From: Candidatus Zixiibacteriota bacterium
GTDB lineage: Bacteria > Zixibacteria > MSB-5A5 > GN15 > FEB-12
Direction: 5' to 3'
DNA length: 64,000 nt
Assembly (NCBI GenBank): GCA_017999435.1
Contig: JAGNLV010000001.1
Location: forward strand, 455,938 to 519,937
In this document: positions 1 to 64,000 of the stretch, one piece after another
Layout: each line of letters opens with the position of its first letter
Numbering within the stretch: the stretch's first letter is position 1
Program-made: the position numbers and the translations under genes
The notes under the pieces: generated by a model
Seen by the model: the letters and a program-made list of their open reading frames with translations, nothing else
Told to the model about the DNA's origin: nothing
Databases searched by the model: none

Positions 1-669
1 GTGTTCATCATCGACACGACGGGCGAGAACCGGCGGCCGGTGTTGGGCAATGCCGTGATGGCGGTGTGGCTGCCGGGTGACTCGGAGTTGGTGGTCATGA
101 GCCTGGACTTCAAGCTCTGGCGGTTCAACCTCAACACGCAATCCCTGACCCGACTGTGCGACTGCCTTGATGCTCGCTTTCTTGAGGTGGACCCATCAGG
201 TCAGTATCTCTACTACGAGGATGCAGGCGTGGCCAACGGTTGGGCGACGTCGATCTATCGCATGGATCTGGCGACCGGTGATACCACTCATATCATCGGG
301 GGGTCGTTTCCCAACCTGTCGCCCGACGGGAGGTTTCTCTCATACTGGCGAGATAATGAGGTGCGGGTCCTGGAACTGGATTCAGACTCCGAGCGGGTTG
401 TGTTTGCCCCCGCTTTCCAGGCTCACTTGGATTGGTCACCAGACGGATCGGACATCGTCATCGGCAACATCACCCGGAGGGGGTATTACGGAAATCTCTA
501 CAAGGTTCATCCCGACGGGTCTGGTGCCCGCCGATTCAGCACCGGCATATCGCCCCAGTACTCGCGGACGGGGAACCGCTTGTCTGTATTGCGTCCCGGC
601 GCCGACAATCGCTACCATCTCTTTCTGATTGATCCCGATGGGGGAAACCCCAAACAACTGACGTACTAA
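1..669 (+). CDS. C-terminal part of a TolB/PD40-type beta-propeller protein (5' partial)
   Basis: This 222-residue stretch is open from the first base of the window and ends at TAA 667-669. A GTG sits at base 1, but the protein probably begins upstream. Repeated blades of the WD40-like PD40 type are visible (SPDGRFLSYW, DWSPDGSDIVI, LIDPDGGNPKQLTY), as in TolB-like propellers. Such domains usually make protein contacts in the periplasm or on the cell surface. The secreted subtilisin starts 36 nt downstream on the same strand, so the two may be co-transcribed. Base composition is less GC-rich than in most of the window. The propeller assignment is firm; the specific function is unknown. Confidence 0.75.
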   Translation: MFIIDTTGENRRPVLGNAVMAVWLPGDSELVVMSLDFKLWRFNLNTQSLTRLCDCLDARFLEVDPSGQYLYYEDAGVANGWATSIYRMDLATGDTTHIIGGSFPNLSPDGRFLSYWRDNEVRVLELDSDSERVVFAPAFQAHLDWSPDGSDIVIGNITRRGYYGNLYKVHPDGSGARRFSTGISPQYSRTGNRLSVLRPGADNRYHLFLIDPDGGNPKQLTY

Positions 670-705
670 ACGGTCATTTCAATCAGATTGGTAAGGGGAG
701 GTCCC

Positions 706-3477
706 ATGCAACGAACTCTGGTTGTGGTAGTTTGTCTTGTCCTGGCAGGCGGGGTTGTTCCTGCGTATGCTCAGGATGGCTACTTCCCGAATGCGGTATA
801 TGTAGTCGCGGAAGAGGGGATCTTTCCCCTTCGCCAGGGTAGCGGAAGCGGCTCTCAGTTGAGTACATCAGAAGATGTCTCGGGTTTGCTCACGTCGTTC
901 GGCGCCGTCTCCGTCGAACAGGTATTTCCCGATTTCAACCCTGGCGATACCGTGAAGACGAACCGCGACGGCACAACGGTGCGACTGATTAACCTCGCCA
1001 GGTACTACCGCATCGAGTTTAACGATTCGGTTTGGTGGGAGGACCTGCGGGCAGCGTGGGCCGGCGACAGCAGTTTTCAGATCGTGGGACAGGCACAGTA
1101 CTTTGTGGCCGATGAGGTTGTTCCTAACGATCCGCTTTTCTGGGCGCAAAACCACTTTGATACCCACTGGGCCGGCGGCGGGCATCCCATGATCCCTCTC
1201 GCGTGGGAATACACGACCGGCAGCCCGACGGTTAAGATCGGCATAATCGATAATGGCTTTGACCTCAACCATGTGGACCTGGATTCAAGGATTGTTGAAA
1301 CGTACCGAGCGTCCAGCGGCGGCGCGGATGCCTGGCCGGTTCTGCCGGATGAAGATCACGGCACCCATGTAGCGGGGATAGCGGGCGCCGCCACCGACAA
1401 TGGCATCGGCGTCGCCGGGGTTAACTGGTGTTCGCCGCTCTACTTGGCCCGAGCCGCCGAGCACTTCAGCATTCTTGGCGTATTTGAGGGTGTGGTATTC
1501 CGCGATGATCATGCTGCCCAGTGTATAAACTGGTTACGAGATCACAATGCGGACGTCTTGAACATGTCCTTTGGGTATACCGATAATTTCTGGAGCGAGA
1601 CGTTCAAGAGCATCTTTTTCGGCAACGCGATGGCAGCAGCCTCATACAACGCCTGGGCGGCCGATGTGCTTTTAGTGGCATCCAAGGGAAATGATGCAAG
1701 TACCGACGCGCACCGCCCCTCCGACTACCGTACGGTGATGGGTATTGGGTCCTGCACTATCGCCGGCGAGCTCTCTTCCTTTTCCAATTACGGCGCTGGG
1801 TTGGATGTCACCACCTTGGGCGAAGACATTTACAGTACCGAACTGAACGACACATACGGGCCAAAAACCGGAACCTCGATGGCCGCACCTATCGCGACAG
1901 GAGTTGCCTCCCTCCTGAAGTCATATAGGCCGGATCTCACGGCCGACGAGATCGAACAGATCATCGAACTCATGGCAAAAGACCGCGGCGATGTGGGCTG
2001 GGATGCCCAGAATGGTTGGGGCAATATCAAGGCTGACTCCGCCCTCCGCTTCATTGCTCATAATGACTTCTTTCGTTTGAACGCTACCAGCTTCTCAAGG
2101 AACATGGTCCAAGGTCAGCACGAACACTACTTTGTTAACGAGGGGTCGCCGGGGCAGAGTCTGGCGTCCGGAGTCTATTTCGTCGAAACATGGCGTCTCG
2201 TGCACCACTTTGACTTTCCCGAATATTACTTTGATCAGTTGCCGGCAGTTCTCATACGCCACCGGGGAGCACAAGGGTGGAGTGCCGAGAACCCGAATCC
2301 GATGTTTCCGCATGGAAGGGTCGTTCCCGGCACTCTGACTACCTCCGGTTGCGACATCGAGACATACGCCTATTTTGTCAAATTCAACATTCTCGGCCAA
2401 ACGATCAATCAATGGTACCCGTGCAATGAGGAGGTGTGTACTGGAAACCCGGACGTTAATTTCCAGATTACCCTCGCAGGGAGGCCGGGTGTCATACCGC
2501 CGGATTATTTCGATGCCGGCATGCACTGGGATCCGTTCAAACAGGTCGTCGAAGTCTACTTCTCCGATCCCAACCTCCATGAGGCCGGATATATCATTGA
2601 ACGCAAGCCCGCGACTACCGGCGTCTGGGAACGGGTCGACAGCCTCGGCCCGCAAGAGGGACCCTACGTGACTTACTGGGATTCGACCTACACTGGAAGC
2701 GAGGTATACAGCTATCGGGTCGGAGCTTGCCGTGCCGGCCGTCCCACTACGTTCACGGACATCGTTACTTTCAAAACCCAGCCCCGGCACCCGGATTACT
2801 TCGACCCGTATGTCTATCAGACTCCCGGCGAGTGTGGCGGACCGGTACCCTCGGAGACGTACCCGGGCCTCGGCAAACCCGGCCCGGGCCCCGACGACCC
2901 GCCGTCCGGATCGTGTCCCTCCAATAAAATCATCATCGAGTGGGAGCCCCCGGCCAACCAACGGCTCCCCATTGATTACTACCGCGTCACTCGCACCCGA
3001 GGCTACTATGTCCGGACCGAGTATTACACCGACTCGCCCCGGCTGGAGATATGCCCGAACCGGAAGAATACGACCTACGGCATCGAGATTATGGCATTTG
3101 ACGTCGAAGGTGACAGTTCGAAAACCTTGAGAAAGAGCGTACACACCGGTTGGCAGGACGTTTGCCTCGGCAACATCACCAAGGCGGACGAGGAAGCCCA
3201 AGCGACGATCCCAGGCGAGCCGACCTTGTCGCAGAACTTCCCAAACCCGTTTAATGCTACTACAACCATAACCTTCTCGCTTCCTGAACAATCCCGTGTC
3301 CGGGTCGATGTTTTTAACAACCTCGGCCAGTTGGTCACGACTCTGATCGATAAGGAACTCGACCCGGGTATCCATGCGGTCACGTGGGATGCCGCCGGCG
3401 AGGCCAGCGGCGTTTACCTCTACCGCCTTATGGGAGGGAGTTTCACGGCAACGAGGAAAATGATGCTCGTGAAGTGA
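706..3477 (+). CDS. Secreted subtilisin-like serine protease (S8) with C-terminal T9SS sorting domain
   Basis: This is a 923-residue exported protease. ATG 706 is chosen over an upstream TTG because AGGGGAGG lies just before it and the protein then opens with a signal peptide (residues 1-22, ending AYA). The subtilase triad is Asp182 (GIIDNG), His218 (DHGTHVAG) and Ser391 (GTSMAAP), with oxyanion Asn329. FN3-like segments follow (about 600-830). The last 85 residues, from QNFPNPFN to a GVYLY...MLVK end, match the type A sorting domain that routes cargo through the type IX system. It is therefore a likely client of the SprA/PorU/PorV proteins elsewhere in the window. Lower GC than the flanking genes and an adjacent transposase remnant suggest acquisition by transfer. 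The substrate is unknown. Confidence 0.92.
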   Translation: MQRTLVVVVCLVLAGGVVPAYAQDGYFPNAVYVVAEEGIFPLRQGSGSGSQLSTSEDVSGLLTSFGAVSVEQVFPDFNPGDTVKTNRDGTTVRLINLARYYRIEFNDSVWWEDLRAAWAGDSSFQIVGQAQYFVADEVVPNDPLFWAQNHFDTHWAGGGHPMIPLAWEYTTGSPTVKIGIIDNGFDLNHVDLDSRIVETYRASSGGADAWPVLPDEDHGTHVAGIAGAATDNGIGVAGVNWCSPLYLARAAEHFSILGVFEGVVFRDDHAAQCINWLRDHNADVLNMSFGYTDNFWSETFKSIFFGNAMAAASYNAWAADVLLVASKGNDASTDAHRPSDYRTVMGIGSCTIAGELSSFSNYGAGLDVTTLGEDIYSTELNDTYGPKTGTSMAAPIATGVASLLKSYRPDLTADEIEQIIELMAKDRGDVGWDAQNGWGNIKADSALRFIAHNDFFRLNATSFSRNMVQGQHEHYFVNEGSPGQSLASGVYFVETWRLVHHFDFPEYYFDQLPAVLIRHRGAQGWSAENPNPMFPHGRVVPGTLTTSGCDIETYAYFVKFNILGQTINQWYPCNEEVCTGNPDVNFQITLAGRPGVIPPDYFDAGMHWDPFKQVVEVYFSDPNLHEAGYIIERKPATTGVWERVDSLGPQEGPYVTYWDSTYTGSEVYSYRVGACRAGRPTTFTDIVTFKTQPRHPDYFDPYVYQTPGECGGPVPSETYPGLGKPGPGPDDPPSGSCPSNKIIIEWEPPANQRLPIDYYRVTRTRGYYVRTEYYTDSPRLEICPNRKNTTYGIEIMAFDVEGDSSKTLRKSVHTGWQDVCLGNITKADEEAQATIPGEPTLSQNFPNPFNATTTITFSLPEQSRVRVDVFNNLGQLVTTLIDKELDPGIHAVTWDAAGEASGVYLYRLMGGSFTATRKMMLVK

Positions 3478-3478
3478 A

Positions 3479-3718
3479 CGGTCGGCCGGCATTGCCGCTT
3501 GCTTCACCTGCCTGGAGTACCCGTCGGAACGCCACCGGACGCCCAAATCCACCAACCCGATCGAACGGCAGATTGTGGAGTTCCGACGCCGACTCAAGCC
3601 AATGCGCTCGCCTAACAACCTCCGAAGCGCCGAGCGGATTGTCTATGACCTGATAGCCTATATCTTAGACCCCAACCTCATGGATAGGCCCTCAGAAGAA
3701 ATTGCGCAAGACGCTTGA
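3479..3718 (+). pseudogene. Transposase C-terminal remnant (mutator/IS256-like)
   Basis: A plus-strand frame ending at TGA 3716-3718 translates to a piece containing LEYPSERHRTPKSTNPIER, then IVEFRRRLK. This is the shape of the C-terminal end of mutator (IS256-type) transposases, where a Y-P-E-H-R / T-T-N-x-I-E-R / E-x-R-R-R signature is typical. There is no start codon and no N-terminal catalytic region, and the fragment begins within a base or two of the protease stop codon, so it is a decayed remnant. No terminal inverted repeats were identified. It marks past mobile-element activity at the edge of the low-GC segment. The family assignment rests on this short motif only. Confidence 0.5.
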
Positions 3719-3751
3719 CACAACGCGCTCTCGGCCCGTATAGAATTGAGA

Positions 3752-3779
3752 TTGCCAAAATACAAGGAAGGGCTATATT
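3752..3779 (+). promoter_or_regulatory. Putative sigma70-type promoter upstream of the outer-membrane protein gene
   Basis: TTGCCA (3752-3757) and TATATT (3774-3779) are separated by 16 bp. Transcription would begin near 3786 and leave a leader of about 190 nt before ATG 3976. The leader contains a small hairpin (CCGGA...TCCGG, about 3793-3810). The rest of the interval between the transposase remnant and 3976 shows no gene. Confidence 0.5.
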
Positions 3780-3975
3780 GAAGGTAGAGTTCCGGATCAA
3801 CCAGTCCGGCTAATCGCCGGGGTTGTTCAGGTTCCGCACAGAGCATACGCATCACCCGATCCGGACTCGCCCTGAGGCCGAGCGTTCACGCAGAGTGTCC
3901 GATACAGAATCCAGATCCCGCTGAGGCCGCTCCCGGCGCCGCCGCACGGCGTGCTTCGCGGAAGGAGGACGATCG

Positions 3976-4656
3976 ATGAACCGCCGGCTCTGTCCCGCCG
4001 TCGTTGGATGGCTTGCGCTGTCCGCTCTGCTCGCCACATCCCTGATTCAGGCCGAACCGGACGCCCCGCGAGCGTCTTCTCCGGCTGTGCGCTACGTCTG
4101 CGTCACGTTCTCCGACCGGTCGCTGGAGGGGGATTTTTCCGGCGGGTACGTTGTCTCCTCGGTGAAGGGGTCGTTTGCCGTGCCGGACGCCAGCTCCGGC
4201 CGCGGCGTGGGGCTGGCCCTCGGCGTCCGGACCGGCCTCTTGGGGGTGGAACTCGGCTACCGGCAGACCGGCCACACCGTGCAGTGCCATGAGCGCCGCA
4301 GCGACGCGGCGTGGCGCGGCCTCGGCGCCGATGCCCGCCTCTATTCCCCCGCCCTCGGCCCGGTGCGCACCTTCCTCACCGTCGGCGTCGGTCTGGAGTG
4401 GCTGTCGGTGGACGAGGGCTACTGCAGCGACTCCACCGGCTTCCACTGCGCCTCGCGCTTCGAAGGCATGGGATACAATGTCGGTCCGGGCCTGCTGGTG
4501 GAGATCAACCGCCGGCTCTTCGTCACCGGGCGCGCCGTCTACCAGCGCACCGATTTTGACACGGTCGACGCCGACGAGATCGGCGCCTCCACCCTGCCGC
4601 TGGCGATAAGCGGCCGCGGCTGGGCCTGGATCACCGGCCTCGGCGTCACGTTCTAG
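3976..4656 (+). CDS. Small exported outer-membrane beta-barrel-like protein
   Basis: A 226-residue protein with a clear signal peptide (about residues 1-26, hydrophobic core ALSALLATSLIQA). It begins at ATG 3976, preceded by a strong GAAGGAGG Shine-Dalgarno sequence. The remainder is rich in alternating hydrophobic and polar beta-strand segments with many Gly and aromatic residues (LALGVRTGLLGVELGYRQTG, FLTVGVGLEWL, YNVGPGLLVEI, ITGLGVTF). It ends in Phe, as expected of an eight-stranded barrel assembled by BAM. No enzymatic motif is seen. Its stop overlaps the end of a convergent small gene by four bases. The barrel fold is inferred and the function is unknown. Confidence 0.75.
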   Translation: MNRRLCPAVVGWLALSALLATSLIQAEPDAPRASSPAVRYVCVTFSDRSLEGDFSGGYVVSSVKGSFAVPDASSGRGVGLALGVRTGLLGVELGYRQTGHTVQCHERRSDAAWRGLGADARLYSPALGPVRTFLTVGVGLEWLSVDEGYCSDSTGFHCASRFEGMGYNVGPGLLVEINRRLFVTGRAVYQRTDFDTVDADEIGASTLPLAISGRGWAWITGLGVTF

Positions 4657-4814
4657 CTGCGCGCCGCGCCCCCCCGGCCGACCGAGCCTCGGCCGGTTCC
4701 CCGCCGGGCCCGCCGGCGTCTGAGCAGTGCCACGGCGACATTGACCGACAGACCGGCGACCAGAACGACGAGAATCACCGCGCCCAGAATCAGGACCAGG
4801 TACTCGCTGCTCAT
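4653..4814 (-). CDS. 53-residue single-pass membrane protein
   Basis: A short reading frame runs from ATG at 4814 to TAG at 4653-4655. CCAGGAGGG, a near-perfect Shine-Dalgarno sequence, lies a few bases upstream. The peptide starts MSSEYLVLILGAVILVVLVA, one long hydrophobic helix, and finishes with a strongly basic tail rich in Arg and Gly. That arrangement fits a small inner-membrane protein with a cytoplasmic C terminus. It converges with the barrel gene and overlaps its stop. I do not recognise a family. The frame, ribosome site and topology together support it being real, although so short a gene cannot be proven from one sequence. Confidence 0.6.
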   Translation of the reverse strand: MSSEYLVLILGAVILVVLVAGLSVNVAVALLRRRRARRGTGRGSVGRGGAARS

Positions 4815-4952
4815 TTCCGCCCTCCTGGGGGACAGACCTCTCCGGACAATAGGTGATTATGTTGATCTTAATAACCAATATAGGCCACTTTCCCGGCCGC
4901 GCAACAAGAACTTCCGCCCCCCGCACAGCCCGGCCCGGCCGGCCGAAACACC

Positions 4953-4981
4953 TTGCCCAAACGCCCCCCGTCCCCTATAAT
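4953..4981 (+). promoter_or_regulatory. Promoter of the dCMP deaminase gene, predicted leaderless
   Basis: TTGCCC (4953-4958), a 17-bp spacer and a consensus TATAAT (4976-4981). The ATG at 4989 lies at the eighth base after the -10 box, where transcription normally begins. No Shine-Dalgarno sequence is present, so the mRNA should start at, or one or two bases before, the start codon. Confidence 0.75.
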
Positions 4982-4988
4982 TGCCGCC

Positions 4989-5495
4989 ATGACCGGCAAA
5001 CGCACCGATTATATCAATTGGGAAGAGTACTTCATGGCGGTGGCGCAGCTCTCGGCCCTCCGCAGCAAGGATCCCAGCACCCAGGTGGGGGCCTGCATCG
5101 TCAACCGCCGCAAGCACATCATCGGGATCGGCTACAACGGCTTCCCCGTCGGCTGCTCCGACGACGAGTTGCCCTGGGGGCGCGAGGGGGACTTCCTGGA
5201 CACCAAGTACGCGTACGTCTGCCACGCCGAGATGAACGCCATCACCAACGCCTCCCACAAAGGGGAGCTGGACGGCGCCACGCTCTACGTCTCCCTCTTC
5301 CCCTGCAACGAGTGCGCCAAATTGATCGTGCAGGTGGGCATCCGGGAAGTTGTCTACCTGGCGGACAAGTACCGCGACCAGCCCGTCTTCATCGCCGCGC
5401 GCCGGATCTTCGCCATGGCCGGCGTCGCCTGCCGCGAGATGACACCCGGACACCTGGACATCCATCTGACCCTGCGCAAGGACCGTCTCCCGTAG
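4989..5495 (+). CDS. Deoxycytidylate (dCMP) deaminase family protein
   Basis: A 168-residue cytidine/deoxycytidylate deaminase-fold enzyme that would convert dCMP to dUMP for dTTP synthesis in the cytoplasm. The zinc site is His79 with the catalytic Glu81 (CHAEMNA) plus Cys106 and Cys109 (PCNEC). The N-terminal [10 protein letters not shown] and SKDPSTQVG motifs are typical of the dCMP deaminase/ComEB group. ATG 4989 is preferred over an in-frame TTG at 4953 because that TTG is itself the -35 box. The gene ends 12 bp before the convergent sprA stop. A ComE operon protein 2 name is also possible, as the two families are not separable here. Confidence 0.9.
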
Positions 5496-5507
5496 CCGGC
5501 CGCCGCT

Positions 5508-8500
5508 CTAGAAGCGGATCTCCATCCAGATCTGGACCTCCCGCAGGTGCGTCTTCTGGTTGCTCACGTTTGAATCCCGCCACCGCATGCTCAGGCCCCC
5601 CTTGATCTGCTGGGAGAAGGTGTAGGAGATGTCGGGGCGGATTTCCATCTCGTCGTTCTCGGTGATGTTGTTGACGTTCCCTTTGGCGTCGAACGTCCGG
5701 TTGACGCTGTTGTTGAATTTGATGTCCAGCGAAATGTTGACGGTGGAGCGGAACTTGACTTTGCCAAAGAGCGGCAGGCTGATCCCGCTCGGAGCGGCGA
5801 ACGAATACTGCGCCGAGCCGCCGATCGTCTTGCGGATCGCCTCGGAGCCCCCGGTGTAGGCGCCCGTGGTGCGGTTGTACTCGTCCGACTCCTCGTTCGA
5901 CAGCGAGTACGACGTGGTCAGCGAGAGCGCCTTGAACAGCTTGAAATTGAGCGACAGCAGCGGGCTCTGCGAGGTGCTCGTCGAGCGCGAGATGACAAAG
6001 TCCCCGCCCAGGTCCCGCCGCTCCCGGGTTGACCGGCTGTACGAGGTGCGCGGGGAAAAGATGTCGATGAACTTGTTTACCGGCTTCTTGATCAAAGGCA
6101 GCGTTGTGAACGGCCTGATCTGAATCGTCAGATCCGGCCACGACGTCGATATGTCCTCGTACAGGTCTCCCTTCTTCACCAGGTCGCGCGTGATCCCCTG
6201 GCGGTACTTCACCGTCGTCTGCAGCCCCCCGAGGAGCGTGAATCCCGATCCGAAATCATACGACACCCCCTCGCTCGCGCTCGGGTTTGTCGACCCGGCC
6301 GTCTGCGCCACCCCCGGCGTCCGGCTCAGACCCAGCCGGTACTTCAGCCCCGGCCGTTCCACCGACCCCGGCAGGGCATAGCGGAACGTCTCGCTGTAGT
6401 TGTACGATGGCGCGTCGATCCAGCCGGTGAGGAAACGGAGCACCGCCAGCGGCGGATCGTAGAACGGCCTCCCCGCCTTCACCTCCCCTTCCGTCTTGCT
6501 CCCGCGGTCCGACCGCCCGCCGCTGATCCCGCCCTTCCCGCGGTAGCGGCGCTCGTCCTCCCCGCCCTTGCCGCCGAGGAAGCGCATGTGGTCGAAGCGG
6601 CCCGTCAGATTCCAGCTGCTGCTCATGGTCGACCGCCGCGCCCCCGATGACCGTTCGAGGTCGTCCGCGTACGAGCCGCTGAACCCGAAATCGGTGCTCA
6701 GCCACGACACCAGCGCCGGCGTGTACTTCGCCGTCGCCTGCTGATCGAAGTGCGTTTCCCGCCCCAGGCGCAGGTGGCTCAGCGACAGGTTGACGTCCTT
6801 GGGATCGCTCAGGTCGCGGCGCGTGTTCGCCCGGAACGACAGGTCCAGATTCTGGAGCAGCTCGTAGGCGAAATCCATCTTGGCGTCCAGCGACCGCTGG
6901 AACGAGGTCCGCCGCTTCCCCTCGATGTCGTCGGTGATCGTCAGGGTCCGGTCGAAACCGCCGCTGAGGGTCCACCGGCTCGGGTACAGACCCACCGCCG
7001 TCCCCGCCAGCCGCTTCACAATCGGCACCGACTCGGTCCACCGGAGCGGAGCCACGGCGAGCGGTTTTTTCAGACCGAAGTCGAACCCCGAGCGGACGCT
7101 GTAGCCTTCGGTCAGACCGTACGGCACGCGCGGCGACTGCTGCAGCGACCGCCGGTACGAGAACGAGGTCCCCTGGAGGCGGTTGAGCAGCAGGGTGAAC
7201 AGCGGATTGCGGCCTGCCTTGTTCACCTGCCCCGACACCGAGATCATTTGCGATTCCGACACCACCTGCTCCTGCCGCCGCACCTCCTCCGGCAGCACGA
7301 TGTCCGACCCCGTGCGCAGAAGGGGCAGCTGGGTGGATTTCGAATACGAGTAGGTCACCGGAAGGCGCGCGTTCCACGACCGCGGCACAAACTGGTCGGC
7401 GTTCAGCGAAAACGAATACATGACCCGCGTGTCCGAACTCCCGCTCCCGAGGTTCTGGTCCGACCCGCCCCGCGTCGAACTCGACAGCCCCCGGAAATAC
7501 GGATCCTGCGTCTGGTAGGTGAAGGAGTACGAGCCGAGGTCGGCGACGTTGCCGTTGGCGGCGAACCGCACCGCCGTTCCCACGTCCTTGCGCACGTCGC
7601 TCACGCGCAGCTCGTCCAGCCAGATTTCGCCCGAGGGCAGCCGGCTCGGGTCGCTGTTGACGATGCCGGCCACGAAGTACTTGACCTCGTTGAGACTCGG
7701 ATCCCCCCTGATCCGCTGCCGCCCGTCGGGCGTCACCGTGTCGACGGCCGCCCACTCCTGTGGCTCGCGCCCGCGCTGCGCGGCGTCCTTGATGGCCGTG
7801 ATTTCGTTGAAGTCGATGTCGACGAAGTTTTCCGGATCCCAGCCCTCGCGGAGCACACGGCGCTGCTCGTAGTAGTTCAGGGAATCGCGTCCCACCCGGA
7901 AGAAGAACAGCACGTTGTTGTAGTCGCCCGGGTCCTGGAGCCGGCCGTAGACATACATGCGCAGGCGGCGGTAGCCCGCGTACTTGTCCACCTGGAGCAC
8001 GCTCTTGCGCACCTCGAGCGTGTCCCGCGAATCGAGGTTGCTGAACTCCAGCATCATCCCCCGCTGCGGCTCGGTCACGTTGGTGGTGGGATCGGTGTAC
8101 GGCTCCACGCCCGGCGGCGGCCGGAAGCGCCCGTCCTCCTCGCTGATGGTCGCCGCCACCAGCTGGCTGCCCGTCTCCTCCGCCCCGTAGATCACCGTGT
8201 CCCGCCAGTAGGACTGGACGAAATACCAGTCGGCGATTTCCACCGTGTCGGTCCACGTCTGGCCCGGCATCTGCTCAAACCAGATGCGCACGTGCCGGAT
8301 GCGCTCGCCCGTCCACGCCGGCGCCAGCGCCGCCGAATCGCCGTCCTCGTCGATCACGATCCGGTCGAGAAACTCGGGATCCCGGATCGGGATGCGGTAG
8401 GTATACCAGGGGGGGTTGATCCCGCCCCCCTCGCTCTCGTCCGCGCTCACCTTGTACGACGAGAGGTCCCGGAAATACTTCGTCTTGGTCGTGTCGAGGG

Positions 8501-11500
8501 CCGTGTCCGCGGGCGCCGAGAAATCGATCACGTACGAGAAGTAGCCGTTCTGCTTTTCCAGCCCGCTCACATCGCCGAGAATCTCCGCGTCCGGCCGATT
8601 CAGGTTCTCCAGCTCGACCCGGTTCCCCTCCGTGCCGTTCAGCCACTCGTACCGGAGCGAGTCGTTGTTCCAGTCCAGCCCGCTGCAGGTGGGCAGCGGA
8701 CACTCCCCCTCATCCTCCAGAAACCAGTTGTCACGGTTGGGATCGGGATTGAACAGCGGGTGGTAGTGCGGTTCCAGCTCGTCGGGCAAACCGTCCAGCC
8801 CGATGTCTTCCTCCGGCAGGAATTCCCCCGTGGGCGGCCGATCCTCCGTGTACGCCTTCCCGTCGCCGTCGACATCCTCGCTGATGCGGCCGAACTCGAC
8901 GTGCATGCGCCCGGACCGGCCGCGCGCCCGGATCTCGAACACCTGCACCCGGTCGTTGTCCACCCGGTTGGCGAAATAGCGCATGATGCCCGCCCAGGAG
9001 TCGTACGTCAGATCCTTCGAGGTATCCGGCGGGGTCCAGACCGTCTGCCCGGTGTCCGGCTCCTCCGCCCAGACGCTGTCGACGACGTTGGGCCGGAAAA
9101 TGAGCCGCAGGCTCCGGAACGTCGACTCGCCGGCCGCCGTCTCCCGGTTGTAGACCTGGTCGAAACGCAGGAGGCGGTCGGGATTGTGCCACAGCAGCCG
9201 CCCGCGCTCCCCCTCCCCGGTGAACGGGTGCGCCGGCGCCGACGACAGCGTCCACTGCGTCCGCGCTGTCCCCAGCGTCATCTGCTCCGCGCTGGCCTCG
9301 AAGTCGTCCACGTACGCCTCGCCGTCCACGTTCGGATTCGGCCGCGACTGCGCAACCTCGGCCTGCAGGCGGAGGTTGGAGGGGGACTCGGTCTGCACGA
9401 TCGGCAGCGCGTCGGCCAGCCGGGTGAGGAAGTTCGGCCGCAGCGACCAGGTCGCGTCGGCGTCGAACACGTACGACTTCGCCGTCTCCTCCCCCACCCG
9501 CGGCTTGCGGTCGCGCGCCTTGTCCGACTTGTACAGCACCGTCGATCCGATCTTGAGATCCCGGCTCACCTCGTACTCCGCCCGGAAACCCAGCAGCGTC
9601 TTCTTCTGCACCGACAAAAACGGGGCGTACTCGAAGTCGATGGCGACGTCGGCGTTCGGGTCGCGCGCCTGCTCCGAGATGAGCGTCACCCGCCCGAAGT
9701 CATAGTCGATCCGGTAGTCCTCCCCCCGCACGAGCTGCACGCCGTTGGCCGTGATGCGCTCCGACCCTTCGATGATGTTCGCCCGCCCCAGCCGGATCTC
9801 GCTGCTCCGCGACTTCGTGAACAGCTTCAGAAAATACTGGCTCGCGTTGGTCCGCTGGATGTCGCCGTCGTAGTAGTAGAGGTTCGGGACCTTGAGGTCC
9901 AGCGGCTGCGTGGTGCTCCCCTGCGCGTCGGTGAAGGTCGTGTCGCTGTTGAAGGGTTCCCGGTGCGGGAAAATGAGCAGACCCCAGTCGTACGCCCGGA
10001 ACACCTCCGGCCGATCGTCGATCTTCCCGTCCGGCTGCTTCAACTGATTCGAGCGGCTGTACTGGTCGAGCCCGAGGATTTCGATGTAGCTCTGGGTCCC
10101 CGCGGGCGTCTCCTGGTAGTCCTTGGGCGTCGAGGTGTTCTCGGTCGCCGCCAGACCCTTGTAGATCTTGACGTCGATGTCGTCGATATTCGTGCCCATG
10201 GGCAGCGCGTAGCAGTTCCGCCACATGAGCCCCCAGGTTTTGAACGACGGCATCGAGTTCTCGTTGAACAGCAGTTTCAGCCGCTTCGGATTCTCGAACG
10301 TCCCGTCGGTGTTGGACCCGATCGTGTCGACCGCCCCGCCCGCCCGCTTGACCTCGAGGTACACGCCGATCGACAGGTCGCGCGGCTGCTGCAAAAACAC
10401 CAGGTAGTGCCGGTTCGAATCCGGCTTGCTGAACCACTCGAACTCGTCGTCCTCGACCGGGATCACGCCGGCGTCGATGGCCGTGAGATCCACCCGCTCG
10501 GTCGAGTAACGCGCGCTCGCCGAGGTGCTGTCGGGGAACACCTCGAGCGTCGCGTAGGCGGCGTTCGCCGGCCGCTCCTTCTGCCATGTCTCCAGCTTCC
10601 GGTACACCAGCAGGCGCGTGATTTCGTCTCCCGGCTGGAATTCGCCGGGCAGGCCGATGTCGAAGATGCGCCGCTGCGCGTATTCGGAGTCGCGGATGAT
10701 CTGGGCGCTCTCCTCCCCCGTCGGCGTCACCGTCGTCCGCTCCGAGGAGCCCTTCTCCTGCGACGCAATCCCCGTCAGGTACAGCCGCCCGACCTGGGCC
10801 TCGGCTTTGACACCGAACAGGCCGCGGATCTGCGAGGAGTAGCCGACAAACTGGGTGTTGGGCAGGCTCAGGTTGGTGTTCCCCGCCTCGATCGTCTTGA
10901 GAACGTCGTCCTCATCCCCCTTGTAGCGGATCATGATGTTGTTGGACAGCGGGAGTTCGGTGTGGCTGTCCTGGGACACTTTGACCGTGATTTTCGAGCC
11001 GATCGTCCCCGTAATATCGAACTGGTACTGCTGCTCCATGTTGAGCGAGGGGAACTTGCTCTGCTTGATCGACACCCCCTTGGCGTCCGTCCACTGCGAC
11101 CGTCCGGCAAACGAGATGCGCCGGTAGCCGCTCACGCGCAGGCCGGCCCCGCCCTCGCCGAAGATCCGGTCGAGCCGCTTGGGCAGGTTGATCTTGACCC
11201 CCAGCCCTCCCTGTCCCCGGTTGGCGCGCGCCTGCTCCATCTGCCGCTTGGCGATCTCGTCCCGGCGCTCGTGCACCAGCTGCTCCCGGCGGAAGGCATT
11301 GTAGGAAAGCGCATCCACTGCCACCGGCGTGAGCGACTTCTGCTCTGACCCCCGGCGATAGTAGCTCTGCTGAAAGCGGAGAGTCTTCTCTTCGTAGAAC
11401 GATTCGGTGTTGGCCGTCTTGCGTTCCAGGTCGAACGAGAGGCGGGGATAGATGGGATCGGCGAGGGCAACGGACTTGCGGTCCGGCGGCAGTTGGTAGG

Positions 11501-11639
11501 TCGAAACCCACGAGGGCGGGGTCTCGAGCCGCCACGCCAGTCCCGATGCGGCCCATGCGGAACCGGCCGCCGGCAGCGCGAGGCAGAAAATCAACGGCGC
11601 GTACAGACGGCGCCATGCAGAGAACGCTTTCACAACCAC
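5508..11639 (-). CDS. sprA: SprA-like outer-membrane translocon of a type IX secretion system
   Basis: A 2043-residue exported protein, somewhat shorter than the roughly 2400 residues usual in Bacteroidota. It has a signal peptide (LIFCLALPAAGSAWA). Residues about 140-300 match the SprA N-terminal domain (GLGVKINLPKR, FDITGTIGSKITVKVSQDS, DVLKTIEAGNTNLSLP, RGLFGVKAEAQVGRL). A second module with LVRGEDYRIDYDFGRVTL lies near residues 620-690. The rest is beta-rich and ends in a barrel-type EIRF. In T9SS, SprA is the giant outer-membrane barrel through which cargo exits. It lies 61 nt downstream of murB. The start is uncertain: GTG 11639 is given and GTG 11633 is equally good. The only strong Shine-Dalgarno sequence is about 45 nt upstream. 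Confidence 0.9.
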   Translation of the reverse strand: MVVKAFSAWRRLYAPLIFCLALPAAGSAWAASGLAWRLETPPSWVSTYQLPPDRKSVALADPIYPRLSFDLERKTANTESFYEEKTLRFQQSYYRRGSEQKSLTPVAVDALSYNAFRREQLVHERRDEIAKRQMEQARANRGQGGLGVKINLPKRLDRIFGEGGAGLRVSGYRRISFAGRSQWTDAKGVSIKQSKFPSLNMEQQYQFDITGTIGSKITVKVSQDSHTELPLSNNIMIRYKGDEDDVLKTIEAGNTNLSLPNTQFVGYSSQIRGLFGVKAEAQVGRLYLTGIASQEKGSSERTTVTPTGEESAQIIRDSEYAQRRIFDIGLPGEFQPGDEITRLLVYRKLETWQKERPANAAYATLEVFPDSTSASARYSTERVDLTAIDAGVIPVEDDEFEWFSKPDSNRHYLVFLQQPRDLSIGVYLEVKRAGGAVDTIGSNTDGTFENPKRLKLLFNENSMPSFKTWGLMWRNCYALPMGTNIDDIDVKIYKGLAATENTSTPKDYQETPAGTQSYIEILGLDQYSRSNQLKQPDGKIDDRPEVFRAYDWGLLIFPHREPFNSDTTFTDAQGSTTQPLDLKVPNLYYYDGDIQRTNASQYFLKLFTKSRSSEIRLGRANIIEGSERITANGVQLVRGEDYRIDYDFGRVTLISEQARDPNADVAIDFEYAPFLSVQKKTLLGFRAEYEVSRDLKIGSTVLYKSDKARDRKPRVGEETAKSYVFDADATWSLRPNFLTRLADALPIVQTESPSNLRLQAEVAQSRPNPNVDGEAYVDDFEASAEQMTLGTARTQWTLSSAPAHPFTGEGERGRLLWHNPDRLLRFDQVYNRETAAGESTFRSLRLIFRPNVVDSVWAEEPDTGQTVWTPPDTSKDLTYDSWAGIMRYFANRVDNDRVQVFEIRARGRSGRMHVEFGRISEDVDGDGKAYTEDRPPTGEFLPEEDIGLDGLPDELEPHYHPLFNPDPNRDNWFLEDEGECPLPTCSGLDWNNDSLRYEWLNGTEGNRVELENLNRPDAEILGDVSGLEKQNGYFSYVIDFSAPADTALDTTKTKYFRDLSSYKVSADESEGGGINPPWYTYRIPIRDPEFLDRIVIDEDGDSAALAPAWTGERIRHVRIWFEQMPGQTWTDTVEIADWYFVQSYWRDTVIYGAEETGSQLVAATISEEDGRFRPPPGVEPYTDPTTNVTEPQRGMMLEFSNLDSRDTLEVRKSVLQVDKYAGYRRLRMYVYGRLQDPGDYNNVLFFFRVGRDSLNYYEQRRVLREGWDPENFVDIDFNEITAIKDAAQRGREPQEWAAVDTVTPDGRQRIRGDPSLNEVKYFVAGIVNSDPSRLPSGEIWLDELRVSDVRKDVGTAVRFAANGNVADLGSYSFTYQTQDPYFRGLSSSTRGGSDQNLGSGSSDTRVMYSFSLNADQFVPRSWNARLPVTYSYSKSTQLPLLRTGSDIVLPEEVRRQEQVVSESQMISVSGQVNKAGRNPLFTLLLNRLQGTSFSYRRSLQQSPRVPYGLTEGYSVRSGFDFGLKKPLAVAPLRWTESVPIVKRLAGTAVGLYPSRWTLSGGFDRTLTITDDIEGKRRTSFQRSLDAKMDFAYELLQNLDLSFRANTRRDLSDPKDVNLSLSHLRLGRETHFDQQATAKYTPALVSWLSTDFGFSGSYADDLERSSGARRSTMSSSWNLTGRFDHMRFLGGKGGEDERRYRGKGGISGGRSDRGSKTEGEVKAGRPFYDPPLAVLRFLTGWIDAPSYNYSETFRYALPGSVERPGLKYRLGLSRTPGVAQTAGSTNPSASEGVSYDFGSGFTLLGGLQTTVKYRQGITRDLVKKGDLYEDISTSWPDLTIQIRPFTTLPLIKKPVNKFIDIFSPRTSYSRSTRERRDLGGDFVISRSTSTSQSPLLSLNFKLFKALSLTTSYSLSNEESDEYNRTTGAYTGGSEAIRKTIGGSAQYSFAAPSGISLPLFGKVKFRSTVNISLDIKFNNSVNRTFDAKGNVNNITENDEMEIRPDISYTFSQQIKGGLSMRWRDSNVSNQKTHLREVQIWMEIRF

Positions 11640-11700
11640 TCTGGTGCCAGAATGATACTTCAGTCGTTAGTCACTACTCGATAAATCGTCCTCCTTTCCC

Positions 11701-12651
11701 TCAGAATTCACCCAGCCTGATCACTTCTTCCTGCAGTTCGATCCCGAACCGCTCCCGGACCTTCTCCTTCATGAGCGCCGCGAGCGCTGCAATGTCGGCC
11801 GCCGTGGCCCCGCCGGCGTTCACGATAATATTCGCATGGCGCTCGAACACCCGCGCCCCCCCGACCGCCAGCCCCTTGGCCCCCGCTTCTTCGAGCAGCC
11901 GCCCCGCCGGGAGTTTCCCGTAGGGCTCCCTGGGATCGGGAATATTCTTGAAAAAACAACCCGCCGTCAGACGGTCGGGGTGTTTCTGCGCCCGCGAGGC
12001 CAAAATCTCGCGCACCCTCCGGCCGATCTCCGCCGGATCGCCGGGCTGCAGACGGAAGCGCGCGCTGACGACAATCTCATGCGAGCGCTTGAGCGCCGAG
12101 TCCCGGTAGCCGAACCCGCAATAGGCGCGGTCCACCGTCATGACCTTCCCCTCGCGGTCCACCAGCGTCACGGCCGTGACAACTTCGCCGATCTCGCCGC
12201 CGTAGGCGCCGGCGTTGCCGTAGATGGCTCCCCCGACGGTGCCCCAGATGCCGGCGGCGAATTCGAGCCCGGCCAGACCGTTCTCCTGCGCATACGTCAC
12301 GAGCGCCGTCAAATCCTCCCCCGCCCCGCACTCGATCGTCGCCTCATCGACCCGCGCCAGCCCTCGCACATCCATTTTAATGATCAGACCGCCATAGCCC
12401 CGGTCCGCCACCAGCAGGTTAGATCCTCCGCCCAGCAGAAAAAACTCCAGACCCATCCGGCGGGCCTGCTGCACCGCCCCGGCGGCGGCTTCCGCCGAGC
12501 GCACCGGCAAAAACCACGCCGCTGTCCCGCCCGTGCGGAAACTCGTCAACGGCGCCATTGGTTTGTCAAATTCGAGTTCCGGCCCGAATGCGCTGCGCAT
12601 CTCGGCCGTAGACACCTGCGCCCGCGGCACCGCTCGTTGGGTTGATCTCAC
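11701..12651 (-). CDS. murB: UDP-N-acetylenolpyruvoylglucosamine reductase
   Basis: MurB reduces UDP-GlcNAc-enolpyruvate to UDP-MurNAc with NADPH and FAD in peptidoglycan synthesis. The FAD-binding signature (SFRTGG, LGGGSNLLV, GAGEDLTALV, GIWGTVGGAIYGNAGAYGG), the catalytic-loop GCFFKN (Cys in place of the usual Ser) and the C-terminal GARVFERHANIIVN are all present. The compact form resembles type II MurB of about 300 residues. The proposed start is GTG 12651 (316 residues), because a promoter ends six bases before it and there is no Shine-Dalgarno sequence. GTG 12654 and ATG 12600 are alternatives. sprA follows 61 nt downstream, so a cell-wall gene and a secretion channel may share a transcript. 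Confidence 0.93.
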   Translation of the reverse strand: MRSTQRAVPRAQVSTAEMRSAFGPELEFDKPMAPLTSFRTGGTAAWFLPVRSAEAAAGAVQQARRMGLEFFLLGGGSNLLVADRGYGGLIIKMDVRGLARVDEATIECGAGEDLTALVTYAQENGLAGLEFAAGIWGTVGGAIYGNAGAYGGEIGEVVTAVTLVDREGKVMTVDRAYCGFGYRDSALKRSHEIVVSARFRLQPGDPAEIGRRVREILASRAQKHPDRLTAGCFFKNIPDPREPYGKLPAGRLLEEAGAKGLAVGGARVFERHANIIVNAGGATAADIAALAALMKEKVRERFGIELQEEVIRLGEF

Positions 12652-12657
12652 CACCGG

Positions 12658-12686
12658 AATATACTCGCAAAATCCTTGAAAATCAA
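12658..12686 (-). promoter_or_regulatory. Promoter of murB, predicted leaderless
   Basis: On the minus strand TTGATT (12686-12681) and TATATT (12663-12658) are separated by 17 bp. Six bases follow before GTG 12651, placing the transcription start on the start codon. Confidence 0.65.
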
Positions 12687-12720
12687 GGAGAAACAGCCAC
12701 GTCCGGGGTCGCGGATTCCG

Positions 12721-12759
12721 CCCCGCCGTCTCTCTCCTTATTATACACCCTCGGCGGGG
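12721..12759 (-). promoter_or_regulatory. Perfect 8-bp inverted repeat enclosing a second possible promoter -10 box
   Basis: CCCCGCCG (12721-12728) and CGGCGGGG (12752-12759) are perfect inverted arms around a TATAAT on the minus strand (12745-12740). A weak -35, GAGACA (12768-12763), lies 17 bp further upstream. The structure sits between the DUF1844 gene and murB. It could be an operator-covered upstream promoter for murB or a loose transcription terminator after the DUF1844 gene; the sequence does not decide. Confidence 0.35.
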
Positions 12760-12801
12760 CGTTGTCTCTGCGCCGCCCCCGCCGGACCACAATTCCTTGC
12801 C

Positions 12802-13170
12802 TCAATCCGACTTCCCGGACCCCGCCGTCTCCCCGCCCGGCTGGTCCTCGGGCTTTCGGCCGGCATCATCGGCGCTCCCGGTTCCCGCGTCCGGCCGAGT
12901 CTCCCCTTTTTTCAGCTCATCGACATAATTCAGCCGAAGTTCATACAAAACGTGATCGAGCATCCGCTTCTCTTCCGGATTCAGATTCCCGGCCGTCTTG
13001 GCTTGAATCATGCCGAGCAGGTCGATGCTCACTTTCGCCATCGCCAGATCCCGGTCAACCTGGCCGCTGACCGGCGAGGCGATTTTCCCCAGTTGCTGCC
13101 AAGCCCCCATCTGGAGCGACAAGACCAGTTGGACAAACAGCGGGTCGGGCGTGGTCGTGTCTTCGGCCAT
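12802..13170 (-). CDS. DUF1844 family protein
   Basis: A 122-residue acidic, mostly helical cytoplasmic protein. The core LFVQLVLSLQMGAWQQLGKI, the DLAMAKVSIDLLGMIQ segment, and the NLNPEEKRMLDHVLYELRLNYV helix are the DUF1844 signature. Its role is unknown in the bacteria where it occurs. The C-terminal 30 residues are low-complexity and charged. ATG 13170 is chosen over GTG 13176 because GGAGG lies five bases before the ATG and would overlap the GTG. It follows recG by 30 nt and is probably in the same transcript. Confidence 0.85.
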   Translation of the reverse strand: MAEDTTTPDPLFVQLVLSLQMGAWQQLGKIASPVSGQVDRDLAMAKVSIDLLGMIQAKTAGNLNPEEKRMLDHVLYELRLNYVDELKKGETRPDAGTGSADDAGRKPEDQPGGETAGSGKSD

Positions 13171-13200
13171 AGTCACCTCCGGTCAGGCCCGCCGCCTCGG

Positions 13201-15288
13201 TTATCCCCCGGCCGGCGTCAGTTCCCGGCCGGCGGTGCGAGCCTGAAGGTAGGTATACAGATGTTGATGCCGGCTGTCAAGGCGGTTTGCCTCGTGGAGC
13301 AGCCGCCCGACCAGCATGCGCGCCGCCTCGAGAAGGTCGGTGTCCGAGGTAAGGCGGGTGGCCCGTAATTCCGGCAGCCCCGACTGGCGCAGGCCGAAAA
13401 TCTCCCCCGGACCCCGCAATTCCAGATCGGCCTCAGCGATCTTGAATCCGTCGGTCGTCTGCGCGAAATAGTCCAGCCGGCGGCGGGCCATGTCCGACAG
13501 CGGCGGGTGGGCCAGGGCCACCAGCGTCGCCGTCTGCGCCCCCCGTCCGATCCGCCCCCGCAGTTGGTGGAGTTGCGCGAGGCCAAACCGCTCGGCGTGC
13601 TCGATCAGCATGAGCGTCGCCCGCTGGTTGTCGATCCCCACCTCCACCACCGTCGTCGCCATCAAAATGTGCAGCCGCCCGTCCCGAAACTGCCTGAGGA
13701 TCTCATCCCGCTCCTTCGCCTTGATCCGCCCGTGCACCATGCCCACCTGCAGCTCCCGGAACTCCTTCTCCGAGAGCTCCCGGAAAGCATCCTCCACGTT
13801 CTCCAGCTCCAGCCGGTCGCTCTTCTCCACGAGCGGGTAGATGATGTAGGCCTGGCCGCCGCGGGCGATCTCCTCGCGCACAAACTGGTAGACCCGGCTG
13901 CGCACCGTGTAGTGCCGCCACACCGTCCGCACCGGCTTCCGTCCCGGCGGCATGGTGGTGATCGACGATATCTCGAGGTCGCCGTAGAGCGTCAGCGCCA
14001 GCGTGCGCGGGATCGGCGTCGCGGTCATCACCAGGAGATCCGGGTTGTCCCCCTTCTTGGCCAGCCGCCCCCGCTGCCGGACGCCGAACCGGTGCTGTTC
14101 GTCGATAATCACCAGCCCCAGGCGGTCGAACTCCACGTAGTCGTAGATCAGCGCGTGCGTGCCGAAGAGAATGGCGATCTCTCCGCGCGCGCAGGCCGCC
14201 GCGATGGCCTCCTTCTGCGCCCGCGCCAGACTGGCCGTCAACAATGCCGACCGCACCCCGACACTCTCCAGCGCCTCCCGCCAGTTCCCATAGTGCTGGG
14301 CGGCGAGAATTTCGGTCGGCGCCATGAACGCCGTCTGAAGGCCGTTCTCGGCGGCGTAGAGGGCCGCCAGCACCGCCACCACCGTTTTCCCGCACCCGAC
14401 ATCCCCCTGCAACAGCCGCGCCATCGGGTGCGGCGCCTGCAGGTCCGCGAAGATTTCCCGCACCACCTGCTTCTGCCCCGCCGTGAGCGCAAACGGAAGA
14501 CTCTCCCCGATCTTCTTCAGCTTCTCCCCCGGCGCCGCGTACCGGTGCTCCTTGACCGCCTTCACCTTCTCCTGTCGCCACCGCAGGACGAGGTACTGCA
14601 GCTCCAGGAGTTCGTCGAAAGCCATGCGCCGCCGGCACGCTTCGATCTGCTCGCGGCGGTCCGGATAGTGGATCTTGGCGATCGCCTCATGCCGCGCCGG
14701 CAGGCCGCAGCGCGCCGTCTCCTCGCTCGGCACCGGATCGTCGATCCGCTCGGCCAGGTTGGCGAGCACGAAAGTGGTCAGCCGCCGAATCCCCTTGCTC
14801 CCCAGCCCCGCCCGGATCAATTCGGTCGTCTGCGGGTACACCGGGACAATCCGCCCCGCGTGGATCATCTGGTCCCCCTCGTCCTCCAGCCGCTCGAGAT
14901 CCGGGTGCACCATCTGGTAACCCTGGAAGTAGCCGACCGTCCCGGTGGCGGCGAACCACTGCCCCTTCTTGAAGAGCCGCTCCCAGTAGCGCAGCCCCTG
15001 GAAAAACACCAGCGGCAGCGCCCCCGTCTCGTCCTGCAGGATCACCTCGTAGCGCCGGCGCTTCCCGTGCAGCATCCCGTGAGCCTTCACCTGGCCGACC
15101 ACGGTCGCCGGTTGATCGACCTTGACGTCTTTGATCGCCGTGATGCTGGTGCGGTCGAGGTAGCTGCGCGGCAGGTAGGACAGGAGATCCCGCACCGTGG
15201 TCAGACCGTGCTGGGCGAGCACCTCGGCTTTGCGGGGTCCGACGCCCTTGACGAATTGCAGCGGCGAATCGAGTTTGAGCTCGGCCAT
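13201..15288 (-). CDS. recG: ATP-dependent DNA helicase RecG
   Basis: A 695-residue branch-migration helicase that remodels stalled forks and Holliday junctions. The N-terminal wedge/OB region starts LQFVKGVGPRKAEVLAQHG and includes DLLSYLPRSYLDR. Helicase motifs follow in order: GDVGCGKT (Walker A), IDEQHRFG (DExH box), TATPIPRTLAL, and LHQLRGRIGRG (motif VI). The length matches the family. ATG 15288 is chosen because a promoter ends six bases upstream and the homology starts there. An in-frame ATG at 15327 would add 13 unlikely residues and lies within the promoter. Confidence 0.97.
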   Translation of the reverse strand: MAELKLDSPLQFVKGVGPRKAEVLAQHGLTTVRDLLSYLPRSYLDRTSITAIKDVKVDQPATVVGQVKAHGMLHGKRRRYEVILQDETGALPLVFFQGLRYWERLFKKGQWFAATGTVGYFQGYQMVHPDLERLEDEGDQMIHAGRIVPVYPQTTELIRAGLGSKGIRRLTTFVLANLAERIDDPVPSEETARCGLPARHEAIAKIHYPDRREQIEACRRRMAFDELLELQYLVLRWRQEKVKAVKEHRYAAPGEKLKKIGESLPFALTAGQKQVVREIFADLQAPHPMARLLQGDVGCGKTVVAVLAALYAAENGLQTAFMAPTEILAAQHYGNWREALESVGVRSALLTASLARAQKEAIAAACARGEIAILFGTHALIYDYVEFDRLGLVIIDEQHRFGVRQRGRLAKKGDNPDLLVMTATPIPRTLALTLYGDLEISSITTMPPGRKPVRTVWRHYTVRSRVYQFVREEIARGGQAYIIYPLVEKSDRLELENVEDAFRELSEKEFRELQVGMVHGRIKAKERDEILRQFRDGRLHILMATTVVEVGIDNQRATLMLIEHAERFGLAQLHQLRGRIGRGAQTATLVALAHPPLSDMARRRLDYFAQTTDGFKIAEADLELRGPGEIFGLRQSGLPELRATRLTSDTDLLEAARMLVGRLLHEANRLDSRHQHLYTYLQARTAGRELTPAGG

Positions 15289-15294
15289 AGGGTA

Positions 15295-15323
15295 AGAGTG
15301 GCGCGCCGGCGTCCCCGAGTCAA
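15295..15323 (-). promoter_or_regulatory. Promoter of recG, predicted leaderless
   Basis: Minus-strand TTGACT (15323-15318), 17-bp spacer, CACTCT (15300-15295; only the key A2 and T6 of the -10 match), then six bases to ATG 15288. The -10 is weak alone, but the geometry is identical to the other leaderless starts in this window. Confidence 0.5.
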
Positions 15324-15421
15324 TCATAATTCGCTGCGGGGCATCCGCTTCTCCCGGCGCCGCGAACCGCGGGCGGGCGCCGGCGGCAGCGCGCGCCCCC
15401 CGGCCGCGCCCGGCTCGCCCC

Positions 15422-15450
15422 TTGTTTTTTCACCCCCGCAAGCGTATCAT
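15422..15450 (+). promoter_or_regulatory. Promoter of the selenocysteine tRNA gene
   Basis: TTGTTT (15422-15427), 17-bp spacer, TATCAT (15445-15450), then six bases (GCCCCC) before the first nucleotide of the tRNA at 15457. This predicts transcription starting exactly at the mature 5' end. Confidence 0.65.
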
Positions 15451-15456
15451 GCCCCC

Positions 15457-15553
15457 GGAAGCGGATGCTGTCTGGTGGCGGTCCCGGCCTTCAAAGCCGT
15501 GTGGGGGGCAGTCGTACTGTCCCCGGTGGGTTCGATTCCCACCCCTTCCGCCA
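15457..15553 (+). tRNA. selC: tRNA-Sec, anticodon TCA
   Basis: A 97-nt tRNA with encoded CCA. Bacterial tRNA-Sec hallmarks are visible: 5' GGAAGCGG, a six-pair D stem (GCTGTC/GGCGGT) closing a four-base TGGT loop, the anticodon loop CTTCAAA containing TCA, a long variable arm (GGGGGCAGT/ACTGTCCCC) and a T arm GTGGG-TTCGATT-CCCAC. It would insert selenocysteine at UGA with SelA, SelB and SelD, none of which is in the window. Oddities: the 3' acceptor strand is CCCTTCC, one base short of the CCGCTTCC that would pair with GGAAGCGG, leaving C6 unpaired. One C-U mismatch lies in the anticodon stem. Identity is firm; integrity is less certain. Confidence 0.9.
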
Positions 15554-15583
15554 AATTTCAGGGAGGTCGGAAGACAGGCCGGC

Positions 15584-16162
15584 ATGGCAGTCGAGAATCC
15601 GGATCATGAGGGTGCGGCGAGAGCGCGCGTCGAGCAGGGCCGTACGCGCCTGCGCATCTCGGTCGCCCTGGCCACGTCAGAGGGAGCGCGCCTCCACCTC
15701 ACCGCACTGTTGGTCATCTGGGCGCTGGGGGCCGCGTTCGCGGTCGCCTCGCTCATCGTCCGTTTCCGCCCGCTCGGCCCGCCGATCGTCCATGTCGCCT
15801 GGCTCGCCGCCGGTCTGCCGGTGCTGTGGGCCTACACCCGCTTCGCCGTCGGCCGCGAGATCATCTCCCTCGGCCGCGGCGCGCTGACCATCACCCACCG
15901 CCCCATCCCCCTGGGCTTTGCCCGCCGCTACCGGCTGGCCAACGCCCACCGCTTCCGCGTCGACACCGCTGGTCTCCGCATCGCCAACGTGCGGCACCGC
16001 CGGAACCCGCTCCGCTGGCGCGGCGAGCAGGGGATGATCCTGTTCGATTACAATCTGAGACCCGTGCGCTTCGGCGTCGGCCTGAGCACCGCCGAGGCCC
16101 GGCGCCTGCTCCAAGCGATCCGCGACAGCGGCCAGGTTTCCCCGGAGCAGGTGGAGTTGTAG
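15584..16162 (+). CDS. Two-pass membrane protein with a beta-rich (PH-like) cytoplasmic domain
   Basis: A 192-residue protein. After a charged N-terminal stretch come two hydrophobic helices (about residues 37-60, LLVIWALGAAFAVASLIV; and 68-90, VAWLAAGLPVLWAYTRFAV). A soluble domain of alternating beta segments follows (GALTITHRPIPLGFARRYRL, MILFDYNLRPVRFGVGL) and ends in a helix. The arrangement resembles bacterial PH/DUF2244-type membrane proteins, but no family is assigned with confidence. GGGAGG lies about 17 bases before ATG 15584, farther than usual. The gene begins 30 nt after the tRNA and may be co-transcribed with it. Confidence 0.7.
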   Translation: MAVENPDHEGAARARVEQGRTRLRISVALATSEGARLHLTALLVIWALGAAFAVASLIVRFRPLGPPIVHVAWLAAGLPVLWAYTRFAVGREIISLGRGALTITHRPIPLGFARRYRLANAHRFRVDTAGLRIANVRHRRNPLRWRGEQGMILFDYNLRPVRFGVGLSTAEARRLLQAIRDSGQVSPEQVEL

Positions 16163-16190
16163 GCCGCTCCCCCTATGCCCCGGCGCCGCC

Positions 16191-17135
16191 CTAAGACAGC
16201 ATCGCCCCCAGATCCTCTTTCAGCTCCGGATCGACGTGGATGATCACGCGCGTGACATCGACAAAATCCCGCAGGATCATCCGCTTGACCTGGCGGGCGA
16301 TCGTGTGGCCGTCGCGCACGCTGATCGTCGGGTCGACGACGATGTGGAGTTCGACAAAGATCTGCGCCCCCGACTGCCGCGCCCGGAGGTCGTGCACCTG
16401 CCGCACCCCGGCGGTGGCGCGCGTCCGCTCCGCGATTTCCAGCAGGATCTCCCGGTCGGGTGCCGCGTCGGAGAGCTCGCGGAAAGCCGCCCAGGTGAGT
16501 TTCCCCCCGACCCGCCCGATGAAATAGGTGACCGCGAGGGCCGCGATCGCGTCGGCGAGATGCCACGCGGGATTCAGGTAGGAGGCCGAGATCCCGATCA
16601 GGACCGCCACCGAACTCAGCGCGTCGCTCCGGTGATGCCAGGCGTTGGCGATGATCGCCATGCTCTTGAGCCGCTTGCCGACCGCCAGCGTCCACCAGTA
16701 GAGCGCTTCTTTGGACACGATCCCGGCCACCGCCGCCCAGAGCGCCAGCGCCCCCGGCCGCGACACCTCGTGATGGTAGATCGTGGCGAGCGCATTCCAG
16801 ACAATCCCGATCGCGACCGCAATGAGCAGCAGCCCCACCACCATGCCGGACATCGTCTCGATCCGCCCGTGGCCGTAGTGGTGGTCGACATCCTCGACCT
16901 TGCGCCCCCACCGCAGCCCGAACAGGACGACGACATTGCCGAACAGGTCCGACAGCGAGTGGGTGGCGTCGGCAATGAGCGCTTGGGAATTGGCGATGAT
17001 TCCGGCGAAAACCTGGAACGCCACCAGGGCGCCGCTCACCAGCACCCCGACCCAGGTTACGCGCAGCCCGGCGCGGAGATTCTCCGCCTCCGTCGCCGTC
17101 ACCGCAGCCTGACCGACCTTCTCCGTTTCGGGCAT
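16191..17135 (-). CDS. Cation diffusion facilitator (CDF) family metal transporter
   Basis: A 314-residue inner-membrane exporter for Zn2+, Fe2+ or similar divalent ions in exchange for protons. It has six predicted membrane helices and a C-terminal cytoplasmic ferredoxin-like domain (VELHIVVDPTISVRDGHTIA). Site A ligands are visible as HxxxD in TM2 (ATHSLSD, His59/Asp63) and HxxxD in TM5 (HHRSD). The loop DHHYGHGRIE is conserved in the family. ATG 17135 is chosen because promoter elements run to 17142, just upstream, and no Shine-Dalgarno sequence exists. In-frame TTG 17171 coincides with the -35 box. The metal cannot be named from sequence. Confidence 0.93.
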   Translation of the reverse strand: MPETEKVGQAAVTATEAENLRAGLRVTWVGVLVSGALVAFQVFAGIIANSQALIADATHSLSDLFGNVVVLFGLRWGRKVEDVDHHYGHGRIETMSGMVVGLLLIAVAIGIVWNALATIYHHEVSRPGALALWAAVAGIVSKEALYWWTLAVGKRLKSMAIIANAWHHRSDALSSVAVLIGISASYLNPAWHLADAIAALAVTYFIGRVGGKLTWAAFRELSDAAPDREILLEIAERTRATAGVRQVHDLRARQSGAQIFVELHIVVDPTISVRDGHTIARQVKRMILRDFVDVTRVIIHVDPELKEDLGAMLS

Positions 17136-17141
17136 GGCGGT

Positions 17142-17171
17142 ACGATACATCGCGGCCGCCCCGGCCGTCAA
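17142..17171 (-). promoter_or_regulatory. Promoter of the CDF transporter gene, predicted leaderless
   Basis: Minus-strand TTGACG (17171-17166), 18-bp spacer, TATCGT (17147-17142), then six bases to ATG 17135. Confidence 0.65.
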
Positions 17172-17195
17172 GCACCATCCGCGCCCGCCCGGCGC

Positions 17196-17918
17196 CTAGA
17201 TCGACCGCACCGGCATCGTCTGGGGATCGTCGACCAGGATCGCTTCCTTGATTGTGAACGCCTCCGCGTACCTCACCCCCGCCATGTGGCCGAGATTCGC
17301 CCCGCGGTCGCGCATGAGGTCGAACACGGTCACGCCCGGGTGGAAGATATTCCGGGCGATGTTGTTGTCCGAAAACTGGGAACGGTAGGCCCCCACCGCC
17401 TCGCACTTCTTCTCGAAGTGCGCGGAGATGTCGACGAGAAAGGAGAACTCGCGGTTCCGGAAATAGGAGGCATAGATGATTTTCCGCGGCCGATGCGGTT
17501 TCCCGGCGAGGTCGATCTTTGTCAACCCGGCCAGAAAACAGGCGTCGTAGCCGAGCCGGCTGGCCGCCAGGTGGTCCGGGTGCCGCTGTTCCCAGTGGGG
17601 GAGAATGACCAGTTCGGGACGGTGGTCCCGGATGTACTGGGCAATGACCAGCTTGTTGGCCTGAGTGTATTCAATCGCCGCGTCCGGCATCCCCGCGTTC
17701 TCCCGCCACGCCAGCCCGAGCACGCGCCCGGCCGCGGATGCTTCCGCGTCCCGGTCCGCCTCGGTCCCGTAGGTCCCGGCCTCCCCCCGCGCCAGGTCGA
17801 GCACCCCGGTCGCCCGCCCCAGCGCAGCCAGCTTCAGCAGCGTCCCGCCGCAGGTGATCTCGGCGTCGTCCGGGTGGGCCGCGATCGCCAGCACCTCCAG
17901 CCGCCCCGCCTCAGCCAC
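17196..17918 (-). CDS. bshB1: Bacillithiol biosynthesis deacetylase BshB1
   Basis: A 240-residue LmbE/PIG-L family zinc deacetylase. It would remove the acetyl group from GlcNAc-malate made by BshA, the second step of bacillithiol synthesis. Zinc-site motifs are AHPDDAE (His15, Asp18) and RHPDH (His113/His116). The segment RGEAGTYGT and the C-terminal GVRYAEAFTIKEAI are typical of BshB1. GTG 17918 is chosen because GAGGAGG lies just upstream and the start overlaps the bshA stop by eight bases, indicating translational coupling. LmbE proteins act on various N-acetyl sugars, but the context with bshA and bshC makes the assignment strong. Confidence 0.93.
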   Translation of the reverse strand: MAEAGRLEVLAIAAHPDDAEITCGGTLLKLAALGRATGVLDLARGEAGTYGTEADRDAEASAAGRVLGLAWRENAGMPDAAIEYTQANKLVIAQYIRDHRPELVILPHWEQRHPDHLAASRLGYDACFLAGLTKIDLAGKPHRPRKIIYASYFRNREFSFLVDISAHFEKKCEAVGAYRSQFSDNNIARNIFHPGVTVFDLMRDRGANLGHMAGVRYAEAFTIKEAILVDDPQTMPVRSI

Positions 17919-19041
17919 GGAGCACCTCCTCGTAGTAGCGTTCGTATTCGCCGACAATCCGCTCCGCGCCGAACTTGACCGTCGCGCTCTCGATCGCGGC
18001 CTTGCGGAACTCGGCCAGCCGTTCGGGGTGGCGCAGGAGCGACACCGCCGCCCGCGCCATCGAGGTCGTATCCCCGACCGGCAGCAGGAACCCGTTGCGG
18101 TAATCATCCACCACCTCGGCCAGGCCGGTCCCGGAGGTGCCGATCACCGGCACGCCACAGGCCAATGCCTCCAGCGCGGCCAGCCCGAACGACTCCTCCT
18201 CCGAGGGGATCAGGAACAGATCGCAGCAGGGCAGCACCGCCTCGACCCGGCTCTGGTTTCCCAGGAAAATCACTTTCGCCCCGAGGTCCCGCTTGGTAAT
18301 CTGGCGGCGCGCGAGGATCGTGTCGGGCCCCTCGCCGATCAGCACGAGCTTGGCCGGCAGCTCGGCCGTGATCTTGGCGAAAATGTCGATCACGTCGAGG
18401 GTCCGTTTCACCGGACGGAAATTGGAGACGTGGCACACGAGAAACTCTTCCGGCCGGGCAAACTCCGACCGTGCGCAGTCCCCCGTCGTCGGCTTGAACC
18501 GCTTCTGGTCGACGAAGTTGTGAATCACCCTGATCTCCTTGCCGAGCTTGAACACCTCCTCGGTCTCGGCCGCCAGGTAGCGCGACACCGCCGTCACGCC
18601 GTCCGAGGTCATGATCGAAAACCGGGTGATGTCGAAGAACGACGGGTCGGCGCCGACCAACGTGATGTCCGTGCCGTGGAGCGTCGTGATCACCTTGGGC
18701 GCCCGCCCGCCCCCCGCCAGGAGCATCTGCCGGGCCAGGTAGGCCGAGGCCGCGTGCGGGATGGCGTAGTGCATGTGGAGCACGTCCACGCCGAAACTCC
18801 GTGTCACCTCCGCCATCTTCGCCGCCAGCGTGAGCGTATAGGGCGGCGACTTGAACAGCGGATAGGCGGTCGTCTCCACCCCGTGGTACAGCACGTTCGT
18901 CTGGTACCGGTCGAGCCGGAAGGGGATGGCGTAGGAGATGAAGTGGACCTGGTGCCCGCGCAGCGCCAACTGCTGCCCGAGCTCGGTGGCCACGATGCCG
19001 GACCCTCCGGCCACCGGGTAACACGTGATGCCGATAACCAT
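17911..19041 (-). CDS. bshA: N-acetyl-alpha-D-glucosaminyl L-malate synthase BshA
   Basis: A 376-residue GT4 glycosyltransferase joining UDP-GlcNAc to L-malate, the first step to bacillithiol. Visible features include IGITCYPVAGGSGIVATELG at the N terminus, VLHMHYAIPHAASAYLAR, TTLHGTDITLVG, the HVSNFRPVKR donor-site segment and the EESFGLAALEALACGVPVIG nucleotide-sugar motif. These are near-diagnostic for BshA. ATG 19041 has AGGAG about ten bases upstream. It lies between bshC (13-nt gap) and bshB1 (8-bp overlap). Confidence 0.96.
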   Translation of the reverse strand: MVIGITCYPVAGGSGIVATELGQQLALRGHQVHFISYAIPFRLDRYQTNVLYHGVETTAYPLFKSPPYTLTLAAKMAEVTRSFGVDVLHMHYAIPHAASAYLARQMLLAGGGRAPKVITTLHGTDITLVGADPSFFDITRFSIMTSDGVTAVSRYLAAETEEVFKLGKEIRVIHNFVDQKRFKPTTGDCARSEFARPEEFLVCHVSNFRPVKRTLDVIDIFAKITAELPAKLVLIGEGPDTILARRQITKRDLGAKVIFLGNQSRVEAVLPCCDLFLIPSEEESFGLAALEALACGVPVIGTSGTGLAEVVDDYRNGFLLPVGDTTSMARAAVSLLRHPERLAEFRKAAIESATVKFGAERIVGEYERYYEEVLRG

Positions 19042-19054
19042 ATCTGTTGGGCTC

Positions 19055-20665
19055 CTATACATCCGACAGCGGAATAAGCTGGTGCGCCGCCGTCTCGCTG
19101 TCAAGCCGTTCGTGCGCGAACCGGACAAAGGCCGGGCCGAACTTGGCCAAAAAATATCCAATATTCAGCGCCCGCTCCTGCAGGCCCCGGTGCGGGTACA
19201 ACACCCGGTGGAGGCGGTAGAGGCGCTCGCGCACCTCCCCGAGCCGCCGTTTGTGCGCGGCGAACACCTTGCCCTCGAACTGCACGATCTGGAAATCGAT
19301 CCTGCCGGCCGCCTGCGCGGCCGCGCTCTGAAGCTGCGGATCGAACCCGAGCGTCTGCGCCGCCAGCGCCTCGAACCGCTCCCGGACCTCCCGCCGCGCC
19401 TCCCCGAACGCCTGTTCGAGATCGGGGGGAAACGACTCCGCCGTCACCCGGTTGACGACCTGCTCGATATCTCCGGCCAGCTCCTCCAGCGTGATCCGGT
19501 GCTGCGCCATCATCGCTTCGTAGCGGCGCTCGACGAATGTGGCCGAAGGCCGCGCGCGGTACACCGGCGCCGGCCGCCCGAACAGCTCGAACAGCGGCGT
19601 CACCTGCGCGAAATAGGCGATCTCCGAGGGTCCCCCGTGCTGGGCCGCCGCGGGAAACAGCCACGACTGCATCACCGGCCGCGTCAACACGTCGGGCGAG
19701 AACCGCTCCGGCTCCTGCGCGATCATGGCGCGCAGATCCGCTGCCGTGACCGCCCGGTCCCCGATGCGGAAGCCGCCGCCGCTCTGCCGCAGCACCGGCC
19801 GCCGGCCGTCGCGCGCGAAAAACAGGTGCACAGACTCGTCCTTCTTCTCCACCTGGACGTGGTACCCGTGGCTGCGGAGGTTCTCGTTGGTCCGGCCGAC
19901 CAGGGCGCGCACTTCCTCGTGCCGCTCCGCGAGCGCCTGAAGGAGCGGCGCCGCGAGCGCCTTGGCCTCCGGATCCGCGGGCGAGAACAGGACGAGCCCG
20001 AATTCCCCCAGGAGCGCAGTCATCAGTTTCGCAAAGGCGCCGACAAAGGTCTCCTCCGGAGTGTAGCAGCGGTCGATCAGCCCGTAGAGGGCCGGGGTGA
20101 ATTCCGTCTCCCCGAGTGCTTCGCGCAGGCGCGCTTTGGCCGCCGCGAGCGCCTCGGCGTCGGCAAAACGGATCTCCGCCGCCGGCGCCGCCTCCGCCGG
20201 AGCCGTCGGGTAGACGATCTTCACGGGCTCGGCCGCGGCCCGGTCCGGCACCCAGGTGTGGTTGATTTCCGCGAAATCGTGGTCGTCGGCGGCAATCCAG
20301 AAAATCGGCACGGCGGGCCGCCCGAGCTCGCGGCCGATCCGCCGCGCCGCCTGGATGATCCCGAGCGCCTTGATCTGCACCAGCAGCGGCCCGCCGAACA
20401 GCCCCGCCTGCTGCCCCGCGAACACCGCCACCGCCCGCGGGTCGCGCAGCCGCTCGATCGCCGCCAGCGTCGGCTCGCCCGCCCCCCAGGCCTGGTTCTG
20501 CCGCCGCAGGATGTCCGCCGTCCGGTCGCGCGCATAGACGGCGCCGTCGAGCCGCGCGGCCACGGCCGACAGGTTGTCGGGCGTATAAAAGTGCCGGGCC
20601 GTTTCCCGGCCCGACACGAAATCAAGATACAGTTCGCTGTAGCCGAGCGCCTTGCCCGGCGTCAC
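19055..20665 (-). CDS. bshC: Putative cysteine ligase BshC
   Basis: A 536-residue protein of the BshC family, which adds cysteine to GlcN-malate in the last bacillithiol step. Family features include FAGQQAGLFGGPLLVQIKAL, PIFWIAADDHDFAEINHTWV (with its acidic-His cluster), the ALLGEFGLVLFSPADPE segment, a coiled-coil region and the C-terminal VLYPHRGLQERALNIGYFLA. Length agrees with known BshC. The start is GTG 20665, only four bases after the stop of the upstream RND pump gene, so expression is probably coupled to the pump. Together with bshA and bshB1 it makes the pathway complete. Confidence 0.95.
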   Translation of the reverse strand: MTPGKALGYSELYLDFVSGRETARHFYTPDNLSAVAARLDGAVYARDRTADILRRQNQAWGAGEPTLAAIERLRDPRAVAVFAGQQAGLFGGPLLVQIKALGIIQAARRIGRELGRPAVPIFWIAADDHDFAEINHTWVPDRAAAEPVKIVYPTAPAEAAPAAEIRFADAEALAAAKARLREALGETEFTPALYGLIDRCYTPEETFVGAFAKLMTALLGEFGLVLFSPADPEAKALAAPLLQALAERHEEVRALVGRTNENLRSHGYHVQVEKKDESVHLFFARDGRRPVLRQSGGGFRIGDRAVTAADLRAMIAQEPERFSPDVLTRPVMQSWLFPAAAQHGGPSEIAYFAQVTPLFELFGRPAPVYRARPSATFVERRYEAMMAQHRITLEELAGDIEQVVNRVTAESFPPDLEQAFGEARREVRERFEALAAQTLGFDPQLQSAAAQAAGRIDFQIVQFEGKVFAAHKRRLGEVRERLYRLHRVLYPHRGLQERALNIGYFLAKFGPAFVRFAHERLDSETAAHQLIPLSDV

Positions 20666-20669
20666 CAGT

Positions 20670-23600
20670 CTAACCGCGGACAGTCGAATCCTCCTTCAGC
20701 ACCGCCCCCGGCGCCTTTTTGCGCCGGAACAGGCCGACAGCATCGTCGATCAGCGTGTACACCACCGGCACCACCACGAGCGTGAGCAGCATCGACGAGG
20801 TAATGCCGCCGATGACCGCACGCGCCATCGGGGCGCGCAGTTCCGCGCCCGGACCAATCCCGAGCGCCAGCGGCAACATCCCGAACGCCATCGCCAGCGT
20901 CGTCATCATGATCGGCCGCAACCGGACCGGCCCGGCCGCCAGGATCGCATCCGTCCTTGAAACACCTTTCGCCCGCTCTTGTTTCACAAAATCAATCAGC
21001 AGAATCGCGTTCTTCGTCACCAGCCCCATCAGGAGCACGATCCCGATGAGCGACATGATCGAAAACGACGATCCGATCAGCCCGATGATCGCCCCCACCA
21101 GCGAGAGCGGCAGAGACAGCATGATCGAGAACGGATCCCAGAACGACTCGTACTGCGAGGCGAGGAGCAGGTAGATGAAGATGACCGCGAGAAACAGCGC
21201 CCGCAGGATGTTGCGGAACGACTCCTCCATGATCTCCTGCTGGCCCACCGGCGCCACCACGTACCCGCCCGACGCCCCCACCTCGGCGGAGAATTTCTCC
21301 ATGATCAGGTTGGTCGCCGTCCCCGGGAACTGCGTACTCGTCACGTTGGCGTTGACCCGGATCTCCCGCTGCCGGTTGTAGCGGTAGTACTCGCTGATTT
21401 CCGCCGTCTTCCGCAGTTGGGCCACGCGCTCGAGCGGGACCAGCAGCGGCGCCCCGTCGGACCCGCTCTTGTCGCTCTTGATGAGGATGCTGCCGAGATT
21501 CTCCGTCGACTGCCGGAACCGCTCGTCCAGCCGCATGCGGACGTCGTACTCCTCGTCCCCCTCCTTAAACCGCGTGACCACGTCCCCCTCGACCAGCCAC
21601 CGGACCGTCATCGGAATATCCTGGAGCGAGATCCCGAGGTCGCTGGCGAGGCGGCGGTCGTAGGTGACGGCGATTTCGGGTTTTCCCTCGACGAGCGTGT
21701 TGTCAACGTCGACCACCCCCGGCACGTCGTAGAAGTAGGCCTGGAGGCGACGGGCGAGCCGCACGACCTCGTCGTGCTCGGGCCCCTGGACGGAAATCTC
21801 AATCGACTTGTTGCCGCCCGCTTCGCTCTCCCCGACACTGACCGAAGCCTCCAGGCCCGGGATGCCCGCGACGTGCGCGCGCACCGTGTCCATGAGCTGG
21901 CGCGCCGACAGCTCGCGCTCGCTGCGGTCGATGAGCTGCACGAGCAGCCGCCCCCGCGTCACCGGATCGCTCCCCCGCCCGATCGTGATGAACGTGTTTG
22001 TCACCTGGTCGGCCAGCGTCTCCCGCACCGTCCGCTCGACCAGTTGGAAGCGCTCCACCGTTTCCGCCAGCGTCGTCCCCGGAGCCGTCTCGATGTCAAT
22101 CGCCAATTGGTTCTGGTCGGTCTCGGTCATGAACTCCACCCCGACCAGCCCGATCATGGGGATGACGAAGGCCAGGACGAAAGCAGCCGCCGCCACCAGC
22201 ACCACCACCCAGCGGGCGCGCAGCGACTTCTCCAGGAGCGTCCGGTAGCGCGGCTTCAGCCAGTCGAAGGCGCGGTTCCAGTAGAGGAGCACGTCATACA
22301 GCCGGGCGCCGACACGCCGGCCCTTGGCGGCCGCCTCTTCCTGGGCCGCCTCGGCGCGCAGCCACCGCGCCGACAGCATCGGGGTGAGACTGAACGCGAC
22401 AAACAGCGAGGCCAGCACCGCGAACGCCACCGTCACGCCGAACTCGAAGAAGAAGCGCCCGACAATCCCCTCCATGAAGGCCACTGGGAGGAACACGACC
22501 ACGATCGAGAACGTCGTCGCCATGACGGCCAGCCCGATCTCCTTGGTGCCCGAGATGGCCGCCTGAAAGGCGGTCCGCCCTCCCGCCATGTGGCGGTAGA
22601 TGTTCTCGATCACCACGATGGCATCGTCCACCAGGATCCCCACCGCCAGCGACAGCCCCAGCAGGGTCATGATGTTAATCGTGAACCCGAAAAAGTTCAT
22701 GACCGCAAACGTCGCGATCAGCGAAATCGGGATCGCCAGCGCCGTGATCACCGTCGGCCGGCCGTCCAGCAGGAACAGGAAGATCACGATCACCGCCAGC
22801 AACGTGCCGAACAGGATGTTGAACTGGATCTCGTGGACCGAGTCGCGGATAAACGTCGACACGTCCTCGACAATCTCCACCTTGACGTCGGAGGGTAGCT
22901 CCCGGTTCAGGTCGCCCACCGTCTCGCGCACGAGATCGGCCATCTCCACGGTGTTTGTGCCCGCCTGCTTGGTGACCGTCAGCGACACGGCCGGGACGCG
23001 GTTGAAGCTGGAGAACGACCGCTGTTCGACCGTGGTGTCGATCACCCGCGCGATGTCGCCGAGGTAGACCGGCGCGCCGCCCGTGCTCTTGACGATGACA
23101 TCCTCGAAATCCTCGACCCGCGGGAGCCGGCCGGCCAGCCGCACCAGGTACTCCCGGGCGTGCTCGTCGATCCGGCCGCCCGGAATTTCCATGTTGGCCT
23201 CGGCCACCGCCTTGCGCACGTCGGCCGCCGCCACCCCGAATGTCTCCATACGGTCCAGGTCAAGGGCCAGCAGGATCTCCCGCTCGTGCCCCCCGACGAG
23301 CGCGACCCCCCCGACCCCGGAAATCGTCTGCAGCCGCTCCTTCACCACGTCTTTCGCCAGCGTCGTCAGGTCCCGCGGGGTGCGGTCTCCCGACACAGCC
23401 AACGACATGATCGGAAACGCCGTGGGATCGAAATTCAGCACCATCGGTTCTTCGATGTCGTCCGGCAGATCGCTGCGGATCCCGGCCACCTTCTCCCGCA
23501 CCTCCTGGGTGGCCTCGGCGGCATCCCGCTCCAACTCGAATTCGATGATGACCAAGGAGTAGCCCTCCAGCGAGCGCGACTCGATGTGGCGGATGCCCGA

Positions 23601-23822
23601 GATCAGGTTCACCTCGTCTTCCAGCGGCGAGGTGACTTCGCTCTCCACCGTCTCCGCCGAGGCCCCCGGGTAGACCGTCTGGATCACGGAGTAGGGGAAC
23701 TCGATGTCGGGCATCAGATCGATCGGGAGCTCGGTGTACGAGGCCAGCCCCAGCACCAGCAGCGCCGCCATCATCATGGTCGTGAAGACCGGCCGGCCGA
23801 CAGCAACTTCGGAGAGTTTCAT
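20670..23822 (-). CDS. RND family (HAE1) efflux transporter permease
   Basis: A 1050-residue inner-membrane proton-driven pump of the AcrB/MexB superfamily. The start MKLSEVAVGRPVFTTMMM, the TM4 proton-relay Asp pair in GILVDDAIVVIENIYRH and TM10 Lys in GLVTKNAILLIDFVKQE are present, with twelve predicted helices and two large periplasmic loops. It would form a tripartite exporter with the adjacent adaptor and TolC-like protein. Its ATG overlaps the adaptor stop (ATGA). Downstream, bshC begins four bases after its stop. The substrate cannot be read from sequence. The link to bacillithiol genes suggests electrophilic or thiol-reactive compounds (inference). Confidence 0.96.
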   Translation of the reverse strand: MKLSEVAVGRPVFTTMMMAALLVLGLASYTELPIDLMPDIEFPYSVIQTVYPGASAETVESEVTSPLEDEVNLISGIRHIESRSLEGYSLVIIEFELERDAAEATQEVREKVAGIRSDLPDDIEEPMVLNFDPTAFPIMSLAVSGDRTPRDLTTLAKDVVKERLQTISGVGGVALVGGHEREILLALDLDRMETFGVAAADVRKAVAEANMEIPGGRIDEHAREYLVRLAGRLPRVEDFEDVIVKSTGGAPVYLGDIARVIDTTVEQRSFSSFNRVPAVSLTVTKQAGTNTVEMADLVRETVGDLNRELPSDVKVEIVEDVSTFIRDSVHEIQFNILFGTLLAVIVIFLFLLDGRPTVITALAIPISLIATFAVMNFFGFTINIMTLLGLSLAVGILVDDAIVVIENIYRHMAGGRTAFQAAISGTKEIGLAVMATTFSIVVVFLPVAFMEGIVGRFFFEFGVTVAFAVLASLFVAFSLTPMLSARWLRAEAAQEEAAAKGRRVGARLYDVLLYWNRAFDWLKPRYRTLLEKSLRARWVVVLVAAAAFVLAFVIPMIGLVGVEFMTETDQNQLAIDIETAPGTTLAETVERFQLVERTVRETLADQVTNTFITIGRGSDPVTRGRLLVQLIDRSERELSARQLMDTVRAHVAGIPGLEASVSVGESEAGGNKSIEISVQGPEHDEVVRLARRLQAYFYDVPGVVDVDNTLVEGKPEIAVTYDRRLASDLGISLQDIPMTVRWLVEGDVVTRFKEGDEEYDVRMRLDERFRQSTENLGSILIKSDKSGSDGAPLLVPLERVAQLRKTAEISEYYRYNRQREIRVNANVTSTQFPGTATNLIMEKFSAEVGASGGYVVAPVGQQEIMEESFRNILRALFLAVIFIYLLLASQYESFWDPFSIMLSLPLSLVGAIIGLIGSSFSIMSLIGIVLLMGLVTKNAILLIDFVKQERAKGVSRTDAILAAGPVRLRPIMMTTLAMAFGMLPLALGIGPGAELRAPMARAVIGGITSSMLLTLVVVPVVYTLIDDAVGLFRRKKAPGAVLKEDSTVRG

Positions 23823-24859
23823 CGGGCGCCCTTCTCCACATCGGTGACGCGGATCGCGGCGCTGTCGTCCAGGTAGCTCTGGCCGAGGACGATCACGCTG
23901 TCTCCCGGCCGCAGTCCCTCGCTCACGATCACCCGCCCTCCGGCTTCCGTCCCCAGCGTCACCGGCCGCCGACGGGCGAGGCCGTTTTCGACTACGTAGA
24001 CGACCGCGCCGCTGCTCAGCGCCACGACCGCGCTCGGCGGGACGCCGAGCACGCCCTGCAGACGCTCCATGACCAGTTCCACCCTGACAAACATGCCCGG
24101 CCGGAACGAGCTTTCTCCGGCGTTGGCCACGAGAGCCTCGACCTCGAAGGCGCGGGAGGCCGGGTCGGCCGACTGCGCCACCGCCGCCACCACGCCGGGC
24201 AGCGACTCCGCCGCGGTCTCGGCCGTCACGCGGACCGTGTCGCCGACCTGGACCAGACCGACGTCGGTGGCCTTGACCTGGAAACGGACCCGCAGCCGTT
24301 CGGTCGCGGCCACCGTCGCCACCATCTGCCCCTGGGCGAGGTAGTCGCCGCGCCGGACATTGACCGAGGTCACGATGCCCGAGATGGGCGACTGGATTTC
24401 CACCAGCCGCCGGGCCGCCTCGAACGAGGCCTGCGCCACCTCGTACTCCGTCCGCGCCGCATCATACTGCATCTCGCTCACCGCCCCCTGCCCGTAGAGC
24501 GTCTTCATTTTCGTGTAATTTTTCTCGGCGTTCCGGTAGACGCTGAGCGCCTGCTGGTAGTTGGACATCGACCCGGTCCGGTCGAGCTTGACCAGCACCT
24601 GCCCGGCCTGCACTCGCCCCCCTTCGCGGACGAGCACGCTCTCCACCGCCTCGGCGATTTTGGTGTAGATGGCTGCCTGGTTCTGTCCCTCCAGGGCGCC
24701 GGTATAGGTCTTCGTCACCGCTCCGTCAAAGGGGGCCAGCACCTGCACGCGGACCGGTACCTCCGGCCGCTGGGCCGTATCCTGCTGGGCGCCGCCGCAG
24801 CCGGCCAGGATCGCGGCGGCCGCCGCGCCGCCGGCCAGAATCATTCGTCGCATCTGCAT
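23819..24859 (-). CDS. RND efflux periplasmic adaptor (membrane fusion) lipoprotein
   Basis: A 346-residue adaptor. The N terminus has a lipobox (AILAGC), so it should be lipid-anchored in the inner membrane and project into the periplasm. The lipoyl halves (AEAVESVLVREGGRVQAGQV and IQSPISGIVTSVNVRRGDYL) flank a coiled-coil hairpin. A beta-barrel (LRVRFQVKATDVGLVQVGDT) and a membrane-proximal domain (VIVSEGLRPGDSVIVLG) follow. It bridges the RND pump and the TolC-like channel. Start ATG 24859 is used; ATG 24853 is also possible. It lies four bases after the TolC-like gene and overlaps the pump gene by four. Confidence 0.93.
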   Translation of the reverse strand: MQMRRMILAGGAAAAAILAGCGGAQQDTAQRPEVPVRVQVLAPFDGAVTKTYTGALEGQNQAAIYTKIAEAVESVLVREGGRVQAGQVLVKLDRTGSMSNYQQALSVYRNAEKNYTKMKTLYGQGAVSEMQYDAARTEYEVAQASFEAARRLVEIQSPISGIVTSVNVRRGDYLAQGQMVATVAATERLRVRFQVKATDVGLVQVGDTVRVTAETAAESLPGVVAAVAQSADPASRAFEVEALVANAGESSFRPGMFVRVELVMERLQGVLGVPPSAVVALSSGAVVYVVENGLARRRPVTLGTEAGGRVIVSEGLRPGDSVIVLGQSYLDDSAAIRVTDVEKGAR

Positions 24860-24863
24860 ACAC

Positions 24864-26261
24864 TTATTCCATACTCGGTTGGATCATACTTGCCCGTTTC
24901 AGCTTCGCCTGGGCCACCCGGAACGCAAAGAGCGCCTGCACCCGCGCACTGCGGGCGTCGGTCAGCGCCACCTGCGCCGAGAGCACCTCCAAGAGCGTCC
25001 CCACCCCCGACTCATACCGCACGTTGGCGATTTTCAGCCCCTCCTCCGCCTGCGCGATGTTCGTCCCCTGGATGTCGAGCGCCTTCTTCGCCTGCACGAG
25101 CGCATCGTAGGACTGCTCGACTTCCAGCCGGATGTCGTCGCGGATCTTGCTGGCCGCCAGCGCCGCCTGGTTGTGGTCCACCTTCGCCTGCGTCACCTGC
25201 CCCGACCGCCGCAGGCCGTCGAAAATCGGCATCGACACCATCAACCCGGCCGTGAGTGACCGGCTGTTGTTTTCGCGGAGCGTGAAATCGTCCGACACCG
25301 CCGACCAGCCCCAGCTCGACACGGCCTCGAAATTCGGCCAGTAGTCGGCCTGGGCGATTTTGACCGCCTTCTTCGCGATATCCACCAGCAGGTCCGCCTG
25401 CTGCATCGCCGGCCGCCGCGCCAGCGCCGTGTCGACATAGGCCGGTTCCGGCCCCAGCCCCGCCAGACTCGTATCCGCATCGGCCCCCGGCTCTTCCAGC
25501 CGAATCGGCCGCGACAAATCCAGCCCGAGGAATGACTTCAGCCGCTTCCGCGACAGCTCCACCTCCGACTCGGAGGCGATCAGCTGCGGCAGGAGGTTGT
25601 TGCGCTCCACCCGCGCCCGGAGCACCTCGAACTCCGAGGTCATCCCCTGGTCGAACTGCTTCTGGACCATGTCCGCATTCAACTCGGCCGCTTCGAGCGC
25701 CTGCCGGAGGACGTTTACCTGCGACTCCCGGAGGCCGACCTGGTAGAACAGGACCTCGGCCGTGTAGGCCACTTCGGCGGCGGCCTCGGCGGCGCCGGCC
25801 CGCGCGTACTTGCGGTACTGCTGGGCGATCGACACGGCCGTGAACACCTTGCCCCCCTGGTAGATCGGCTGGCGCAGCGAGATGCCGGCCCCGAACGAGT
25901 TCTTGAACCCGAACCGGAACTCCACCGTTTCGTCGCCCATCTGCACGAAATTGCTGGCGATCAGGAAATTGCGGTCGTAGTAGGCCTGACCGGAGATGTC
26001 CGGCAGGGCTCCCGCCCGCGCCTTCACCACCTCGGCATCGGCCGCCCGCACCTCCTCGAGCGCCTGCAGGTAATCGCGGTTGTACTCAAGCGCCAGGCGG
26101 CGGACCTCCGCCGCCGTCAGCACCATCGTGTCCGGGCGCGCCCCATCGGCCGCCGCCGCGGCGCCGGCCGCCGCCAGAGCCGCCGCCAGCGCCACCACCC
26201 CGCCCCACCGCCGCACCGGCCCGGCCGCCCGGCCCGGTTTCTCAACTTTTCGCGGGACCAT
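24864..26261 (-). CDS. TolC family outer-membrane efflux protein
   Basis: A 465-residue outer-membrane channel protein with two repeats of the OEP fold. A signal sequence with an Ala-rich core (about residues 20-38) precedes LTAAEVRRLALEYNRDYLQA. Long heptad-like helical stretches (VEQSYDALVQAKKALDIQ, IAQAEEGLKIANVRYESG) and the typical GVGTLLEVLSAQVALTDARS follow. It supplies the outer-membrane exit of the tripartite pump encoded downstream. The start ATG 26261 overlaps the end of the TetR gene by 20 bases, consistent with a single transcript and coupled translation. Confidence 0.93.
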   Translation of the reverse strand: MVPRKVEKPGRAAGPVRRWGGVVALAAALAAAGAAAAADGARPDTMVLTAAEVRRLALEYNRDYLQALEEVRAADAEVVKARAGALPDISGQAYYDRNFLIASNFVQMGDETVEFRFGFKNSFGAGISLRQPIYQGGKVFTAVSIAQQYRKYARAGAAEAAAEVAYTAEVLFYQVGLRESQVNVLRQALEAAELNADMVQKQFDQGMTSEFEVLRARVERNNLLPQLIASESEVELSRKRLKSFLGLDLSRPIRLEEPGADADTSLAGLGPEPAYVDTALARRPAMQQADLLVDIAKKAVKIAQADYWPNFEAVSSWGWSAVSDDFTLRENNSRSLTAGLMVSMPIFDGLRRSGQVTQAKVDHNQAALAASKIRDDIRLEVEQSYDALVQAKKALDIQGTNIAQAEEGLKIANVRYESGVGTLLEVLSAQVALTDARSARVQALFAFRVAQAKLKRASMIQPSME

Positions 26262-26880
26262 GCTTTCGATTACTCCGTATCCTCTTCTTGGCCGTCAGCC
26301 GCCTGAATGTTTCCAGTTGTCGTTCGAAATTGCCGAGCTGCGGATGCACCATGCCGGCGAAACACACGCCGTCGTAGATCGCGTGCATGAGCTCGACCAG
26401 CCGCCGCCGCTGGGCGGCCGTCCGCCCGTAGCCCGGGTCGAGACACTCCGCCATGACCGCCACCGACCGCTCGTAAGCCCGGCGGATCAGCGCGCGAAAG
26501 CGCGGCAGGTACATGATTTCCGCCAACAGCGAGAGATTCTTGCGCGCCTCCCGCAGCGGCATGCGCGCGTCGATCCGCCCCAGCTCGGCCAAAAGACCCG
26601 CCGGCGTCAGCCGCTTCCCCGCCAGGCGCTCCATCGCCCGCGTGTGCCCCTCGACGAAGTCCTGGACGAAAGTCATGAGGATGTCTTCCTTGCTGGCGAA
26701 GTGGAAGTAGAACGCCCCCTTCGTGAGGCCCGCCCGGCGGGCGATCTCGTCCGTGCTCGTCGCCCGGTAGCCCTGCCGGAGGAACAGCTCGTGGGCCGCC
26801 CGGAGCAACTGGTCCCGGCGCTCGCCGGCCGGCCGCTTCGGGCTCTGGCGGATGCGCTTTTTCACCTGTCGGTTCGCCAT
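26242..26880 (-). CDS. TetR/AcrR family transcriptional regulator
   Basis: A 212-residue repressor. The N-terminal helix-turn-helix is clear: LLRAAHELFLRQGYRATSTD, EIARRAGLTKGAFYFHFASK, EDILMTFVQDFV. The C-terminal two-thirds is a helical ligand-binding domain with no recognisable ligand motif. It is the first gene of the efflux-bacillithiol operon and starts just downstream of a strong promoter that abuts an 18-bp palindrome. It probably represses its own operon and is released by a pump substrate or a thiol-reactive compound (inference). Confidence 0.95.
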   Translation of the reverse strand: MANRQVKKRIRQSPKRPAGERRDQLLRAAHELFLRQGYRATSTDEIARRAGLTKGAFYFHFASKEDILMTFVQDFVEGHTRAMERLAGKRLTPAGLLAELGRIDARMPLREARKNLSLLAEIMYLPRFRALIRRAYERSVAVMAECLDPGYGRTAAQRRRLVELMHAIYDGVCFAGMVHPQLGNFERQLETFRRLTAKKRIRSNRKHGPAKS

Positions 26881-26886
26881 CTCTAC

Positions 26887-26904
26887 ATACCTACCGGTCG
26901 GTAT
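26887..26904. promoter_or_regulatory. TetR-type operator palindrome
   Basis: ATACCTACC followed directly by GGTCGGTAT forms two nine-base arms that match as an inverted repeat at eight of nine positions. It begins at the last base of the -10 box and lies between promoter and ATG of the TetR gene, an ideal position for autorepression. Confidence 0.75.
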
Positions 26905-26932
26905 CTATAGGGGATGAACGGCCCGTTGTCAA
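26904..26932 (-). promoter_or_regulatory. Promoter of the TetR-TolC-adaptor-RND-bshCAB operon
   Basis: Consensus TTGACA (26932-26927), 17-bp spacer, TATAGA (26909-26904) on the minus strand. The predicted start is near 26897, inside the operator palindrome. The roughly 20-nt leader has only a weak ribosome-binding sequence. Confidence 0.85.
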
Positions 26933-26955
26933 GGGAAGTTTCAAACAATTTTCCG

Positions 26956-27924
26956 CTAAATCCACTTTTTCTTGCGGAAATAGACGAGCAGCCCGCCGAT
27001 GATCAGGAAAATGAACAGGAGCGCCGCCCCGTACCCGTAGCGCCACTCGAGCTCGGGCATGTTCCGGAAATTCATCCCCCACACGCCCACGAGGAAGGTC
27101 GGCGGAATGAACAGCACGCTGAGGATGGTCAGGACCTTGATCGCCTCGTTGGTGCGCGTCGAAATCGAGGAGTAGTAGATTTCGAGCGACGAGTTGAGGA
27201 TCTCGCGGTGGAAATTCGCCAGGTCGTCGATTCGCACGAGGTGGTCGTGAATGTCCGACAGGTACACCGCCGCCCGCGTCGAAATCTGCGGGAACTGCTC
27301 CCGCGACAGGTGGAGCACCACCTCCTTCTGCGGGATCACGATCCGGCGGAGCTGGATGATGTCGCGGCGGAGGGTGAAAATCGACCGGAGCGTCTCCTGG
27401 TCGAGATCCTCCAGCACATCGTCCTCGATCTTGTCGATCTCGTACTCGAGGATGTCGAGGGTCGCGTTGTAGTTGTCGACCACCGCGTCGATCACCGCGT
27501 GGAACAGGAAATCCACCCCCCGCGACATCAGCCGCTCGTCCCGCTCCGCCCGGTGGTAGAGGTAGTCGTAAATCCGGTGGTCGTCGTAGTGCACCGTGAC
27601 CAGCGCGTTCTGGGTGAGGAACAGGTCGAGCTCGGCGATCTTCAGCCCCTCCTCCCGCCCCACGTAGTCGACAATCTGGAACACGAGGAACAGGTAGCGG
27701 TCGTAGTCGTCGAGCTTGGTCCGCGGCTTTTCGGAGATCACGTCCTCGATCGCCAGGGGGTGGAAATTGAAATCGTGGGTGAGCACGTACGACTCCTCGT
27801 CGCTCGGCTTGCACAGGTCCACCCACAGGATCGCCCCCTCCTTCTCGGTCATCTCCCGAAAATCGGCGATCCCCTCCCGGGTGTCGACGCCCTCGCCGGG
27901 CAGATAGAGAAACGACCGGATCAT
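26956..27924 (-). CDS. corA: CorA-type magnesium/cobalt transporter
   Basis: A 322-residue CorA family channel. It has a long soluble N-terminal domain (YLPGEGVDTREGIADF, NFHPLAIEDVI, VTVHYDD), a stalk helix, and two C-terminal membrane helices (TILSVLFIPPTFLVGVWG and YGAALLFIFLIIGGLLVYF). The selectivity motif GMN (WGMNF) follows the first helix, and a basic RKKKWI tail ends the protein. It would import Mg2+ as a pentamer. ATG 27924 overlaps the flippase-like stop (ATGA), so the two genes are translationally coupled. Confidence 0.94.
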   Translation of the reverse strand: MIRSFLYLPGEGVDTREGIADFREMTEKEGAILWVDLCKPSDEESYVLTHDFNFHPLAIEDVISEKPRTKLDDYDRYLFLVFQIVDYVGREEGLKIAELDLFLTQNALVTVHYDDHRIYDYLYHRAERDERLMSRGVDFLFHAVIDAVVDNYNATLDILEYEIDKIEDDVLEDLDQETLRSIFTLRRDIIQLRRIVIPQKEVVLHLSREQFPQISTRAAVYLSDIHDHLVRIDDLANFHREILNSSLEIYYSSISTRTNEAIKVLTILSVLFIPPTFLVGVWGMNFRNMPELEWRYGYGAALLFIFLIIGGLLVYFRKKKWI

Positions 27925-28967
27925 CGCGGATCCTCCCGCTCGATGAGCGACCCGCGCTCGTCCATCTCGTCGAGAATCAGCCGGTCCTCGTGCTGTTCGC
28001 GGATATCCTTCAGCGACACCTTCTCCGTCCGCAAGAACCACATCCCGAGCAGCCAGAGCGGGAGCAGATCGAGCAGGTGGAGGGCCAGGGCGAAGAGCAC
28101 CGCATCCGGCCGCGCCACCCGGAACGCCAGGAGCGCCGTGCTCACCGCCACCTCGAACGTCCCCGCGTTCCCCGGCGTGATCGGCACCATGAGCGCCAGG
28201 GTGTTGATGACCATCACCATCGCCGCCGCCGAAAACGGCAGCCCGAACCCGAACGCGAGGAAGAGGAAATAGACGACAAAGATGTGCGCCCCCCAGTACA
28301 GAAAGGACAGCCCGAGCGAGAGACAGACGTTCTGGCTCGAGCGGAGCAGCTCCATCCCGCTCGTGAACGACCGGATCGACTTCTGCATCCCGGCGTGGAA
28401 TTTCGGCCACCGCGCCCGGCACCACGCCCCGCCGAAATTCTCCGCCCGGTCCTCGTAGTGCAGGAGGAGGTAGAGCAGCCCGATCAGCACCAGCGTCACC
28501 AGCCCGATGATGTACCCGGCCGTCCGGTACCGGTCGGGAATCGCGAACGCCAGCGAGGTCAACAGGAGCGCCGCCACCAGCGTGATCGCGTCGAGCAGCA
28601 CCTCCAGCACGATCGTCGAAAACACGAACGTCTTGCGCAGCCCCTCGGCCCGCGCAAACAGGAGGATCCGCCCGAGCTGTCCCGTGAGGGCCGGCATCAC
28701 CACGTTGATCACCTGCCCTGCCGAATACAGCGTGATCGCGTTCCAGGCCGGGATCGTCTTCTGGGTCTTGACCATCAGGCGCCAGCGGAGCGCCTTGAAC
28801 ACCGAGTACAGGAAGGTGCAGACCGTCGCCGGGATCAGGTAGATGTAGTCAATACGCACGGAGAGGCTGCGCAGATCGGTGAGGCTGATATCCTTGACGC
28901 AGAAGGCGAGCAGGGCGACGGCAACGAGCGTACCCCAGAACTTTTTCTTCTTCCATATCATCGACAC
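27921..28967 (-). CDS. Flippase-like multipass membrane protein (LPG synthase TM / UPF0104 family)
   Basis: A 348-residue integral membrane protein with about eight hydrophobic helices. Family marks are FLYSVFKALRWRLMV, the GQVINVVMPALTGQLGRILL segment and the PITPGNAGTFEVAVS motif (PxxPGxxGxxE) in the sixth or seventh helix. These occur in the transmembrane domain of lysylphosphatidylglycerol synthases and related stand-alone proteins thought to move lipid-linked molecules. No catalytic aminoacyl-transfer domain is present. The start is GTG 28967 or ATG 28961, about 26-32 nt after the predicted transcription start. It is paired with corA. The precise substrate is unknown. Confidence 0.88.
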   Translation of the reverse strand: MSMIWKKKKFWGTLVAVALLAFCVKDISLTDLRSLSVRIDYIYLIPATVCTFLYSVFKALRWRLMVKTQKTIPAWNAITLYSAGQVINVVMPALTGQLGRILLFARAEGLRKTFVFSTIVLEVLLDAITLVAALLLTSLAFAIPDRYRTAGYIIGLVTLVLIGLLYLLLHYEDRAENFGGAWCRARWPKFHAGMQKSIRSFTSGMELLRSSQNVCLSLGLSFLYWGAHIFVVYFLFLAFGFGLPFSAAAMVMVINTLALMVPITPGNAGTFEVAVSTALLAFRVARPDAVLFALALHLLDLLPLWLLGMWFLRTEKVSLKDIREQHEDRLILDEMDERGSLIEREDPR

Positions 28968-28999
28968 CCGATCTGTCCAGTGGTGAAGTCGCGGCAGGT

Positions 29000-29028
29000 A
29001 TAATAGACGACTTCTCCAAGGGTGTCAA
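29000..29028 (-). promoter_or_regulatory. Promoter of the flippase-corA pair
   Basis: Minus-strand TTGACA (29028-29023), 17-bp spacer, TATTAT (29005-29000). Transcription would start near 28993, leaving a short leader with GGGTG before the start codon. Confidence 0.8.
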
Positions 29029-29053
29029 CGAAATAAACCCGCCCGCCCCTCGC

Positions 29054-29806
29054 TCAGACTTCGGCCACCAGGTCCCGGCGCACCCACCCCCGGCGCTTGT
29101 TTTCGAACAGCACGTTGAGGTAGGCGCCGCTCTCGCCGAGCACCTCCGCCACCAACCCCGGCGCTCCCTGAAACTCGACGTCGGCGTTGGCCGTCGGCCC
29201 GTTGTAGACCGGGCTCTCGTCAGCCACGACCACCACGCGCCGGGTGAGATACTCGGTGCGGTACTTGTAGGTGGTCAGCCCCGCGGCCGCCGTCGCCAGC
29301 ACGAGCGCCGCCACCACCCCGAGCCGCACCCACCCCCCTCGGAACCCCAGCCCGTAGCGGATCGCGAGCATGGCGCAGAAGAGGGCAAACAGGGCCGAGG
29401 AGGTCCAGGCCAGAAGGTTCAGCCGCACCGGCCCCACGAGCGAAGCGAAGAAACTGCTGATCGGGTTCAGTTCCACGCCCTCCATCTTCACCCGCGCGAA
29501 CTGCCGGGCAAACTCCAGGTTGTGCCGGATGTCCTCGTCCCGCGGGTCGAGCCGCTGCGCCCGCAAATAGTTCAGCACCGCCCGCCCGACATCCCCCTGC
29601 TTGAAATAGGCGTTCCCGAGATTGTAGTACAGCTGGGCCGAGGCCGTGCCGGACTTCAGGATGTCCTCGTAGGCCCCGGCCGCCCCGGCGAAATCCCGCG
29701 CCTCGTACCGCGCGTTCGCCTGCCGGAAAGCCTCCGCCACCTCGGCCGCCCCGGCCGGCGCCGCGAGCATCGCCGCCAGCCCGATCATGAGAACCAGCTT
29801 ACGCAA
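29054..29806 (-). CDS. batE: BatE-like TPR and SH3 domain membrane protein
   Basis: A 250-residue protein at the end of the Bat operon. A signal sequence (LVLMIGLAAMLAAPAGA) is followed by TPR repeats (FRQANARYEARDFAGAAGAY, AQLYYNLGNAYFKQGDVGRA). Two membrane helices come next (about 128-150 and 160-180), then a C-terminal SH3-like segment (ESPVYNGPTANADVEFQGAP to RRGWVRRDL). This is the BatE architecture. The start is TTG 29806, overlapping batD by eight bases with GGAGGG eight bases upstream. Bat proteins are linked to aerotolerance and envelope stress in Bacteroides and Leptospira; the molecular role is not settled. Confidence 0.85.
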   Translation of the reverse strand: MRKLVLMIGLAAMLAAPAGAAEVAEAFRQANARYEARDFAGAAGAYEDILKSGTASAQLYYNLGNAYFKQGDVGRAVLNYLRAQRLDPRDEDIRHNLEFARQFARVKMEGVELNPISSFFASLVGPVRLNLLAWTSSALFALFCAMLAIRYGLGFRGGWVRLGVVAALVLATAAAGLTTYKYRTEYLTRRVVVVADESPVYNGPTANADVEFQGAPGLVAEVLGESGAYLNVLFENKRRGWVRRDLVAEV

Positions 29807-31625
29807 AATGGATACCCTCCAGACGAATCATCGTCTCTTCTACGTCGGCCAGCGCGCGCGTGATTTCTTCCTGCGAGATCGAGGCCGGCGCGAAGCGGGC
29901 GAAATCGCACCGCTGGAGAATATCGGCCACCGCCGCCACCAGCCCCTCGTCCGCCCCCTGTTGCCCGAGCAGCTCCCGGAGCCGCTCAGTCGTCAGCCCG
30001 TGGGGGGAGACGTTGAGTTTGTCGGCGACGTAGGCGGTGAGCGTCTGGTGGAGCTCGGCGTAGAACGCCTGCCCCTGGGCCGCCGTTGCTAGCCCGCGCG
30101 CTTTCGCCAGCCGCTTGCGGGCCATCTTCCCCGCCCGCAGCGACCGCGCCAGCCCCACGTTGGCCGCCAGCTTCTCCCGCCGCTTCCGCACCGCGATGAG
30201 CGCCGCCAGCACCAGCACCGGCACCCCGTTCGCCAGCAGGTACAGCGGCGTCAACAGAATGATCCGCCCGCTTCTTGCGGGCCGCCCGATATCCTCCTTG
30301 ATATACCGAATGTCCCGCGCCTCGCTGCCTACCACCACCCCGCCGCCCTGGTAGGGGAGATCGCCGGAGGCGACATACCCCTCCGGCTTGAGCGCCTGGA
30401 TGGCGATCGGTTTCGTCGAGGTCGTCGCATAGGCTCCCCGCTCCGGGTCGAAATAGCTGTAGGTGATCGCCGGGATCTCGAGCATTCCCGGCCGCCGCGG
30501 GATGAACACCTCTTCATAGATCTTGGTCCCCGCCAGGCGGTCCCCCTGTTTGCCGACATTCTCGCTGCTCGAGGCCTCGTACACCCGGAAATCGTCCGTC
30601 TGGGGGATCGGCGGTTTGGCCGCCGCCTTGATGTTCCCCGTCCCGCTGACCTGGAACGTCACCGTCACCGGCTGGTTGACCTCGACCTCGTTCTTGTCGG
30701 CCCGCGCCGTCAGCTCGTATTTGCCGATCGACCCGGTGAAATCGTCCGGCCGCCCCGCCGTCGGCAGCGGCCGCACATTCACCGTCACCGGCTTGCTCCG
30801 CACCGTCACCTCGCGCCCGGAGCTGAAGAAGTCGTTGAACATTCCGAACGGGTCGCGCGTGGACTGCCGGCGCTCGGGCACGGTCACCCGGATCGCCGCC
30901 TGCCCGATCGTCAGCTCCCCCGTCTGGGTGGGAAAGAGCGCGTACTTGCGCTCGATCACGCGGTAGGCCCGCCCGCCGATCTGCTGGCGGTAGGGGGCTT
31001 CGTTCCCCAGGACCTCGGTCCAGAACCCGGTCGTGGTCGGCTCGATCAGCTCCGGCGACCCGTAGTACTGCACCGCGATGTGGAACTTCAGCGTGAGCGT
31101 CACCTGCTCGTTCACGTAGGGCTGCTTCTTGTCGACCACCGCCTCCAGGAAGTAATCCTTCGCCCCCTCCCCCGACTCCTCCGTCTGGCGCCGGATCTCC
31201 GGCGTCATCGCCGTCCCCTTGTCCAGCACCGTCAGCGTCACCCTGTTCCCCTCGTAGCGCCGGTTGTTGTAGACGACGGCGATCCGCTCGATCGGGTAGA
31301 CCCCCGCCTTGGTCGGCACGAGGAGGTAGCGGTAGGTCATCGAGGCGCTCACTTTCCCGTTCACAATCGTGATATTGCTCGAGGATCCCTGCGAGTACAC
31401 CTCGAACCGGGGCAGCGAGGGCATGTCCGGGGCGGGGAGGTTCTGAGCGGCCCCCGACACCGTGACCGCCAGCAGCGCCTGCTCGTCGAGGCCGATCGAA
31501 TCCGGTTTCAGCGACACCTCCACCCGCACCTCCCCCGTCCCCTGCGCCGCCGCCCCGGCGGCCCACAGCAGGATCGCCAGCGCCGCCGCCGGCCCCAATC
31601 CGCACCCTCGCCGCATCCTCGCCAT
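29799..31625 (-). CDS. batD: BatD-like exported protein
   Basis: A 608-residue protein. The signal sequence (LAILLWAAGAAAQ) is followed by tandem Ig-like beta domains of the BatD family (GLDEQALLAVTVSGAAQNL, YVNEQVTLTLKFHIAV, EVEVNQPVTVTFQVSGTGN), a membrane helix near residues 465-485 (PLYLLANGVPVLVLAALIAV) and a cytoplasmic helical tail. BatD probably displays a large periplasmic region anchored in the inner membrane and acts with the VWA proteins BatA and BatB. It starts five bases after the batC stop and overlaps batE. The Bat assignment rests on both domain content and order. Confidence 0.88.
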   Translation of the reverse strand: MARMRRGCGLGPAAALAILLWAAGAAAQGTGEVRVEVSLKPDSIGLDEQALLAVTVSGAAQNLPAPDMPSLPRFEVYSQGSSSNITIVNGKVSASMTYRYLLVPTKAGVYPIERIAVVYNNRRYEGNRVTLTVLDKGTAMTPEIRRQTEESGEGAKDYFLEAVVDKKQPYVNEQVTLTLKFHIAVQYYGSPELIEPTTTGFWTEVLGNEAPYRQQIGGRAYRVIERKYALFPTQTGELTIGQAAIRVTVPERRQSTRDPFGMFNDFFSSGREVTVRSKPVTVNVRPLPTAGRPDDFTGSIGKYELTARADKNEVEVNQPVTVTFQVSGTGNIKAAAKPPIPQTDDFRVYEASSSENVGKQGDRLAGTKIYEEVFIPRRPGMLEIPAITYSYFDPERGAYATTSTKPIAIQALKPEGYVASGDLPYQGGGVVVGSEARDIRYIKEDIGRPARSGRIILLTPLYLLANGVPVLVLAALIAVRKRREKLAANVGLARSLRAGKMARKRLAKARGLATAAQGQAFYAELHQTLTAYVADKLNVSPHGLTTERLRELLGQQGADEGLVAAVADILQRCDFARFAPASISQEEITRALADVEETMIRLEGIHFA

Positions 31626-31629
31626 CCCC

Positions 31630-32391
31630 TCACCAGTCCTTTCCGTGGTAGTTCCCCCGCGCCTGCACCCGGCGCTTGAGCCGTTCCTGGATCTCCCGCT
31701 CGTCGTCGCGCAGCGCGTTGAGTATCCGCTCCGCGTCCTCCTTCGAGACCTGCTGCTCCTTCATCTCCTGCTGATTCTGCTGCTGCTCCTTCTGCCCCTC
31801 CTGCGGCTGCTCTTCGGTCTGCTGGTCCCCCGTCTGCTGCTGCTGCTGTTCCTGCTGCTGGTCGGGCTGCGCCTGGTCCTGCGGCTGTTGCTGTTGCTGC
31901 TGCTGTTGTTGGTCCTGCTGCGGTTGCGGCTGGTTCTGCTGCTGGTTCGGCTGCTGTTCGGGTTTGGTGTGTTCCTTGAGCATCCGCCGCGCGAGTTCGA
32001 GGTTGATCTTGGCGTTGGTGTCGTTCGGGTCGAGCTTGAGCGCGTTCTCGTACGACTGGATCGCTTTGGGGTAATCCTGCATCCGGTAATAGGTGTTGCC
32101 GAGGTTGTAGTGAGCTTTGGCCTCGAGCGCGGCATCGGCGGCCGCGAGCGCCTTGGAGAGATACTCCTCGGCCATCTCGTAGTCCCCCATTTCGTAGGCG
32201 GTTCCGCCGATGTTGTACTGCACGCGCGGATCCTCGGGGCGGTCCGCCTCGGCGTTGTGGAAATGCTCCATCGCCTTCTTGTAGTCCCCCGCCGCGTACG
32301 CCCGGCTCCCGTCGCGGATCTCGTCGAGAAAATCCGCCCGGGCCGGTCCCGCCAGCGCCGCGAGCAGCACGATCGCCACCAGCCTACGCAT
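31630..32391 (-). CDS. batC: BatC-like TPR protein with glutamine-rich tail
   Basis: A 253-residue exported protein. ATG 32391 follows GAAAGGAG and overlaps the batB stop by eight bases. A signal peptide (residues 1-19) precedes three TPR repeats (residues about 25-140; YNIGGTAYEMGDYEMAEEYL, AHYNLGNTYYRMQDYPKAIQ, ENALKLDPNDTNAKINLELA). Residues about 145-213 are dominated by Gln, with runs of up to nine. A short charged helix and RGNYHGKDW finish the protein. BatC typically has a TPR core and a variable hydrophilic tail. The Gln-rich tail is likely disordered. Confidence 0.88.
   Translation of the reverse strand: MRRLVAIVLLAALAGPARADFLDEIRDGSRAYAAGDYKKAMEHFHNAEADRPEDPRVQYNIGGTAYEMGDYEMAEEYLSKALAAADAALEAKAHYNLGNTYYRMQDYPKAIQSYENALKLDPNDTNAKINLELARRMLKEHTKPEQQPNQQQNQPQPQQDQQQQQQQQQPQDQAQPDQQQEQQQQQTGDQQTEEQPQEGQKEQQQNQQEMKEQQVSKEDAERILNALRDDEREIQERLKRRVQARGNYHGKDW
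31753..31959. repeat. Low-complexity CAG/CTG-type tract coding the Gln-rich BatC tail
   Basis: On the plus strand the tract is a dense mixture of ctg, ttg and related triplets. On the coding strand these are Gln codons interrupted by Pro, Glu, Asp and Thr. It is imperfect, not a uniform microsatellite, but still a candidate for slippage-driven length variation. Confidence 0.8.
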
Positions 32392-33406
32392 GATGCTCCT
32401 TTCGCGGCACGCGCCGCCGTTCCGAGACAAAGAACTCCCCCACCACCAGCGCCAGGGCCGCCAGGAGCGGCCACTGGAAGCGGTCGTCGTAGCGCGTCAC
32501 GAGCGTCCCCTCCAGCTCCTTCTTCTCCATCTCGGATATCTCGCCGAAAATCCTGTCGAGCTCCATCTCCCCGGCCGTCGCGTGGTAGTACTTGCCGCCC
32601 GTCGCCAGCGCGATCTTCTGCAGCAGTTCCTCGTTGAGCCGGGTGATGATCACCTCGCCGTTGTCGTCCTTCTTGAACCCCACCTGCGCGCCCCGGCGGT
32701 CGAACAGCGGGATCGGTTCCCCGGCCGGGTTCCCGATCCCCACCGTGTAAATCTTGATCCCCTCGCGCCGGGCCGCCTCGGCGGCCGCCTCCGCCCCCCG
32801 GTCGTGCTCCTCCCCGTCCGTCAGCAGGAGCAGAACCTTGTGCTGCCGCTCTTTCTGCTCGAACGACCGGGCGGCCATGTCGATCGCCGACCCGATCGAG
32901 GTCCCCTGCACGCTCACCGAGTTCTGATCCATCGCCCCGAGCAGGAACTCGGCCGCTGTGTAGTCCAGCGTGAGCGGGCACTGGATGTAGGCCTCGCCGG
33001 CGAACGCCACCAGGCCGATCCGGTCCCCCTTGAGCCGCCCGATGATCCCCTGGAGTTCCTGCTTGGCCTTCTCCAGCCGGTTGGGCGCCATGTCCCGCGC
33101 CAGCATGGAATTCGACACGTCGAGCGCCACCACGAGATCGATCCCCTCCCGCTTGAGCATCTCCAGGTGCGTCCCGAACTGCAGCCGCGTCAGCGCCAGC
33201 GTGAGGAACGCCATCCCGAGCAAGAGCAGAGCGGCCTTGCCGGCCTGGCGGGCGAACGAGATGTAGGGCGCGTTGCGCATGACCAGCGGGATATCGGCGA
33301 ATCGCGCCAGCAGACGCTTCTTGCGCGCCAGCGCAAACCCCGCGAACAGCGCCAGCAGCGCCACCAGCGCCAAGAGAACGAAATTGCCCGGATCGGCGAA
33401 ACGCAT
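32384..33406 (-). CDS. batB: BatB-like von Willebrand factor A membrane protein
   Basis: A 340-residue inner-membrane protein. Two N-terminal hydrophobic helices (FVLLALVALLALFAGFAL and AALLLLGMAFLTLALT) are followed by a VWA domain with an intact MIDAS: DVSNS (DxSxS), a conserved Thr in GTSIGSAID and LLLTDGEEHD. A C-terminal helix (WPLLAALALVVGEFFV) returns to the membrane. VWA domains of Bat proteins probably mediate metal-dependent protein contacts. It is the second of two adjacent VWA genes and overlaps batC. Confidence 0.92.
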   Translation of the reverse strand: MRFADPGNFVLLALVALLALFAGFALARKKRLLARFADIPLVMRNAPYISFARQAGKAALLLLGMAFLTLALTRLQFGTHLEMLKREGIDLVVALDVSNSMLARDMAPNRLEKAKQELQGIIGRLKGDRIGLVAFAGEAYIQCPLTLDYTAAEFLLGAMDQNSVSVQGTSIGSAIDMAARSFEQKERQHKVLLLLTDGEEHDRGAEAAAEAARREGIKIYTVGIGNPAGEPIPLFDRRGAQVGFKKDDNGEVIITRLNEELLQKIALATGGKYYHATAGEMELDRIFGEISEMEKKELEGTLVTRYDDRFQWPLLAALALVVGEFFVSERRRVPRKEHHA

Positions 33407-33420
33407 ACTCTCTCTCGCTC

Positions 33421-34464
33421 CTACGGCAGTTTCCGAAAATAGGTGTGGGCGAGCAGCATCTCCAGCACCAGCAGGCCGAACGCCCCGAACGCGAAATGCT
33501 GGAACAGTTCCACGTACTGGATGTGCTGCGCCGTCTCCACTTTCGTCTTCTCCAGCCGGTCGATCTCCGCGTAGATCTGATCCAGCTCCTCCCCCGACCG
33601 CGCCCGGTAGTACTTCCCGTTGGTCCGCGCGGCGATCTCGCGGAGCGTCTCCTCGTCGATCACCGTCGGCCGGTACACGTAGCGCTTTCCGAACAGCGGA
33701 TCATCCACCGGGTACATCGCGTTCCCGGGCTTGCCCGCCCCGATCGTGTAGATCTTGATCCCGAAAGTGGCCGCGAGATTGGCGGCCGTCAGCGGATCGA
33801 TCTCCCCGGCGTTGTTGTCGCCGTCGGTGAGCAGCACGATGATCTTGCTCTTGGCCTCGCTCTCGCGGAGCCGGTTGACCGCGTTGGCGATCGCCATCCC
33901 GATCGCCGTCCCGTCCTCCACCAGTCCGAAATCGATCTGGTCGAGGAAACTCAGGAGCACCCCGTAGTCGGTCGTGAGCGGGCACTGCGTGTAGGAGTAG
34001 CGCGCGAACACGACCAGCCCGATGCGGTCGTTGATGCGCCGCCCGATGAATTTCTTCATCTCCTCCTTGGCCACGTAGAGCCGGTTGTGGGGCTTGAAGT
34101 CCTCCGCCTGCATCGAGGACGACACGTCGAGCGCCATCATGATGTCGATTCCTTCCGATGTCACCTCGGTGTACTCGGTCCCCGACCGCGGGCGCGCGAA
34201 CGCCACCACCAACAGGGCCACGGCGAGCACGCGGAGGACAGGCAGGACGAAGCGGAACCGCTGCCGCCCCGTGCGGCCGGCCCGCTTGACAATCCGCAGG
34301 TCGGAGAACTTGATCGCCGCCGCCGCGGCCCGCCGCCGCGTGAAGTAGTACGCAAGCATGGCCAGCACGATTGCCCCCCCGGTCGCGAAAATCGCTCCCG
34401 GCGAAACCGTCGTCTCCAGCAGGTCCAGCAGGTTGACGCTGAATCCGGCGAACTCAAGACTCAT
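33421..34464 (-). CDS. batA: BatA-like von Willebrand factor A membrane protein
   Basis: A 347-residue paralogue of the next gene. ATG 34464 follows GGGGAGGG and overlaps the upstream stop by 11 bases. Membrane helices near residues 15-45 and 60-80 precede a VWA domain with an intact MIDAS (DVSSSMQAEDF, GTAIGMAIANAVNRL, VLLTDGDNNAGEIDPL). A C-terminal helix (FAFGAFGLLVLEMLLA) completes the topology. YTQCPLT in the fold matches YIQCPLT in BatB, showing recent duplication or strong constraint. Order BatA then BatB is canonical. Confidence 0.92.
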   Translation of the reverse strand: MSLEFAGFSVNLLDLLETTVSPGAIFATGGAIVLAMLAYYFTRRRAAAAAIKFSDLRIVKRAGRTGRQRFRFVLPVLRVLAVALLVVAFARPRSGTEYTEVTSEGIDIMMALDVSSSMQAEDFKPHNRLYVAKEEMKKFIGRRINDRIGLVVFARYSYTQCPLTTDYGVLLSFLDQIDFGLVEDGTAIGMAIANAVNRLRESEAKSKIIVLLTDGDNNAGEIDPLTAANLAATFGIKIYTIGAGKPGNAMYPVDDPLFGKRYVYRPTVIDEETLREIAARTNGKYYRARSGEELDQIYAEIDRLEKTKVETAQHIQYVELFQHFAFGAFGLLVLEMLLAHTYFRKLP

Positions 34465-35530
34465 GCGTCCCTCCCCCGGCCGCGCCCACCGGCTGCGCCG
34501 GCCGGCCGCCCCCCGCCGCCGCCTGCCCCTGCTGCCGCCGGAACACGTCCTGCCGCACCCGGTCGACCGCCGCGTGGACAAACTCGAAATCGTACTTAGT
34601 CTGCTCGATCGACGGCTCGTACTTGGCGAATTTCACCAGGTCGGCGTGCGACATGAACGCCTCCACCCCGTCGTAGAGCGAGTGCGGCAGCTCGATCTCC
34701 CGAAACGCCGTGAGGAACTCCTCCGTCGTCCAGTCGAGCACGTTCCGGTCGTACACCCGCCCGAGGTACCACCTCAGGGTGTCGCTCAGTTCGTAGTAGT
34801 ACTCCTTGAAGCGCCCGTCGGCGATCAGGTTTTTATGGAGCAGGAGGGCGAGCCGCTCGGAGGCGATCTCCCACGGCGGCCGGAGATCGACCGCCGCCGC
34901 CGCGGGCTTCCGCTTGCGCCGCAGGAGCGCCCACAGGAGCGCCGCCAGCAGCGCCGCCGCCGCCGCTCCCCCGCCGACATACCACCACGTCCGGTCCTTC
35001 GCGAACGCCTCCGGCCCGAGCACCCCCGCGAGCGGCTTGATGTCCATCAGCGTGTCGCCCGCCGCCAGGATCGACTCCACCGTGATCGGCACCGCCTCGG
35101 CCAGCAGCACTTTCCGGCTGCTGTCGGGCATGATCGCCATGACCGGCAGCGGCGGCACCGCGTACTCCCCGGTCGTGAACGTGCTGATCACGAACCGGCT
35201 CTCGTTCTGCACCCGCCCGTCGGGGAGCCGGGTCACGCGGTCGGTCTCGTAGTCGAGCACCTGGAACGCCCCGAGGTTGGCCCCGAGCGGCGGCGGCACC
35301 AGGTCAATCGTGCTGTCGTGGATGATCGTGAGCGTGTAGGTCACCTGGTCGCCGACAAAGATCTTCGCCCGGTCCACCGAGGTGCGCACCTCCACTCCCG
35401 GCAGCGACCCGACCGTGTCGCCGGGCGCCGCTCCGGCCGCCTGGCCGAACGCCCCCGGCGCGGCCGGCCCCAGCGCCAGCGCCGCCGCCGCCATCGCCGC
35501 GAGCCGGTATGGCCGTCTCGTCCGCATCAT
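34454..35530 (-). CDS. Exported BatD-like protein with membrane helix and DUF4381-like tail
   Basis: About 358 residues. An N-terminal signal (RLAAMAAAALALGPAAPGAFG) leads into an Ig-like beta domain (RAKIFVGDQVTYTLTIIHDS, FTTGEYAVPPLPVMAI). A membrane helix (WWYVGGGAAAAALLAALLWAL, about 190-212) and a cytoplasmic helical domain (YYELSDTLRWYLGRVYDRNV, EEFLTAFREIEL) follow. This is the layout of BatD-associated DUF4381 proteins between MoxR and VWA genes. The start is uncertain among ATG 35545, 35530 and 35527. 35530 is used because it follows the upstream TGA closely and leaves an intact signal peptide. The family role is unproven. Confidence 0.78.
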   Translation of the reverse strand: MMRTRRPYRLAAMAAAALALGPAAPGAFGQAAGAAPGDTVGSLPGVEVRTSVDRAKIFVGDQVTYTLTIIHDSTIDLVPPPLGANLGAFQVLDYETDRVTRLPDGRVQNESRFVISTFTTGEYAVPPLPVMAIMPDSSRKVLLAEAVPITVESILAAGDTLMDIKPLAGVLGPEAFAKDRTWWYVGGGAAAAALLAALLWALLRRKRKPAAAAVDLRPPWEIASERLALLLHKNLIADGRFKEYYYELSDTLRWYLGRVYDRNVLDWTTEEFLTAFREIELPHSLYDGVEAFMSHADLVKFAKYEPSIEQTKYDFEFVHAAVDRVRQDVFRRQQGQAAAGGGRPAQPVGAAGGGTHES

Positions 35531-35534
35531 CCTC

Positions 35535-36443
35535 TCACTTGACATTCCGGTCCAAAAACTCCACCCGTTCCTTTTGGGCCAGCAGGGCGAGGTAGTCCTG
35601 GAAGGCCGACTCCGCCTTCTGCGACTGGTAGTCGAGCAACACCCGCGCCTGCACCGAATCGAACGGCGCGCCGCCGTAGCGGCTGTCCTTGTTCGCCAGG
35701 TAGAAGTTGCGCAGGTCGAGCGTGTCGATCTGAATCTGGGGCGCCACCTTCTCCCGGACATACTTTTCCACCAGCAACTGCCGGTTCAGTTCCCGCGTCC
35801 GCCGCGCGATCTCCGCATCTTTGTCGAACCCCTCCCGGATCGCCGCGTGGTAGAGCAACTCCGCGGCCACGTACTGGCGCATGAAGCGCACCCGCGCCTC
35901 GCGGTCGCGCGTGTACTCTTTCTGGGCTTCGGGCGGGAGCATTTCCATTGCGTCGTCGACCTGCGACTGCCACACGGGCACGCCCCCCATCCGGGCCACC
36001 GCTACGTCGGAGTCCCCGGCCGGCGCCGCCCCGATATCGGTCAGTACATCGAGCTGCCGCTTGGCGTTCACGAGATTACCCGACCGCTCCAGCGCCGTGA
36101 CGAGATTTTTCGACGCCTCCAGCACGAAATCGCCGTCCGGGTCGAGCGCTCTGGCGCGCACGTAGTAGGCTGCCGCCTGCTCGTAGTCCCCGATATTCTC
36201 GAAATAGAGCCGCCCGATGAGGTAACTGACGCCCGCCCGGGTGCCGTCGTCGAGATCGTCGTAGGCCAGAATCTGCCGGTACTCCTCCACCGCCGCGTCG
36301 TAGAGCCGGTTGTCGCGCAGTTCGGCGGCCAGTTTCTTGTGGCGTTCGATCGCCGCCTCGTGGGCGGTCGACCCCCCGCACCCCGCGATCGCCGCGGCCC
36401 AGGCCAGTCCGAGCATCAGCGCTGTCGCCCGCCGTCCCGCCAT
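35535..36443 (-). CDS. TPR lipoprotein with a SurA-like chaperone segment
   Basis: A 302-residue lipoprotein (signal ending AAAIAGC). The N-terminal half has TPR-like helices (RLYDAAVEEYRQILAYDDLD, GDYEQAAAYYVRARALDPDG). The C-terminal half (residues about 148-300) resembles the N-terminal domain of SurA/PpiC chaperones: VPVWQSQVDDAMEMLPPEAQ, FMRQYVAAELLYHAAIREGF, LLVEKYVREKVAPQIQIDT, LRNFYLANKD. No parvulin catalytic domain follows. It may act as a periplasmic holdase for the Bat complex (inference). It begins one base after the DUF58 stop. Confidence 0.75.
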   Translation of the reverse strand: MAGRRATALMLGLAWAAAIAGCGGSTAHEAAIERHKKLAAELRDNRLYDAAVEEYRQILAYDDLDDGTRAGVSYLIGRLYFENIGDYEQAAAYYVRARALDPDGDFVLEASKNLVTALERSGNLVNAKRQLDVLTDIGAAPAGDSDVAVARMGGVPVWQSQVDDAMEMLPPEAQKEYTRDREARVRFMRQYVAAELLYHAAIREGFDKDAEIARRTRELNRQLLVEKYVREKVAPQIQIDTLDLRNFYLANKDSRYGGAPFDSVQARVLLDYQSQKAESAFQDYLALLAQKERVEFLDRNVK

Positions 36444-36444
36444 C

Positions 36445-37320
36445 CTACAGCCTCCGCTCCCGGCTCCGGAAAAACGCGATCAGCGGTTTGATATACGGCT
36501 GGTCGGTCCGGATGTTGATGAAATCGAGATTGATCAGGCGGAACTCCCGCTCCAGGCGGCCGAGATCCTCGTCCGCCCGGGCGGCGTACTCCCGCCGGAA
36601 CTCCTTCGACCCCGTGTCGATGACATAGACCTCCCCCGTCTCGGCGTCTTCCAGCTCGATCAGTCCCACATCGTCGAACCGGCTCTCCCGCGGATCCGAG
36701 ATCTTCACCGCGATCAGATCGTGCCGCCGGTTGGCCACCTGGAGCGGCCTGTGAAAATCCTCCGAGAGGAAATCGGAGATGAGGAAAACCACCGACTTCC
36801 GTCGCACCACCCGGTTGAGGTACTCGAGCGCCCCCGCCACGTCCGTCCCCGTCCGCTTCGGCTCGAAAAAGAGAATCTCCCGGATCAGCCGGAGGACGTG
36901 CCCCCGCCCCTTGCGCGGCGGCACGAACTTCTCGATCTGGTCGGTGAAGATGATCAGGCCGACCTTGTCGTTGTTCTTGATCGCCGAGAACGCCAGCAGG
37001 GCTCCGAGCTCGGCCGCCGTCTCGCTCTTGAACCGCTCGCGCGTCCCGAACCGGCCCGAAGACGACGCGTCGACCAACAGCACCACCGACAGCTCGCGCT
37101 CCTCGCGGAACTTCTTGATGTGCGGGTACCCCGTCCGCGCCGTCACGTTCCAGTCGATCAGCCGGATGTCGTCCCCCGGCTCGTACTGCCGCACCTCCTC
37201 GAACTCCATCCCCTGCCCCTTGAACGTCGAGTGGTACTCCCCGGAGAACAGGTCGTTCACGAGCCGCTTGGTGCGGATTTCGATCCGCCGGATCTTCTTG
37301 AGTATTTCGCTCGGCAGCAT
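36445..37320 (-). CDS. DUF58 domain-containing protein
   Basis: A 291-residue cytoplasmic protein. The DUF58 signature is clear: GMEFEEVRQYEPGDDIRLID followed by WNVTARTGYPHIKKFREERE, then a VWA-like fold beginning VVLLVDASSSGRFGT (a DxSxS MIDAS-like sequence). SVVFLISDFLSEDFHRPL and a C-terminal LINLDFINIRTDQPYIKPL complete it. DUF58 proteins are encoded next to MoxR ATPases in almost all Bat-type operons and are thought to be remodelled by them. It lies nine bases after the MoxR gene. Confidence 0.93.
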   Translation of the reverse strand: MLPSEILKKIRRIEIRTKRLVNDLFSGEYHSTFKGQGMEFEEVRQYEPGDDIRLIDWNVTARTGYPHIKKFREERELSVVLLVDASSSGRFGTRERFKSETAAELGALLAFSAIKNNDKVGLIIFTDQIEKFVPPRKGRGHVLRLIREILFFEPKRTGTDVAGALEYLNRVVRRKSVVFLISDFLSEDFHRPLQVANRRHDLIAVKISDPRESRFDDVGLIELEDAETGEVYVIDTGSKEFRREYAARADEDLGRLEREFRLINLDFINIRTDQPYIKPLIAFFRSRERRL

Positions 37321-37329
37321 AAACGAATC

Positions 37330-38319
<990 letters not shown>

Positions 38320-38348
38320 GCAACCTCCATCTATACGGATTCAACTCG

Positions 38349-39212
38349 TCAGGTCACCTTTTGCAGCGCCTCGCGCACTTCGGCCTCGCGGCGCACGGTC
38401 TCCCCCGGCGCCCCCGCCACCGGTCGGAATTTGTCCTGCCGCGCGGTCACGATCCAGGCGGCGAGCTGGTCGCGCACATCGGCCCGAAGGTCCGCCCCCC
38501 GGACCGCCTGCGCCAACTGGCTGTCGTCCAGCACGTCGGCGTCGATATTGAACCGCGCCCGCAGAAACTCGGCGAGCACGCGGTACAGACCCGCCTGGAA
38601 TTTCTTGAGGTCGCCGGCCGCCTCGACGTGCAGGCGGTCGAGCTGCTCCAGCGCCGTGTCCGCCGGGGTCTTGACCGGCGGGGCCGCCGCGGGCCGCCGC
38701 GCCTTGCGGATCACGACCGCCGCCCCCGCCCCCGCCGCCGCCAACGCGCCGGCCAGCCACAGCCACCACCGTCCGCGCGGCTTGTCCTCCGGCGCCGCCG
38801 CCGGCCGCTCCACCGCCACCGTCATCGGCTCCGTCACCACTTCCCCCGGGATGCTGTCGGGGTAGGTCACGTAGGAAATCGTCACCGGCGCGATCCGCCC
38901 CGTCCCCGGAGCCAGCGGCGCCAGGGTGTACCGGAAAGTCTTGTGGGTGGTTTCCTCGGCCCCCGTTCCTTGCGATGCGACGGCGGTCTCAAACCGCGTC
39001 ACCTGCAGTTTCTCGAATGTCGGATCGAGCGGCTCGGGGAAACGGTAGGCGAACTGCGGCCCCGGCCAGGAAAGGGTGATCGTGAACACCGCGCTGTCCT
39101 CAAACGCCAGGTGCGACTTATCCAGCGCCTGCGACACCGACAACCCTTCGGCCGCGACGGTTTCAAAAAGTAAGAGAATGGTAGCTGCCAGGCCGGGCCC
39201 AATCGCTTTCAT
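38349..39212 (-). CDS. Exported BatD-like/DUF4381-like protein with single membrane helix
   Basis: A 287-residue protein that opens the Bat operon. A signal (GLAATILLLFETVAA) precedes an Ig-like beta domain (SAVFTITLSWPGPQFAYRFP, ETTHKTFRYTLAPLAPGTGR). The membrane helix WWLWLAGALAAAGAGAAVVI and a cytoplasmic helical domain (TALEQLDRLHVEAAGDLKKF, YRVLAEFLRARFNIDAD) follow. The layout is the same as the protein at 34454-35530, so the operon contains two copies of this architecture. ATG 39212 is used, but no clear Shine-Dalgarno sequence precedes it. It starts 104 nt after ubiA, which may supply readthrough transcription. Confidence 0.78.
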   Translation of the reverse strand: MKAIGPGLAATILLLFETVAAEGLSVSQALDKSHLAFEDSAVFTITLSWPGPQFAYRFPEPLDPTFEKLQVTRFETAVASQGTGAEETTHKTFRYTLAPLAPGTGRIAPVTISYVTYPDSIPGEVVTEPMTVAVERPAAAPEDKPRGRWWLWLAGALAAAGAGAAVVIRKARRPAAAPPVKTPADTALEQLDRLHVEAAGDLKKFQAGLYRVLAEFLRARFNIDADVLDDSQLAQAVRGADLRADVRDQLAAWIVTARQDKFRPVAGAPGETVRREAEVREALQKVT

Positions 39213-39248
39213 GCTGCTGCACACCGTGGTCTTCGCATCTGCGTATAC

Positions 39249-39267
39249 CCCGCCTGCCTGAGGCGGG
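39249..39267. other. Small hairpin between ubiA and the Bat operon
   Basis: CCCGCCT and AGGCGGG pair across a five-base loop. No U-run follows on the minus strand, so it is a poor intrinsic terminator. It may be a processing or attenuation structure, or only a by-product of high GC. Confidence 0.3.
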
Positions 39268-39316
39268 CCGAACATCGTGTTATACCGGCGAGGAACCGTG
39301 GCGGTTTCACAGAAAG

Positions 39317-40162
39317 TTAAGCAACCAACAGCGCGACAACGCCTAACGCCATTCCCGCCTTGAGCGCCGTTGACCCGATCGACAACATTCGCGCCGTCGG
39401 ATTCCCCCACACCAGGATCAGCAGCGCCAGCACCGGGAAATCGATCACGTAGACCGTGATCACCTTGTACAGTGTCCCGAACCAGCCCGCCGCCACCGGC
39501 ACGATCGTCAGCACCACCAGCGCTGCGAAGAGCACCAGCGCCGCCGTCAGCGAGGCCCGGATTCCGAGCGCCAGCGGGAGCGAACACGATCCCACGGCCC
39601 GGTCCCCCGCGATATCGCGCGCGTCCTTCAGAATCTCCCGCACGAAGTGGAACAGGACCGCGAACACCGCCGGGATCAGCGGCCCCGGGAGGATCCAGGC
39701 CAGCGTCGGATCCACCGCCGCTCCCCCGGCGAGAAACGTCATCCCCCCGAGGACTCCCACCGTCAGATTCCCCGCCACCGGGAGATTTTTCAAGTGGAGG
39801 TTGTAGGCGGCCAGCAGTGCCGCCGCCAGCAGCACGAGGGCGGCCACTTCCAGCCCGGCCAGCGCTCCCAGTGCGGCGGCCGCGGCCGCGCACGCAATCG
39901 CCAGCCGCCGCGCAAACTCCGGCGCCAAGGCGCCGGTCACCAGCACCCGCTCCGGGTGATTGATGCGGTCGCCCACGATATCGGTAAGGTCGTTCATGGC
40001 GTTTCCGGCGGCGCACATGAGGAACGTGGCCGCCGCCGCCAGCGCCGGCCGCAGGTAGACCGGCTCCACCCAGGTCATGTACGCCCCCACCCCGACCCCC
40101 GCCGCCGCCAGCGCACAGTTGCCCGCCCGGATCAGGCGCATGGTATCCAGAAATCGCCGCAT
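39317..40162 (-). CDS. UbiA family prenyltransferase, geranylgeranylglyceryl-phosphate type
   Basis: A 281-residue membrane enzyme with about eight helices. The first prenyl-diphosphate motif is NAMNDLTDIVGDRINHPER (NDxxD...D), and the second is FVREILKDARDIAGDRAVG. This form (NDLTD with NHPER) is characteristic of (S)-2,3-di-O-geranylgeranylglyceryl phosphate synthase-like UbiA proteins, found in archaea and many FCB-group bacteria. It transfers a polyprenyl chain to an acceptor that cannot be fixed from sequence (quinone precursor or glycerol phosphate). ATG 40162 lies seven bases after a -10 box and lacks a ribosome site, so the transcript is predicted leaderless. Confidence 0.88.
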   Translation of the reverse strand: MRRFLDTMRLIRAGNCALAAAGVGVGAYMTWVEPVYLRPALAAAATFLMCAAGNAMNDLTDIVGDRINHPERVLVTGALAPEFARRLAIACAAAAAALGALAGLEVAALVLLAAALLAAYNLHLKNLPVAGNLTVGVLGGMTFLAGGAAVDPTLAWILPGPLIPAVFAVLFHFVREILKDARDIAGDRAVGSCSLPLALGIRASLTAALVLFAALVVLTIVPVAAGWFGTLYKVITVYVIDFPVLALLILVWGNPTARMLSIGSTALKAGMALGVVALLVA

Positions 40163-40168
40163 GCCCTG

Positions 40169-40197
40169 AGTCTAGGCGCCCGGCCGGGGAGCGTCAA
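40169..40197 (-). promoter_or_regulatory. Promoter of the UbiA family gene, predicted leaderless
   Basis: Minus-strand TTGACG (40197-40192), 17-bp spacer, TAGACT (40174-40169), then six bases to ATG 40162. The promoter begins right after the stop of the Omp85 gene (40201). Confidence 0.65.
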
Positions 40198-40200
40198 CTT

Positions 40201-41826
40201 TTAAAACCCCGAGCGGACTTCGATCGACAGCCGGGGCTCGCGGAAAGGGACTTCCGGATTCCACCCCAGCGCCACCGTCACGGCCCGCACTCCGTCGGTG
40301 AGCGCCACCCCGCCCCCGAATCCCGACCGATACGACTCCTCCGTTCGCCCCCCCCCGGCCGCGGACACACGGTTGCTCAGAAAGGCCCCGTCGTAGAACC
40401 CGAATGCATACCCCGCCCCGAACCGTATGCGCGGTTCGATCGTCGCCAGCACCGCCCGCAGCGCCGCGAACTGCTCGTTCCGATACCCGCGCAGCGTCCC
40501 CGGACCCCCGATCAGGTTGAGCTCGGCCGGGGGCGGAAAATCCTCGCTCGTCTCAAACCCCCGGTATCCCAGCCCGGCGCACGCCGCCAGCGGCCCCGCG
40601 ATCCGCCGGTAGACCCGGGCCTCGAACACCGTCCGCGTCTCGCCGTACTGCGTCCGCTCTCCCTCCCCGGCCGCGCCGCGCGCATACTTCCGGTGTCCAT
40701 AGCTGATCGTCGTCCGGGCCTCGAAACCGTTGGCCGGGTTCAGCGGCTCATCGACGCGGTCCCAGCGGGCGCTGAACCCCGCCGCGTACGCATCATAGGA
40801 CCGCCCTCCCTCGGCCGGCTCCACTCCGCGGTACTCCAGATCGACCCCCGCCGTTACCCCCTGCGCCAGCCGGACTGCGTATCCCGCGCGTAGCGCGAAC
40901 TCGTAAAACAACGTCCGGTAATCCCGCGTCGCCGCTTCGATCCGCCCCTCCGCCCGGCCGGCGAAGAACAGCGGCTGCAGGTAGCTCACCTGCAGGAGCC
41001 GGCGGTCCTTGTCCCGCCGCTCCGACAGAACCCGCGCCCGGCGGCCCCCGCCGAACAGGTTGTTCAGCCGCGCATCAACGTGCCACACGACCGTCGCCTC
41101 GGATGTATCGGGGATATATCCCCCACCCACATCGAGCCGGAGCGGCCGCTCTTCCACGAACTGCAGCTCCACATCCGCCGAGGTAAACCCCGGAAGCGGC
41201 CGCACGGTGGCCGGGGGAAGGAAGCGCAGCCACGGGATCTCCGCTGCCTCGCGCTCCAACCGCACGAGGTAGCGATCGGTCAGGCTGTCGCCGGCGTTCG
41301 CGGTCAGATAGCGCACTGCAGTCGCGGGCTTCGTGCGCCGTAATCCCAGGTAATGCACTTCCCCGAGCCGCATCACGGGTCCGGGGACGAGGCTCATGTA
41401 TAACATGATGTCATCGCCGGATCGCTCTATCCCGCTTATTGTTATCGAAGCATAGTAGTAGCCGCATTCGCGCCGCCGGTCCAGCAGCGAATCGATCAGG
41501 CGCGTCACCTCGGCTTCCCGAAACCACGCCTCCAATCGAAGCGCCGTGGTGTCCGCTCCGCTGATCACCGTCGCCACCCGCAACCGGGCTCGGTCCCCGG
41601 CCCGCACCCGCACCCGGCCCTCCTCCTGGCTCACCGCCGCATCCATGTAACCTTCCGTCTGCAGCATGCGCTCCAGCGAGTCCAGTGACACTGCCGGCTG
41701 GCGCGCCGCCCGCTCGACGGCGGCGGCGTTCACCGGTCGGGGCCCTTCGAACCCCGCCTCCCGGGCCGGCGAGGCGGCCGCCCCGGCCGCCAGCCAGAGC
41801 CACACCCACGCGCGCGCCATCTTCAT
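40201..41826 (-). CDS. Omp85/BamA superfamily outer-membrane protein
   Basis: A 541-residue exported protein, last of the T9SS-type operon. A signal peptide (WVWLWLAAGAAASPA) precedes POTRA-like segments (LERMLQTEGYMDAAVSQEEG, VHYLGLRRTKPATAVRYLT) and a C-terminal barrel of about 16 strands. GGPGTLRGYRNEQF is the conserved loop-6 [V/L]RGY motif of Omp85 proteins, and the chain ends in Phe. Two or three POTRA domains suit a TamA-like or small BamA-like protein, not a main BamA. It overlaps the preceding gene by one base (TGATG). It may insert the large barrels encoded beside it (inference). Confidence 0.88.
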   Translation of the reverse strand: MKMARAWVWLWLAAGAAASPAREAGFEGPRPVNAAAVERAARQPAVSLDSLERMLQTEGYMDAAVSQEEGRVRVRAGDRARLRVATVISGADTTALRLEAWFREAEVTRLIDSLLDRRRECGYYYASITISGIERSGDDIMLYMSLVPGPVMRLGEVHYLGLRRTKPATAVRYLTANAGDSLTDRYLVRLEREAAEIPWLRFLPPATVRPLPGFTSADVELQFVEERPLRLDVGGGYIPDTSEATVVWHVDARLNNLFGGGRRARVLSERRDKDRRLLQVSYLQPLFFAGRAEGRIEAATRDYRTLFYEFALRAGYAVRLAQGVTAGVDLEYRGVEPAEGGRSYDAYAAGFSARWDRVDEPLNPANGFEARTTISYGHRKYARGAAGEGERTQYGETRTVFEARVYRRIAGPLAACAGLGYRGFETSEDFPPPAELNLIGGPGTLRGYRNEQFAALRAVLATIEPRIRFGAGYAFGFYDGAFLSNRVSAAGGGRTEESYRSGFGGGVALTDGVRAVTVALGWNPEVPFREPRLSIEVRSGF

Positions 41827-44800
41827 CAGAACCCCGCCACCATTTCACCGCGGGCGGTCACCCGCGCCGTTCGATCATCCGAGTGCCGCCCGTCGATCGC
41901 CGCACTCACCCGGAAATCCTCCCGCACCCCGTAGCGGAACTCGAGCGACCAGATCGCCCCCCGGCGGCCGTACCGGCTGTCCGTGAGCGTATACGAGGGC
42001 AGCCCCGCCACTCCGCTCAGCTCCTGGCGATACAGCTCGATGGTCGAACGCACCTCCCCCCGGCTGACCACCGCCAGCCGCAGGCCTCCGCGGAGAAGGT
42101 ACTGCCGCGACTCTTCGCCGCCCGCTCCCGAGGCCCTCCGATATCCGCTCCCTCCGCTCACCTCGTGAAGGCCGATCAACTGCCGGATTGCCGCCTCGGC
42201 CTGCCAGCCCTCGATCACCCCCCCGCCGGAGTAGTAGGCATCGCGATCGGCGTCGAACAGCGTCACCGCCTCCTCGAAACTCCTCTGCCCCGCCGCCTGG
42301 CGGAAAGTCACCGTTCCCCGGCGGTCGCGGCGCTCCCGGTTGCTCCCCGCGATCGTCCGCACCTCCCGGTTCTCACTCGCCTCCACATTGACCGCGTAGG
42401 CGTTCGCGATCGGGATCAGCCGCACCTCCGCGGCGTAGCGCGAGCTGTAGAACTGGTACGCCTCGTCGGGATCGGAGTAGAACGGCAGCACCCAGAGCGC
42501 CGTGCGTTTTCCCTGCGCGAGGAGTTCCTCTTCCGTCCGCGAGGTGAACCGCACGAGCAGGCCATCCCAGTCCTTGCTGAACGAGAAGCTCTTCTCCCCC
42601 CGCGACACGGCCGCCCGGTCCGACAGGATTTCCTCCACCCGGACATAGTTCCCGTTCGGGTCGGGCACATACTGCCCGTCCTCCCACACGTAGTCCCCCC
42701 GGCCCGGTTCCACCTCGAGGTAAGACAGCCCGCGCACATTCCGCGTCTCGTCGGAGAGGAGGTAGGTCGCGGCCGCCATCACGCGCCGGCCCGGGTCGGC
42801 GTACTGGAGGTTCAGCCGCCCGAGAAACGACTCCTCCCGAGTTTCCGGCTGATCCAGCCACTGGTAGGCGGCGGTGGCCTGGTAGGCGAGTGTCCGAATG
42901 CGGCGGGTCGAGCGCAGTTCCAACCGCGTGCGCCGGAGCGCCTCACGCCAGTTCCCGGTCAGCGTGTCCTCGACATAGTGCTCCGCCTGGACCTGCTCGG
43001 TCCGCTGGCCGGCCGCCAGCCGGTAGCGCACAAACCGCGTGCCGCGGCGCGGCCCGGCGTACGAATTCGTGCGCTCGTCCCGCTCCGCTCCGGTCTCGAT
43101 CCGCCATCCCTTGCCCGCCTCATACTGCACCCCGCCGTCGATCGTCCGCGCCGCGCCGTCCGAGCGCCGGCCGGCGCCCACCACCGTCGTCGTCGCCGAC
43201 CGGACGCCCCCCGCGACCTCCACGCCGCGCCCCGGCCGCACCGTCGCCCGCATCCCTCCGCTCTCCGCCTCGGTCCCGTCGTCGCAGCGGACCAGCGACC
43301 CGCTCGGCGCGAGCGTCACCGCCTCGGCGGGACTGAAACTCGCCGTGCCCTCGTGCCGCCACTCGTCCGATGCCGGCTCGTAGTCGTCCGGCAGGTGGTT
43401 TCGGCGATTGAACTCCGGTTCGTAGAGGCGCTCGCGCGTACGGAAGGTCCCCTCGCGAAAGCGCGACTGCAGGGTGATCCCGTCTCCGCGCCCCGGCTCT
43501 CCCCATGGCCGCGCGTAACCCAGCGCCCAGAGATTCCCCCCGTTGTCGCCGTCCCCCCGCGGGCTGAAGAGATTGCGGTCCTGCTCGCTGCGGCGGTACT
43601 CGGCGGTCACCTCGCCGAGAGCGCGGTCCCGCCATCGCCCCCGCGCGACATACTGGTCGGTCCGCTCCGGCGCCGCCAGCGCCACCACCGGGAGATAGTC
43701 CCCGTTCCCCGCGCCCGCATAGAGAAACCGGTTTCCGCCCAGGTTCCGATAGGCGCCGTCCCCAGCCCCGACATAGCTGAACGTCACCGTGTAATCCCCC
43801 TCCCCCGCCCCGACGTACTGGTAGACGCTGTCGGGGAGGCTGTCGGCCACCAGCACGTAGGCCCCCGCCGTATCCGGCCGCACGCCCGACCGGTAGGCCG
43901 GCGCGGCGCTGTCGCCCGCCGCCTCCAGAATCGCCCGGTCGCTCTCGGAGAGTTCTCCGCCGAGGGGCGACCCGCGGTCGTCGCCCTCCCGCAGCCAGCC
44001 GGTCTCCAGGACGAAGGTCGAATCGCCGAGCGCCGCCCCGCCCCCCCCGCTGTACACCTCCTCCCGGTAATCGGTCGCCTGCACCTCGTAGTCGATTTCG
44101 ATCCGTCGGCGGCGGTCGATCGGATGGTTCACGTTGAACGTGATCGACCCCGCGGGATAATCCATCGTGTAGTCGTTGTTGCTTCCCCGGGCGAGCTTCT
44201 CGCCGTCGAGCCAGACCGTCTCGGATCCCGGGACGATCGGCTGCGCCCGCGGGCCGATCCGGTAGGGGCCCTGGACCCCGTCCTCGCCCGGGAACCGCGC
44301 CGTTTGGTGCAGCCCCTTGGGCCGGGCCGCCGCCGTTTCGACATACCACCGGGGCTCGCGCACCGTCACCGACGCGCCGCTCACCCGCGCCGTCCGCCCC
44401 TGGAGCGCCGCCAGGCGGTGCCGCAGTTCGATGTCGCCGACCCGCGCGAGGAAGCGCGCCGACTCCAGTTCCAGGTTGATTTTGTTCAGCTCGTTCAGAC
44501 GGCTGTTCACCGTCCCGTACGCCGCGTCATAGCCGCGGTCCGAGACCGCTCCGCGGATCATCAGCCCGGGCGTGAGTTCCCCCGCCACGGTCACGTCAAG
44601 CGACTGGCTGAAATCCGCCGTCCCCGCCGACCGCGCCGCAAACCGGAACGATTTCGCTCCCGAGAGCGCCAGCCCGCCGGAGGCTTTCCGGGGAGCGGTC
44701 CGCCGCGGCGGCTCGAGCGCGGGTGTTCCCCCGCCCGGCGGCACAATCTCCGGCAGGGGCCGGCCGTAGCGGGCGGCCAGCCATGACGGCGCCGGCGCAT

Positions 44801-45059
44801 AGGTGAGCACGAGCGTGTCCCCCGGCTGGGCGTGCAGGTCCGACAGATCGAACCCCCGGCGCCCTGCATCGAACCGGTACTCCCGCCCGGCCGCCAGCAG
44901 CCGCCCGTTGAAAAACAGTGAATCGGATCCTGAGATCACGAGACGCGATCCGGTCGGGTACCAGCGCGGGATCGCTTCTCCCACCAGCGTCACCCGCGCC
45001 GCCGCCAGCGGCAGCGCCGCCGTACACCAGAGGAAAACCGCCAGGGTGACTCGTGGCAT
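41826..45059 (-). CDS. Large outer-membrane beta-barrel protein with SprA-like module and GAGxGDY repeats
   Basis: A 1077-residue exported protein with signal peptide (LAVFLWCTAALPLAAA). Residues about 275-345 carry VPGSETVWLDGEKLARGSNN, DYTMDYPAGSITFNVNHPID and RIEIDYEVQATDYREEVYSG, closely patterned on the SprA module GSExxxxxGxxLxRGxDY..DYxxGxI..IxIDYE. An upstream part (ARFLARVGDIELRHRLAALQ) also resembles such proteins. Residues about 420-475 contain three GAGxGDY/AY repeats. The remaining 600 residues are long antiparallel strands ending in VAGF. It may be a second translocon-like barrel or a large envelope receptor. No named family is assigned. It lies between an NHL lipoprotein and Omp85. 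Confidence 0.8.
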   Translation of the reverse strand: MPRVTLAVFLWCTAALPLAAARVTLVGEAIPRWYPTGSRLVISGSDSLFFNGRLLAAGREYRFDAGRRGFDLSDLHAQPGDTLVLTYAPAPSWLAARYGRPLPEIVPPGGGTPALEPPRRTAPRKASGGLALSGAKSFRFAARSAGTADFSQSLDVTVAGELTPGLMIRGAVSDRGYDAAYGTVNSRLNELNKINLELESARFLARVGDIELRHRLAALQGRTARVSGASVTVREPRWYVETAAARPKGLHQTARFPGEDGVQGPYRIGPRAQPIVPGSETVWLDGEKLARGSNNDYTMDYPAGSITFNVNHPIDRRRRIEIDYEVQATDYREEVYSGGGGAALGDSTFVLETGWLREGDDRGSPLGGELSESDRAILEAAGDSAAPAYRSGVRPDTAGAYVLVADSLPDSVYQYVGAGEGDYTVTFSYVGAGDGAYRNLGGNRFLYAGAGNGDYLPVVALAAPERTDQYVARGRWRDRALGEVTAEYRRSEQDRNLFSPRGDGDNGGNLWALGYARPWGEPGRGDGITLQSRFREGTFRTRERLYEPEFNRRNHLPDDYEPASDEWRHEGTASFSPAEAVTLAPSGSLVRCDDGTEAESGGMRATVRPGRGVEVAGGVRSATTTVVGAGRRSDGAARTIDGGVQYEAGKGWRIETGAERDERTNSYAGPRRGTRFVRYRLAAGQRTEQVQAEHYVEDTLTGNWREALRRTRLELRSTRRIRTLAYQATAAYQWLDQPETREESFLGRLNLQYADPGRRVMAAATYLLSDETRNVRGLSYLEVEPGRGDYVWEDGQYVPDPNGNYVRVEEILSDRAAVSRGEKSFSFSKDWDGLLVRFTSRTEEELLAQGKRTALWVLPFYSDPDEAYQFYSSRYAAEVRLIPIANAYAVNVEASENREVRTIAGSNRERRDRRGTVTFRQAAGQRSFEEAVTLFDADRDAYYSGGGVIEGWQAEAAIRQLIGLHEVSGGSGYRRASGAGGEESRQYLLRGGLRLAVVSRGEVRSTIELYRQELSGVAGLPSYTLTDSRYGRRGAIWSLEFRYGVREDFRVSAAIDGRHSDDRTARVTARGEMVAGF

Positions 45060-45080
45060 CGGCGACCCTTCGCTCCGGCG

Positions 45081-46034
45081 CTACCCGGCGTCGCTGATCA
45101 CCCGGCAGACCAGCAGGCGGTTGTTCCCCGTGTCGGCGATCAGCAGCCGCCCGTCGGCGAGCACCGCCAGGTCCGAGGGCTCGCGCAGCGGCGAGTCGCT
45201 GCCCGGCAGCATCGGCCCGGCCGCGAACAGAATCCCGCCCCGCGCGTCGCAGAAGTACACCCGCCCCGCGCCGTCGAGCACCCACAATCCTCCCCCGGCC
45301 GGTGCCGCCGCCTTCGGCCGCGCCCACGCGTCGTGCGCGATCGTCCGCACCATCGTGCCGTACCGGTCGTACACGACCACCCGCCCGTTCCCGCCGTCAC
45401 ACACATAGTACCGCCCGGCGCCGTCCGCCCGGATCCCCTGCGGCTCCCGCACCTGTCCCCCCGCGTAGCCGAAATCGCCGACGAACCGGTCGAACGCCCC
45501 CGTGTTCGTGAACACCGCGATCCGGTTGCGCTGGCGGTCTCCCGCCCACAGCTCGCCGTGCGCGCTGACCGCCACCCCGCCCGGCTCCCCGAATTGCAGC
45601 GGGTCGTCGGCATTGTAGAACTCGGTCGCGTCCACGAACAGGAGGTCCGAATTGAAGCGCGAGATCCGCTGGTTCCCCTCGTCGGCCACCCACACATTGA
45701 GCTGGTTGTCGACCGCTGCGTAACCCGGACGGCTGAGCAGACCCGCCTCGCTCCCCGCCCCGCCCGCATCGCGGATCGGTTGAAGAGCCCGGCTGAATTT
45801 GATGATGCGGTTGTTCCCCCGGTCGACGCAGTAGACATTGTCGTCCGTTCCCGCCGCCAGTCCCCAGGGGCTCTGCAGCGGGAGGCCGAGCACCTCTCCG
45901 GCGATCACCTGCTCGACAATCACTCCCGCCGGCGCCGGCGGGGCCGCGGTTTCATCCCCGGCCCCTCCCGGCCCCCCGCACGAGAGCGCGATAGCCGCCG
46001 CCGCTGCACCTACGCTGACCGCGCCTGCCCGCAT
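45081..46034 (-). CDS. NHL-repeat beta-propeller lipoprotein
   Basis: A 317-residue lipoprotein (signal ending AAAIALSC). ATG 46034 is preceded by AGGCGGAG. Five or six NHL blades are readable, for example SPWGLAAGTDDNVYCVDRGN, NNRIIKFSRALQPIRDAGGA, NVWVADEGNQRISRFNSD, REPQGIRADGAGRYYVCDGG and DLAVLADGRLLIADTGNNRL. Such propellers act as docking platforms on the cell surface or in the periplasm. Its place in the PorU/PorV operon suggests a structural subunit of the export or attachment apparatus (inference). Confidence 0.88.
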   Translation of the reverse strand: MRAGAVSVGAAAAAIALSCGGPGGAGDETAAPPAPAGVIVEQVIAGEVLGLPLQSPWGLAAGTDDNVYCVDRGNNRIIKFSRALQPIRDAGGAGSEAGLLSRPGYAAVDNQLNVWVADEGNQRISRFNSDLLFVDATEFYNADDPLQFGEPGGVAVSAHGELWAGDRQRNRIAVFTNTGAFDRFVGDFGYAGGQVREPQGIRADGAGRYYVCDGGNGRVVVYDRYGTMVRTIAHDAWARPKAAAPAGGGLWVLDGAGRVYFCDARGGILFAAGPMLPGSDSPLREPSDLAVLADGRLLIADTGNNRLLVCRVISDAG

Positions 46035-46041
46035 ACTCCGC

Positions 46042-46863
46042 CTAAAACCCCGGGTACACCGTGAGCGCCACCTGGCGGGTCGGGGATGTCGGATGGAATT
46101 CCAGATCATAGCGCACTCCCCCGATCGTCCAGCCCTCGTCGACCACCCGGTTGGCCCGGCGCGCATCCAGCACCGCGTCGATCACCGCCACCACCCGGTT
46201 GATCACGGCCGCCCACAGCATCCAGTCCCCCCGCCGGTATGCCTCCCGGCTCGAATTCTTCAGGCTGCGGAAGGTCTCCCGCTCGGCGTCGCTGGGCCAC
46301 ACCCAGTGGTATTCCGGCACATCCGGCAGGTAGCGCCGGTCCGGGTCCCCCACCCGCCCCGCCCTGTTGAAATCGTCAATGCTGTCGTAGAACCCCACCC
46401 AGTCGAGATACTGGTCGCTCTTCCCCTCCAATTGCGCGTTGGCATGGACGGCCGCGTAGGCGATCAGGTCGTCCTTCTTCCAGTCGCCGTAGAGCCGGAA
46501 CGCCCCGAAAGCGACCCAGGTGAGTCCCTCGGCGGCGAAGAAGCAGCGCGCTTTGATGTCGCGGTCGTTGTAGAGCTGCCCCAGCCCCGGCACGAGCGCC
46601 GACAGGGCCGCCGCCTTGACCGGCGACTTCTTCTTCCCCTCCTGCGGCCGGTTCTCCTTCGGCGCCGGCGTCAGAGTCCCGTCGTCCTCCCATTCGGTGA
46701 CCGCCGCGGTCGGCCGCCAGGCGAGTCCGTCCGCCCGGATCTGCGTGGCGAGACTTGTCTGCACGGGCGCCGGCCGTACCCCCGCCGCCCCGACCGCGGC
46801 CGCGCAGACCGCCCCCCCCGCCACCAGACCGATTCCCAATGCTATCGCAACCCGAATTCTCAT
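46042..46863 (-). CDS. DUF5683-like exported membrane protein (copy 2)
   Basis: A 273-residue protein with an N-terminal signal or anchor (VAIALGIGLVAGGAVCAAAV). The core GKKKSPVKAAALSALVPGLG followed by QLYNDRDIKARCFFAAEGLT matches the DUF5683 signature, in which a short hydrophobic hairpin follows the SPVKA...VPGxGQxY motif. A further helix (MLWAAVINRVVAVIDAVLDA) and a C-terminal beta segment follow. DUF5683 proteins are common in T9SS-bearing Bacteroidota, function unknown. It is paired head to tail with a paralogue 13 nt upstream. Confidence 0.8.
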   Translation of the reverse strand: MRIRVAIALGIGLVAGGAVCAAAVGAAGVRPAPVQTSLATQIRADGLAWRPTAAVTEWEDDGTLTPAPKENRPQEGKKKSPVKAAALSALVPGLGQLYNDRDIKARCFFAAEGLTWVAFGAFRLYGDWKKDDLIAYAAVHANAQLEGKSDQYLDWVGFYDSIDDFNRAGRVGDPDRRYLPDVPEYHWVWPSDAERETFRSLKNSSREAYRRGDWMLWAAVINRVVAVIDAVLDARRANRVVDEGWTIGGVRYDLEFHPTSPTRQVALTVYPGF

Positions 46864-46876
46864 GCTGTCCCTTTTT

Positions 46877-47797
46877 TCAGAACGAGTAATTCACCTGCAC
46901 GTAGGGCGTGTCCTGGAACCTGTAGACCGACCGCAGCGATGGCTCGATGCTCAGATTCGACAGGAACTCCTCCGCCTCGTCGTCGCCGCGCAGCTGCCGG
47001 TTCCGGTGCCGCGTCATGAAGAACGCCTCCAAGCCGCTCACCACGTGGTTGACCACCACCCCCACCAGCATCCGGCCCGCCTTCTTGAACTCGTGGTTGG
47101 CGTCCCCTCGCATATCCTCGTATTTGTCCCGGCGGGGCGATGCCGGCACTCCCTGGTCTATCTTGGGCGGAGGATTGCTCTGACTATAATCGGCGTACAG
47201 CATCAGCCCCTGCAGATTCGCGTCATCCCATCCCCAGGCAAACTGGTTGTACTTCCCCGTCATCTCGTAGTACTGTTGCGTTCGGGTGTCCGGCAAATGA
47301 TGCGTCAGGCCGGGAATCACTGTGTCCTCGAGGTCCTTTATCGTCAGTCCGTCATAGGCCCAGTTGAGATAGTCCGCATACGCCTGCTGCGACCAGTGCT
47401 CCCGGTTGAACGCCTCGAATTCATCGGTCATGTCCTCGCCGTTATAGTGGTAGTGCGCATGGAGGCCCCAGGCGAGCGCCTCGAGACCGAGGAACACGAA
47501 CGGTTTGATCCGGCTGCCGTAGTACCATTGTCCCGCGCCCGGGACCGCCAGCGACAGAAGCATCGCCTTGACCGGCGATTTCTCGCCCGGGAGCGTTCCC
47601 GCCTGTCCCGTATCCCCGGGAGCGAGTTCGGCCGCGGCCCACCGGTCGAGATTCCCCGCCGCCGCCAGGCCGTAGCGTACCTCGACCTGCGCCTGCTCCA
47701 GCGGCGAGGGAGTCAGCTCCACCGCTGCGGCCCCGCCCGCCGCTAGGCCGGCCGCGCCCAGACACATCATCCATCCGGCAATCCCGCGCCGCATCAT
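46877..47797 (-). CDS. DUF5683-like exported membrane protein (copy 1)
   Basis: A 306-residue paralogue of the next gene. A signal peptide (MCLGAAGLAAGGAAA) precedes GEKSPVKAMLLSLAVPGAGQ then WYYGSRIKPFVFLGLEALAW, the DUF5683 core. A central region of about 100 residues rich in aromatic and acidic residues is longer than in copy 2. KAGRMLVGVVVNHVVSGLEA matches the second helix of copy 2. It lies nine bases after the M6 protease gene. The role is unknown; the duplication and the operon suggest two non-identical envelope subunits (inference). Confidence 0.8.
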   Translation of the reverse strand: MMRRGIAGWMMCLGAAGLAAGGAAAVELTPSPLEQAQVEVRYGLAAAGNLDRWAAAELAPGDTGQAGTLPGEKSPVKAMLLSLAVPGAGQWYYGSRIKPFVFLGLEALAWGLHAHYHYNGEDMTDEFEAFNREHWSQQAYADYLNWAYDGLTIKDLEDTVIPGLTHHLPDTRTQQYYEMTGKYNQFAWGWDDANLQGLMLYADYSQSNPPPKIDQGVPASPRRDKYEDMRGDANHEFKKAGRMLVGVVVNHVVSGLEAFFMTRHRNRQLRGDDEAEEFLSNLSIEPSLRSVYRFQDTPYVQVNYSF

Positions 47798-47806
47798 ACC
47801 CGCTCC

Positions 47807-50800
47807 TTACTTCAGCACCGCGATGTCGGTGAACGCCGTCTCCGTCTCCCCGCCGAAATCAACTTCGATCCGGCACCGGTAGACGCCCGGCGTCACCTTC
47901 CCGCAGACCCACTCCAGTTCGTTGTCGACTCCGCCCGCCGTCGGCCCCTGCAGCGCCGCCACCTCGGTGCCGGACAGATCATAGATCGTCAGCCCCACCG
48001 AGCGCGCCGCGCGTCCGAGAAAATACCGGATCGTCGTCCGCCCTTCCGTCACCGGGTTGGGGTAGTTGTAGAACCGCTTCCCGTCGAATCCCGCCGCGTA
48101 CTGCCTCGGCTCGCCGAGTTTGGAACCGTCGAGCGCGAATGATCCGGCCGGATCCGCTCCCGCCATCGGCCAGTAATTCCGCACGCTGTCGAGATTGGTG
48201 TGCCACAGGTAGAACCAGCCGTCGAGGCCGAGGTACCCGAGCTTCCCGCCGAGCGAGTCGTGCACCACCAGCGGCGACCCGATACAGAATTCGCCGGCCG
48301 AAAGCGGGAACCCGGTCGCCGCGCGGTCGCCATAGGCATAAATATTCCCCGGCTCCGTCGGCGCGATCACCTCCGGCCGCCCCCCCCGCTGAATGTCGCC
48401 GACCACCGGGGCCGCGATCACCTCCGCCTCCGGGAACCGGTCGTCAAGTTCTTTCGGGAAATCCGCCAGCAGCGTGAGCTGCCGGTCGAACGCGGCCACC
48501 TGGTTCACGCCGCCGACCACCAGGTCGGGATAGCCGTCGTCATCCATGTCCGCCGCCGCCGGGTTGGCCCTCACGCTCAGCCCGGTGCGCTTCTGCGCTT
48601 TCACCTCCAGCGCCGCCGGCGACACGGTGGTGTCGACCGCGATCAGAATCGCATCCCCCTCCGCGGAAAAGCCCGCCGCCTCCGGCACGCCGTCCCGGTC
48701 GACATCCGCCAGCACCGGCCCGAACCGGTAGTGGCCGTCGACCGTGAGCGCATTGCTGGCCCCGGTCGAGTCGATGGCGTGCCAGACCGTGTGCGTCTCA
48801 TCGCCGCCGACCAGCACGAGCCCGCTCCCCGCCCGGCAGATACCGTGGTACTCGTCCATCGGAAACGACCCCAGCTCGATTGCCGAATCCATCAAAGAAG
48901 ACCTGCGGTAGACGTGTCCCTCGCTGGTCAGCACCCACAAGACGTCGCCAAAAGCTAACGCCGCCGGGAAACCTCGACCATTCGTCGCGAAACCGGCAGC
49001 AGATACAGCTAGGCCATTCTGATCGAAGTCCGTAGCACGATAGATGATTACATTGCCGTTCCTGCCCAATGAATCCGACTCTCTTCGGTACCCTACTGCT
49101 ATATGGAGCGTGTCATTCAGATTCCCGAAAGCGCCGGCAACCGGCCCGGCCGAAAGGACTTGCCCTGACTGGGCCGTCGCGAACACCGGCACCGGATAGG
49201 GCCGCCCCGGATGCACTCTCGCCTTGGCCGAGTCAAAAAACAGCTCGTCCGAGGTGCCGAAAAACTTGTGGAAATATCCCTCCCCGTCCGTCGTGAACGC
49301 CACCACCCGCTTGCCCGCCGCCGCGATGATCTCGTCGGTCCCGTCCCCGTTGAGATCCGCCGCGATCGGCGACAACGGCAGCGTCGACTCCCCGACCCGC
49401 ACCGGGAACCCGGCCACGAGATTCTCCGTCTCCACGTCGAACAGCATGAGCGAATCACGCACGACGATCGATGCCCCGAGGGTGTCGATCTTGCGCGTGA
49501 TCCCCGTGATCCGGATGTGGGTGTTGTTGCCCGTGTTGTCGATCGTCGGCGGGTTCGTGTTCGGCGTGAACGACCGGTTGCGGTCGTCCCGGTACATGTC
49601 GGCCGCCGCGCCCCACCCCGCCCGGTAGTAGCCGCCGAAATTGACGATCCCGTCCCCCTCCACCAGCGAAATGAACCGCCGCGCCGGATCCCACTGGAGC
49701 TGGTTGTCGTCGAAATTGTTCACCCCGTCCCCGTCGTAGTCGAGTCCGGCGACGCTCTCGTCGACGTGGTAGATGAGCATGCCCGAGCCTGGCAGGAGGA
49801 AGTCGTACTCGCGGGTGAACTCCCCCGCCACCGTGTCCCCCTGGGGCGTAATGATCACCTGGACCGGCCCCTGGAGCACGCCGGTCGCCGTGTCCTGCTT
49901 CTGCCCCGTCGGCAGCCCGTCGTACTCGATGATCCGGTTCTCCAGCAGGTAGTATTCCTTTTCGGTGATGGGGATGCGCGCCACCTTGATCCCCTCCTGC
50001 ACCATCTGCGCCGCCGCCAGCGGGATCCTCGTGCCCTCGCGGAAGTCGTAGACCTGGACATACCCGAGGTAGGCCCGCGACCAGGCGCAGGGGTAGAGCG
50101 GCATCGTCCCGTAGACGCCGCCGACCGGCAGCCCGAAATCGACCGTCGTCCCGAACCCGTTGTTGTCCATGAGCGCGAAATCCCCCAGCTGCGACATGAA
50201 GGTCGCCGTGCTGTACAGGTCGACCAGCCCGAGCTGGTGCCCGAACTCGTGCGCCAGGACCGCGTTCATCGTCGTCGCCCGGTTGTCCTGGTTGACCGTC
50301 TCCGGCATCAGCAGCGCCGTCTTCACCCAGTTCGCCCCCTCGTCCACCGCCAGCGAATCCCCGAACAGGATGAACCCCGTGAACAGGTCGCTGCACGTGT
50401 AGGGCACGCCGACCGAGTTCGGCCCGAAATCATTCTGCCGGTCGCTCCCGGCGTGGAACATGAAGATCGCGTCGTAGCGGCCGAAGTCGATCTCCGGCGA
50501 CACCGTGTCGGCCAGCCGGATCCCGTCGATGAAATACCGCTCGAGGCCGGCGATCACGCTGTCGAAATCGCACTGCCCGTAGTAGCTCATCGGGTGCGGC
50601 AGCTCGTAGACCGAGTCCCGCGCCGGCGGGTAGATGTCCCAGGCCAGCGTGATCGCGCTGTCGGACACGACCTCCCAGTAGCGCGCCAGGGCCCGCAGGT
50701 GGGCGTCGAAATACGCCGAATCGTGCGGCGGCGGATCGACCAGGTTGCCGGCGTCGCCGAAATAGGTCGGGTTGGCGGCCGAGTCCGCCTCCGGTCCGCG

Positions 50801-51133
50801 GATCAGCATGCGGCCGCGCCCGCTCGTGTGCGGATCGTCCGTCGCTTCATACTGAAAATTGAATCGGAGCACGAGGCAGCGCACGGTGTCGGCGAAATCG
50901 GCCGCCCGCGCCTGCTTCGGCAGCGACCACGGGTGTTCGCGCTCCAGCCCCCGGTCGGCCGCCCGGTTCCGCGGCGGCGTGAGGCAGCGATGGTGCACCC
51001 GGTTCTCGCCCGCCGCCGTCTCCCCCGGGTGCTGCACGTTGCGGATTCCCAGCAGGCCGTCGCCGGCGGCCACCGCCGCCGGCACGAGCACCGCCGCTAG
51101 CGCCAATCGACCGAGACGTCCTATCTCTCTCAC
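47807..51133 (-). CDS. M6 family metalloprotease with FG-GAP-like repeats and T9SS sorting domain
   Basis: About 1108 residues. An N-terminal signal is present (RLALAAVLVPAAVAAG). The zinc site HEFGHQLGLVD (His295, Glu296, His299, with the metzincin-like extended D) identifies immune-inhibitor-A/M6 peptidases. FG-GAP/VCBS-type repeats follow (AADLNGDGTDEIIAAAGKRV, AADMDDDGYPDLVVGGVNQ), forming a propeller. Residues about 1015-1108 (YNYPNPVTEGRTTIRYF ... GVYRCRIEV ... VLK) are a T9SS type A sorting domain. GTG 51133 is used; the upstream TTG 51169 would overlap the preceding gene. The gene sits directly after the PorV-like gene, so a cargo protease is co-expressed with its export machinery. 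Confidence 0.9.
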   Translation of the reverse strand: MREIGRLGRLALAAVLVPAAVAAGDGLLGIRNVQHPGETAAGENRVHHRCLTPPRNRAADRGLEREHPWSLPKQARAADFADTVRCLVLRFNFQYEATDDPHTSGRGRMLIRGPEADSAANPTYFGDAGNLVDPPPHDSAYFDAHLRALARYWEVVSDSAITLAWDIYPPARDSVYELPHPMSYYGQCDFDSVIAGLERYFIDGIRLADTVSPEIDFGRYDAIFMFHAGSDRQNDFGPNSVGVPYTCSDLFTGFILFGDSLAVDEGANWVKTALLMPETVNQDNRATTMNAVLAHEFGHQLGLVDLYSTATFMSQLGDFALMDNNGFGTTVDFGLPVGGVYGTMPLYPCAWSRAYLGYVQVYDFREGTRIPLAAAQMVQEGIKVARIPITEKEYYLLENRIIEYDGLPTGQKQDTATGVLQGPVQVIITPQGDTVAGEFTREYDFLLPGSGMLIYHVDESVAGLDYDGDGVNNFDDNQLQWDPARRFISLVEGDGIVNFGGYYRAGWGAAADMYRDDRNRSFTPNTNPPTIDNTGNNTHIRITGITRKIDTLGASIVVRDSLMLFDVETENLVAGFPVRVGESTLPLSPIAADLNGDGTDEIIAAAGKRVVAFTTDGEGYFHKFFGTSDELFFDSAKARVHPGRPYPVPVFATAQSGQVLSAGPVAGAFGNLNDTLHIAVGYRRESDSLGRNGNVIIYRATDFDQNGLAVSAAGFATNGRGFPAALAFGDVLWVLTSEGHVYRRSSLMDSAIELGSFPMDEYHGICRAGSGLVLVGGDETHTVWHAIDSTGASNALTVDGHYRFGPVLADVDRDGVPEAAGFSAEGDAILIAVDTTVSPAALEVKAQKRTGLSVRANPAAADMDDDGYPDLVVGGVNQVAAFDRQLTLLADFPKELDDRFPEAEVIAAPVVGDIQRGGRPEVIAPTEPGNIYAYGDRAATGFPLSAGEFCIGSPLVVHDSLGGKLGYLGLDGWFYLWHTNLDSVRNYWPMAGADPAGSFALDGSKLGEPRQYAAGFDGKRFYNYPNPVTEGRTTIRYFLGRAARSVGLTIYDLSGTEVAALQGPTAGGVDNELEWVCGKVTPGVYRCRIEVDFGGETETAFTDIAVLK

Positions 51134-51158
51134 AACCGCCTGACTTTCCCTGGCCCGC

Positions 51159-53921
51159 TTACGGCACAATCGACAGCGAGAACCGCAGCGTGTTATCCAG
51201 AACCGATTCCTTGCTGCTCGGAATATACGAAAAATCCGCCCGCAGCCAATCCAGCGGTTTCAGCCCCGCCCCCAGCGTCACCGCCTTCACCTGCCCTTCC
51301 TGGTCGTAGATGTACCCGGCCCGGCCGGCGATGAGGTTGGCGTAGGAGAACTCCACGCCGCCGTTGAATATCGCGCTGGAAATCTCGTCCTTGACCGACG
51401 ACAGGTCGATCCCCACCAGCATCTTGTTCATCTCCGCCGTCACCAGGAACGTGTAGTAGTCGGTGTGGAGGACCTTGTAGGCGAGCCCGACCGCGAGGTT
51501 GCGCGGCAGCGGGTCGGCCTGGGCCGCGTCGATATAGATCACGTCCGGACCGAGGTTGGTGATCGCCAACCCGATATTCAGCCGCGGCGTCCACTGGTAC
51601 AGAAGACCGAGATCCGCCGCCACCCCCGTCGAGGTCCCCGAACCCTTCTCCTTCTCGGTCCCGACATCCGACAGGTGCGAGTGGATCAGCTTCGCACTCA
51701 CCCCCACTTTCAGCTTCTGCGACACCGGGAACCCAAACGACCCGGTCACCGCCACGTCGAACGAGCGGAACGACCCGATCACCTGGCCGAGCGAGTTCGT
51801 GTTGGTGATCTCCCCGTAGGTCAGGTAGGTCACGTTGAACCCGGCCGTGCCGACATCCCCCACCTGGAAGACGCCGGCGATGAAATCGTAGTACATGTCG
51901 CTGGCCAGTTCCGGCAGCCAGTTCACGTGCATGAGCGAGAACTCTTTCCGGCCGTTGGCCTTGATCACGATCTCCCGGTCGCTGGCCAGCCACAGCTCAT
52001 CCTCCACCGCGTCCATGTAGATCGTGTTCGCTTCCCCCATCCCTTTCTCGTCGATCCGCTGGACCCGCCCGTCCTCCAGTACGCGCAGCCCCTCGGCGGT
52101 CGCGAAATAGACGCTCGCGCCGCGCTGCCGCACCAGGTTCACCTTCGCCGCCAGGGCGTTCTGCGGAATCCGGATCGCCGCGCCGGAGTCCACCGTCGAT
52201 TCGATCCCGTTGACCTCCCGGATCGCCAAGAGATACCGCTCCCGGGCCTCGCCGTTGGTCGCCGCCCGCTGGCCCAGGACATCCTCGACCGTCTGGTTCT
52301 GCGGCGCCGTGTACTCGCTCCACCCCGGCATCCGCCACTTCTCGCCGTCGAAATACAGCAACCCGAAGTCGGTCCCGAGGAACAGCTCGTCCTGCCGCGC
52401 CGCGATGCTGTTCACGTTTCCTTTGATCTCCACCGCGAAGGGGAGAATGAGCACGTCCCCGGGGGGCAGATTCGCCCAGTCCGGCTCGCCGCCGCTCTCG
52501 GCCGCCGGAGCCTCCTCTGCCGTCGCGGCCTCGCCCGCCGCGGCCGTCTCCGCCGCCGGCGCCGCGCTGTCGGCCGCTGCCGTGTCTGCCGCCATCTCGG
52601 CCAGTTTAGTGATATCGAGCGGCTCCCCCTGGGCCGGCGCCGCGGCCGCCGCCGCGGCCGGCGCCTGCGGGCCCCGCGGGTTCAGCTCCTTGATCAGATC
52701 GACGAGCGACTGGCGCTCCGAGGCCGTCCCGTAGAGCGCAAAGCGCTCCGCAATCTTCTCCAGCGTGTCGCCAACCGCAATCGTGTAGGCCCGGCCCCGG
52801 CTCCACGAGGCGCCGTCATACCGGTACAGCTTGCCGTCGATCACCGCCCACACGCGCGACGTGCCGTCGGCCCCGATCGCCGAGACGTAGCCCGCCGGGA
52901 GAGTGCCGGTCGTGTCGACGGCCGCGATATCGCGCCCCGTGAACATCACCAGCCCCTCCGCCGTCCCCACGAAGAACTGCGCGCCGCTCGCGTGCAGCGA
53001 CCGGATTTCATCTGAGGGCAGCCCGTCCTTTTCCGTGAACGTCCGCCAGCTCTTTCCGTCGTAGGTGAACAGTCCTTCCGAGGTTCCCACGACGAGGAGC
53101 TTCTCCTTGGCCGCAATCGCGGTCGGCTCGCCGTCGAACACCACCGTGTAGGGAATCGTGACCTCTTCCGGGATAAAGCGCATGCGGGCGCGTTCGATGG
53201 CGACGCTCAGCTTGTCCGCCTCGCCGCTCGAGAGCGCGCCGTCATCCAGCCCGTCGCGGAGCGCCTTGCGCGCCTCCTGGACGTTCGGCCAGCGCAGCCG
53301 TACCTCGTCGTAGGCCGTCATCACCGAGTCGAGCCGCTGGGTCAGGAACTCGGTGTCGCGGTACCCTTCGGGGAGCGCGGCCAGGATGCTGTCCCGCAGC
53401 AGGGCCAGTTCCTCGCGCGACATCTCGGCGTTGGCCCGCGCGACCCGCGCCACCATCTGGTTGAGCAGGTCCTCGTCCTGCACCTTGAAGTAGCTGGCCA
53501 CGATGCCGCGCACGGTCTGGTCGGTCCGGGTGCTGAACTCTTCGCCCGTGTGCCAGGCCCGGTTGTCGAACCGCACCAGCCCTTTCGGGCCCGAAATCGC
53601 CCAGATCTCGTAGGCCGTATAGTCCGAGCCGCCGCCCTGCTTGACCGCCGCGATCGCCTTCAGCGGCAGCAGGTCCGCGGGCACGCGGGCCACCGTCCAG
53701 CCGTCCGCCAGCGGATACGCCCCGAGGCCGGCCGGGTTCCAGTGCGTCGTCGTCGCGTCGTCTGCAACCGCCACGAACGCCTCGCCCATGCCCGCCGCCC
53801 GCGCTCCGGGCGCGATGCGCAGAAACAGCACGGCGGCGTTCGAAATCTCCGCCCTGCTGTCGGATGCACCGAGCACCGCCGCCGCCACCAGACCGAAAAG
53901 GACTCCAAGTTTCCTGACCAT
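51159..53921 (-). CDS. porV: PorV/PorQ family outer-membrane protein with inserted propeller and LysM-like module
   Basis: A 920-residue protein. After a signal peptide, residues 25-70 match PorV/PorQ (FLRIAPGARAAGMGEAFVAV, ADDATTTHWNPAGLGAYPLA). The rest of the FadL-like barrel resumes at about residue 661 (LMHVNWLPELASDMYYDFIA) and runs to the end. Between them lie a helical stretch, two-component-regulator-type propeller blades (LLVVGTSEGLFTYDGKSWRT, FFVGTAEGLVMFTG) and a LysM-like motif (YTIAVGDTLEKIAERFALYG). An Ala-rich linker (417-485), more blades, and a second LysM-like stretch near 545-590 follow. PorV carries cargo from SprA to PorU. ATG 53921 follows AGGAG. Confidence 0.88.
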   Translation of the reverse strand: MVRKLGVLFGLVAAAVLGASDSRAEISNAAVLFLRIAPGARAAGMGEAFVAVADDATTTHWNPAGLGAYPLADGWTVARVPADLLPLKAIAAVKQGGGSDYTAYEIWAISGPKGLVRFDNRAWHTGEEFSTRTDQTVRGIVASYFKVQDEDLLNQMVARVARANAEMSREELALLRDSILAALPEGYRDTEFLTQRLDSVMTAYDEVRLRWPNVQEARKALRDGLDDGALSSGEADKLSVAIERARMRFIPEEVTIPYTVVFDGEPTAIAAKEKLLVVGTSEGLFTYDGKSWRTFTEKDGLPSDEIRSLHASGAQFFVGTAEGLVMFTGRDIAAVDTTGTLPAGYVSAIGADGTSRVWAVIDGKLYRYDGASWSRGRAYTIAVGDTLEKIAERFALYGTASERQSLVDLIKELNPRGPQAPAAAAAAAPAQGEPLDITKLAEMAADTAAADSAAPAAETAAAGEAATAEEAPAAESGGEPDWANLPPGDVLILPFAVEIKGNVNSIAARQDELFLGTDFGLLYFDGEKWRMPGWSEYTAPQNQTVEDVLGQRAATNGEARERYLLAIREVNGIESTVDSGAAIRIPQNALAAKVNLVRQRGASVYFATAEGLRVLEDGRVQRIDEKGMGEANTIYMDAVEDELWLASDREIVIKANGRKEFSLMHVNWLPELASDMYYDFIAGVFQVGDVGTAGFNVTYLTYGEITNTNSLGQVIGSFRSFDVAVTGSFGFPVSQKLKVGVSAKLIHSHLSDVGTEKEKGSGTSTGVAADLGLLYQWTPRLNIGLAITNLGPDVIYIDAAQADPLPRNLAVGLAYKVLHTDYYTFLVTAEMNKMLVGIDLSSVKDEISSAIFNGGVEFSYANLIAGRAGYIYDQEGQVKAVTLGAGLKPLDWLRADFSYIPSSKESVLDNTLRFSLSIVP

Positions 53922-53942
53922 CGCTCTTTGCTCCTGTCTCTA

Positions 53943-56900
53943 TTAATTCACCACTACTACTTTGCCGAACGTCTCCACCGCCGCCCCGCCCCGCGGGTAG
54001 GCCGTGGCCTTGTATACGTACACGCCGGTGGCCACCCGGTCCCCGGCAAAATCGGTCCCATACCATTCTATATCGTCATAGTAGCCCGGATCTGTCGGGA
54101 ACTCCTCATGCACCCAAATCCGCCGCCCCGCCAGGGTGAAAATCTCCAGGCAGACCCGCTCCACGGCCGTCGTCAACCGGTAGTAAAACCGGGTCCGCTC
54201 CCGCATCGGGTTGGGGTAGTTGAGCAGGTCGACCAGCGCCGGCCCCCCGGCCGCCGCCACCGTCGCCGTGAACGCCGCCGTCGCCGAATTGTTGGCGTTG
54301 TCCCACGCCTTGATCTTGAACGTGTGCCGCCCCGGCGACAGCCCCGCCAGCGGGTACTCCAACTGCCCCCGCGTATAATCGTCCTGGTCGCAGGCAAACC
54401 GGTCCGTCAGGTCCGCCATCGTCTCCGACCGGTCGTCCAGCACCAGCGTAATGCCGTGCCCCAAACCGCCGGTGAGGTTGATCCCCGAGGAATCCGCCAG
54501 CGTCACCCGGAGAACGTCGTCCGTGGCCACCGTCCCGCCGTCGCTGAAACCAACCGAGTGGACAAACCCGTAGGCGATCTCCGGCCCGGTCTCGTCGCGG
54601 TGCGTCGTGTCCACCGCCGCCGCAATCGAGAGCGAGTCGATCACCCCGACCCCGTCCGTCCCCGCCAGCTCGGCGTAGGTCATGATCTGCGCCCCCGTTC
54701 CGCCGTAGCCGACATCGAGCGGCGTGACGAAGGCGAATTCGAATTCGCCGCTGCGGATCGTCGCCGTGCCCCGGTAGATCGCGGGGCCGGTCAGGCGGTA
54801 GGACACCACGTTCCCGCTCGCCAGCCGGTACTGCCGCTCGCGCTCCGAATCGTAGGCTTCGATGACGAGCCGGCCGTCGGCCGCCACCGGCCGTCCCTCC
54901 CGATCCAGCACCCGCCCGGCGATCGTCGACCGCCCCAGGGCCACGAGACTGTCGGGCGGATTGTCAAACGCGATCCGCAGCCTCGGCAGACCGAGCCGCA
55001 CGAGGGGATCGCCGAAATACTCGTAACACCGGTCGTTGAGAATCTCGTAGGGTACGCTCCCCCCGTTGTACTGCCGCTCGAGTTTTCCCATGTACAGCGC
55101 CTCGGCGATCGTGAGACTGTCCGTAGTCAGGAGAAGGTCGAACACTTTCTGATTCAGGTCGGCGTTCTGCGTCGACCATACTTCGCGCATCGCCGAAATC
55201 ACCGCGATGCCCCCGCCGTTCGGGTAGACGACCAGTTCCTCCGCCATCGCCTCGCGCGCCGGATCATCGAATGCCCCGATCGCGCACGAGGCCGCGAAAA
55301 ACAGCGGCAGCCGGTCGGAGTTGCTCAGCCGGGGGATGTCGCGGTCCCGCCAGAACACGTGTTCGTGCGCCCACACGTCCGGGTTCCCGTGGCCGATGTA
55401 ATCCACGACCACCGCCCCCTCGTTGATCTGGCGCACAATCGCGTCGTTGGCCCCCGGCTTCTCCCGCCCGACCCGCGGAAAATCGTACAGATAGATCTTC
55501 TTCTGGTGGAGCGTCCGGGGCACGTGCCCCGCGAGCAGTTCCTCCGCCTGCTCCACGTGGAACGTCTCGCTCGTCTGATTGTCGGCGACCTCATCGTCGG
55601 CCACCACCGTAATCACCGACCGCCACAGGCCGAGCGCCGCGCTGGTCTCGTAGCGGCGGCTCTTCTCCACGATCGTCGCGATCTCCCCCGCCGTCTGCAC
55701 CGGCCAGCGCGCCACCATCATGTCCAGCCCGCGGTCCCCGACCAAAATGTAGCTCGTATCCGAATCGAGTATGCCGTACCGTCCGAAATAGACGTAGTTG
55801 TCGTCCGCCGCCGACCGGTCGTCCGGCCGGATATACGGCGGCACCACGTTCGGCACTCCCGTTCCCAGGGCATTGGTGTAGTCGAAACTGCCGTCCCCCG
55901 CCAGCAGCACCGTGTGCGGCGGCGGCGACGGATAGTTCTCGTAGGCGTACTTCAGGTAGTCCCGGATCGCGGTCGGATCGTACATCCCGAAGCTGAAATT
56001 CTCCATGATGTCCTCGACCGCGACCACCCGGCTTGAGATCCCCCGGCCGGCCGCCCGCTCCACGTACTCGGCCAGGGCCGGGACCAGTTGTCTCGAGGTC
56101 ACGATGATCATGTCGGTCTGCTCGCCGATCGCGTACAGGTCGGCCGGGGTGCTCCGCTCGATTCCCAGGGGGCCGAAGGCGCCGGCCGTTTCGGCCAGGT
56201 AGAATCGGTTCGGTCCCTCGCCGGCCAGCGCCGCGGTGAAGGCAATCGTGCCCGCCGCGCGCGTGTACCCGGCCAGCCGCACCGGCCGGCCCGGGTCGTC
56301 CAGCCGGAGAACCGCCAGGTCCCCGCTGAAATTATCGACCGCCTCCAGCCGCGCCGTCCCTTCGAACCCGCCGAGCGGCACGTCGAGCACCCCGCCCAGC
56401 GGCGCGAGGAAACTCTGGTAGGTCAGCTCCACGTAGTCCAGGTAGGGGAGCACGCCGTCCGCCCCCCACATGGTGAGATTCACCGTGTTGAGCCCATCGG
56501 TGAGATTGTCCACCCGGAAACTGCAGTGGAACTGGTTCTGGTAATTCGGGGCCGCGGCCGCGCCGTTGACCCGCGCCGTCACGTAGCCGATCTCCGGGGA
56601 GACGTCGGGATCGCGCGTCGAGGCCCGGCAGTACAGTTGCGCCGAGGTTCCGGGCGCCGGCCCGACGCTCGGCGCCGACAGTTGCACCGTCGGCCCGGTC
56701 GTCCAGTACCAGATGTAGTAATCGTCGATCGCCCCGCCGGCGTCCTCCTTCAGCAGGTTGTCCTGCTCCAGATGCATTACCCGGGTGAAAGTCGTGATCG
56801 TGGTGTCCGCGGGCGCCGAGGGATCGACCGTCTCCGTGGCCATCCGCACCCCCTGCCCCTCCCGGACCGTCAGCCAGTACACATTCTTCGTCTCGTAGGG

Positions 56901-57788
56901 ATTGTTTTCCCAGAACGGCGCGGTGGCCGGCGCGTAGACCCAGCGGTCCCCGGCGTCGGCGAAAAAGAGGATCGCGTCGGCCGCATCGAACCGCCCGTCC
57001 CCGCCGTCGTCGACCGTGATCGCCGCCTGGCGGAACTCCGGCCGGGGCGTCGCGTTGTTCAGCGGCAGCCGCCGTCCCCCGGCGTTGAACAAACAGAGCG
57101 CGTCGGAGGCCAGCCCGCTCAGTTCCAGCCCCGCCTGCTGCAACTGGCTCCCCGTCACCCGGCACAGCCCGGTGCGGTTCACCGTGATTTTGTACCACGT
57201 CTCCCCCGCGGCAAACGGTCCCGGAGCGGCCGCCTTCGTCTTCAGCGCCTCGGGCGCCGGCCAGGTGCGGAACTCCCGGTAATTGACCACCCGCTCCCCG
57301 AACACCCGGTCGAACCACGGATCCCGGGGCGCCGCCCCCTCCATCAGCCCGCCCCGGAAAGTGAGGCGCACATCGATCGAATCGGCACATCCCCCGTCGG
57401 GCCCGGCCGGGTTCACCCGCACCGTCACCATCTGCCGCCCGCGTACCGTGAACGGTTCCGACACCTCAACCAGCGGCCGCGCCTGCCTCGACATCTTCCG
57501 CCCGTCCGTAAGGCGCACCGGGCGAACTGACCGGCTGTGCGCGTCCGCGGATGCCAACTCCACCTCCGCCCCGAACGGTACCCCAACCATCAACAGCCGG
57601 TAGTACCCGGGCAGGGAATCCGCCTCCACGGCCGACTCCAGCCGTTCCGGATCGACCGTCACCACCGCATGGAGCCCGGTCCGGTCCGAATAGACCAGAT
57701 TGACGCCGTCGGCCGAGGCCGCGACGGGCAGACTCAAAATGAGGGCAAACGTGCTCAGGAGGAGCAATCTATACAGCCGAATGTCCAT
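53943..57788 (-). CDS. porU: PorU-like C25 (gingipain family) peptidase, T9SS sortase candidate
   Basis: A 1281-residue exported protein, first of the operon. A signal peptide (YRLLLLSTFALILSLPVAAS) precedes beta domains, then a C25 peptidase domain (about 545-925). The catalytic pair is His800 (VVDYIGHGN) and Cys835 (FFAASCAIGAFDDP), spaced as in gingipains. Downstream Ig-like domains and a C-terminal sorting domain (LLNYPNPMRERTRFYY ... GVYVYKA) match PorU, which removes cargo sorting tails and attaches them to surface lipid. A secreted C25 protease is the alternative, but position beside porV favours PorU. Start ATG 57788 (GTG 57827 possible). A hairpin occupies the expected ribosome site. 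Confidence 0.88.
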   Translation of the reverse strand: MDIRLYRLLLLSTFALILSLPVAASADGVNLVYSDRTGLHAVVTVDPERLESAVEADSLPGYYRLLMVGVPFGAEVELASADAHSRSVRPVRLTDGRKMSRQARPLVEVSEPFTVRGRQMVTVRVNPAGPDGGCADSIDVRLTFRGGLMEGAAPRDPWFDRVFGERVVNYREFRTWPAPEALKTKAAAPGPFAAGETWYKITVNRTGLCRVTGSQLQQAGLELSGLASDALCLFNAGGRRLPLNNATPRPEFRQAAITVDDGGDGRFDAADAILFFADAGDRWVYAPATAPFWENNPYETKNVYWLTVREGQGVRMATETVDPSAPADTTITTFTRVMHLEQDNLLKEDAGGAIDDYYIWYWTTGPTVQLSAPSVGPAPGTSAQLYCRASTRDPDVSPEIGYVTARVNGAAAAPNYQNQFHCSFRVDNLTDGLNTVNLTMWGADGVLPYLDYVELTYQSFLAPLGGVLDVPLGGFEGTARLEAVDNFSGDLAVLRLDDPGRPVRLAGYTRAAGTIAFTAALAGEGPNRFYLAETAGAFGPLGIERSTPADLYAIGEQTDMIIVTSRQLVPALAEYVERAAGRGISSRVVAVEDIMENFSFGMYDPTAIRDYLKYAYENYPSPPPHTVLLAGDGSFDYTNALGTGVPNVVPPYIRPDDRSAADDNYVYFGRYGILDSDTSYILVGDRGLDMMVARWPVQTAGEIATIVEKSRRYETSAALGLWRSVITVVADDEVADNQTSETFHVEQAEELLAGHVPRTLHQKKIYLYDFPRVGREKPGANDAIVRQINEGAVVVDYIGHGNPDVWAHEHVFWRDRDIPRLSNSDRLPLFFAASCAIGAFDDPAREAMAEELVVYPNGGGIAVISAMREVWSTQNADLNQKVFDLLLTTDSLTIAEALYMGKLERQYNGGSVPYEILNDRCYEYFGDPLVRLGLPRLRIAFDNPPDSLVALGRSTIAGRVLDREGRPVAADGRLVIEAYDSERERQYRLASGNVVSYRLTGPAIYRGTATIRSGEFEFAFVTPLDVGYGGTGAQIMTYAELAGTDGVGVIDSLSIAAAVDTTHRDETGPEIAYGFVHSVGFSDGGTVATDDVLRVTLADSSGINLTGGLGHGITLVLDDRSETMADLTDRFACDQDDYTRGQLEYPLAGLSPGRHTFKIKAWDNANNSATAAFTATVAAAGGPALVDLLNYPNPMRERTRFYYRLTTAVERVCLEIFTLAGRRIWVHEEFPTDPGYYDDIEWYGTDFAGDRVATGVYVYKATAYPRGGAAVETFGKVVVVN

Positions 57789-57794
57789 AGCCAA

Positions 57795-57810
57795 CCGGGC
57801 GTACACCCGG
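57795..57810 (-). promoter_or_regulatory. Hairpin just upstream of the porU-like start codon
   Basis: In the mRNA, CCGGGUG pairs with CGCCCGG (one G-U) around a UA loop, ending seven bases before ATG 57788. It occupies the position where a Shine-Dalgarno sequence would sit, and none is otherwise visible. It could hold translation low; if GTG 57827 is the true start the hairpin is coding. Confidence 0.4.
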
Positions 57811-57942
57811 CCCTGGAACCGAAGCACTTCGAACTACGGTCTGCGGGCCTTAACGCAATTGCACCGATCCAAATTGAGTTAACTTAAACCTTCAGTAACC
57901 GTAGGTCGATAGTCGCTCCTCCACAGCTGTATAAATCGTTTA

Positions 57943-57971
57943 AGGATAGAAAGTTCCCTAATACATGTCAA
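57943..57971 (-). promoter_or_regulatory. Promoter of the T9SS-type operon
   Basis: Consensus TTGACA (57971-57966), 17-bp spacer, TATCCT (57948-57943) on the minus strand, in a locally AT-rich stretch. The start would be near 57936, giving a leader of about 148 nt. GCGCT occurs three times just upstream of the -35 (57972-57976, 57981-57985, 57992-57996). Confidence 0.75.
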
Positions 57972-57996
57972 GCGCTATCGGCGCTCTTTCTGCGCT

Positions 57997-58162
57997 TTGC
58001 TTACGCAAGACCTCGGCCAATAAAGATCCTCATCACCATATCCTGCACTAAGTGCTTAAGGCCAAACACGATAACCCGCCCCTGGTCCCGGCCGCCGTCG
58101 CGCCCGGCGTGCCGGAAACCGTGAAATCTCCTGCACATTTGCTGCTCCCGGCATCCACTCTC
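57997..58162. other. Non-coding spacer between the tryptophanase and T9SS-type operons
   Basis: No gene is visible. GC-rich inverted segments near 58095-58115 could terminate transcription from the tryptophanase operon, but no clear hairpin plus U-run is present. Confidence 0.4.
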
Positions 58163-58759
58163 TCACGGCTGCCGGCTCAGTTCGCGCGCCAGTTCCTCGC
58201 TCAGTTTCCGCGTCGCGGCTTCCATCCGGTCGATCTCCGCGACATATGTCTCGGCGTCCGCCTGCGGCAGAAACACCGCGCTGTACACATCGTAGTAGTG
58301 CCGCACGAACTCCTCGAACAACCCGATCAGCCCGCTGTCGAACCGGCTGGAGTCCCGCACCCACTCCCAGCCGTATTCGAGGTTGTCCTCCCAGGCCTGA
58401 AGGATGGGGCGGTCCTTGGCGATCGAGTTGTCGATCACCCGGCGGAATTCCTCCGCCGGGATCACCTGCCCGCGCCCCCGGTTGCCGTCGCGCCACTCGC
58501 CGGCGAACTGCCGCCCCACGAGAATGAGCCGCGCCGATGTCGAATCGAGGTGGGTCTTGAGCAGATCGGCCCGGCGCAGCCGGTCCGCCTGATCGAACGT
58601 CTGGGCCCAGGTCCGCCGCAGCGCGCTCGCCTGCGACTCGCTGCGCGCCGTCTCTTCCTCCGGCGTGGCCCCGGTCTCAATCCGGACCGCGCCACAACCC
58701 GCCGCCGTCACCGCCAGCACTGTGAGTATCGCCGCCAGGAGGCCCTGCCGTCTGCTCAT
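58163..58759 (-). CDS. Lipoprotein of unknown function in the tryptophanase operon
   Basis: A 198-residue lipoprotein (signal LLAAILTVLAVTAAGC). The mature part is charged and mainly helical, with ADRLRRADLLKTHLDSTSAR, DRPILQAWEDNLEYGWEWV, and EEFVRHYYDVYSAVFLPQAD as recognisable segments. The end (YVAEIDRMEAATRKLSEELA) looks like a coiled coil. No family is recognised. Its ATG overlaps the tryptophanase stop (ATGA), so the two are translationally coupled, suggesting that the product works with, or responds to, tryptophan breakdown. Confidence 0.78.
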   Translation of the reverse strand: MSRRQGLLAAILTVLAVTAAGCGAVRIETGATPEEETARSESQASALRRTWAQTFDQADRLRRADLLKTHLDSTSARLILVGRQFAGEWRDGNRGRGQVIPAEEFRRVIDNSIAKDRPILQAWEDNLEYGWEWVRDSSRFDSGLIGLFEEFVRHYYDVYSAVFLPQADAETYVAEIDRMEAATRKLSEELARELSRQP

Positions 58760-60165
58760 TCGCGCCGGCTCCGCGCCTCCTCCGGCGTCAGCGGGGCCAG
58801 ATCGCAGGTGAAGTGGCGCAGGAATCGCGGCTGCCGGACAACCTTCATCCCCACCAGTTGGTCTTTCCGTCCCGCGATCCGCGCCGCCACGTCGGCAATG
58901 TACTCATACTGCGTATTCGTGTACACCCGCCGCGGCATCGCCAGCCGCACCAGTTCTTTCGGCGCCATTGTCACTTTCCCCGTCTCCGGGTCGACATCGC
59001 TGAACATCAGCGACCCGATCTCCACCACCCGCACCCCCCCTTCCCGGTAGAACTCGACTGCCAGCGTCTGCCCGGGGAACTGCCCCGCGGGAATGTGCGG
59101 CAGGAACGCCCCCGCATCGACAAACACCGCGTGCCCGCCGGCCGGCTCGACAATCGGCATCCCCGCCTCTTTCAGCAGCTCCCCGAAATACTCCGCCTGC
59201 CCCACCCGGTAGTCCAGGTAGTCGAAATCCATGACTTCCTCCAGCCCGACCGCCAGCACGTCCAGGTCGCGGCCCGCCAGCCCCCCGTAGGTCGGGAATC
59301 CCTCGACGATGATCATCAGCTCGGTGATCCGCCGGTAGAGGTCTTCATCGTCCAGCGTGATGAATCCGCCGATATTCGCCAGCGCGTCCTTCTTGGCCGA
59401 CATGAGCGCCCCGTCAACGTAGCTGAACATCTCCGCGACAATCTCCCGGATCGGCTTCTGCGCGTACCCCGGTTCGCGCCGCTTGATGAAATAGGCATTT
59501 TCGGCGAACCGCGCGCAGTCGAAATACAGCGGAATCCGGTGCTCCCGGCACACCTGGGCCGCCGCCCGGATGTTCGCCATCGACACCGGCTGTCCCCCCA
59601 CCGAGTTGTTCGTCACCGTCAGCATCACCATCGTGATCCGGTCCCGCCCCCGCTCGCGGATAAACTGCTCCAGGCGCGGCACGTCCATGTTCCCCTTGAA
59701 CGGCGCGGCCTCGTCGAGCGATGCCTCCCGGCAGGGCAGATCGATCGGGATCCCCCCCTTGTGGAGCGTGTTCGCCCGGGTCGTGTCGAAATGCGTGTTG
59801 TTGATGATGTACTTGCCCCGCTCCGCGACCGTGGAGAACATCAGGTTCTCCGCGGCCCGCCCCTGGTGGCAGGGGATAACAAACCGCTTGCCGAAAATCT
59901 CCCGCACCGCCCGCTCGAACCGGCGGAACGAGGTCGCCCCCGCGTACGACTCGTCGCCCATCATGAGCGCCGCCCACTGGCGGTTCGACATCGCCGCCGT
60001 CCCCGAATCGGTCAGGAGGTCGATGTAGATGTCGGCCGCGTCGATCTTGAAAACGTTGTAGTGGGCCTCGACGACTCTGCGCTCGCGCTCCGGCCGGCTC
60101 AGCAGCCGCACCGGCTCCACCGACTTGATGCGGAACGGCTCGACCGGCGGATGGTCCTTGGCCAT
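58756..60165 (-). CDS. tnaA: Tryptophanase (tryptophan indole-lyase)
   Basis: A 469-residue PLP enzyme of the beta-eliminating lyase family, splitting tryptophan into indole, pyruvate and ammonia. Lys259 in SAKKDA is the PLP lysine, and LYFDCARFAENAYFIKRR and EGFPTYGGLAGRDLDVLAVG are family marks. Two positions separate it from tyrosine phenol-lyase: VRVVEIGS has Ile where the phenol-lyase has a key Arg, and LRHFT keeps His451, equivalent to E. coli TnaA His463 (Phe in phenol-lyase). ATG 60165 follows AAGGAGAAGG. It lies 140 nt downstream of the asparaginase gene, an interval containing a short Trp-encoding frame. Confidence 0.93.
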   Translation of the reverse strand: MAKDHPPVEPFRIKSVEPVRLLSRPERERRVVEAHYNVFKIDAADIYIDLLTDSGTAAMSNRQWAALMMGDESYAGATSFRRFERAVREIFGKRFVIPCHQGRAAENLMFSTVAERGKYIINNTHFDTTRANTLHKGGIPIDLPCREASLDEAAPFKGNMDVPRLEQFIRERGRDRITMVMLTVTNNSVGGQPVSMANIRAAAQVCREHRIPLYFDCARFAENAYFIKRREPGYAQKPIREIVAEMFSYVDGALMSAKKDALANIGGFITLDDEDLYRRITELMIIVEGFPTYGGLAGRDLDVLAVGLEEVMDFDYLDYRVGQAEYFGELLKEAGMPIVEPAGGHAVFVDAGAFLPHIPAGQFPGQTLAVEFYREGGVRVVEIGSLMFSDVDPETGKVTMAPKELVRLAMPRRVYTNTQYEYIADVAARIAGRKDQLVGMKVVRQPRFLRHFTCDLAPLTPEEARSRRE

Positions 60166-60224
60166 GGCCTTCTCCTTTGTTCTGGGTGAAAACTGCCGTG
60201 AACGATCCGGTGACATGGTCGCCG

Positions 60225-60299
60225 TTAGGTCGCCCGCTTGACCCACCGCTGGTGGTAGTCCCGTCCCAGGTGGGGAACCCGATAGCCGAATCCGCGCAT
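60225..60299 (-). CDS. 24-residue open frame before tnaA with a single Trp codon (possible leader peptide)
   Basis: ATG 60299 to TAA 60225-60227 encodes MRGFGYRVPHLGRDYHQRWV followed by KRAT. It starts six bases after the asparaginase stop and ends 59 nt before the tnaA ATG. TnaC leaders of enterobacteria are also 24 residues with one crucial Trp, but this peptide lacks the TnaC WFNID...P pattern and is strongly basic. A weak AGG lies upstream. It could be a leader peptide, a small protein, or chance. Confidence 0.35.
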   Translation of the reverse strand: MRGFGYRVPHLGRDYHQRWVKRAT

Positions 60300-60305
60300 A
60301 CGTGC

Positions 60306-61325
60306 CTACGCTCGCTTCAAAACGACCTCCGCGGCAATCCGCCCGGTGACAATCCCGCGCGCGTTGCGCACCGCGGGGTTCTCGTGCGGCCCTAAGAGCG
60401 GAAACCGCGTGATATCGTCAATTAACCCCAACTGCCGGAAAATCGCAACACAAATGGCGCCCATCGCCCGCCAGCTCCCGTCGGCAATCTTGATCGCAAT
60501 CCCCAGCGGCGGGTCGACCAGGCCGATCCCCTCGATTCCCTCCGCCCCGATCTTGCACACCATCCGCCCCGGAAACGAGCGCGCCAGGTCGAGGTCGATC
60601 CGCCCCTCCCCCGACACCATCTCGGGGTGGGCCAGCATGGCGTCCCGCACCCGCCGCAGCGCCCCCCGCAGCCCCTCCTCCGCCGCCTCCGTCGCCGCCA
60701 GCTTCTTGAATCCCAGCGCCAGGTTGTACAGCGGCAGCGGGTAGTTCGGCGCGCTGCACCCGTCGATCCCGGCCGGCATCTGCGCCTCGGGATACTCGCA
60801 CACCTCGGCGAGCGCCCGGCGCACCAGCGCCTGTCCCTTCGCCGCCGGGTCGAGGTAGCGCTCCGGAGGATCGCCCAGAAATTTCGCCAGCGCGAGAAAG
60901 CCGGAGTGCTTCCCCGAACAATTGTGGCGCAGCGGGTCGCGCTCCTCCCCGTGCGCCGGGAACACCCGCGCCTGTTCCATCCCGATCGGCCAGTGCGCGC
61001 CACACTGCAGATCGGCCGCCGTGAACCCCGCCCGCTCCAGGTTGCCCTTCACCGCTTCCCGGTGCGCGTCGCTCCCGTTGTGGGACCCGCACATGATCGC
61101 CAGCTGGCGCGGCTCAAACCCGTAGTGGTCGGCCGCCCCGGTCCTCAGCAGCGCGAGCGTCTGGAACGGCTTGATCGCTGACCTCGTCATACTCTTGACA
61201 TAGGGATCCCCCGCGTACCAGACCAGCTCCCCCGCGGCGTCCACGACCGCCGCCGACCCGTAGTGGACCGCCTCTACCGCCGACCCGCGGTACACGCGGG
61301 CCAGCACCGCCGTTTCCGGTATCAT
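60306..61325 (-). CDS. L-asparaginase of the Rhizobium etli (thermolabile, zinc-containing) type
   Basis: A 339-residue asparaginase of the class often called type III/COG4448, which hydrolyses asparagine to aspartate and ammonia. Residues match the known R. etli enzyme with an offset of one: Ser49 and Lys52 (RSAIKPFQ), Ser81 (MCGSHNGS), and the metal-site Cys136, Lys139 (HNCSGKH) and Cys190 (DGCSAPNYPLP). It is unrelated to E. coli AnsA or AnsB. It lies 30 nt after the CitF homologue and is followed by tnaA, suggesting an amino-acid catabolic operon. Confidence 0.92.
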   Translation of the reverse strand: MIPETAVLARVYRGSAVEAVHYGSAAVVDAAGELVWYAGDPYVKSMTRSAIKPFQTLALLRTGAADHYGFEPRQLAIMCGSHNGSDAHREAVKGNLERAGFTAADLQCGAHWPIGMEQARVFPAHGEERDPLRHNCSGKHSGFLALAKFLGDPPERYLDPAAKGQALVRRALAEVCEYPEAQMPAGIDGCSAPNYPLPLYNLALGFKKLAATEAAEEGLRGALRRVRDAMLAHPEMVSGEGRIDLDLARSFPGRMVCKIGAEGIEGIGLVDPPLGIAIKIADGSWRAMGAICVAIFRQLGLIDDITRFPLLGPHENPAVRNARGIVTGRIAAEVVLKRA

Positions 61326-61355
61326 CGCCGCCTCACTTTGGCCTCGTCCCCGCCG

Positions 61356-62918
61356 CTACTTGCCGGCCTTTCTCACCACGTCGAGCAGCGTTCCGTCCCG
61401 CCACTCGATAATGTGGACGACTTCCCCGGTCGCCGGCGGCGTCGGCGGGATCGTGCCGAACTCGCGCGCTTTCTTTTCCGAGAGGGCGCGAAGTTCCTCG
61501 ATCGAGACGAGCTTCACTCCGTGCCGTTTTCCCTCGGCGAGAATGGCCTCTTTGCAGCGGCTTGAGCCGGCCGGGTTGACGGCCGCGTACTCCTCCGTCA
61601 CCACCACGTCGACCACCTCGCCGGGCGTGGTCCTGGTGTAGACGCGGTCGACCACTTTCGGGAACCCCTTGCCGTCCTTGCCGGTTGCCAGCGGCATGAA
61701 GATGATCGTGAGAGCCGCCCCGGCCGCGACATCCTGTCCGCCGCCGATCCCGCCGATAATCCGCCCCCCCGCGCAGACGGTGTTGAGGTTGAACTCCAGG
61801 TCCACTTCCAGCGCCGACAGCACCGCGAGGTCGAGCAGGTTGACCGCCGCCTCCTTGTTGGCCACCGAGGCGTAGTAGGCGGTCGTGATCTCGTGGTGCC
61901 GCGGGTGGGTGAGCATCGAGGCGAACATCCGCGGGCTCGGCTCGAACAACTGCCCGTGCATCAATTGGTAGAGCGTCCCCTCCTCCAGCATGTCCACGTG
62001 GAGCGAGGTCACCCCGCCGATCGAGAAATTCGCCCGCACTTTCATTTCCTTGAGCATGGCGCGGATATTCTCCAGCACCAGCAGCCCCGCCCCCGACCCG
62101 ACCTGGAAGCTGAAATCATCTTTCACCACGCCGGCGGCCCGGATCACCCGCGTGATATTCTCCCCCACCTGGGCGTTGAACGGGTTCGTGCGCGCCTTGT
62201 TCATGTCGAGCGTCCCCGAGCCGATCCCCTCGTTGAGCCCCGGATCGTCCACCGGCACCACGAAATCCACCTGCTCCATCGAAACCGGCGCCGGCAGCAC
62301 GGCCGTCTCCGACACCGTCCCCGCCAGGAGACAGACATACTCGGCGTACTCGGCGTCGGCGTCGAACAACCCCACCGGCCCGCACAGATGCTCGGGTTTC
62401 CCCATAAGCCCGTTGGCGTTCCCCCAGCGGTCGGCGATCGGCACCGGACCGAAAGCCGCCCGCACCGTCACCTCCCCGGTCTGCAGCTTCCGCACCCGGT
62501 CGCCGTGCGAAAACCCGACCCCCACCCAGGGCAGCAGCTCCCCGGCCGTCACATATTGCCCGAATTTCCGGTAAACGTTCCCGTAGATCCCCCCGATCAC
62601 GCCCGCCCGCACCGCCTCGATCAGCCACGGGTCGACATGATCGAAAAACGCGTTCCCATAGATCCGGATATCCCGCTTCCCGTGCCGCCGCAGCGCCTCG
62701 ACCACCAACCGAAGACCCTTGTCGCCGGTCCGGTAGTAGTGGGGATAGGAGATCGTGTCGCCGTCCCGAATCACCTCCATCACCGCATCCAGCGTCGTGA
62801 CCTTGTCGCGCCGGTGCGGGATCGTCCTGACATGGCGCCGTCCGGTGAACCGCTCGTCGTATGTCCGCTGGGGAAACGCCCCTTCAAAGGGCTGGTATTC
62901 TCTGCCGTTGAACTTCAT
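61356..62918 (-). CDS. CitF homologue (citrate lyase alpha-subunit-like CoA transferase)
   Basis: A 520-residue protein of the family I CoA-transferase type. Segments align with CitF: FSFQVGSGAGLLVLENI (CitF FSMQTGTGGASLAV), VRANFSIGGVTSLHVDM (IRADFALGGITATMVDL), LDLAVLSALEVDLEFNLN (LDVVVLSALEIDTQFNVN), and AALTIIFMPLATG near the glycine-rich GGRIIGGIGGGQDVAAG. CitF moves the acyl-carrier from acetyl to citrate. No citD, citE, citC or citX gene is nearby, so it may be a CoA transferase for another acid. ATG 62918 follows GAGGAGAG. It is the first gene of the ansA-like/tnaA operon. Confidence 0.85.
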   Translation of the reverse strand: MKFNGREYQPFEGAFPQRTYDERFTGRRHVRTIPHRRDKVTTLDAVMEVIRDGDTISYPHYYRTGDKGLRLVVEALRRHGKRDIRIYGNAFFDHVDPWLIEAVRAGVIGGIYGNVYRKFGQYVTAGELLPWVGVGFSHGDRVRKLQTGEVTVRAAFGPVPIADRWGNANGLMGKPEHLCGPVGLFDADAEYAEYVCLLAGTVSETAVLPAPVSMEQVDFVVPVDDPGLNEGIGSGTLDMNKARTNPFNAQVGENITRVIRAAGVVKDDFSFQVGSGAGLLVLENIRAMLKEMKVRANFSIGGVTSLHVDMLEEGTLYQLMHGQLFEPSPRMFASMLTHPRHHEITTAYYASVANKEAAVNLLDLAVLSALEVDLEFNLNTVCAGGRIIGGIGGGQDVAAGAALTIIFMPLATGKDGKGFPKVVDRVYTRTTPGEVVDVVVTEEYAAVNPAGSSRCKEAILAEGKRHGVKLVSIEELRALSEKKAREFGTIPPTPPATGEVVHIIEWRDGTLLDVVRKAGK

Positions 62919-62958
62919 GATTCTCTCCTCAGGTCGAACCTCATTGCACGTTGCTGCA

Positions 62959-62987
62959 AGGGTAACGCGGGGAACGCGAAAAGTCAA
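62959..62987 (-). promoter_or_regulatory. Promoter of the citF-like/asparaginase/tnaA operon
   Basis: Minus-strand TTGACT (62987-62982), 17-bp spacer, TACCCT (62964-62959). The start is predicted near 62952 and gives a 34-nt leader with a good Shine-Dalgarno sequence. Confidence 0.7.
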
Positions 62988-63110
62988 CTGGCGCCCCCCG
63001 TCGCCGCAGCGTATTGTGAGTCGTGCCGGTCAGGTTCCGACAGGCTGCCCCGCGACCCGGAAAAACCCGGCCGCGAATGCCCGCACCAGCGTGCGCCGAC
63101 AATAAACTCT

Positions 63111-64000
63111 ATGGAATTGCTCCGCGCCGAACATCTCTCTTTCCGCTATGAGACGCAATCCGAGCTCCTGCTTGCCGACGTCTCTTTCTCCCTCGATCAC
63201 GCCGCCCGCGTCGGCCTCATCGGCAACAACGGCTCCGGGAAGACCACCCTTCTGGCGCTCATCCGCAGCGAGCTTTCCCCCGTCTCCGGCAGCCTGACCG
63301 TCCGCCCCGACACCCGCACCGGCAGCCTTCCCCAGGAGGTCGCCTTTGCCGAAGACGCTTCCGTCGAGGATTACCTCTGGTCGGCCCGCCCCGACCTTGA
63401 CCATCTCCGCCGCCGCCTCGCCGCGGCCGACCAGTCGTCGGTTGACTATGCCGACCTCGTGAACCTGTTTTACCAGGCGGGCGGCGCGGTCACGGAGGCT
63501 GCGATCGCGCACCTGTGCGCCGGTTTTCGCCTCCACCCGTCGCTCCTCCGCCGCCCGCTGGCGGTCCTCTCGGGCGGCGAGAAGACCAAGGTCGCGCTCG
63601 CCCGTCTCCTCTTGCTCGGGCCCGATCTGCTGCTGCTGGATGAACCGACCAACCATCTCGAGATCGCCGCCCTCGAGTGGCTCGAGACGTACCTCGCCGG
63701 CCTGTCCATCCCCTGCATCGTCATCAGCCACGATCGCCGTTTCCTCGATGTCTGCGCCAACGAGATATGGGAGCTCGACCGCGGCCGCCTGACGGTCTAC
63801 TCCGGCAACTACTCATTTTACCGCGCGGCGCGCGAGGCCGACCGCCGCCGCCGCGAGCGGATCTGCGAAGAAGCGCAGCAGAAAGCGAAGAGGCTTCGCG
63901 AGGCGGCTGCCCGGCGCCGCGCCGAATCCGAACGCACCGAACACTTTAAGTTCAAGCGCTCGGTCAGCAAGAGGGGGAGCATTCAGAAGCGGGATGCCGG
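63111..64000 (+). CDS. ABC-F type ATPase, N-terminal part (3' partial)
   Basis: The frame runs from ATG 63111 to the window edge (296 codons). Walker A is GLIGNNGSGKTTLLALI, the ABC signature is AVLSGGEKTKVALARLLLLG, and Walker B is LLLLDEPTNHLEIAALEWLE with the H-switch VISHDRRFLD. After the first domain comes the charged linker (AREADRRRRERICEEAQQKA), as in ABC-F proteins with two ATPase domains that act on ribosomes or give antibiotic resistance. No Shine-Dalgarno sequence precedes ATG. GACAAT at 63098-63103 could be a -10, but no -35 is seen. The second ATPase domain lies beyond the window. Confidence 0.92.
   Translation, partial: MELLRAEHLSFRYETQSELLLADVSFSLDHAARVGLIGNNGSGKTTLLALIRSELSPVSGSLTVRPDTRTGSLPQEVAFAEDASVEDYLWSARPDLDHLRRRLAAADQSSVDYADLVNLFYQAGGAVTEAAIAHLCAGFRLHPSLLRRPLAVLSGGEKTKVALARLLLLGPDLLLLDEPTNHLEIAALEWLETYLAGLSIPCIVISHDRRFLDVCANEIWELDRGRLTVYSGNYSFYRAAREADRRRRERICEEAQQKAKRLREAAARRRAESERTEHFKFKRSVSKRGSIQKRDA

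What the first reader, a model, noticed from the sequence alone, without database searches (positions are those of the whole stretch)
15422..15457. tRNA-Sec predicted to be transcribed from its own first nucleotide
TTGTTT-17-TATCAT ends six bases before G1 of the tRNA, the same geometry as the leaderless mRNAs. The primary transcript would need no 5' trimming by RNase P and would carry a 5' triphosphate. Such a start is known for eukaryotic tRNA-Sec, but I am not aware of it in bacteria.
Basis: partly seen in the sequence, partly recalled or inferred. Interest (0 to 1): 0.65.

Follow-up and report, generated by a model that had tools for sequence, protein, structure and literature searches.

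The report
Selenocysteine tRNA transcribed without a leader
In this bacterium and most of its relatives (Zixibacteria) the promoter of the selenocysteine tRNA gene sits so close that transcription should start at the tRNA's own first base, which would spare this one tRNA the 5' trimming that ordinary tRNAs need; this is known from eukaryotes and one archaeon, and I found no report of it in bacteria.

Summary
TTGTTT (15422-15427), a 17-nt spacer, TATCAT (15445-15450) and six bases (15451-15456) precede G1 of tRNA-Sec (15457). Alone the site looks modest; a standard consensus scan missed it. Comparison makes it strong. Across the class (Candidatus Zixibacteria) the best -35/-10 pair within 0-40 nt lies exactly 6 nt before G1 in 71 of 102 tRNA-Sec genes, in 12 of 19 families. 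Flanks and spacers there are diverged to near-random identity. Base -1 is a pyrimidine in all 71, and +1/+2 are GG: all the sequence rules for starting at G1. The same scan puts only 2 of 70 ordinary tRNA genes of these genomes at that distance; those with strong promoters (37) sit 10-53 nt away, and the distance shifts between genomes for the same tRNA. RNase P RNA and protein and SelB are present, so this is a gene-specific bypass, not loss of RNase P. Anaerolineae show it often (14 of 30), Acidobacteriota and Clostridia rarely; E. coli selC has a ~25-nt leader. It works like eukaryotic tRNA[Ser]Sec and Nanoarchaeum tRNAs but belongs to neither. No start site has been mapped, and 5'-triphosphate retention is untested.

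The parts
15422..15427 (+). -35 element TTGTTT
   Evidence: read directly; the column T-T-G/T at -35..-33 is conserved in 55 non-redundant class members
15445..15450 (+). -10 element TATCAT
   Evidence: read directly; TAT..T at -12..-7 relative to G1 is conserved in the class
15451..15456 (+). six-base gap GCCCCC (positions -6 to -1, discriminator); C at -1
   Evidence: length fixed at 6 in 71 of 102 relatives while -6..-3 carry no information; -1 is a pyrimidine in 55 of 55
15457..15457 (+). predicted transcription start = G1 of tRNA-Sec
   Evidence: 7th base after the -10 element, Y-1 R+1, G+2; rules from PMC5730371; not mapped experimentally
15457..15553 (+). tRNA-Sec (anticodon TCA), CCA encoded
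   Evidence: acceptor GGAAG-C6-GG / CCCTTCC with an unpaired base 6

Best explanation
The tRNA-Sec gene is driven by its own sigma70-type promoter, placed so that RNA polymerase starts at G1, the first base of the mature tRNA. The primary transcript then has no 5' leader, begins pppG, and needs only 3' trimming. RNase P, which the cell has and uses for its other tRNAs, is bypassed for this one tRNA. Shown here: the promoter geometry, its conservation across Zixibacteria, the initiator signature, the contrast with ordinary tRNAs, and the presence of RNase P and SelB. Inferred: the actual start at G1, the absence of RNase P processing, and the 5' triphosphate. A plausible reason, not shown, is that tRNA-Sec is an awkward RNase P substrate: it has an odd acceptor/T arm, and in most of these genes a C at -1 could pair with the invariant G73. 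A start at G1 fixes the 5' end without RNase P.
For: Best -35/-10 at gap exactly 6 in 71 of 102 class tRNA-Sec genes, 12 of 19 families; 67 of 88 in the first set, 53 of these with a 17-nt spacer. In 55 non-redundant members the spacer and far upstream are 25-27% identical (random) while the -10 is 75% identical; base -1 is C/T in 55 of 55; +1 +2 are GG. Published rules for bacterial starts: 7 bp after the -10, pyrimidine -1, purine +1, G +2 (PMC5730371). Ordinary tRNAs: 1 of 41 in this genome and 1 of 29 in relatives at gap 6; 37 with strong promoters have gaps 10-53, none at 7 or less, varying within one isoacceptor, e.g. Lys 10, 17, 17, 30, 33, 39. rnpB, rnpA and SelB are present. E. coli selC: TATAAT followed by 31 nt before G1.
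Against: No transcript data. The scoring matrix is E. coli-like; the sigma factor of Zixibacteria is not characterised. Not universal: families f12-f14 have gaps of 9-11, f9 mostly 8, f5, f8 and f11 no clear promoter, so the trait can be lost or was gained within the class. The window's own -35 is weak. An additional upstream promoter feeding a leadered precursor is not excluded.
Confidence: 0.84

Rival explanations
1. Mixed supply: the close promoter starts at G1, but a second upstream promoter or readthrough also gives a leadered precursor that RNase P trims, so the bypass is partial.
For: RNase P is present; bacterial genes often have more than one start; other tRNAs here are clearly leadered.
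Against: In the window the gene upstream (recG) is divergent, leaving a short intergenic space; no second promoter-like site lies between it and the tRNA in the consensus scan.
Confidence: 0.1
2. Inertia: the short distance was inherited and never changed; the exact 5' end is not selected, and the start may wander by a base or two.
For: A 6-nt interval offers few sites for insertions or deletions; some families have gaps of 7-11.
Against: Base -1 stays a pyrimidine in all 71 gap-6 genes while -6..-3 are random; promoter distances of the other tRNAs vary widely over the same evolutionary depth; Anaerolineae show a similar peak.
Confidence: 0.04
3. Coincidence: the real start is elsewhere and RNase P processes a normal leader.
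For: A standard consensus scan misses the site.
Against: 71 of 102 relatives share the geometry; binomial probability 5e-89 for 67 of 88, not corrected for relatedness; 1.3e-4 per position within the window.
Confidence: 0.02

Closest known systems
Eukaryotic tRNA[Ser]Sec (TRNAU1), transcribed by RNA polymerase III from upstream elements
   Same: Only tRNA-Sec is leaderless while RNase P serves the other tRNAs; upstream promoter; 5' leaderless pre-tRNA with only the 3' end processed (PMC6627462)
   Different: Pol III with TATA, PSE and DSE there; sigma70-type -35/-10 here. Common descent of the trait is not indicated, since E. coli and the sampled Clostridia keep leaders.
Nanoarchaeum equitans leaderless ppp-tRNAs
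   Same: Promoter at a strict distance so that transcription starts at +1 of the tRNA (PMC10100707)
   Different: There all tRNAs are leaderless and RNase P is absent; here only tRNA-Sec is, and rnpB and rnpA are present
E. coli selC
   Same: Same tRNA family; G1 G2; C at -1; G73
   Different: TATAAT lies 31 nt before G1, a leader of about 25 nt
Bacterial leaderless mRNAs
   Same: Same promoter geometry; four such genes in this window
   Different: Start codon instead of tRNA G1 at +1

Membership tests
Bacterial tRNA-Sec (Rfam RF01852) | score above the gathering cut-off; UCA anticodon; G73 | tested here: met
   67.9 bits against 47; anticodon tca; G73 at 15550
sigma70-type promoter | -35 and -10 hexamers with a 16-18 nt spacer | tested here: met
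   TTGTTT-17-TATCAT; conserved columns in the class
Leaderless tRNA, Nanoarchaeum type | promoter spacing that puts +1 at tRNA position 1 | tested here: met
   gap 6
Leaderless tRNA, Nanoarchaeum type | no RNase P; all tRNAs leaderless | tested here: not met
   rnpB 284.6 bits, rnpA; other tRNAs have distant promoters
Leaderless tRNA, Nanoarchaeum type | 5' triphosphate on the mature tRNA | not testable with these tools
   needs RNA
Eukaryotic tRNA[Ser]Sec type | only tRNA-Sec leaderless in a cell with RNase P | tested here: met
   by prediction:
Eukaryotic tRNA[Ser]Sec type | Pol III promoter with TATA, PSE, DSE and internal box B | tested here: not met
   bacterial gene with -35/-10 elements
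RNase P-processed bacterial tRNA | transcript with a 5' leader | tested here: inconclusive
   promoter geometry predicts none; no transcript data

The most novel reading that the evidence does not exclude
Leaderless transcription of tRNA-Sec arose repeatedly (eukaryotes, Zixibacteria, Anaerolineae) because tRNA-Sec is a poor RNase P substrate, and in these bacteria the mature tRNA-Sec keeps a 5' triphosphate that SerRS, SelA and SelB tolerate or use, marking it off from every other tRNA in the cell.
Probability: 0.35. Interest if true: 0.82.

Novelty: new variant of a known kind. Interest (0 to 1): 0.72.

Why it matters
RNase P is regarded as the way bacterial tRNAs get their 5' ends. A whole class of bacteria that exempts one tRNA, the same one that eukaryotes exempt, would be a clear case of convergent solutions and would ask what is special about tRNA-Sec: its long or bulged acceptor arm, C-1:G73 pairing, or a use for a 5' triphosphate. 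It also gives a testable rule (gap 6, Y-1, GG) for finding RNase P-independent tRNAs in genomes and metatranscriptomes.

Tried and rejected
The standard promoter scan did not find the site; used as a caution, not as evidence. Universality in bacteria was tested and rejected: Acidobacteriota 4 of 30, Clostridia 1 of 19, Desulfobacterota 7 of 21 at gap 5-7, E. coli 31 nt. Loss of RNase P as the cause was rejected. Genome-wide leaderless tRNAs were rejected. The acceptor bulge as a novelty was rejected: 12-bp acceptor/T arms with a bulged base are published (PMC5330540). Using loci as centres for the genome search failed and was solved through handles. My first pattern for collecting tRNA-Sec genes was wrong and was corrected. 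One attempt to read a paper on RNase P function (PMC7049720) failed because it is not held.

Full report
What is there. The window holds one tRNA gene, tRNA-Sec, anticodon TCA (Rfam RF01852, 67.9 bits, 15457-15549). Read directly, G1 is 15457, G73 15550, CCA 15551-15553. Upstream are TTGTTT at 15422-15427, 17 nt, TATCAT at 15445-15450, and six bases, GCCCCC, before G1. By itself the site is modest: the -35 matches only three of six consensus bases and the built-in scan does not list it. With a log-odds score for both boxes and spacing, 16 of 127,920 positions in the window score as high.

Where it comes from. The window lies in a 3.5-Mb, 98%-complete genome. Contigs of its family have the same lengths as contigs that the public collection names Candidatus Zixiibacteriota or candidate division GN15 (for example G011:C13 and L142, 20,801 bases; G021:C169 and L189, 4,109 bases). 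The genome has RNase P RNA (284.6 bits), RNase P protein and SelB (313 bits, above its cut-off), so selenocysteine decoding and ordinary tRNA maturation are both expected.

The comparative test. I searched 132 genomes of the class for tRNA-Sec, fetched the genes with their flanks (plus loci), and let a score for -35, -10 and spacer choose the best promoter at any gap from 0 to 40 nt before G1. In the full set the best site lies at gap exactly 6 in 71 of 102 genes, in 12 of 19 families; one in 41 is expected per gene. In the first set it was 67 of 88, and 53 of those 67 have the optimal 17-nt spacer. Relatedness does not explain this: in 55 gap-6 genes that are under 60% identical to each other over 45 nt, the spacer and the far upstream region are at 25-27% identity, which is random, while the -10 is at 75%. 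Positions -6 to -3 carry almost no information. Position -1 is a pyrimidine in 55 of 55 (75% C), and +1 +2 are GG. These are the published preferences for a bacterial start: 7 bp after the -10 element, pyrimidine at -1 and purine at +1, and G just after the start (PMC5730371).

The control tRNAs. The same procedure on the other tRNA genes gives gap 6 in 1 of 41 in this genome and 1 of 29 in five relatives (tRNAs fetched). Fisher's test of tRNA-Sec against these gives p = 9e-21. Among the 37 ordinary tRNAs with a strong promoter the gap is 10 to 53, never 7 or less, and it differs between genomes for the same amino acid, for example Lys 10, 17, 17, 30, 33 and 39. So promoter distance is not frozen in these genomes; it is held only for tRNA-Sec. 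In this genome the -1 base of ordinary tRNAs is a purine in 7 of 30; in the 71 gap-6 tRNA-Sec genes it never is.

Beyond the class. In samples not selected for promoters, gap 5-7 occurs in 14 of 30 Anaerolineae tRNA-Sec genes (ten at 7), 7 of 21 Desulfobacterota, 4 of 30 Acidobacteriota and 1 of 19 Clostridia; about 2 of 30 would be chance. E. coli selC has TATAAT and then 31 nt before G1, so a leader of about 25 nt. The arrangement is therefore a trait of certain lineages, conserved in Zixibacteria and frequent in Anaerolineae. Within the class, families f12-f14 have gaps of 9-11, f9 mostly 8, and f5, f8 and f11 show no clear promoter.

How it most likely works. RNA polymerase starts at G1 and makes a tRNA with no 5' leader and a 5' triphosphate; only the 3' side is processed. 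RNase P is bypassed for this tRNA alone. The start and the bypass are inferred from sequence; the triphosphate, and whether it stays, cannot be tested here. A possible reason, also inference: the acceptor stem is unusual (GGAAG-N6-GG against CCCTTCC or TCCTTCC, N6 never G in 102 genes), and C-1, the commonest base, could pair with the invariant G73. Pairing of leader bases next to the cleavage site with the 3' end inhibits bacterial RNase P, although a threshold of two pairs was found (PMC9433436). A start at G1 removes the issue.

What is known. Eukaryotic tRNA[Ser]Sec is made as a 5' leaderless precursor (PMC6627462). Nanoarchaeum equitans, which lacks RNase P, makes all its tRNAs leaderless with 5' triphosphates by strict promoter placement (PMC10100707). 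I found no report of a leaderless tRNA in bacteria in the held library, which lacks most subscription journals. The present case works like both precedents but is a member of neither: it uses a sigma70-type promoter and the cell has RNase P. The 12-bp acceptor/T arm with a bulged base is a known variant (PMC5330540).

Verdict. I rate it a new variant of a known kind.

Noticed in passing
window 15457-15553 and class loci L031-L060, L074-L133, L421-L435: Acceptor 5' strand GGAAG-N6-GG against 3' CCCTTCC (or TCCTTCC): base 6 is A, C or T and never G in 102 genes, so it stays unpaired; G73 is invariant in the 92 checked. A class-wide case of the published 12-bp acceptor/T arm with a bulged base.
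   Followed up: partly
L116, L117, L433, L434 (f12); L049, L119, L425 (f13); L121, L426 (f14): In these families the tRNA-Sec promoter lies 9-11 nt before G1, which predicts a leader of only 3-5 nt: an intermediate state, or loss of the exact placement.
   Followed up: no
class tRNA-Sec loci: 58 of 92 genes do not encode CCA, and 41 of 92 have TTTT within 12 nt after the discriminator, so the tRNA fold plus T-run may end transcription right at the tRNA; the window's own copy encodes CCA and has no such run.
   Followed up: partly
window 4989 (+), 12651 (-), 17135 (-), 40162 (-): Four predicted start codons 6-7 nt after a consensus promoter: likely leaderless mRNAs.
   Followed up: partly
window 15584-16162 (+): 192-codon ORF starting about 30 nt after the tRNA, with GGGAGG upstream and no Pfam match; no terminator was found between, so tRNA-Sec may be cotranscribed with it.
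   Followed up: no
window 17196-20665 (-): bshC (Pfam match) lies next to a glycosyltransferase and a deacetylase-like ORF, probably bshA and bshB: a bacillithiol synthesis cluster; a SprA-like ORF lies at 5508-11639.
   Followed up: no
G206:C193 5359-5495, G228, G366: Some Anaerolineae and Acidobacteriota genomes hold two tRNA-Sec-like genes, in G206 about 100 nt apart.
   Followed up: no

Follow-up and report, generated by a model that had tools for sequence, protein, structure and literature searches.

Background

The closest described system for the locus analysed here is SprA, or Sov, the type IX translocon (TIGR04189; PDB 6h3i, 8gl6), whose barrel consists of 36 strands (PMC12611786). 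So far SprA has been regarded as a giant barrel without parallel. Among open-licence papers, none was found on type IX secretion in Zixibacteria, and none that describes another family of the SprA type.

The barrel gene and its relation to SprA

The window, i.e. the whole stretch of 64,000 nucleotides that was analysed, contains both an SprA gene and a gene for a second giant barrel protein of 1077 residues. The features of the two proteins, in window coordinates, are the following:

5508-11639, minus strand: SprA, 2043 aa (TIGR04189, 593 bits)
9570..9791, minus strand: SprA copy of the shared module, SprA residues 617-690 (profile comparison)
41826..45059, minus strand: giant barrel protein, SprA-related, not an SprA equivalog (ORF of 1077 aa; weak TIGR04189 match)
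44997..45059, minus strand: Sec signal peptide of the barrel protein, residues 1-21, MPRVTLAVFLWCTAALPLAAA (by inspection)
44766..44996, minus strand: first copy of the SprA module (residues 22-98), preceding the barrel (hhalign)
44289..44672, minus strand: barrel strands 1-7, residues 130-257 (hhalign against SprA)
44070..44228, minus strand: SprA module copy 2, containing the motif noticed earlier, residues 278-330 of the loop that joins strands 7 and 8 (hhalign, topology)
43665..43964, minus strand: insert on the extracellular side between strands 9 and 10 (residues 366-465), carrying three G.GDY motifs (alignment, AF2 model)
42648..42713, minus strand: conserved GDY hairpin, residues 783-804, in the loop after strand 25 (bits per column)
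41832..44069, minus strand: rest of the barrel (residues 331-1076), comprising strands 8-38 and their loops (AF2 model, strand count)

A TIGR04189 scan of the genome found the SprA at 5508-11639 as the sole one; the remark of an earlier note on this DNA, that SprA homologues are normally single, is thus true of genuine SprA in the present genome. The 1077-aa protein scores 20.6 bits against TIGR04189 (22.9 in the genome scan), where the curated cut-off is 200, and is therefore not an SprA. In a single-sequence hmmscan its match (E = 5e-5) joins residues 271-328 to model positions 600-655, and a weak match to the same model is also present in 14 of 21 members of the barrel family. Whole-protein searches against Pfam, PHROGs and PDB sequences returned nothing useful; the family is covered by no Pfam family, its NCBIfam match is the weak SprA one only, and no relatives were found in the viral contigs searched. 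It is filed here as a second giant-barrel family beside SprA.

A first comparison of the family profile with the SprA profile gave a probability of 92.6%, and hhalign located the similarity in a module that is present twice in the barrel protein. Copy 1 (residues about 20-110) aligns with SprA 604-681 at P 97.7-98.6% and E 2e-12 to 1e-15, copy 2 (residues 262-345) with SprA 617-690 at P 97-98% and E 2e-11 to 2e-14. With a broader profile built from 40 SprA sequences, the match of copy 2 takes in the transmembrane hairpin that follows it (about 270-374 against SprA 617-722; P about 98%, E 7e-13 to 6e-16). The motif that the earlier note had read as common to SprA and the 1077-aa protein, at residues 275-345, is thereby confirmed (probability near 98%, E no higher than 7e-13): the HMM-HMM comparison that it had proposed was run and the similarity is significant. 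Its placement needs one addition, the second copy at about residues 22-98 (P 98%). Searched over the whole genome, the module profile matches SprA and the 1077-aa protein only; among solved structures its best match is Flavobacterium johnsoniae SprA (696-743, E 3.4e-6), which is not fully independent, since the profile used in that run contained zixibacterial SprA rows. A weak match of SprA residues 612-673 to phage tail-tube families (NF052337, E 0.0024; phrog_807, E 0.0011) was also observed, and may hint at the fold of the module.

Similarity to SprA extends beyond the module. Residues 125-264 of the barrel protein, comprising strands 1-7, align with SprA 162-312 at P 61-85% and E 8e-5 to 6e-6 when the broader profile is used, P having been 10.7% with an earlier, smaller SprA profile. 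This alignment scores 40.6; none of 40 column shuffles exceeded 17.8, and the reversed profile gave 12.3. The block of strands 1-7 and the block of module 2 are collinear in the two proteins, SprA having about 300 additional residues between them. For residues 470-1077 the similarity to SprA does not reach significance (P 1.8%), the weak match obtained, to SprA 1359-2041, being nevertheless in collinear position. At the level of sequence profiles, common ancestry with SprA is well supported for the N-terminal third of the barrel protein; for the whole barrel it is likely rather than demonstrated. The suggestion of a shared plug-domain family was right as to common ancestry and too narrow as to its extent, because module 2 with its hairpin and strands 1-7 match in order, which is more than a plug.

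A different origin can be considered, in which only a mobile module would be common to the two proteins and the two barrels would have arisen separately. It would agree with the high significance reached by the module only, with the unmatched residues 470-1077 and with the duplication of the module inside the barrel protein. However, it has to contend with the ordered match of strands 1-7 and of the hairpin after module 2, and with a score that no shuffle approached, and is considered unlikely.

Predicted structure and conservation

The AlphaFold2 model of the barrel protein, computed from 64 sequences, has a mean pLDDT of 85.9 and a pTM of 0.74 and contains 38 long strands, an even number. 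A krumholzibacterial orthologue, 21% identical, was modelled with a pLDDT of 82.1 and again with 38 strands, as counted from the element list of the model, and its inserts are found at the same places. The periplasmic turns of the barrel model are all of 8 residues or fewer and the long loops are all located on the opposite side; the alternation of residue types along the strands is greater than in all of 2000 shuffles. The predicted models suggest the closed, antiparallel arrangement with short turns on one side that characterizes large transmembrane beta-barrels. In an ideal circular barrel, 38 strands correspond to a diameter of about 66-75 Å. A barrel too small for a pore, against which the earlier note had set its size check, is not what was predicted; the note's description of the barrel as smaller holds for the length of the chain, but not for the predicted strands, which are 38 versus 36 in SprA.

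Fold searches are consistent with this picture. The top match among those listed for the first model is the FimD usher (Z 17.9, 367 residues aligned). Porins and AlgE, the alginate exporter, come at about Z 16 over 260-290 residues, and SprA (8gl6_A) at Z 15.2 with an rmsd of 8.6, its 607 aligned residues extending from position 128 to position 1077 of the model; for the second model, that of the orthologue, SprA is not among the 50 matches listed. Closed porins align across both chain ends of both barrel models. Since ushers and porins match with Z scores as high or higher, the fold search alone is no proof of kinship with SprA; what it supports, for the predicted models, is a large closed barrel.

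Conservation within the family, computed as bits per column on a set thinned to less than 60% identity, peaks at 2.75 in module 2; next come the hairpin that follows strand 25 with 2.71, the loop preceding module 2 with 2.52 and the G.GDY insert with 2.2-2.4, as against 1.35 in strands 14-24. The working part of the barrel is probably represented by these extracellular-side inserts.

The Omp85 gene and the cluster

On the same strand, the barrel gene is followed by an Omp85-superfamily gene and preceded by a group of genes that includes components of the type IX system:

40201..41826, minus strand: Omp85-superfamily protein, 541 aa (PF01103, 34.2 bits, cut-off 24)
45081..46166, minus strand: NHL-propeller protein, upstream neighbour of the barrel (PF01436)
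46042-46863 and 46877-47797, minus strand: two DUF5683 genes (PF18935)
47807..51169, minus strand: protein similar to M6-family proteases, carrying a weak T9SS sorting tail (NF052323, 255 bits; TIGR03296; TIGR04183)
51159..53921, minus strand: PorV-family protein of 920 aa that contains a long internal insertion (NF033709, 232 bits)
53943..57827, minus strand: PorU sortase (NF033707, 638 bits)

Of 20 zixibacterial loci, nearly all have the order PorU-PorV-M6-DUF5683-DUF5683-NHL-barrel-Omp85-UbiA, and a looser version of it is found in Krumholzibacteria, Fermentibacteria and Hyd24-12. The earlier note had placed the barrel gene beside PorU and PorV; they do share strand and cluster, but four genes separate PorV from the barrel. 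In two loci (L053 and L105) barrel and Omp85 genes are adjacent though the type IX genes are elsewhere. Barrel loci of Rhodothermia, Ignavibacteria, WOR-3 and Cloacimonadota have mixed housekeeping neighbours, with no common function and no type IX link.

Some members of the cluster have features of their own. In the PorV-family protein, PorV-type matches at 17-66 and 655-918 are separated by about 590 residues inserted near the start of its barrel, in which LysM is weakly matched at 379-414; the zixibacterial relatives are of similar length to its 920 aa, those from Krumholzibacteria and Hyd24-12 of 331-382 aa. The best NCBIfam match of the M6 protein is to an "inactivated" M6-like family (NF052323, 255 of 600 bits, below the cut-off), and its HEFGHQLGLVD zinc-site motif is intact. 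The genome (G000) contains 51 type IX sorting tails together with SprA, PorU and PorV and gave no match to GldM (TIGR03517); hence, its type IX motor may be very divergent or different.

The stop codon of the barrel gene and the start codon of the Omp85 gene overlap in the sequence TGATG. Members of the Omp85 superfamily have a C-terminal barrel domain and preceding POTRA domains; none of the latter was called by Pfam in the copy encoded in the window, and three POTRA hits are present in the orthologue from locus L053, on which this part of the assignment is based. An Omp85 gene lies directly downstream of the barrel in all 66 zixibacterial loci with enough sequence to be testable, a count drawn from two overlapping collections in which some genomes appear twice, and in 71 of 83 loci overall. 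It follows the barrel gene directly, usually with an overlap, in Zixibacteria, Krumholzibacteria, Fermentibacteria and Hyd24-12. The remaining 12 loci, from Rhodothermia, Ignavibacteria, WOR-3 and Cloacimonadota, have no adjacent Omp85 gene, and therefore a dedicated Omp85 protein is not needed everywhere.

Ten genomes that are at least 90% complete have no barrel according to a sensitive profile, the residual matches being to the module within SprA. The Omp85 orthologue is also absent from all ten: their best Omp85 scores are at most 99 bits, on other, mostly longer Omp85 proteins, as against at least 550 for true partners. SprA and PorU are kept in all of them. In seven readable loci the barrel-Omp85 pair is cleanly missing from an otherwise intact cluster. 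As the ten genomes fall in four families, the pair seems to have been lost several times separately. Three less complete genomes (G004, G005 and G055) have an Omp85 orthologue with no barrel; there the contig begins at or just before the Omp85 gene, so the pairing is not contradicted. This Omp85 partner, which had escaped the first reading of the DNA, is probably the more telling fact about the locus.

Two other genes were considered as parts of the unit and rejected. The NHL gene is no third fixed partner, since in loci without the pair it is kept in three of seven (L211, L214 and L218) and missing in four. UbiA, the gene after Omp85, remains where the pair is absent.

Distribution of the family and co-occurrence with SprA

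Among 79 relatives the barrel is found in 65 and SprA in 77. Full-length relatives of the barrel, of 1030-1320 residues, are also present in Krumholzibacteria, Fermentibacteria, Hyd24-12, WOR-3, Ignavibacteria, Rhodothermia and Cloacimonadota; in these distant groups 18 of 19 barrel-bearing genomes have SprA above the cut-off, the exception being a Fermentibacteraceae MAG. Some Rhodothermia genomes and one WOR-3 genome (G082, G087, G088 and G094, the sources of loci L119, L126, L127 and L134) encode two module-bearing proteins of about 1150-1360 aa, and the barrel family may have been duplicated in them.

An SprA equivalog is expected to be present whenever a type IX system is, and the barrel does not follow this rule. 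A role as a replacement for SprA is rejected, as the two co-occur. Indeed, since barrel and Omp85 can be missing while SprA, PorU and the cluster are kept, the pair is an accessory and not a substitute translocon.

Proposed function

The reading preferred here, to which a probability of about 0.5 can be given, is that the protein is a capped giant outer-membrane conduit, an SprA paralogue with a dedicated Omp85 assembly partner, acting as an accessory of the type IX locus. The barrel protein would be exported via Sec, and the Omp85 protein encoded by the overlapping gene would probably help to fold and insert it. Four elements would probably cap or gate the wide lumen: module copy 1 at the N terminus, copy 2 between strands 7 and 8, the G.GDY insert, and the hairpin that follows strand 25. 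The pair may then pass something across, or hold something on, the surface built by PorU, PorV and the cargo, with the core type IX system able to operate without it. This reading starts from computed results, namely the similarity to the SprA profile, the predicted strand count, the position in the operon, the strict pairing with Omp85 and the joint absence of the pair with type IX genes kept. Its parts differ in strength: capping or gating by the inserts is the most plausible of them, a dedicated assembly role for the Omp85 protein is slightly favoured, and for a conduit function of the barrel the odds are about even.

An alternative, in line with the translocon proposed in the earlier note, is that the barrel moves a subset of CTD-bearing type IX cargo in parallel with SprA, perhaps the M6 protein of the cluster. 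The common ancestry with SprA, which includes the first barrel strands, the site among PorU, PorV and a cargo gene and the width of the predicted barrel would all suit such a role. Conversely, M6, PorU and PorV are retained in genomes without the barrel, and so is SprA. The proposal is thus not supported for a replacement of SprA, which is kept in the ten barrel-less genomes, and survives as a second translocon for special cargo, with a low probability.

A similarly doubtful possibility is a surface anchor or receptor, a non-conducting barrel that would hold secreted proteins or glycan by means of its conserved extracellular modules. There is a precedent in the PorP-like barrels, which are described as anchors of type B CTD cargo (PMC9143113), and conservation is concentrated in the predicted extracellular inserts and not in the strands; however, 38 strands are far more than an anchor requires and no particular cargo gene is tied to the barrel. 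An export or assembly port for lipid or polysaccharide, similar to LptD or AlgE, in a cluster that builds the cell surface is the least probable explanation, since porins and AlgE, which rank with the best structural matches here, would be expected to match any barrel, and the UbiA gene next after Omp85 remains without the pair and hence is not tied to it.

Returning to the capped conduit with its Omp85 partner, a wider and more tentative proposal is that a second SprA-type lineage of 38 strands could serve as a gated port for large polymers in many FCB phyla, built in several of them by an Omp85 protein with a single client. A second family that shares ancestry with SprA, with a chain half as long and a higher predicted strand count, would make the giant barrels a superfamily and make it easier to separate the parts of SprA that make the pore from those specific to type IX secretion. 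If always gained or lost together, the barrel and Omp85 genes would provide an unusually clean natural case of a one-client assembly factor, which bears on the insertion of very large barrels. The cluster is moreover a starting point for studying type IX secretion in bacteria other than Bacteroidota.

Comparison with known systems

The chaperone-usher pore FimD, the top structural match listed for the first model, is like the barrel protein in being a large barrel with domains inserted between strands. The FimD pore has 24 strands; no sequence relation with it was found, and no pilus genes are near the barrel gene. The Omp85 partner resembles BamA, TamA and FhaC in its PF01103 match, in an invariant LRGYR-type motif of the family alignment and in the POTRA domains of its orthologue. 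It differs from them in that its gene overlaps one particular barrel gene and is absent together with it; the genome also encodes separate, longer Omp85 proteins.

The nearest system is SprA. Both are giant single-chain outer-membrane barrels with an FCB distribution and PorU and PorV as neighbours, they have the module in common, and their first barrel strands match in order. Unlike SprA, the barrel protein is half as long, is predicted to have 38 strands instead of 36, carries the module in two copies, and reaches 20.6 bits against a cut-off of 200, with a C-terminal half that has no significant sequence similarity. Moreover, it is dispensable where SprA is kept, and it is paired with an Omp85 protein.
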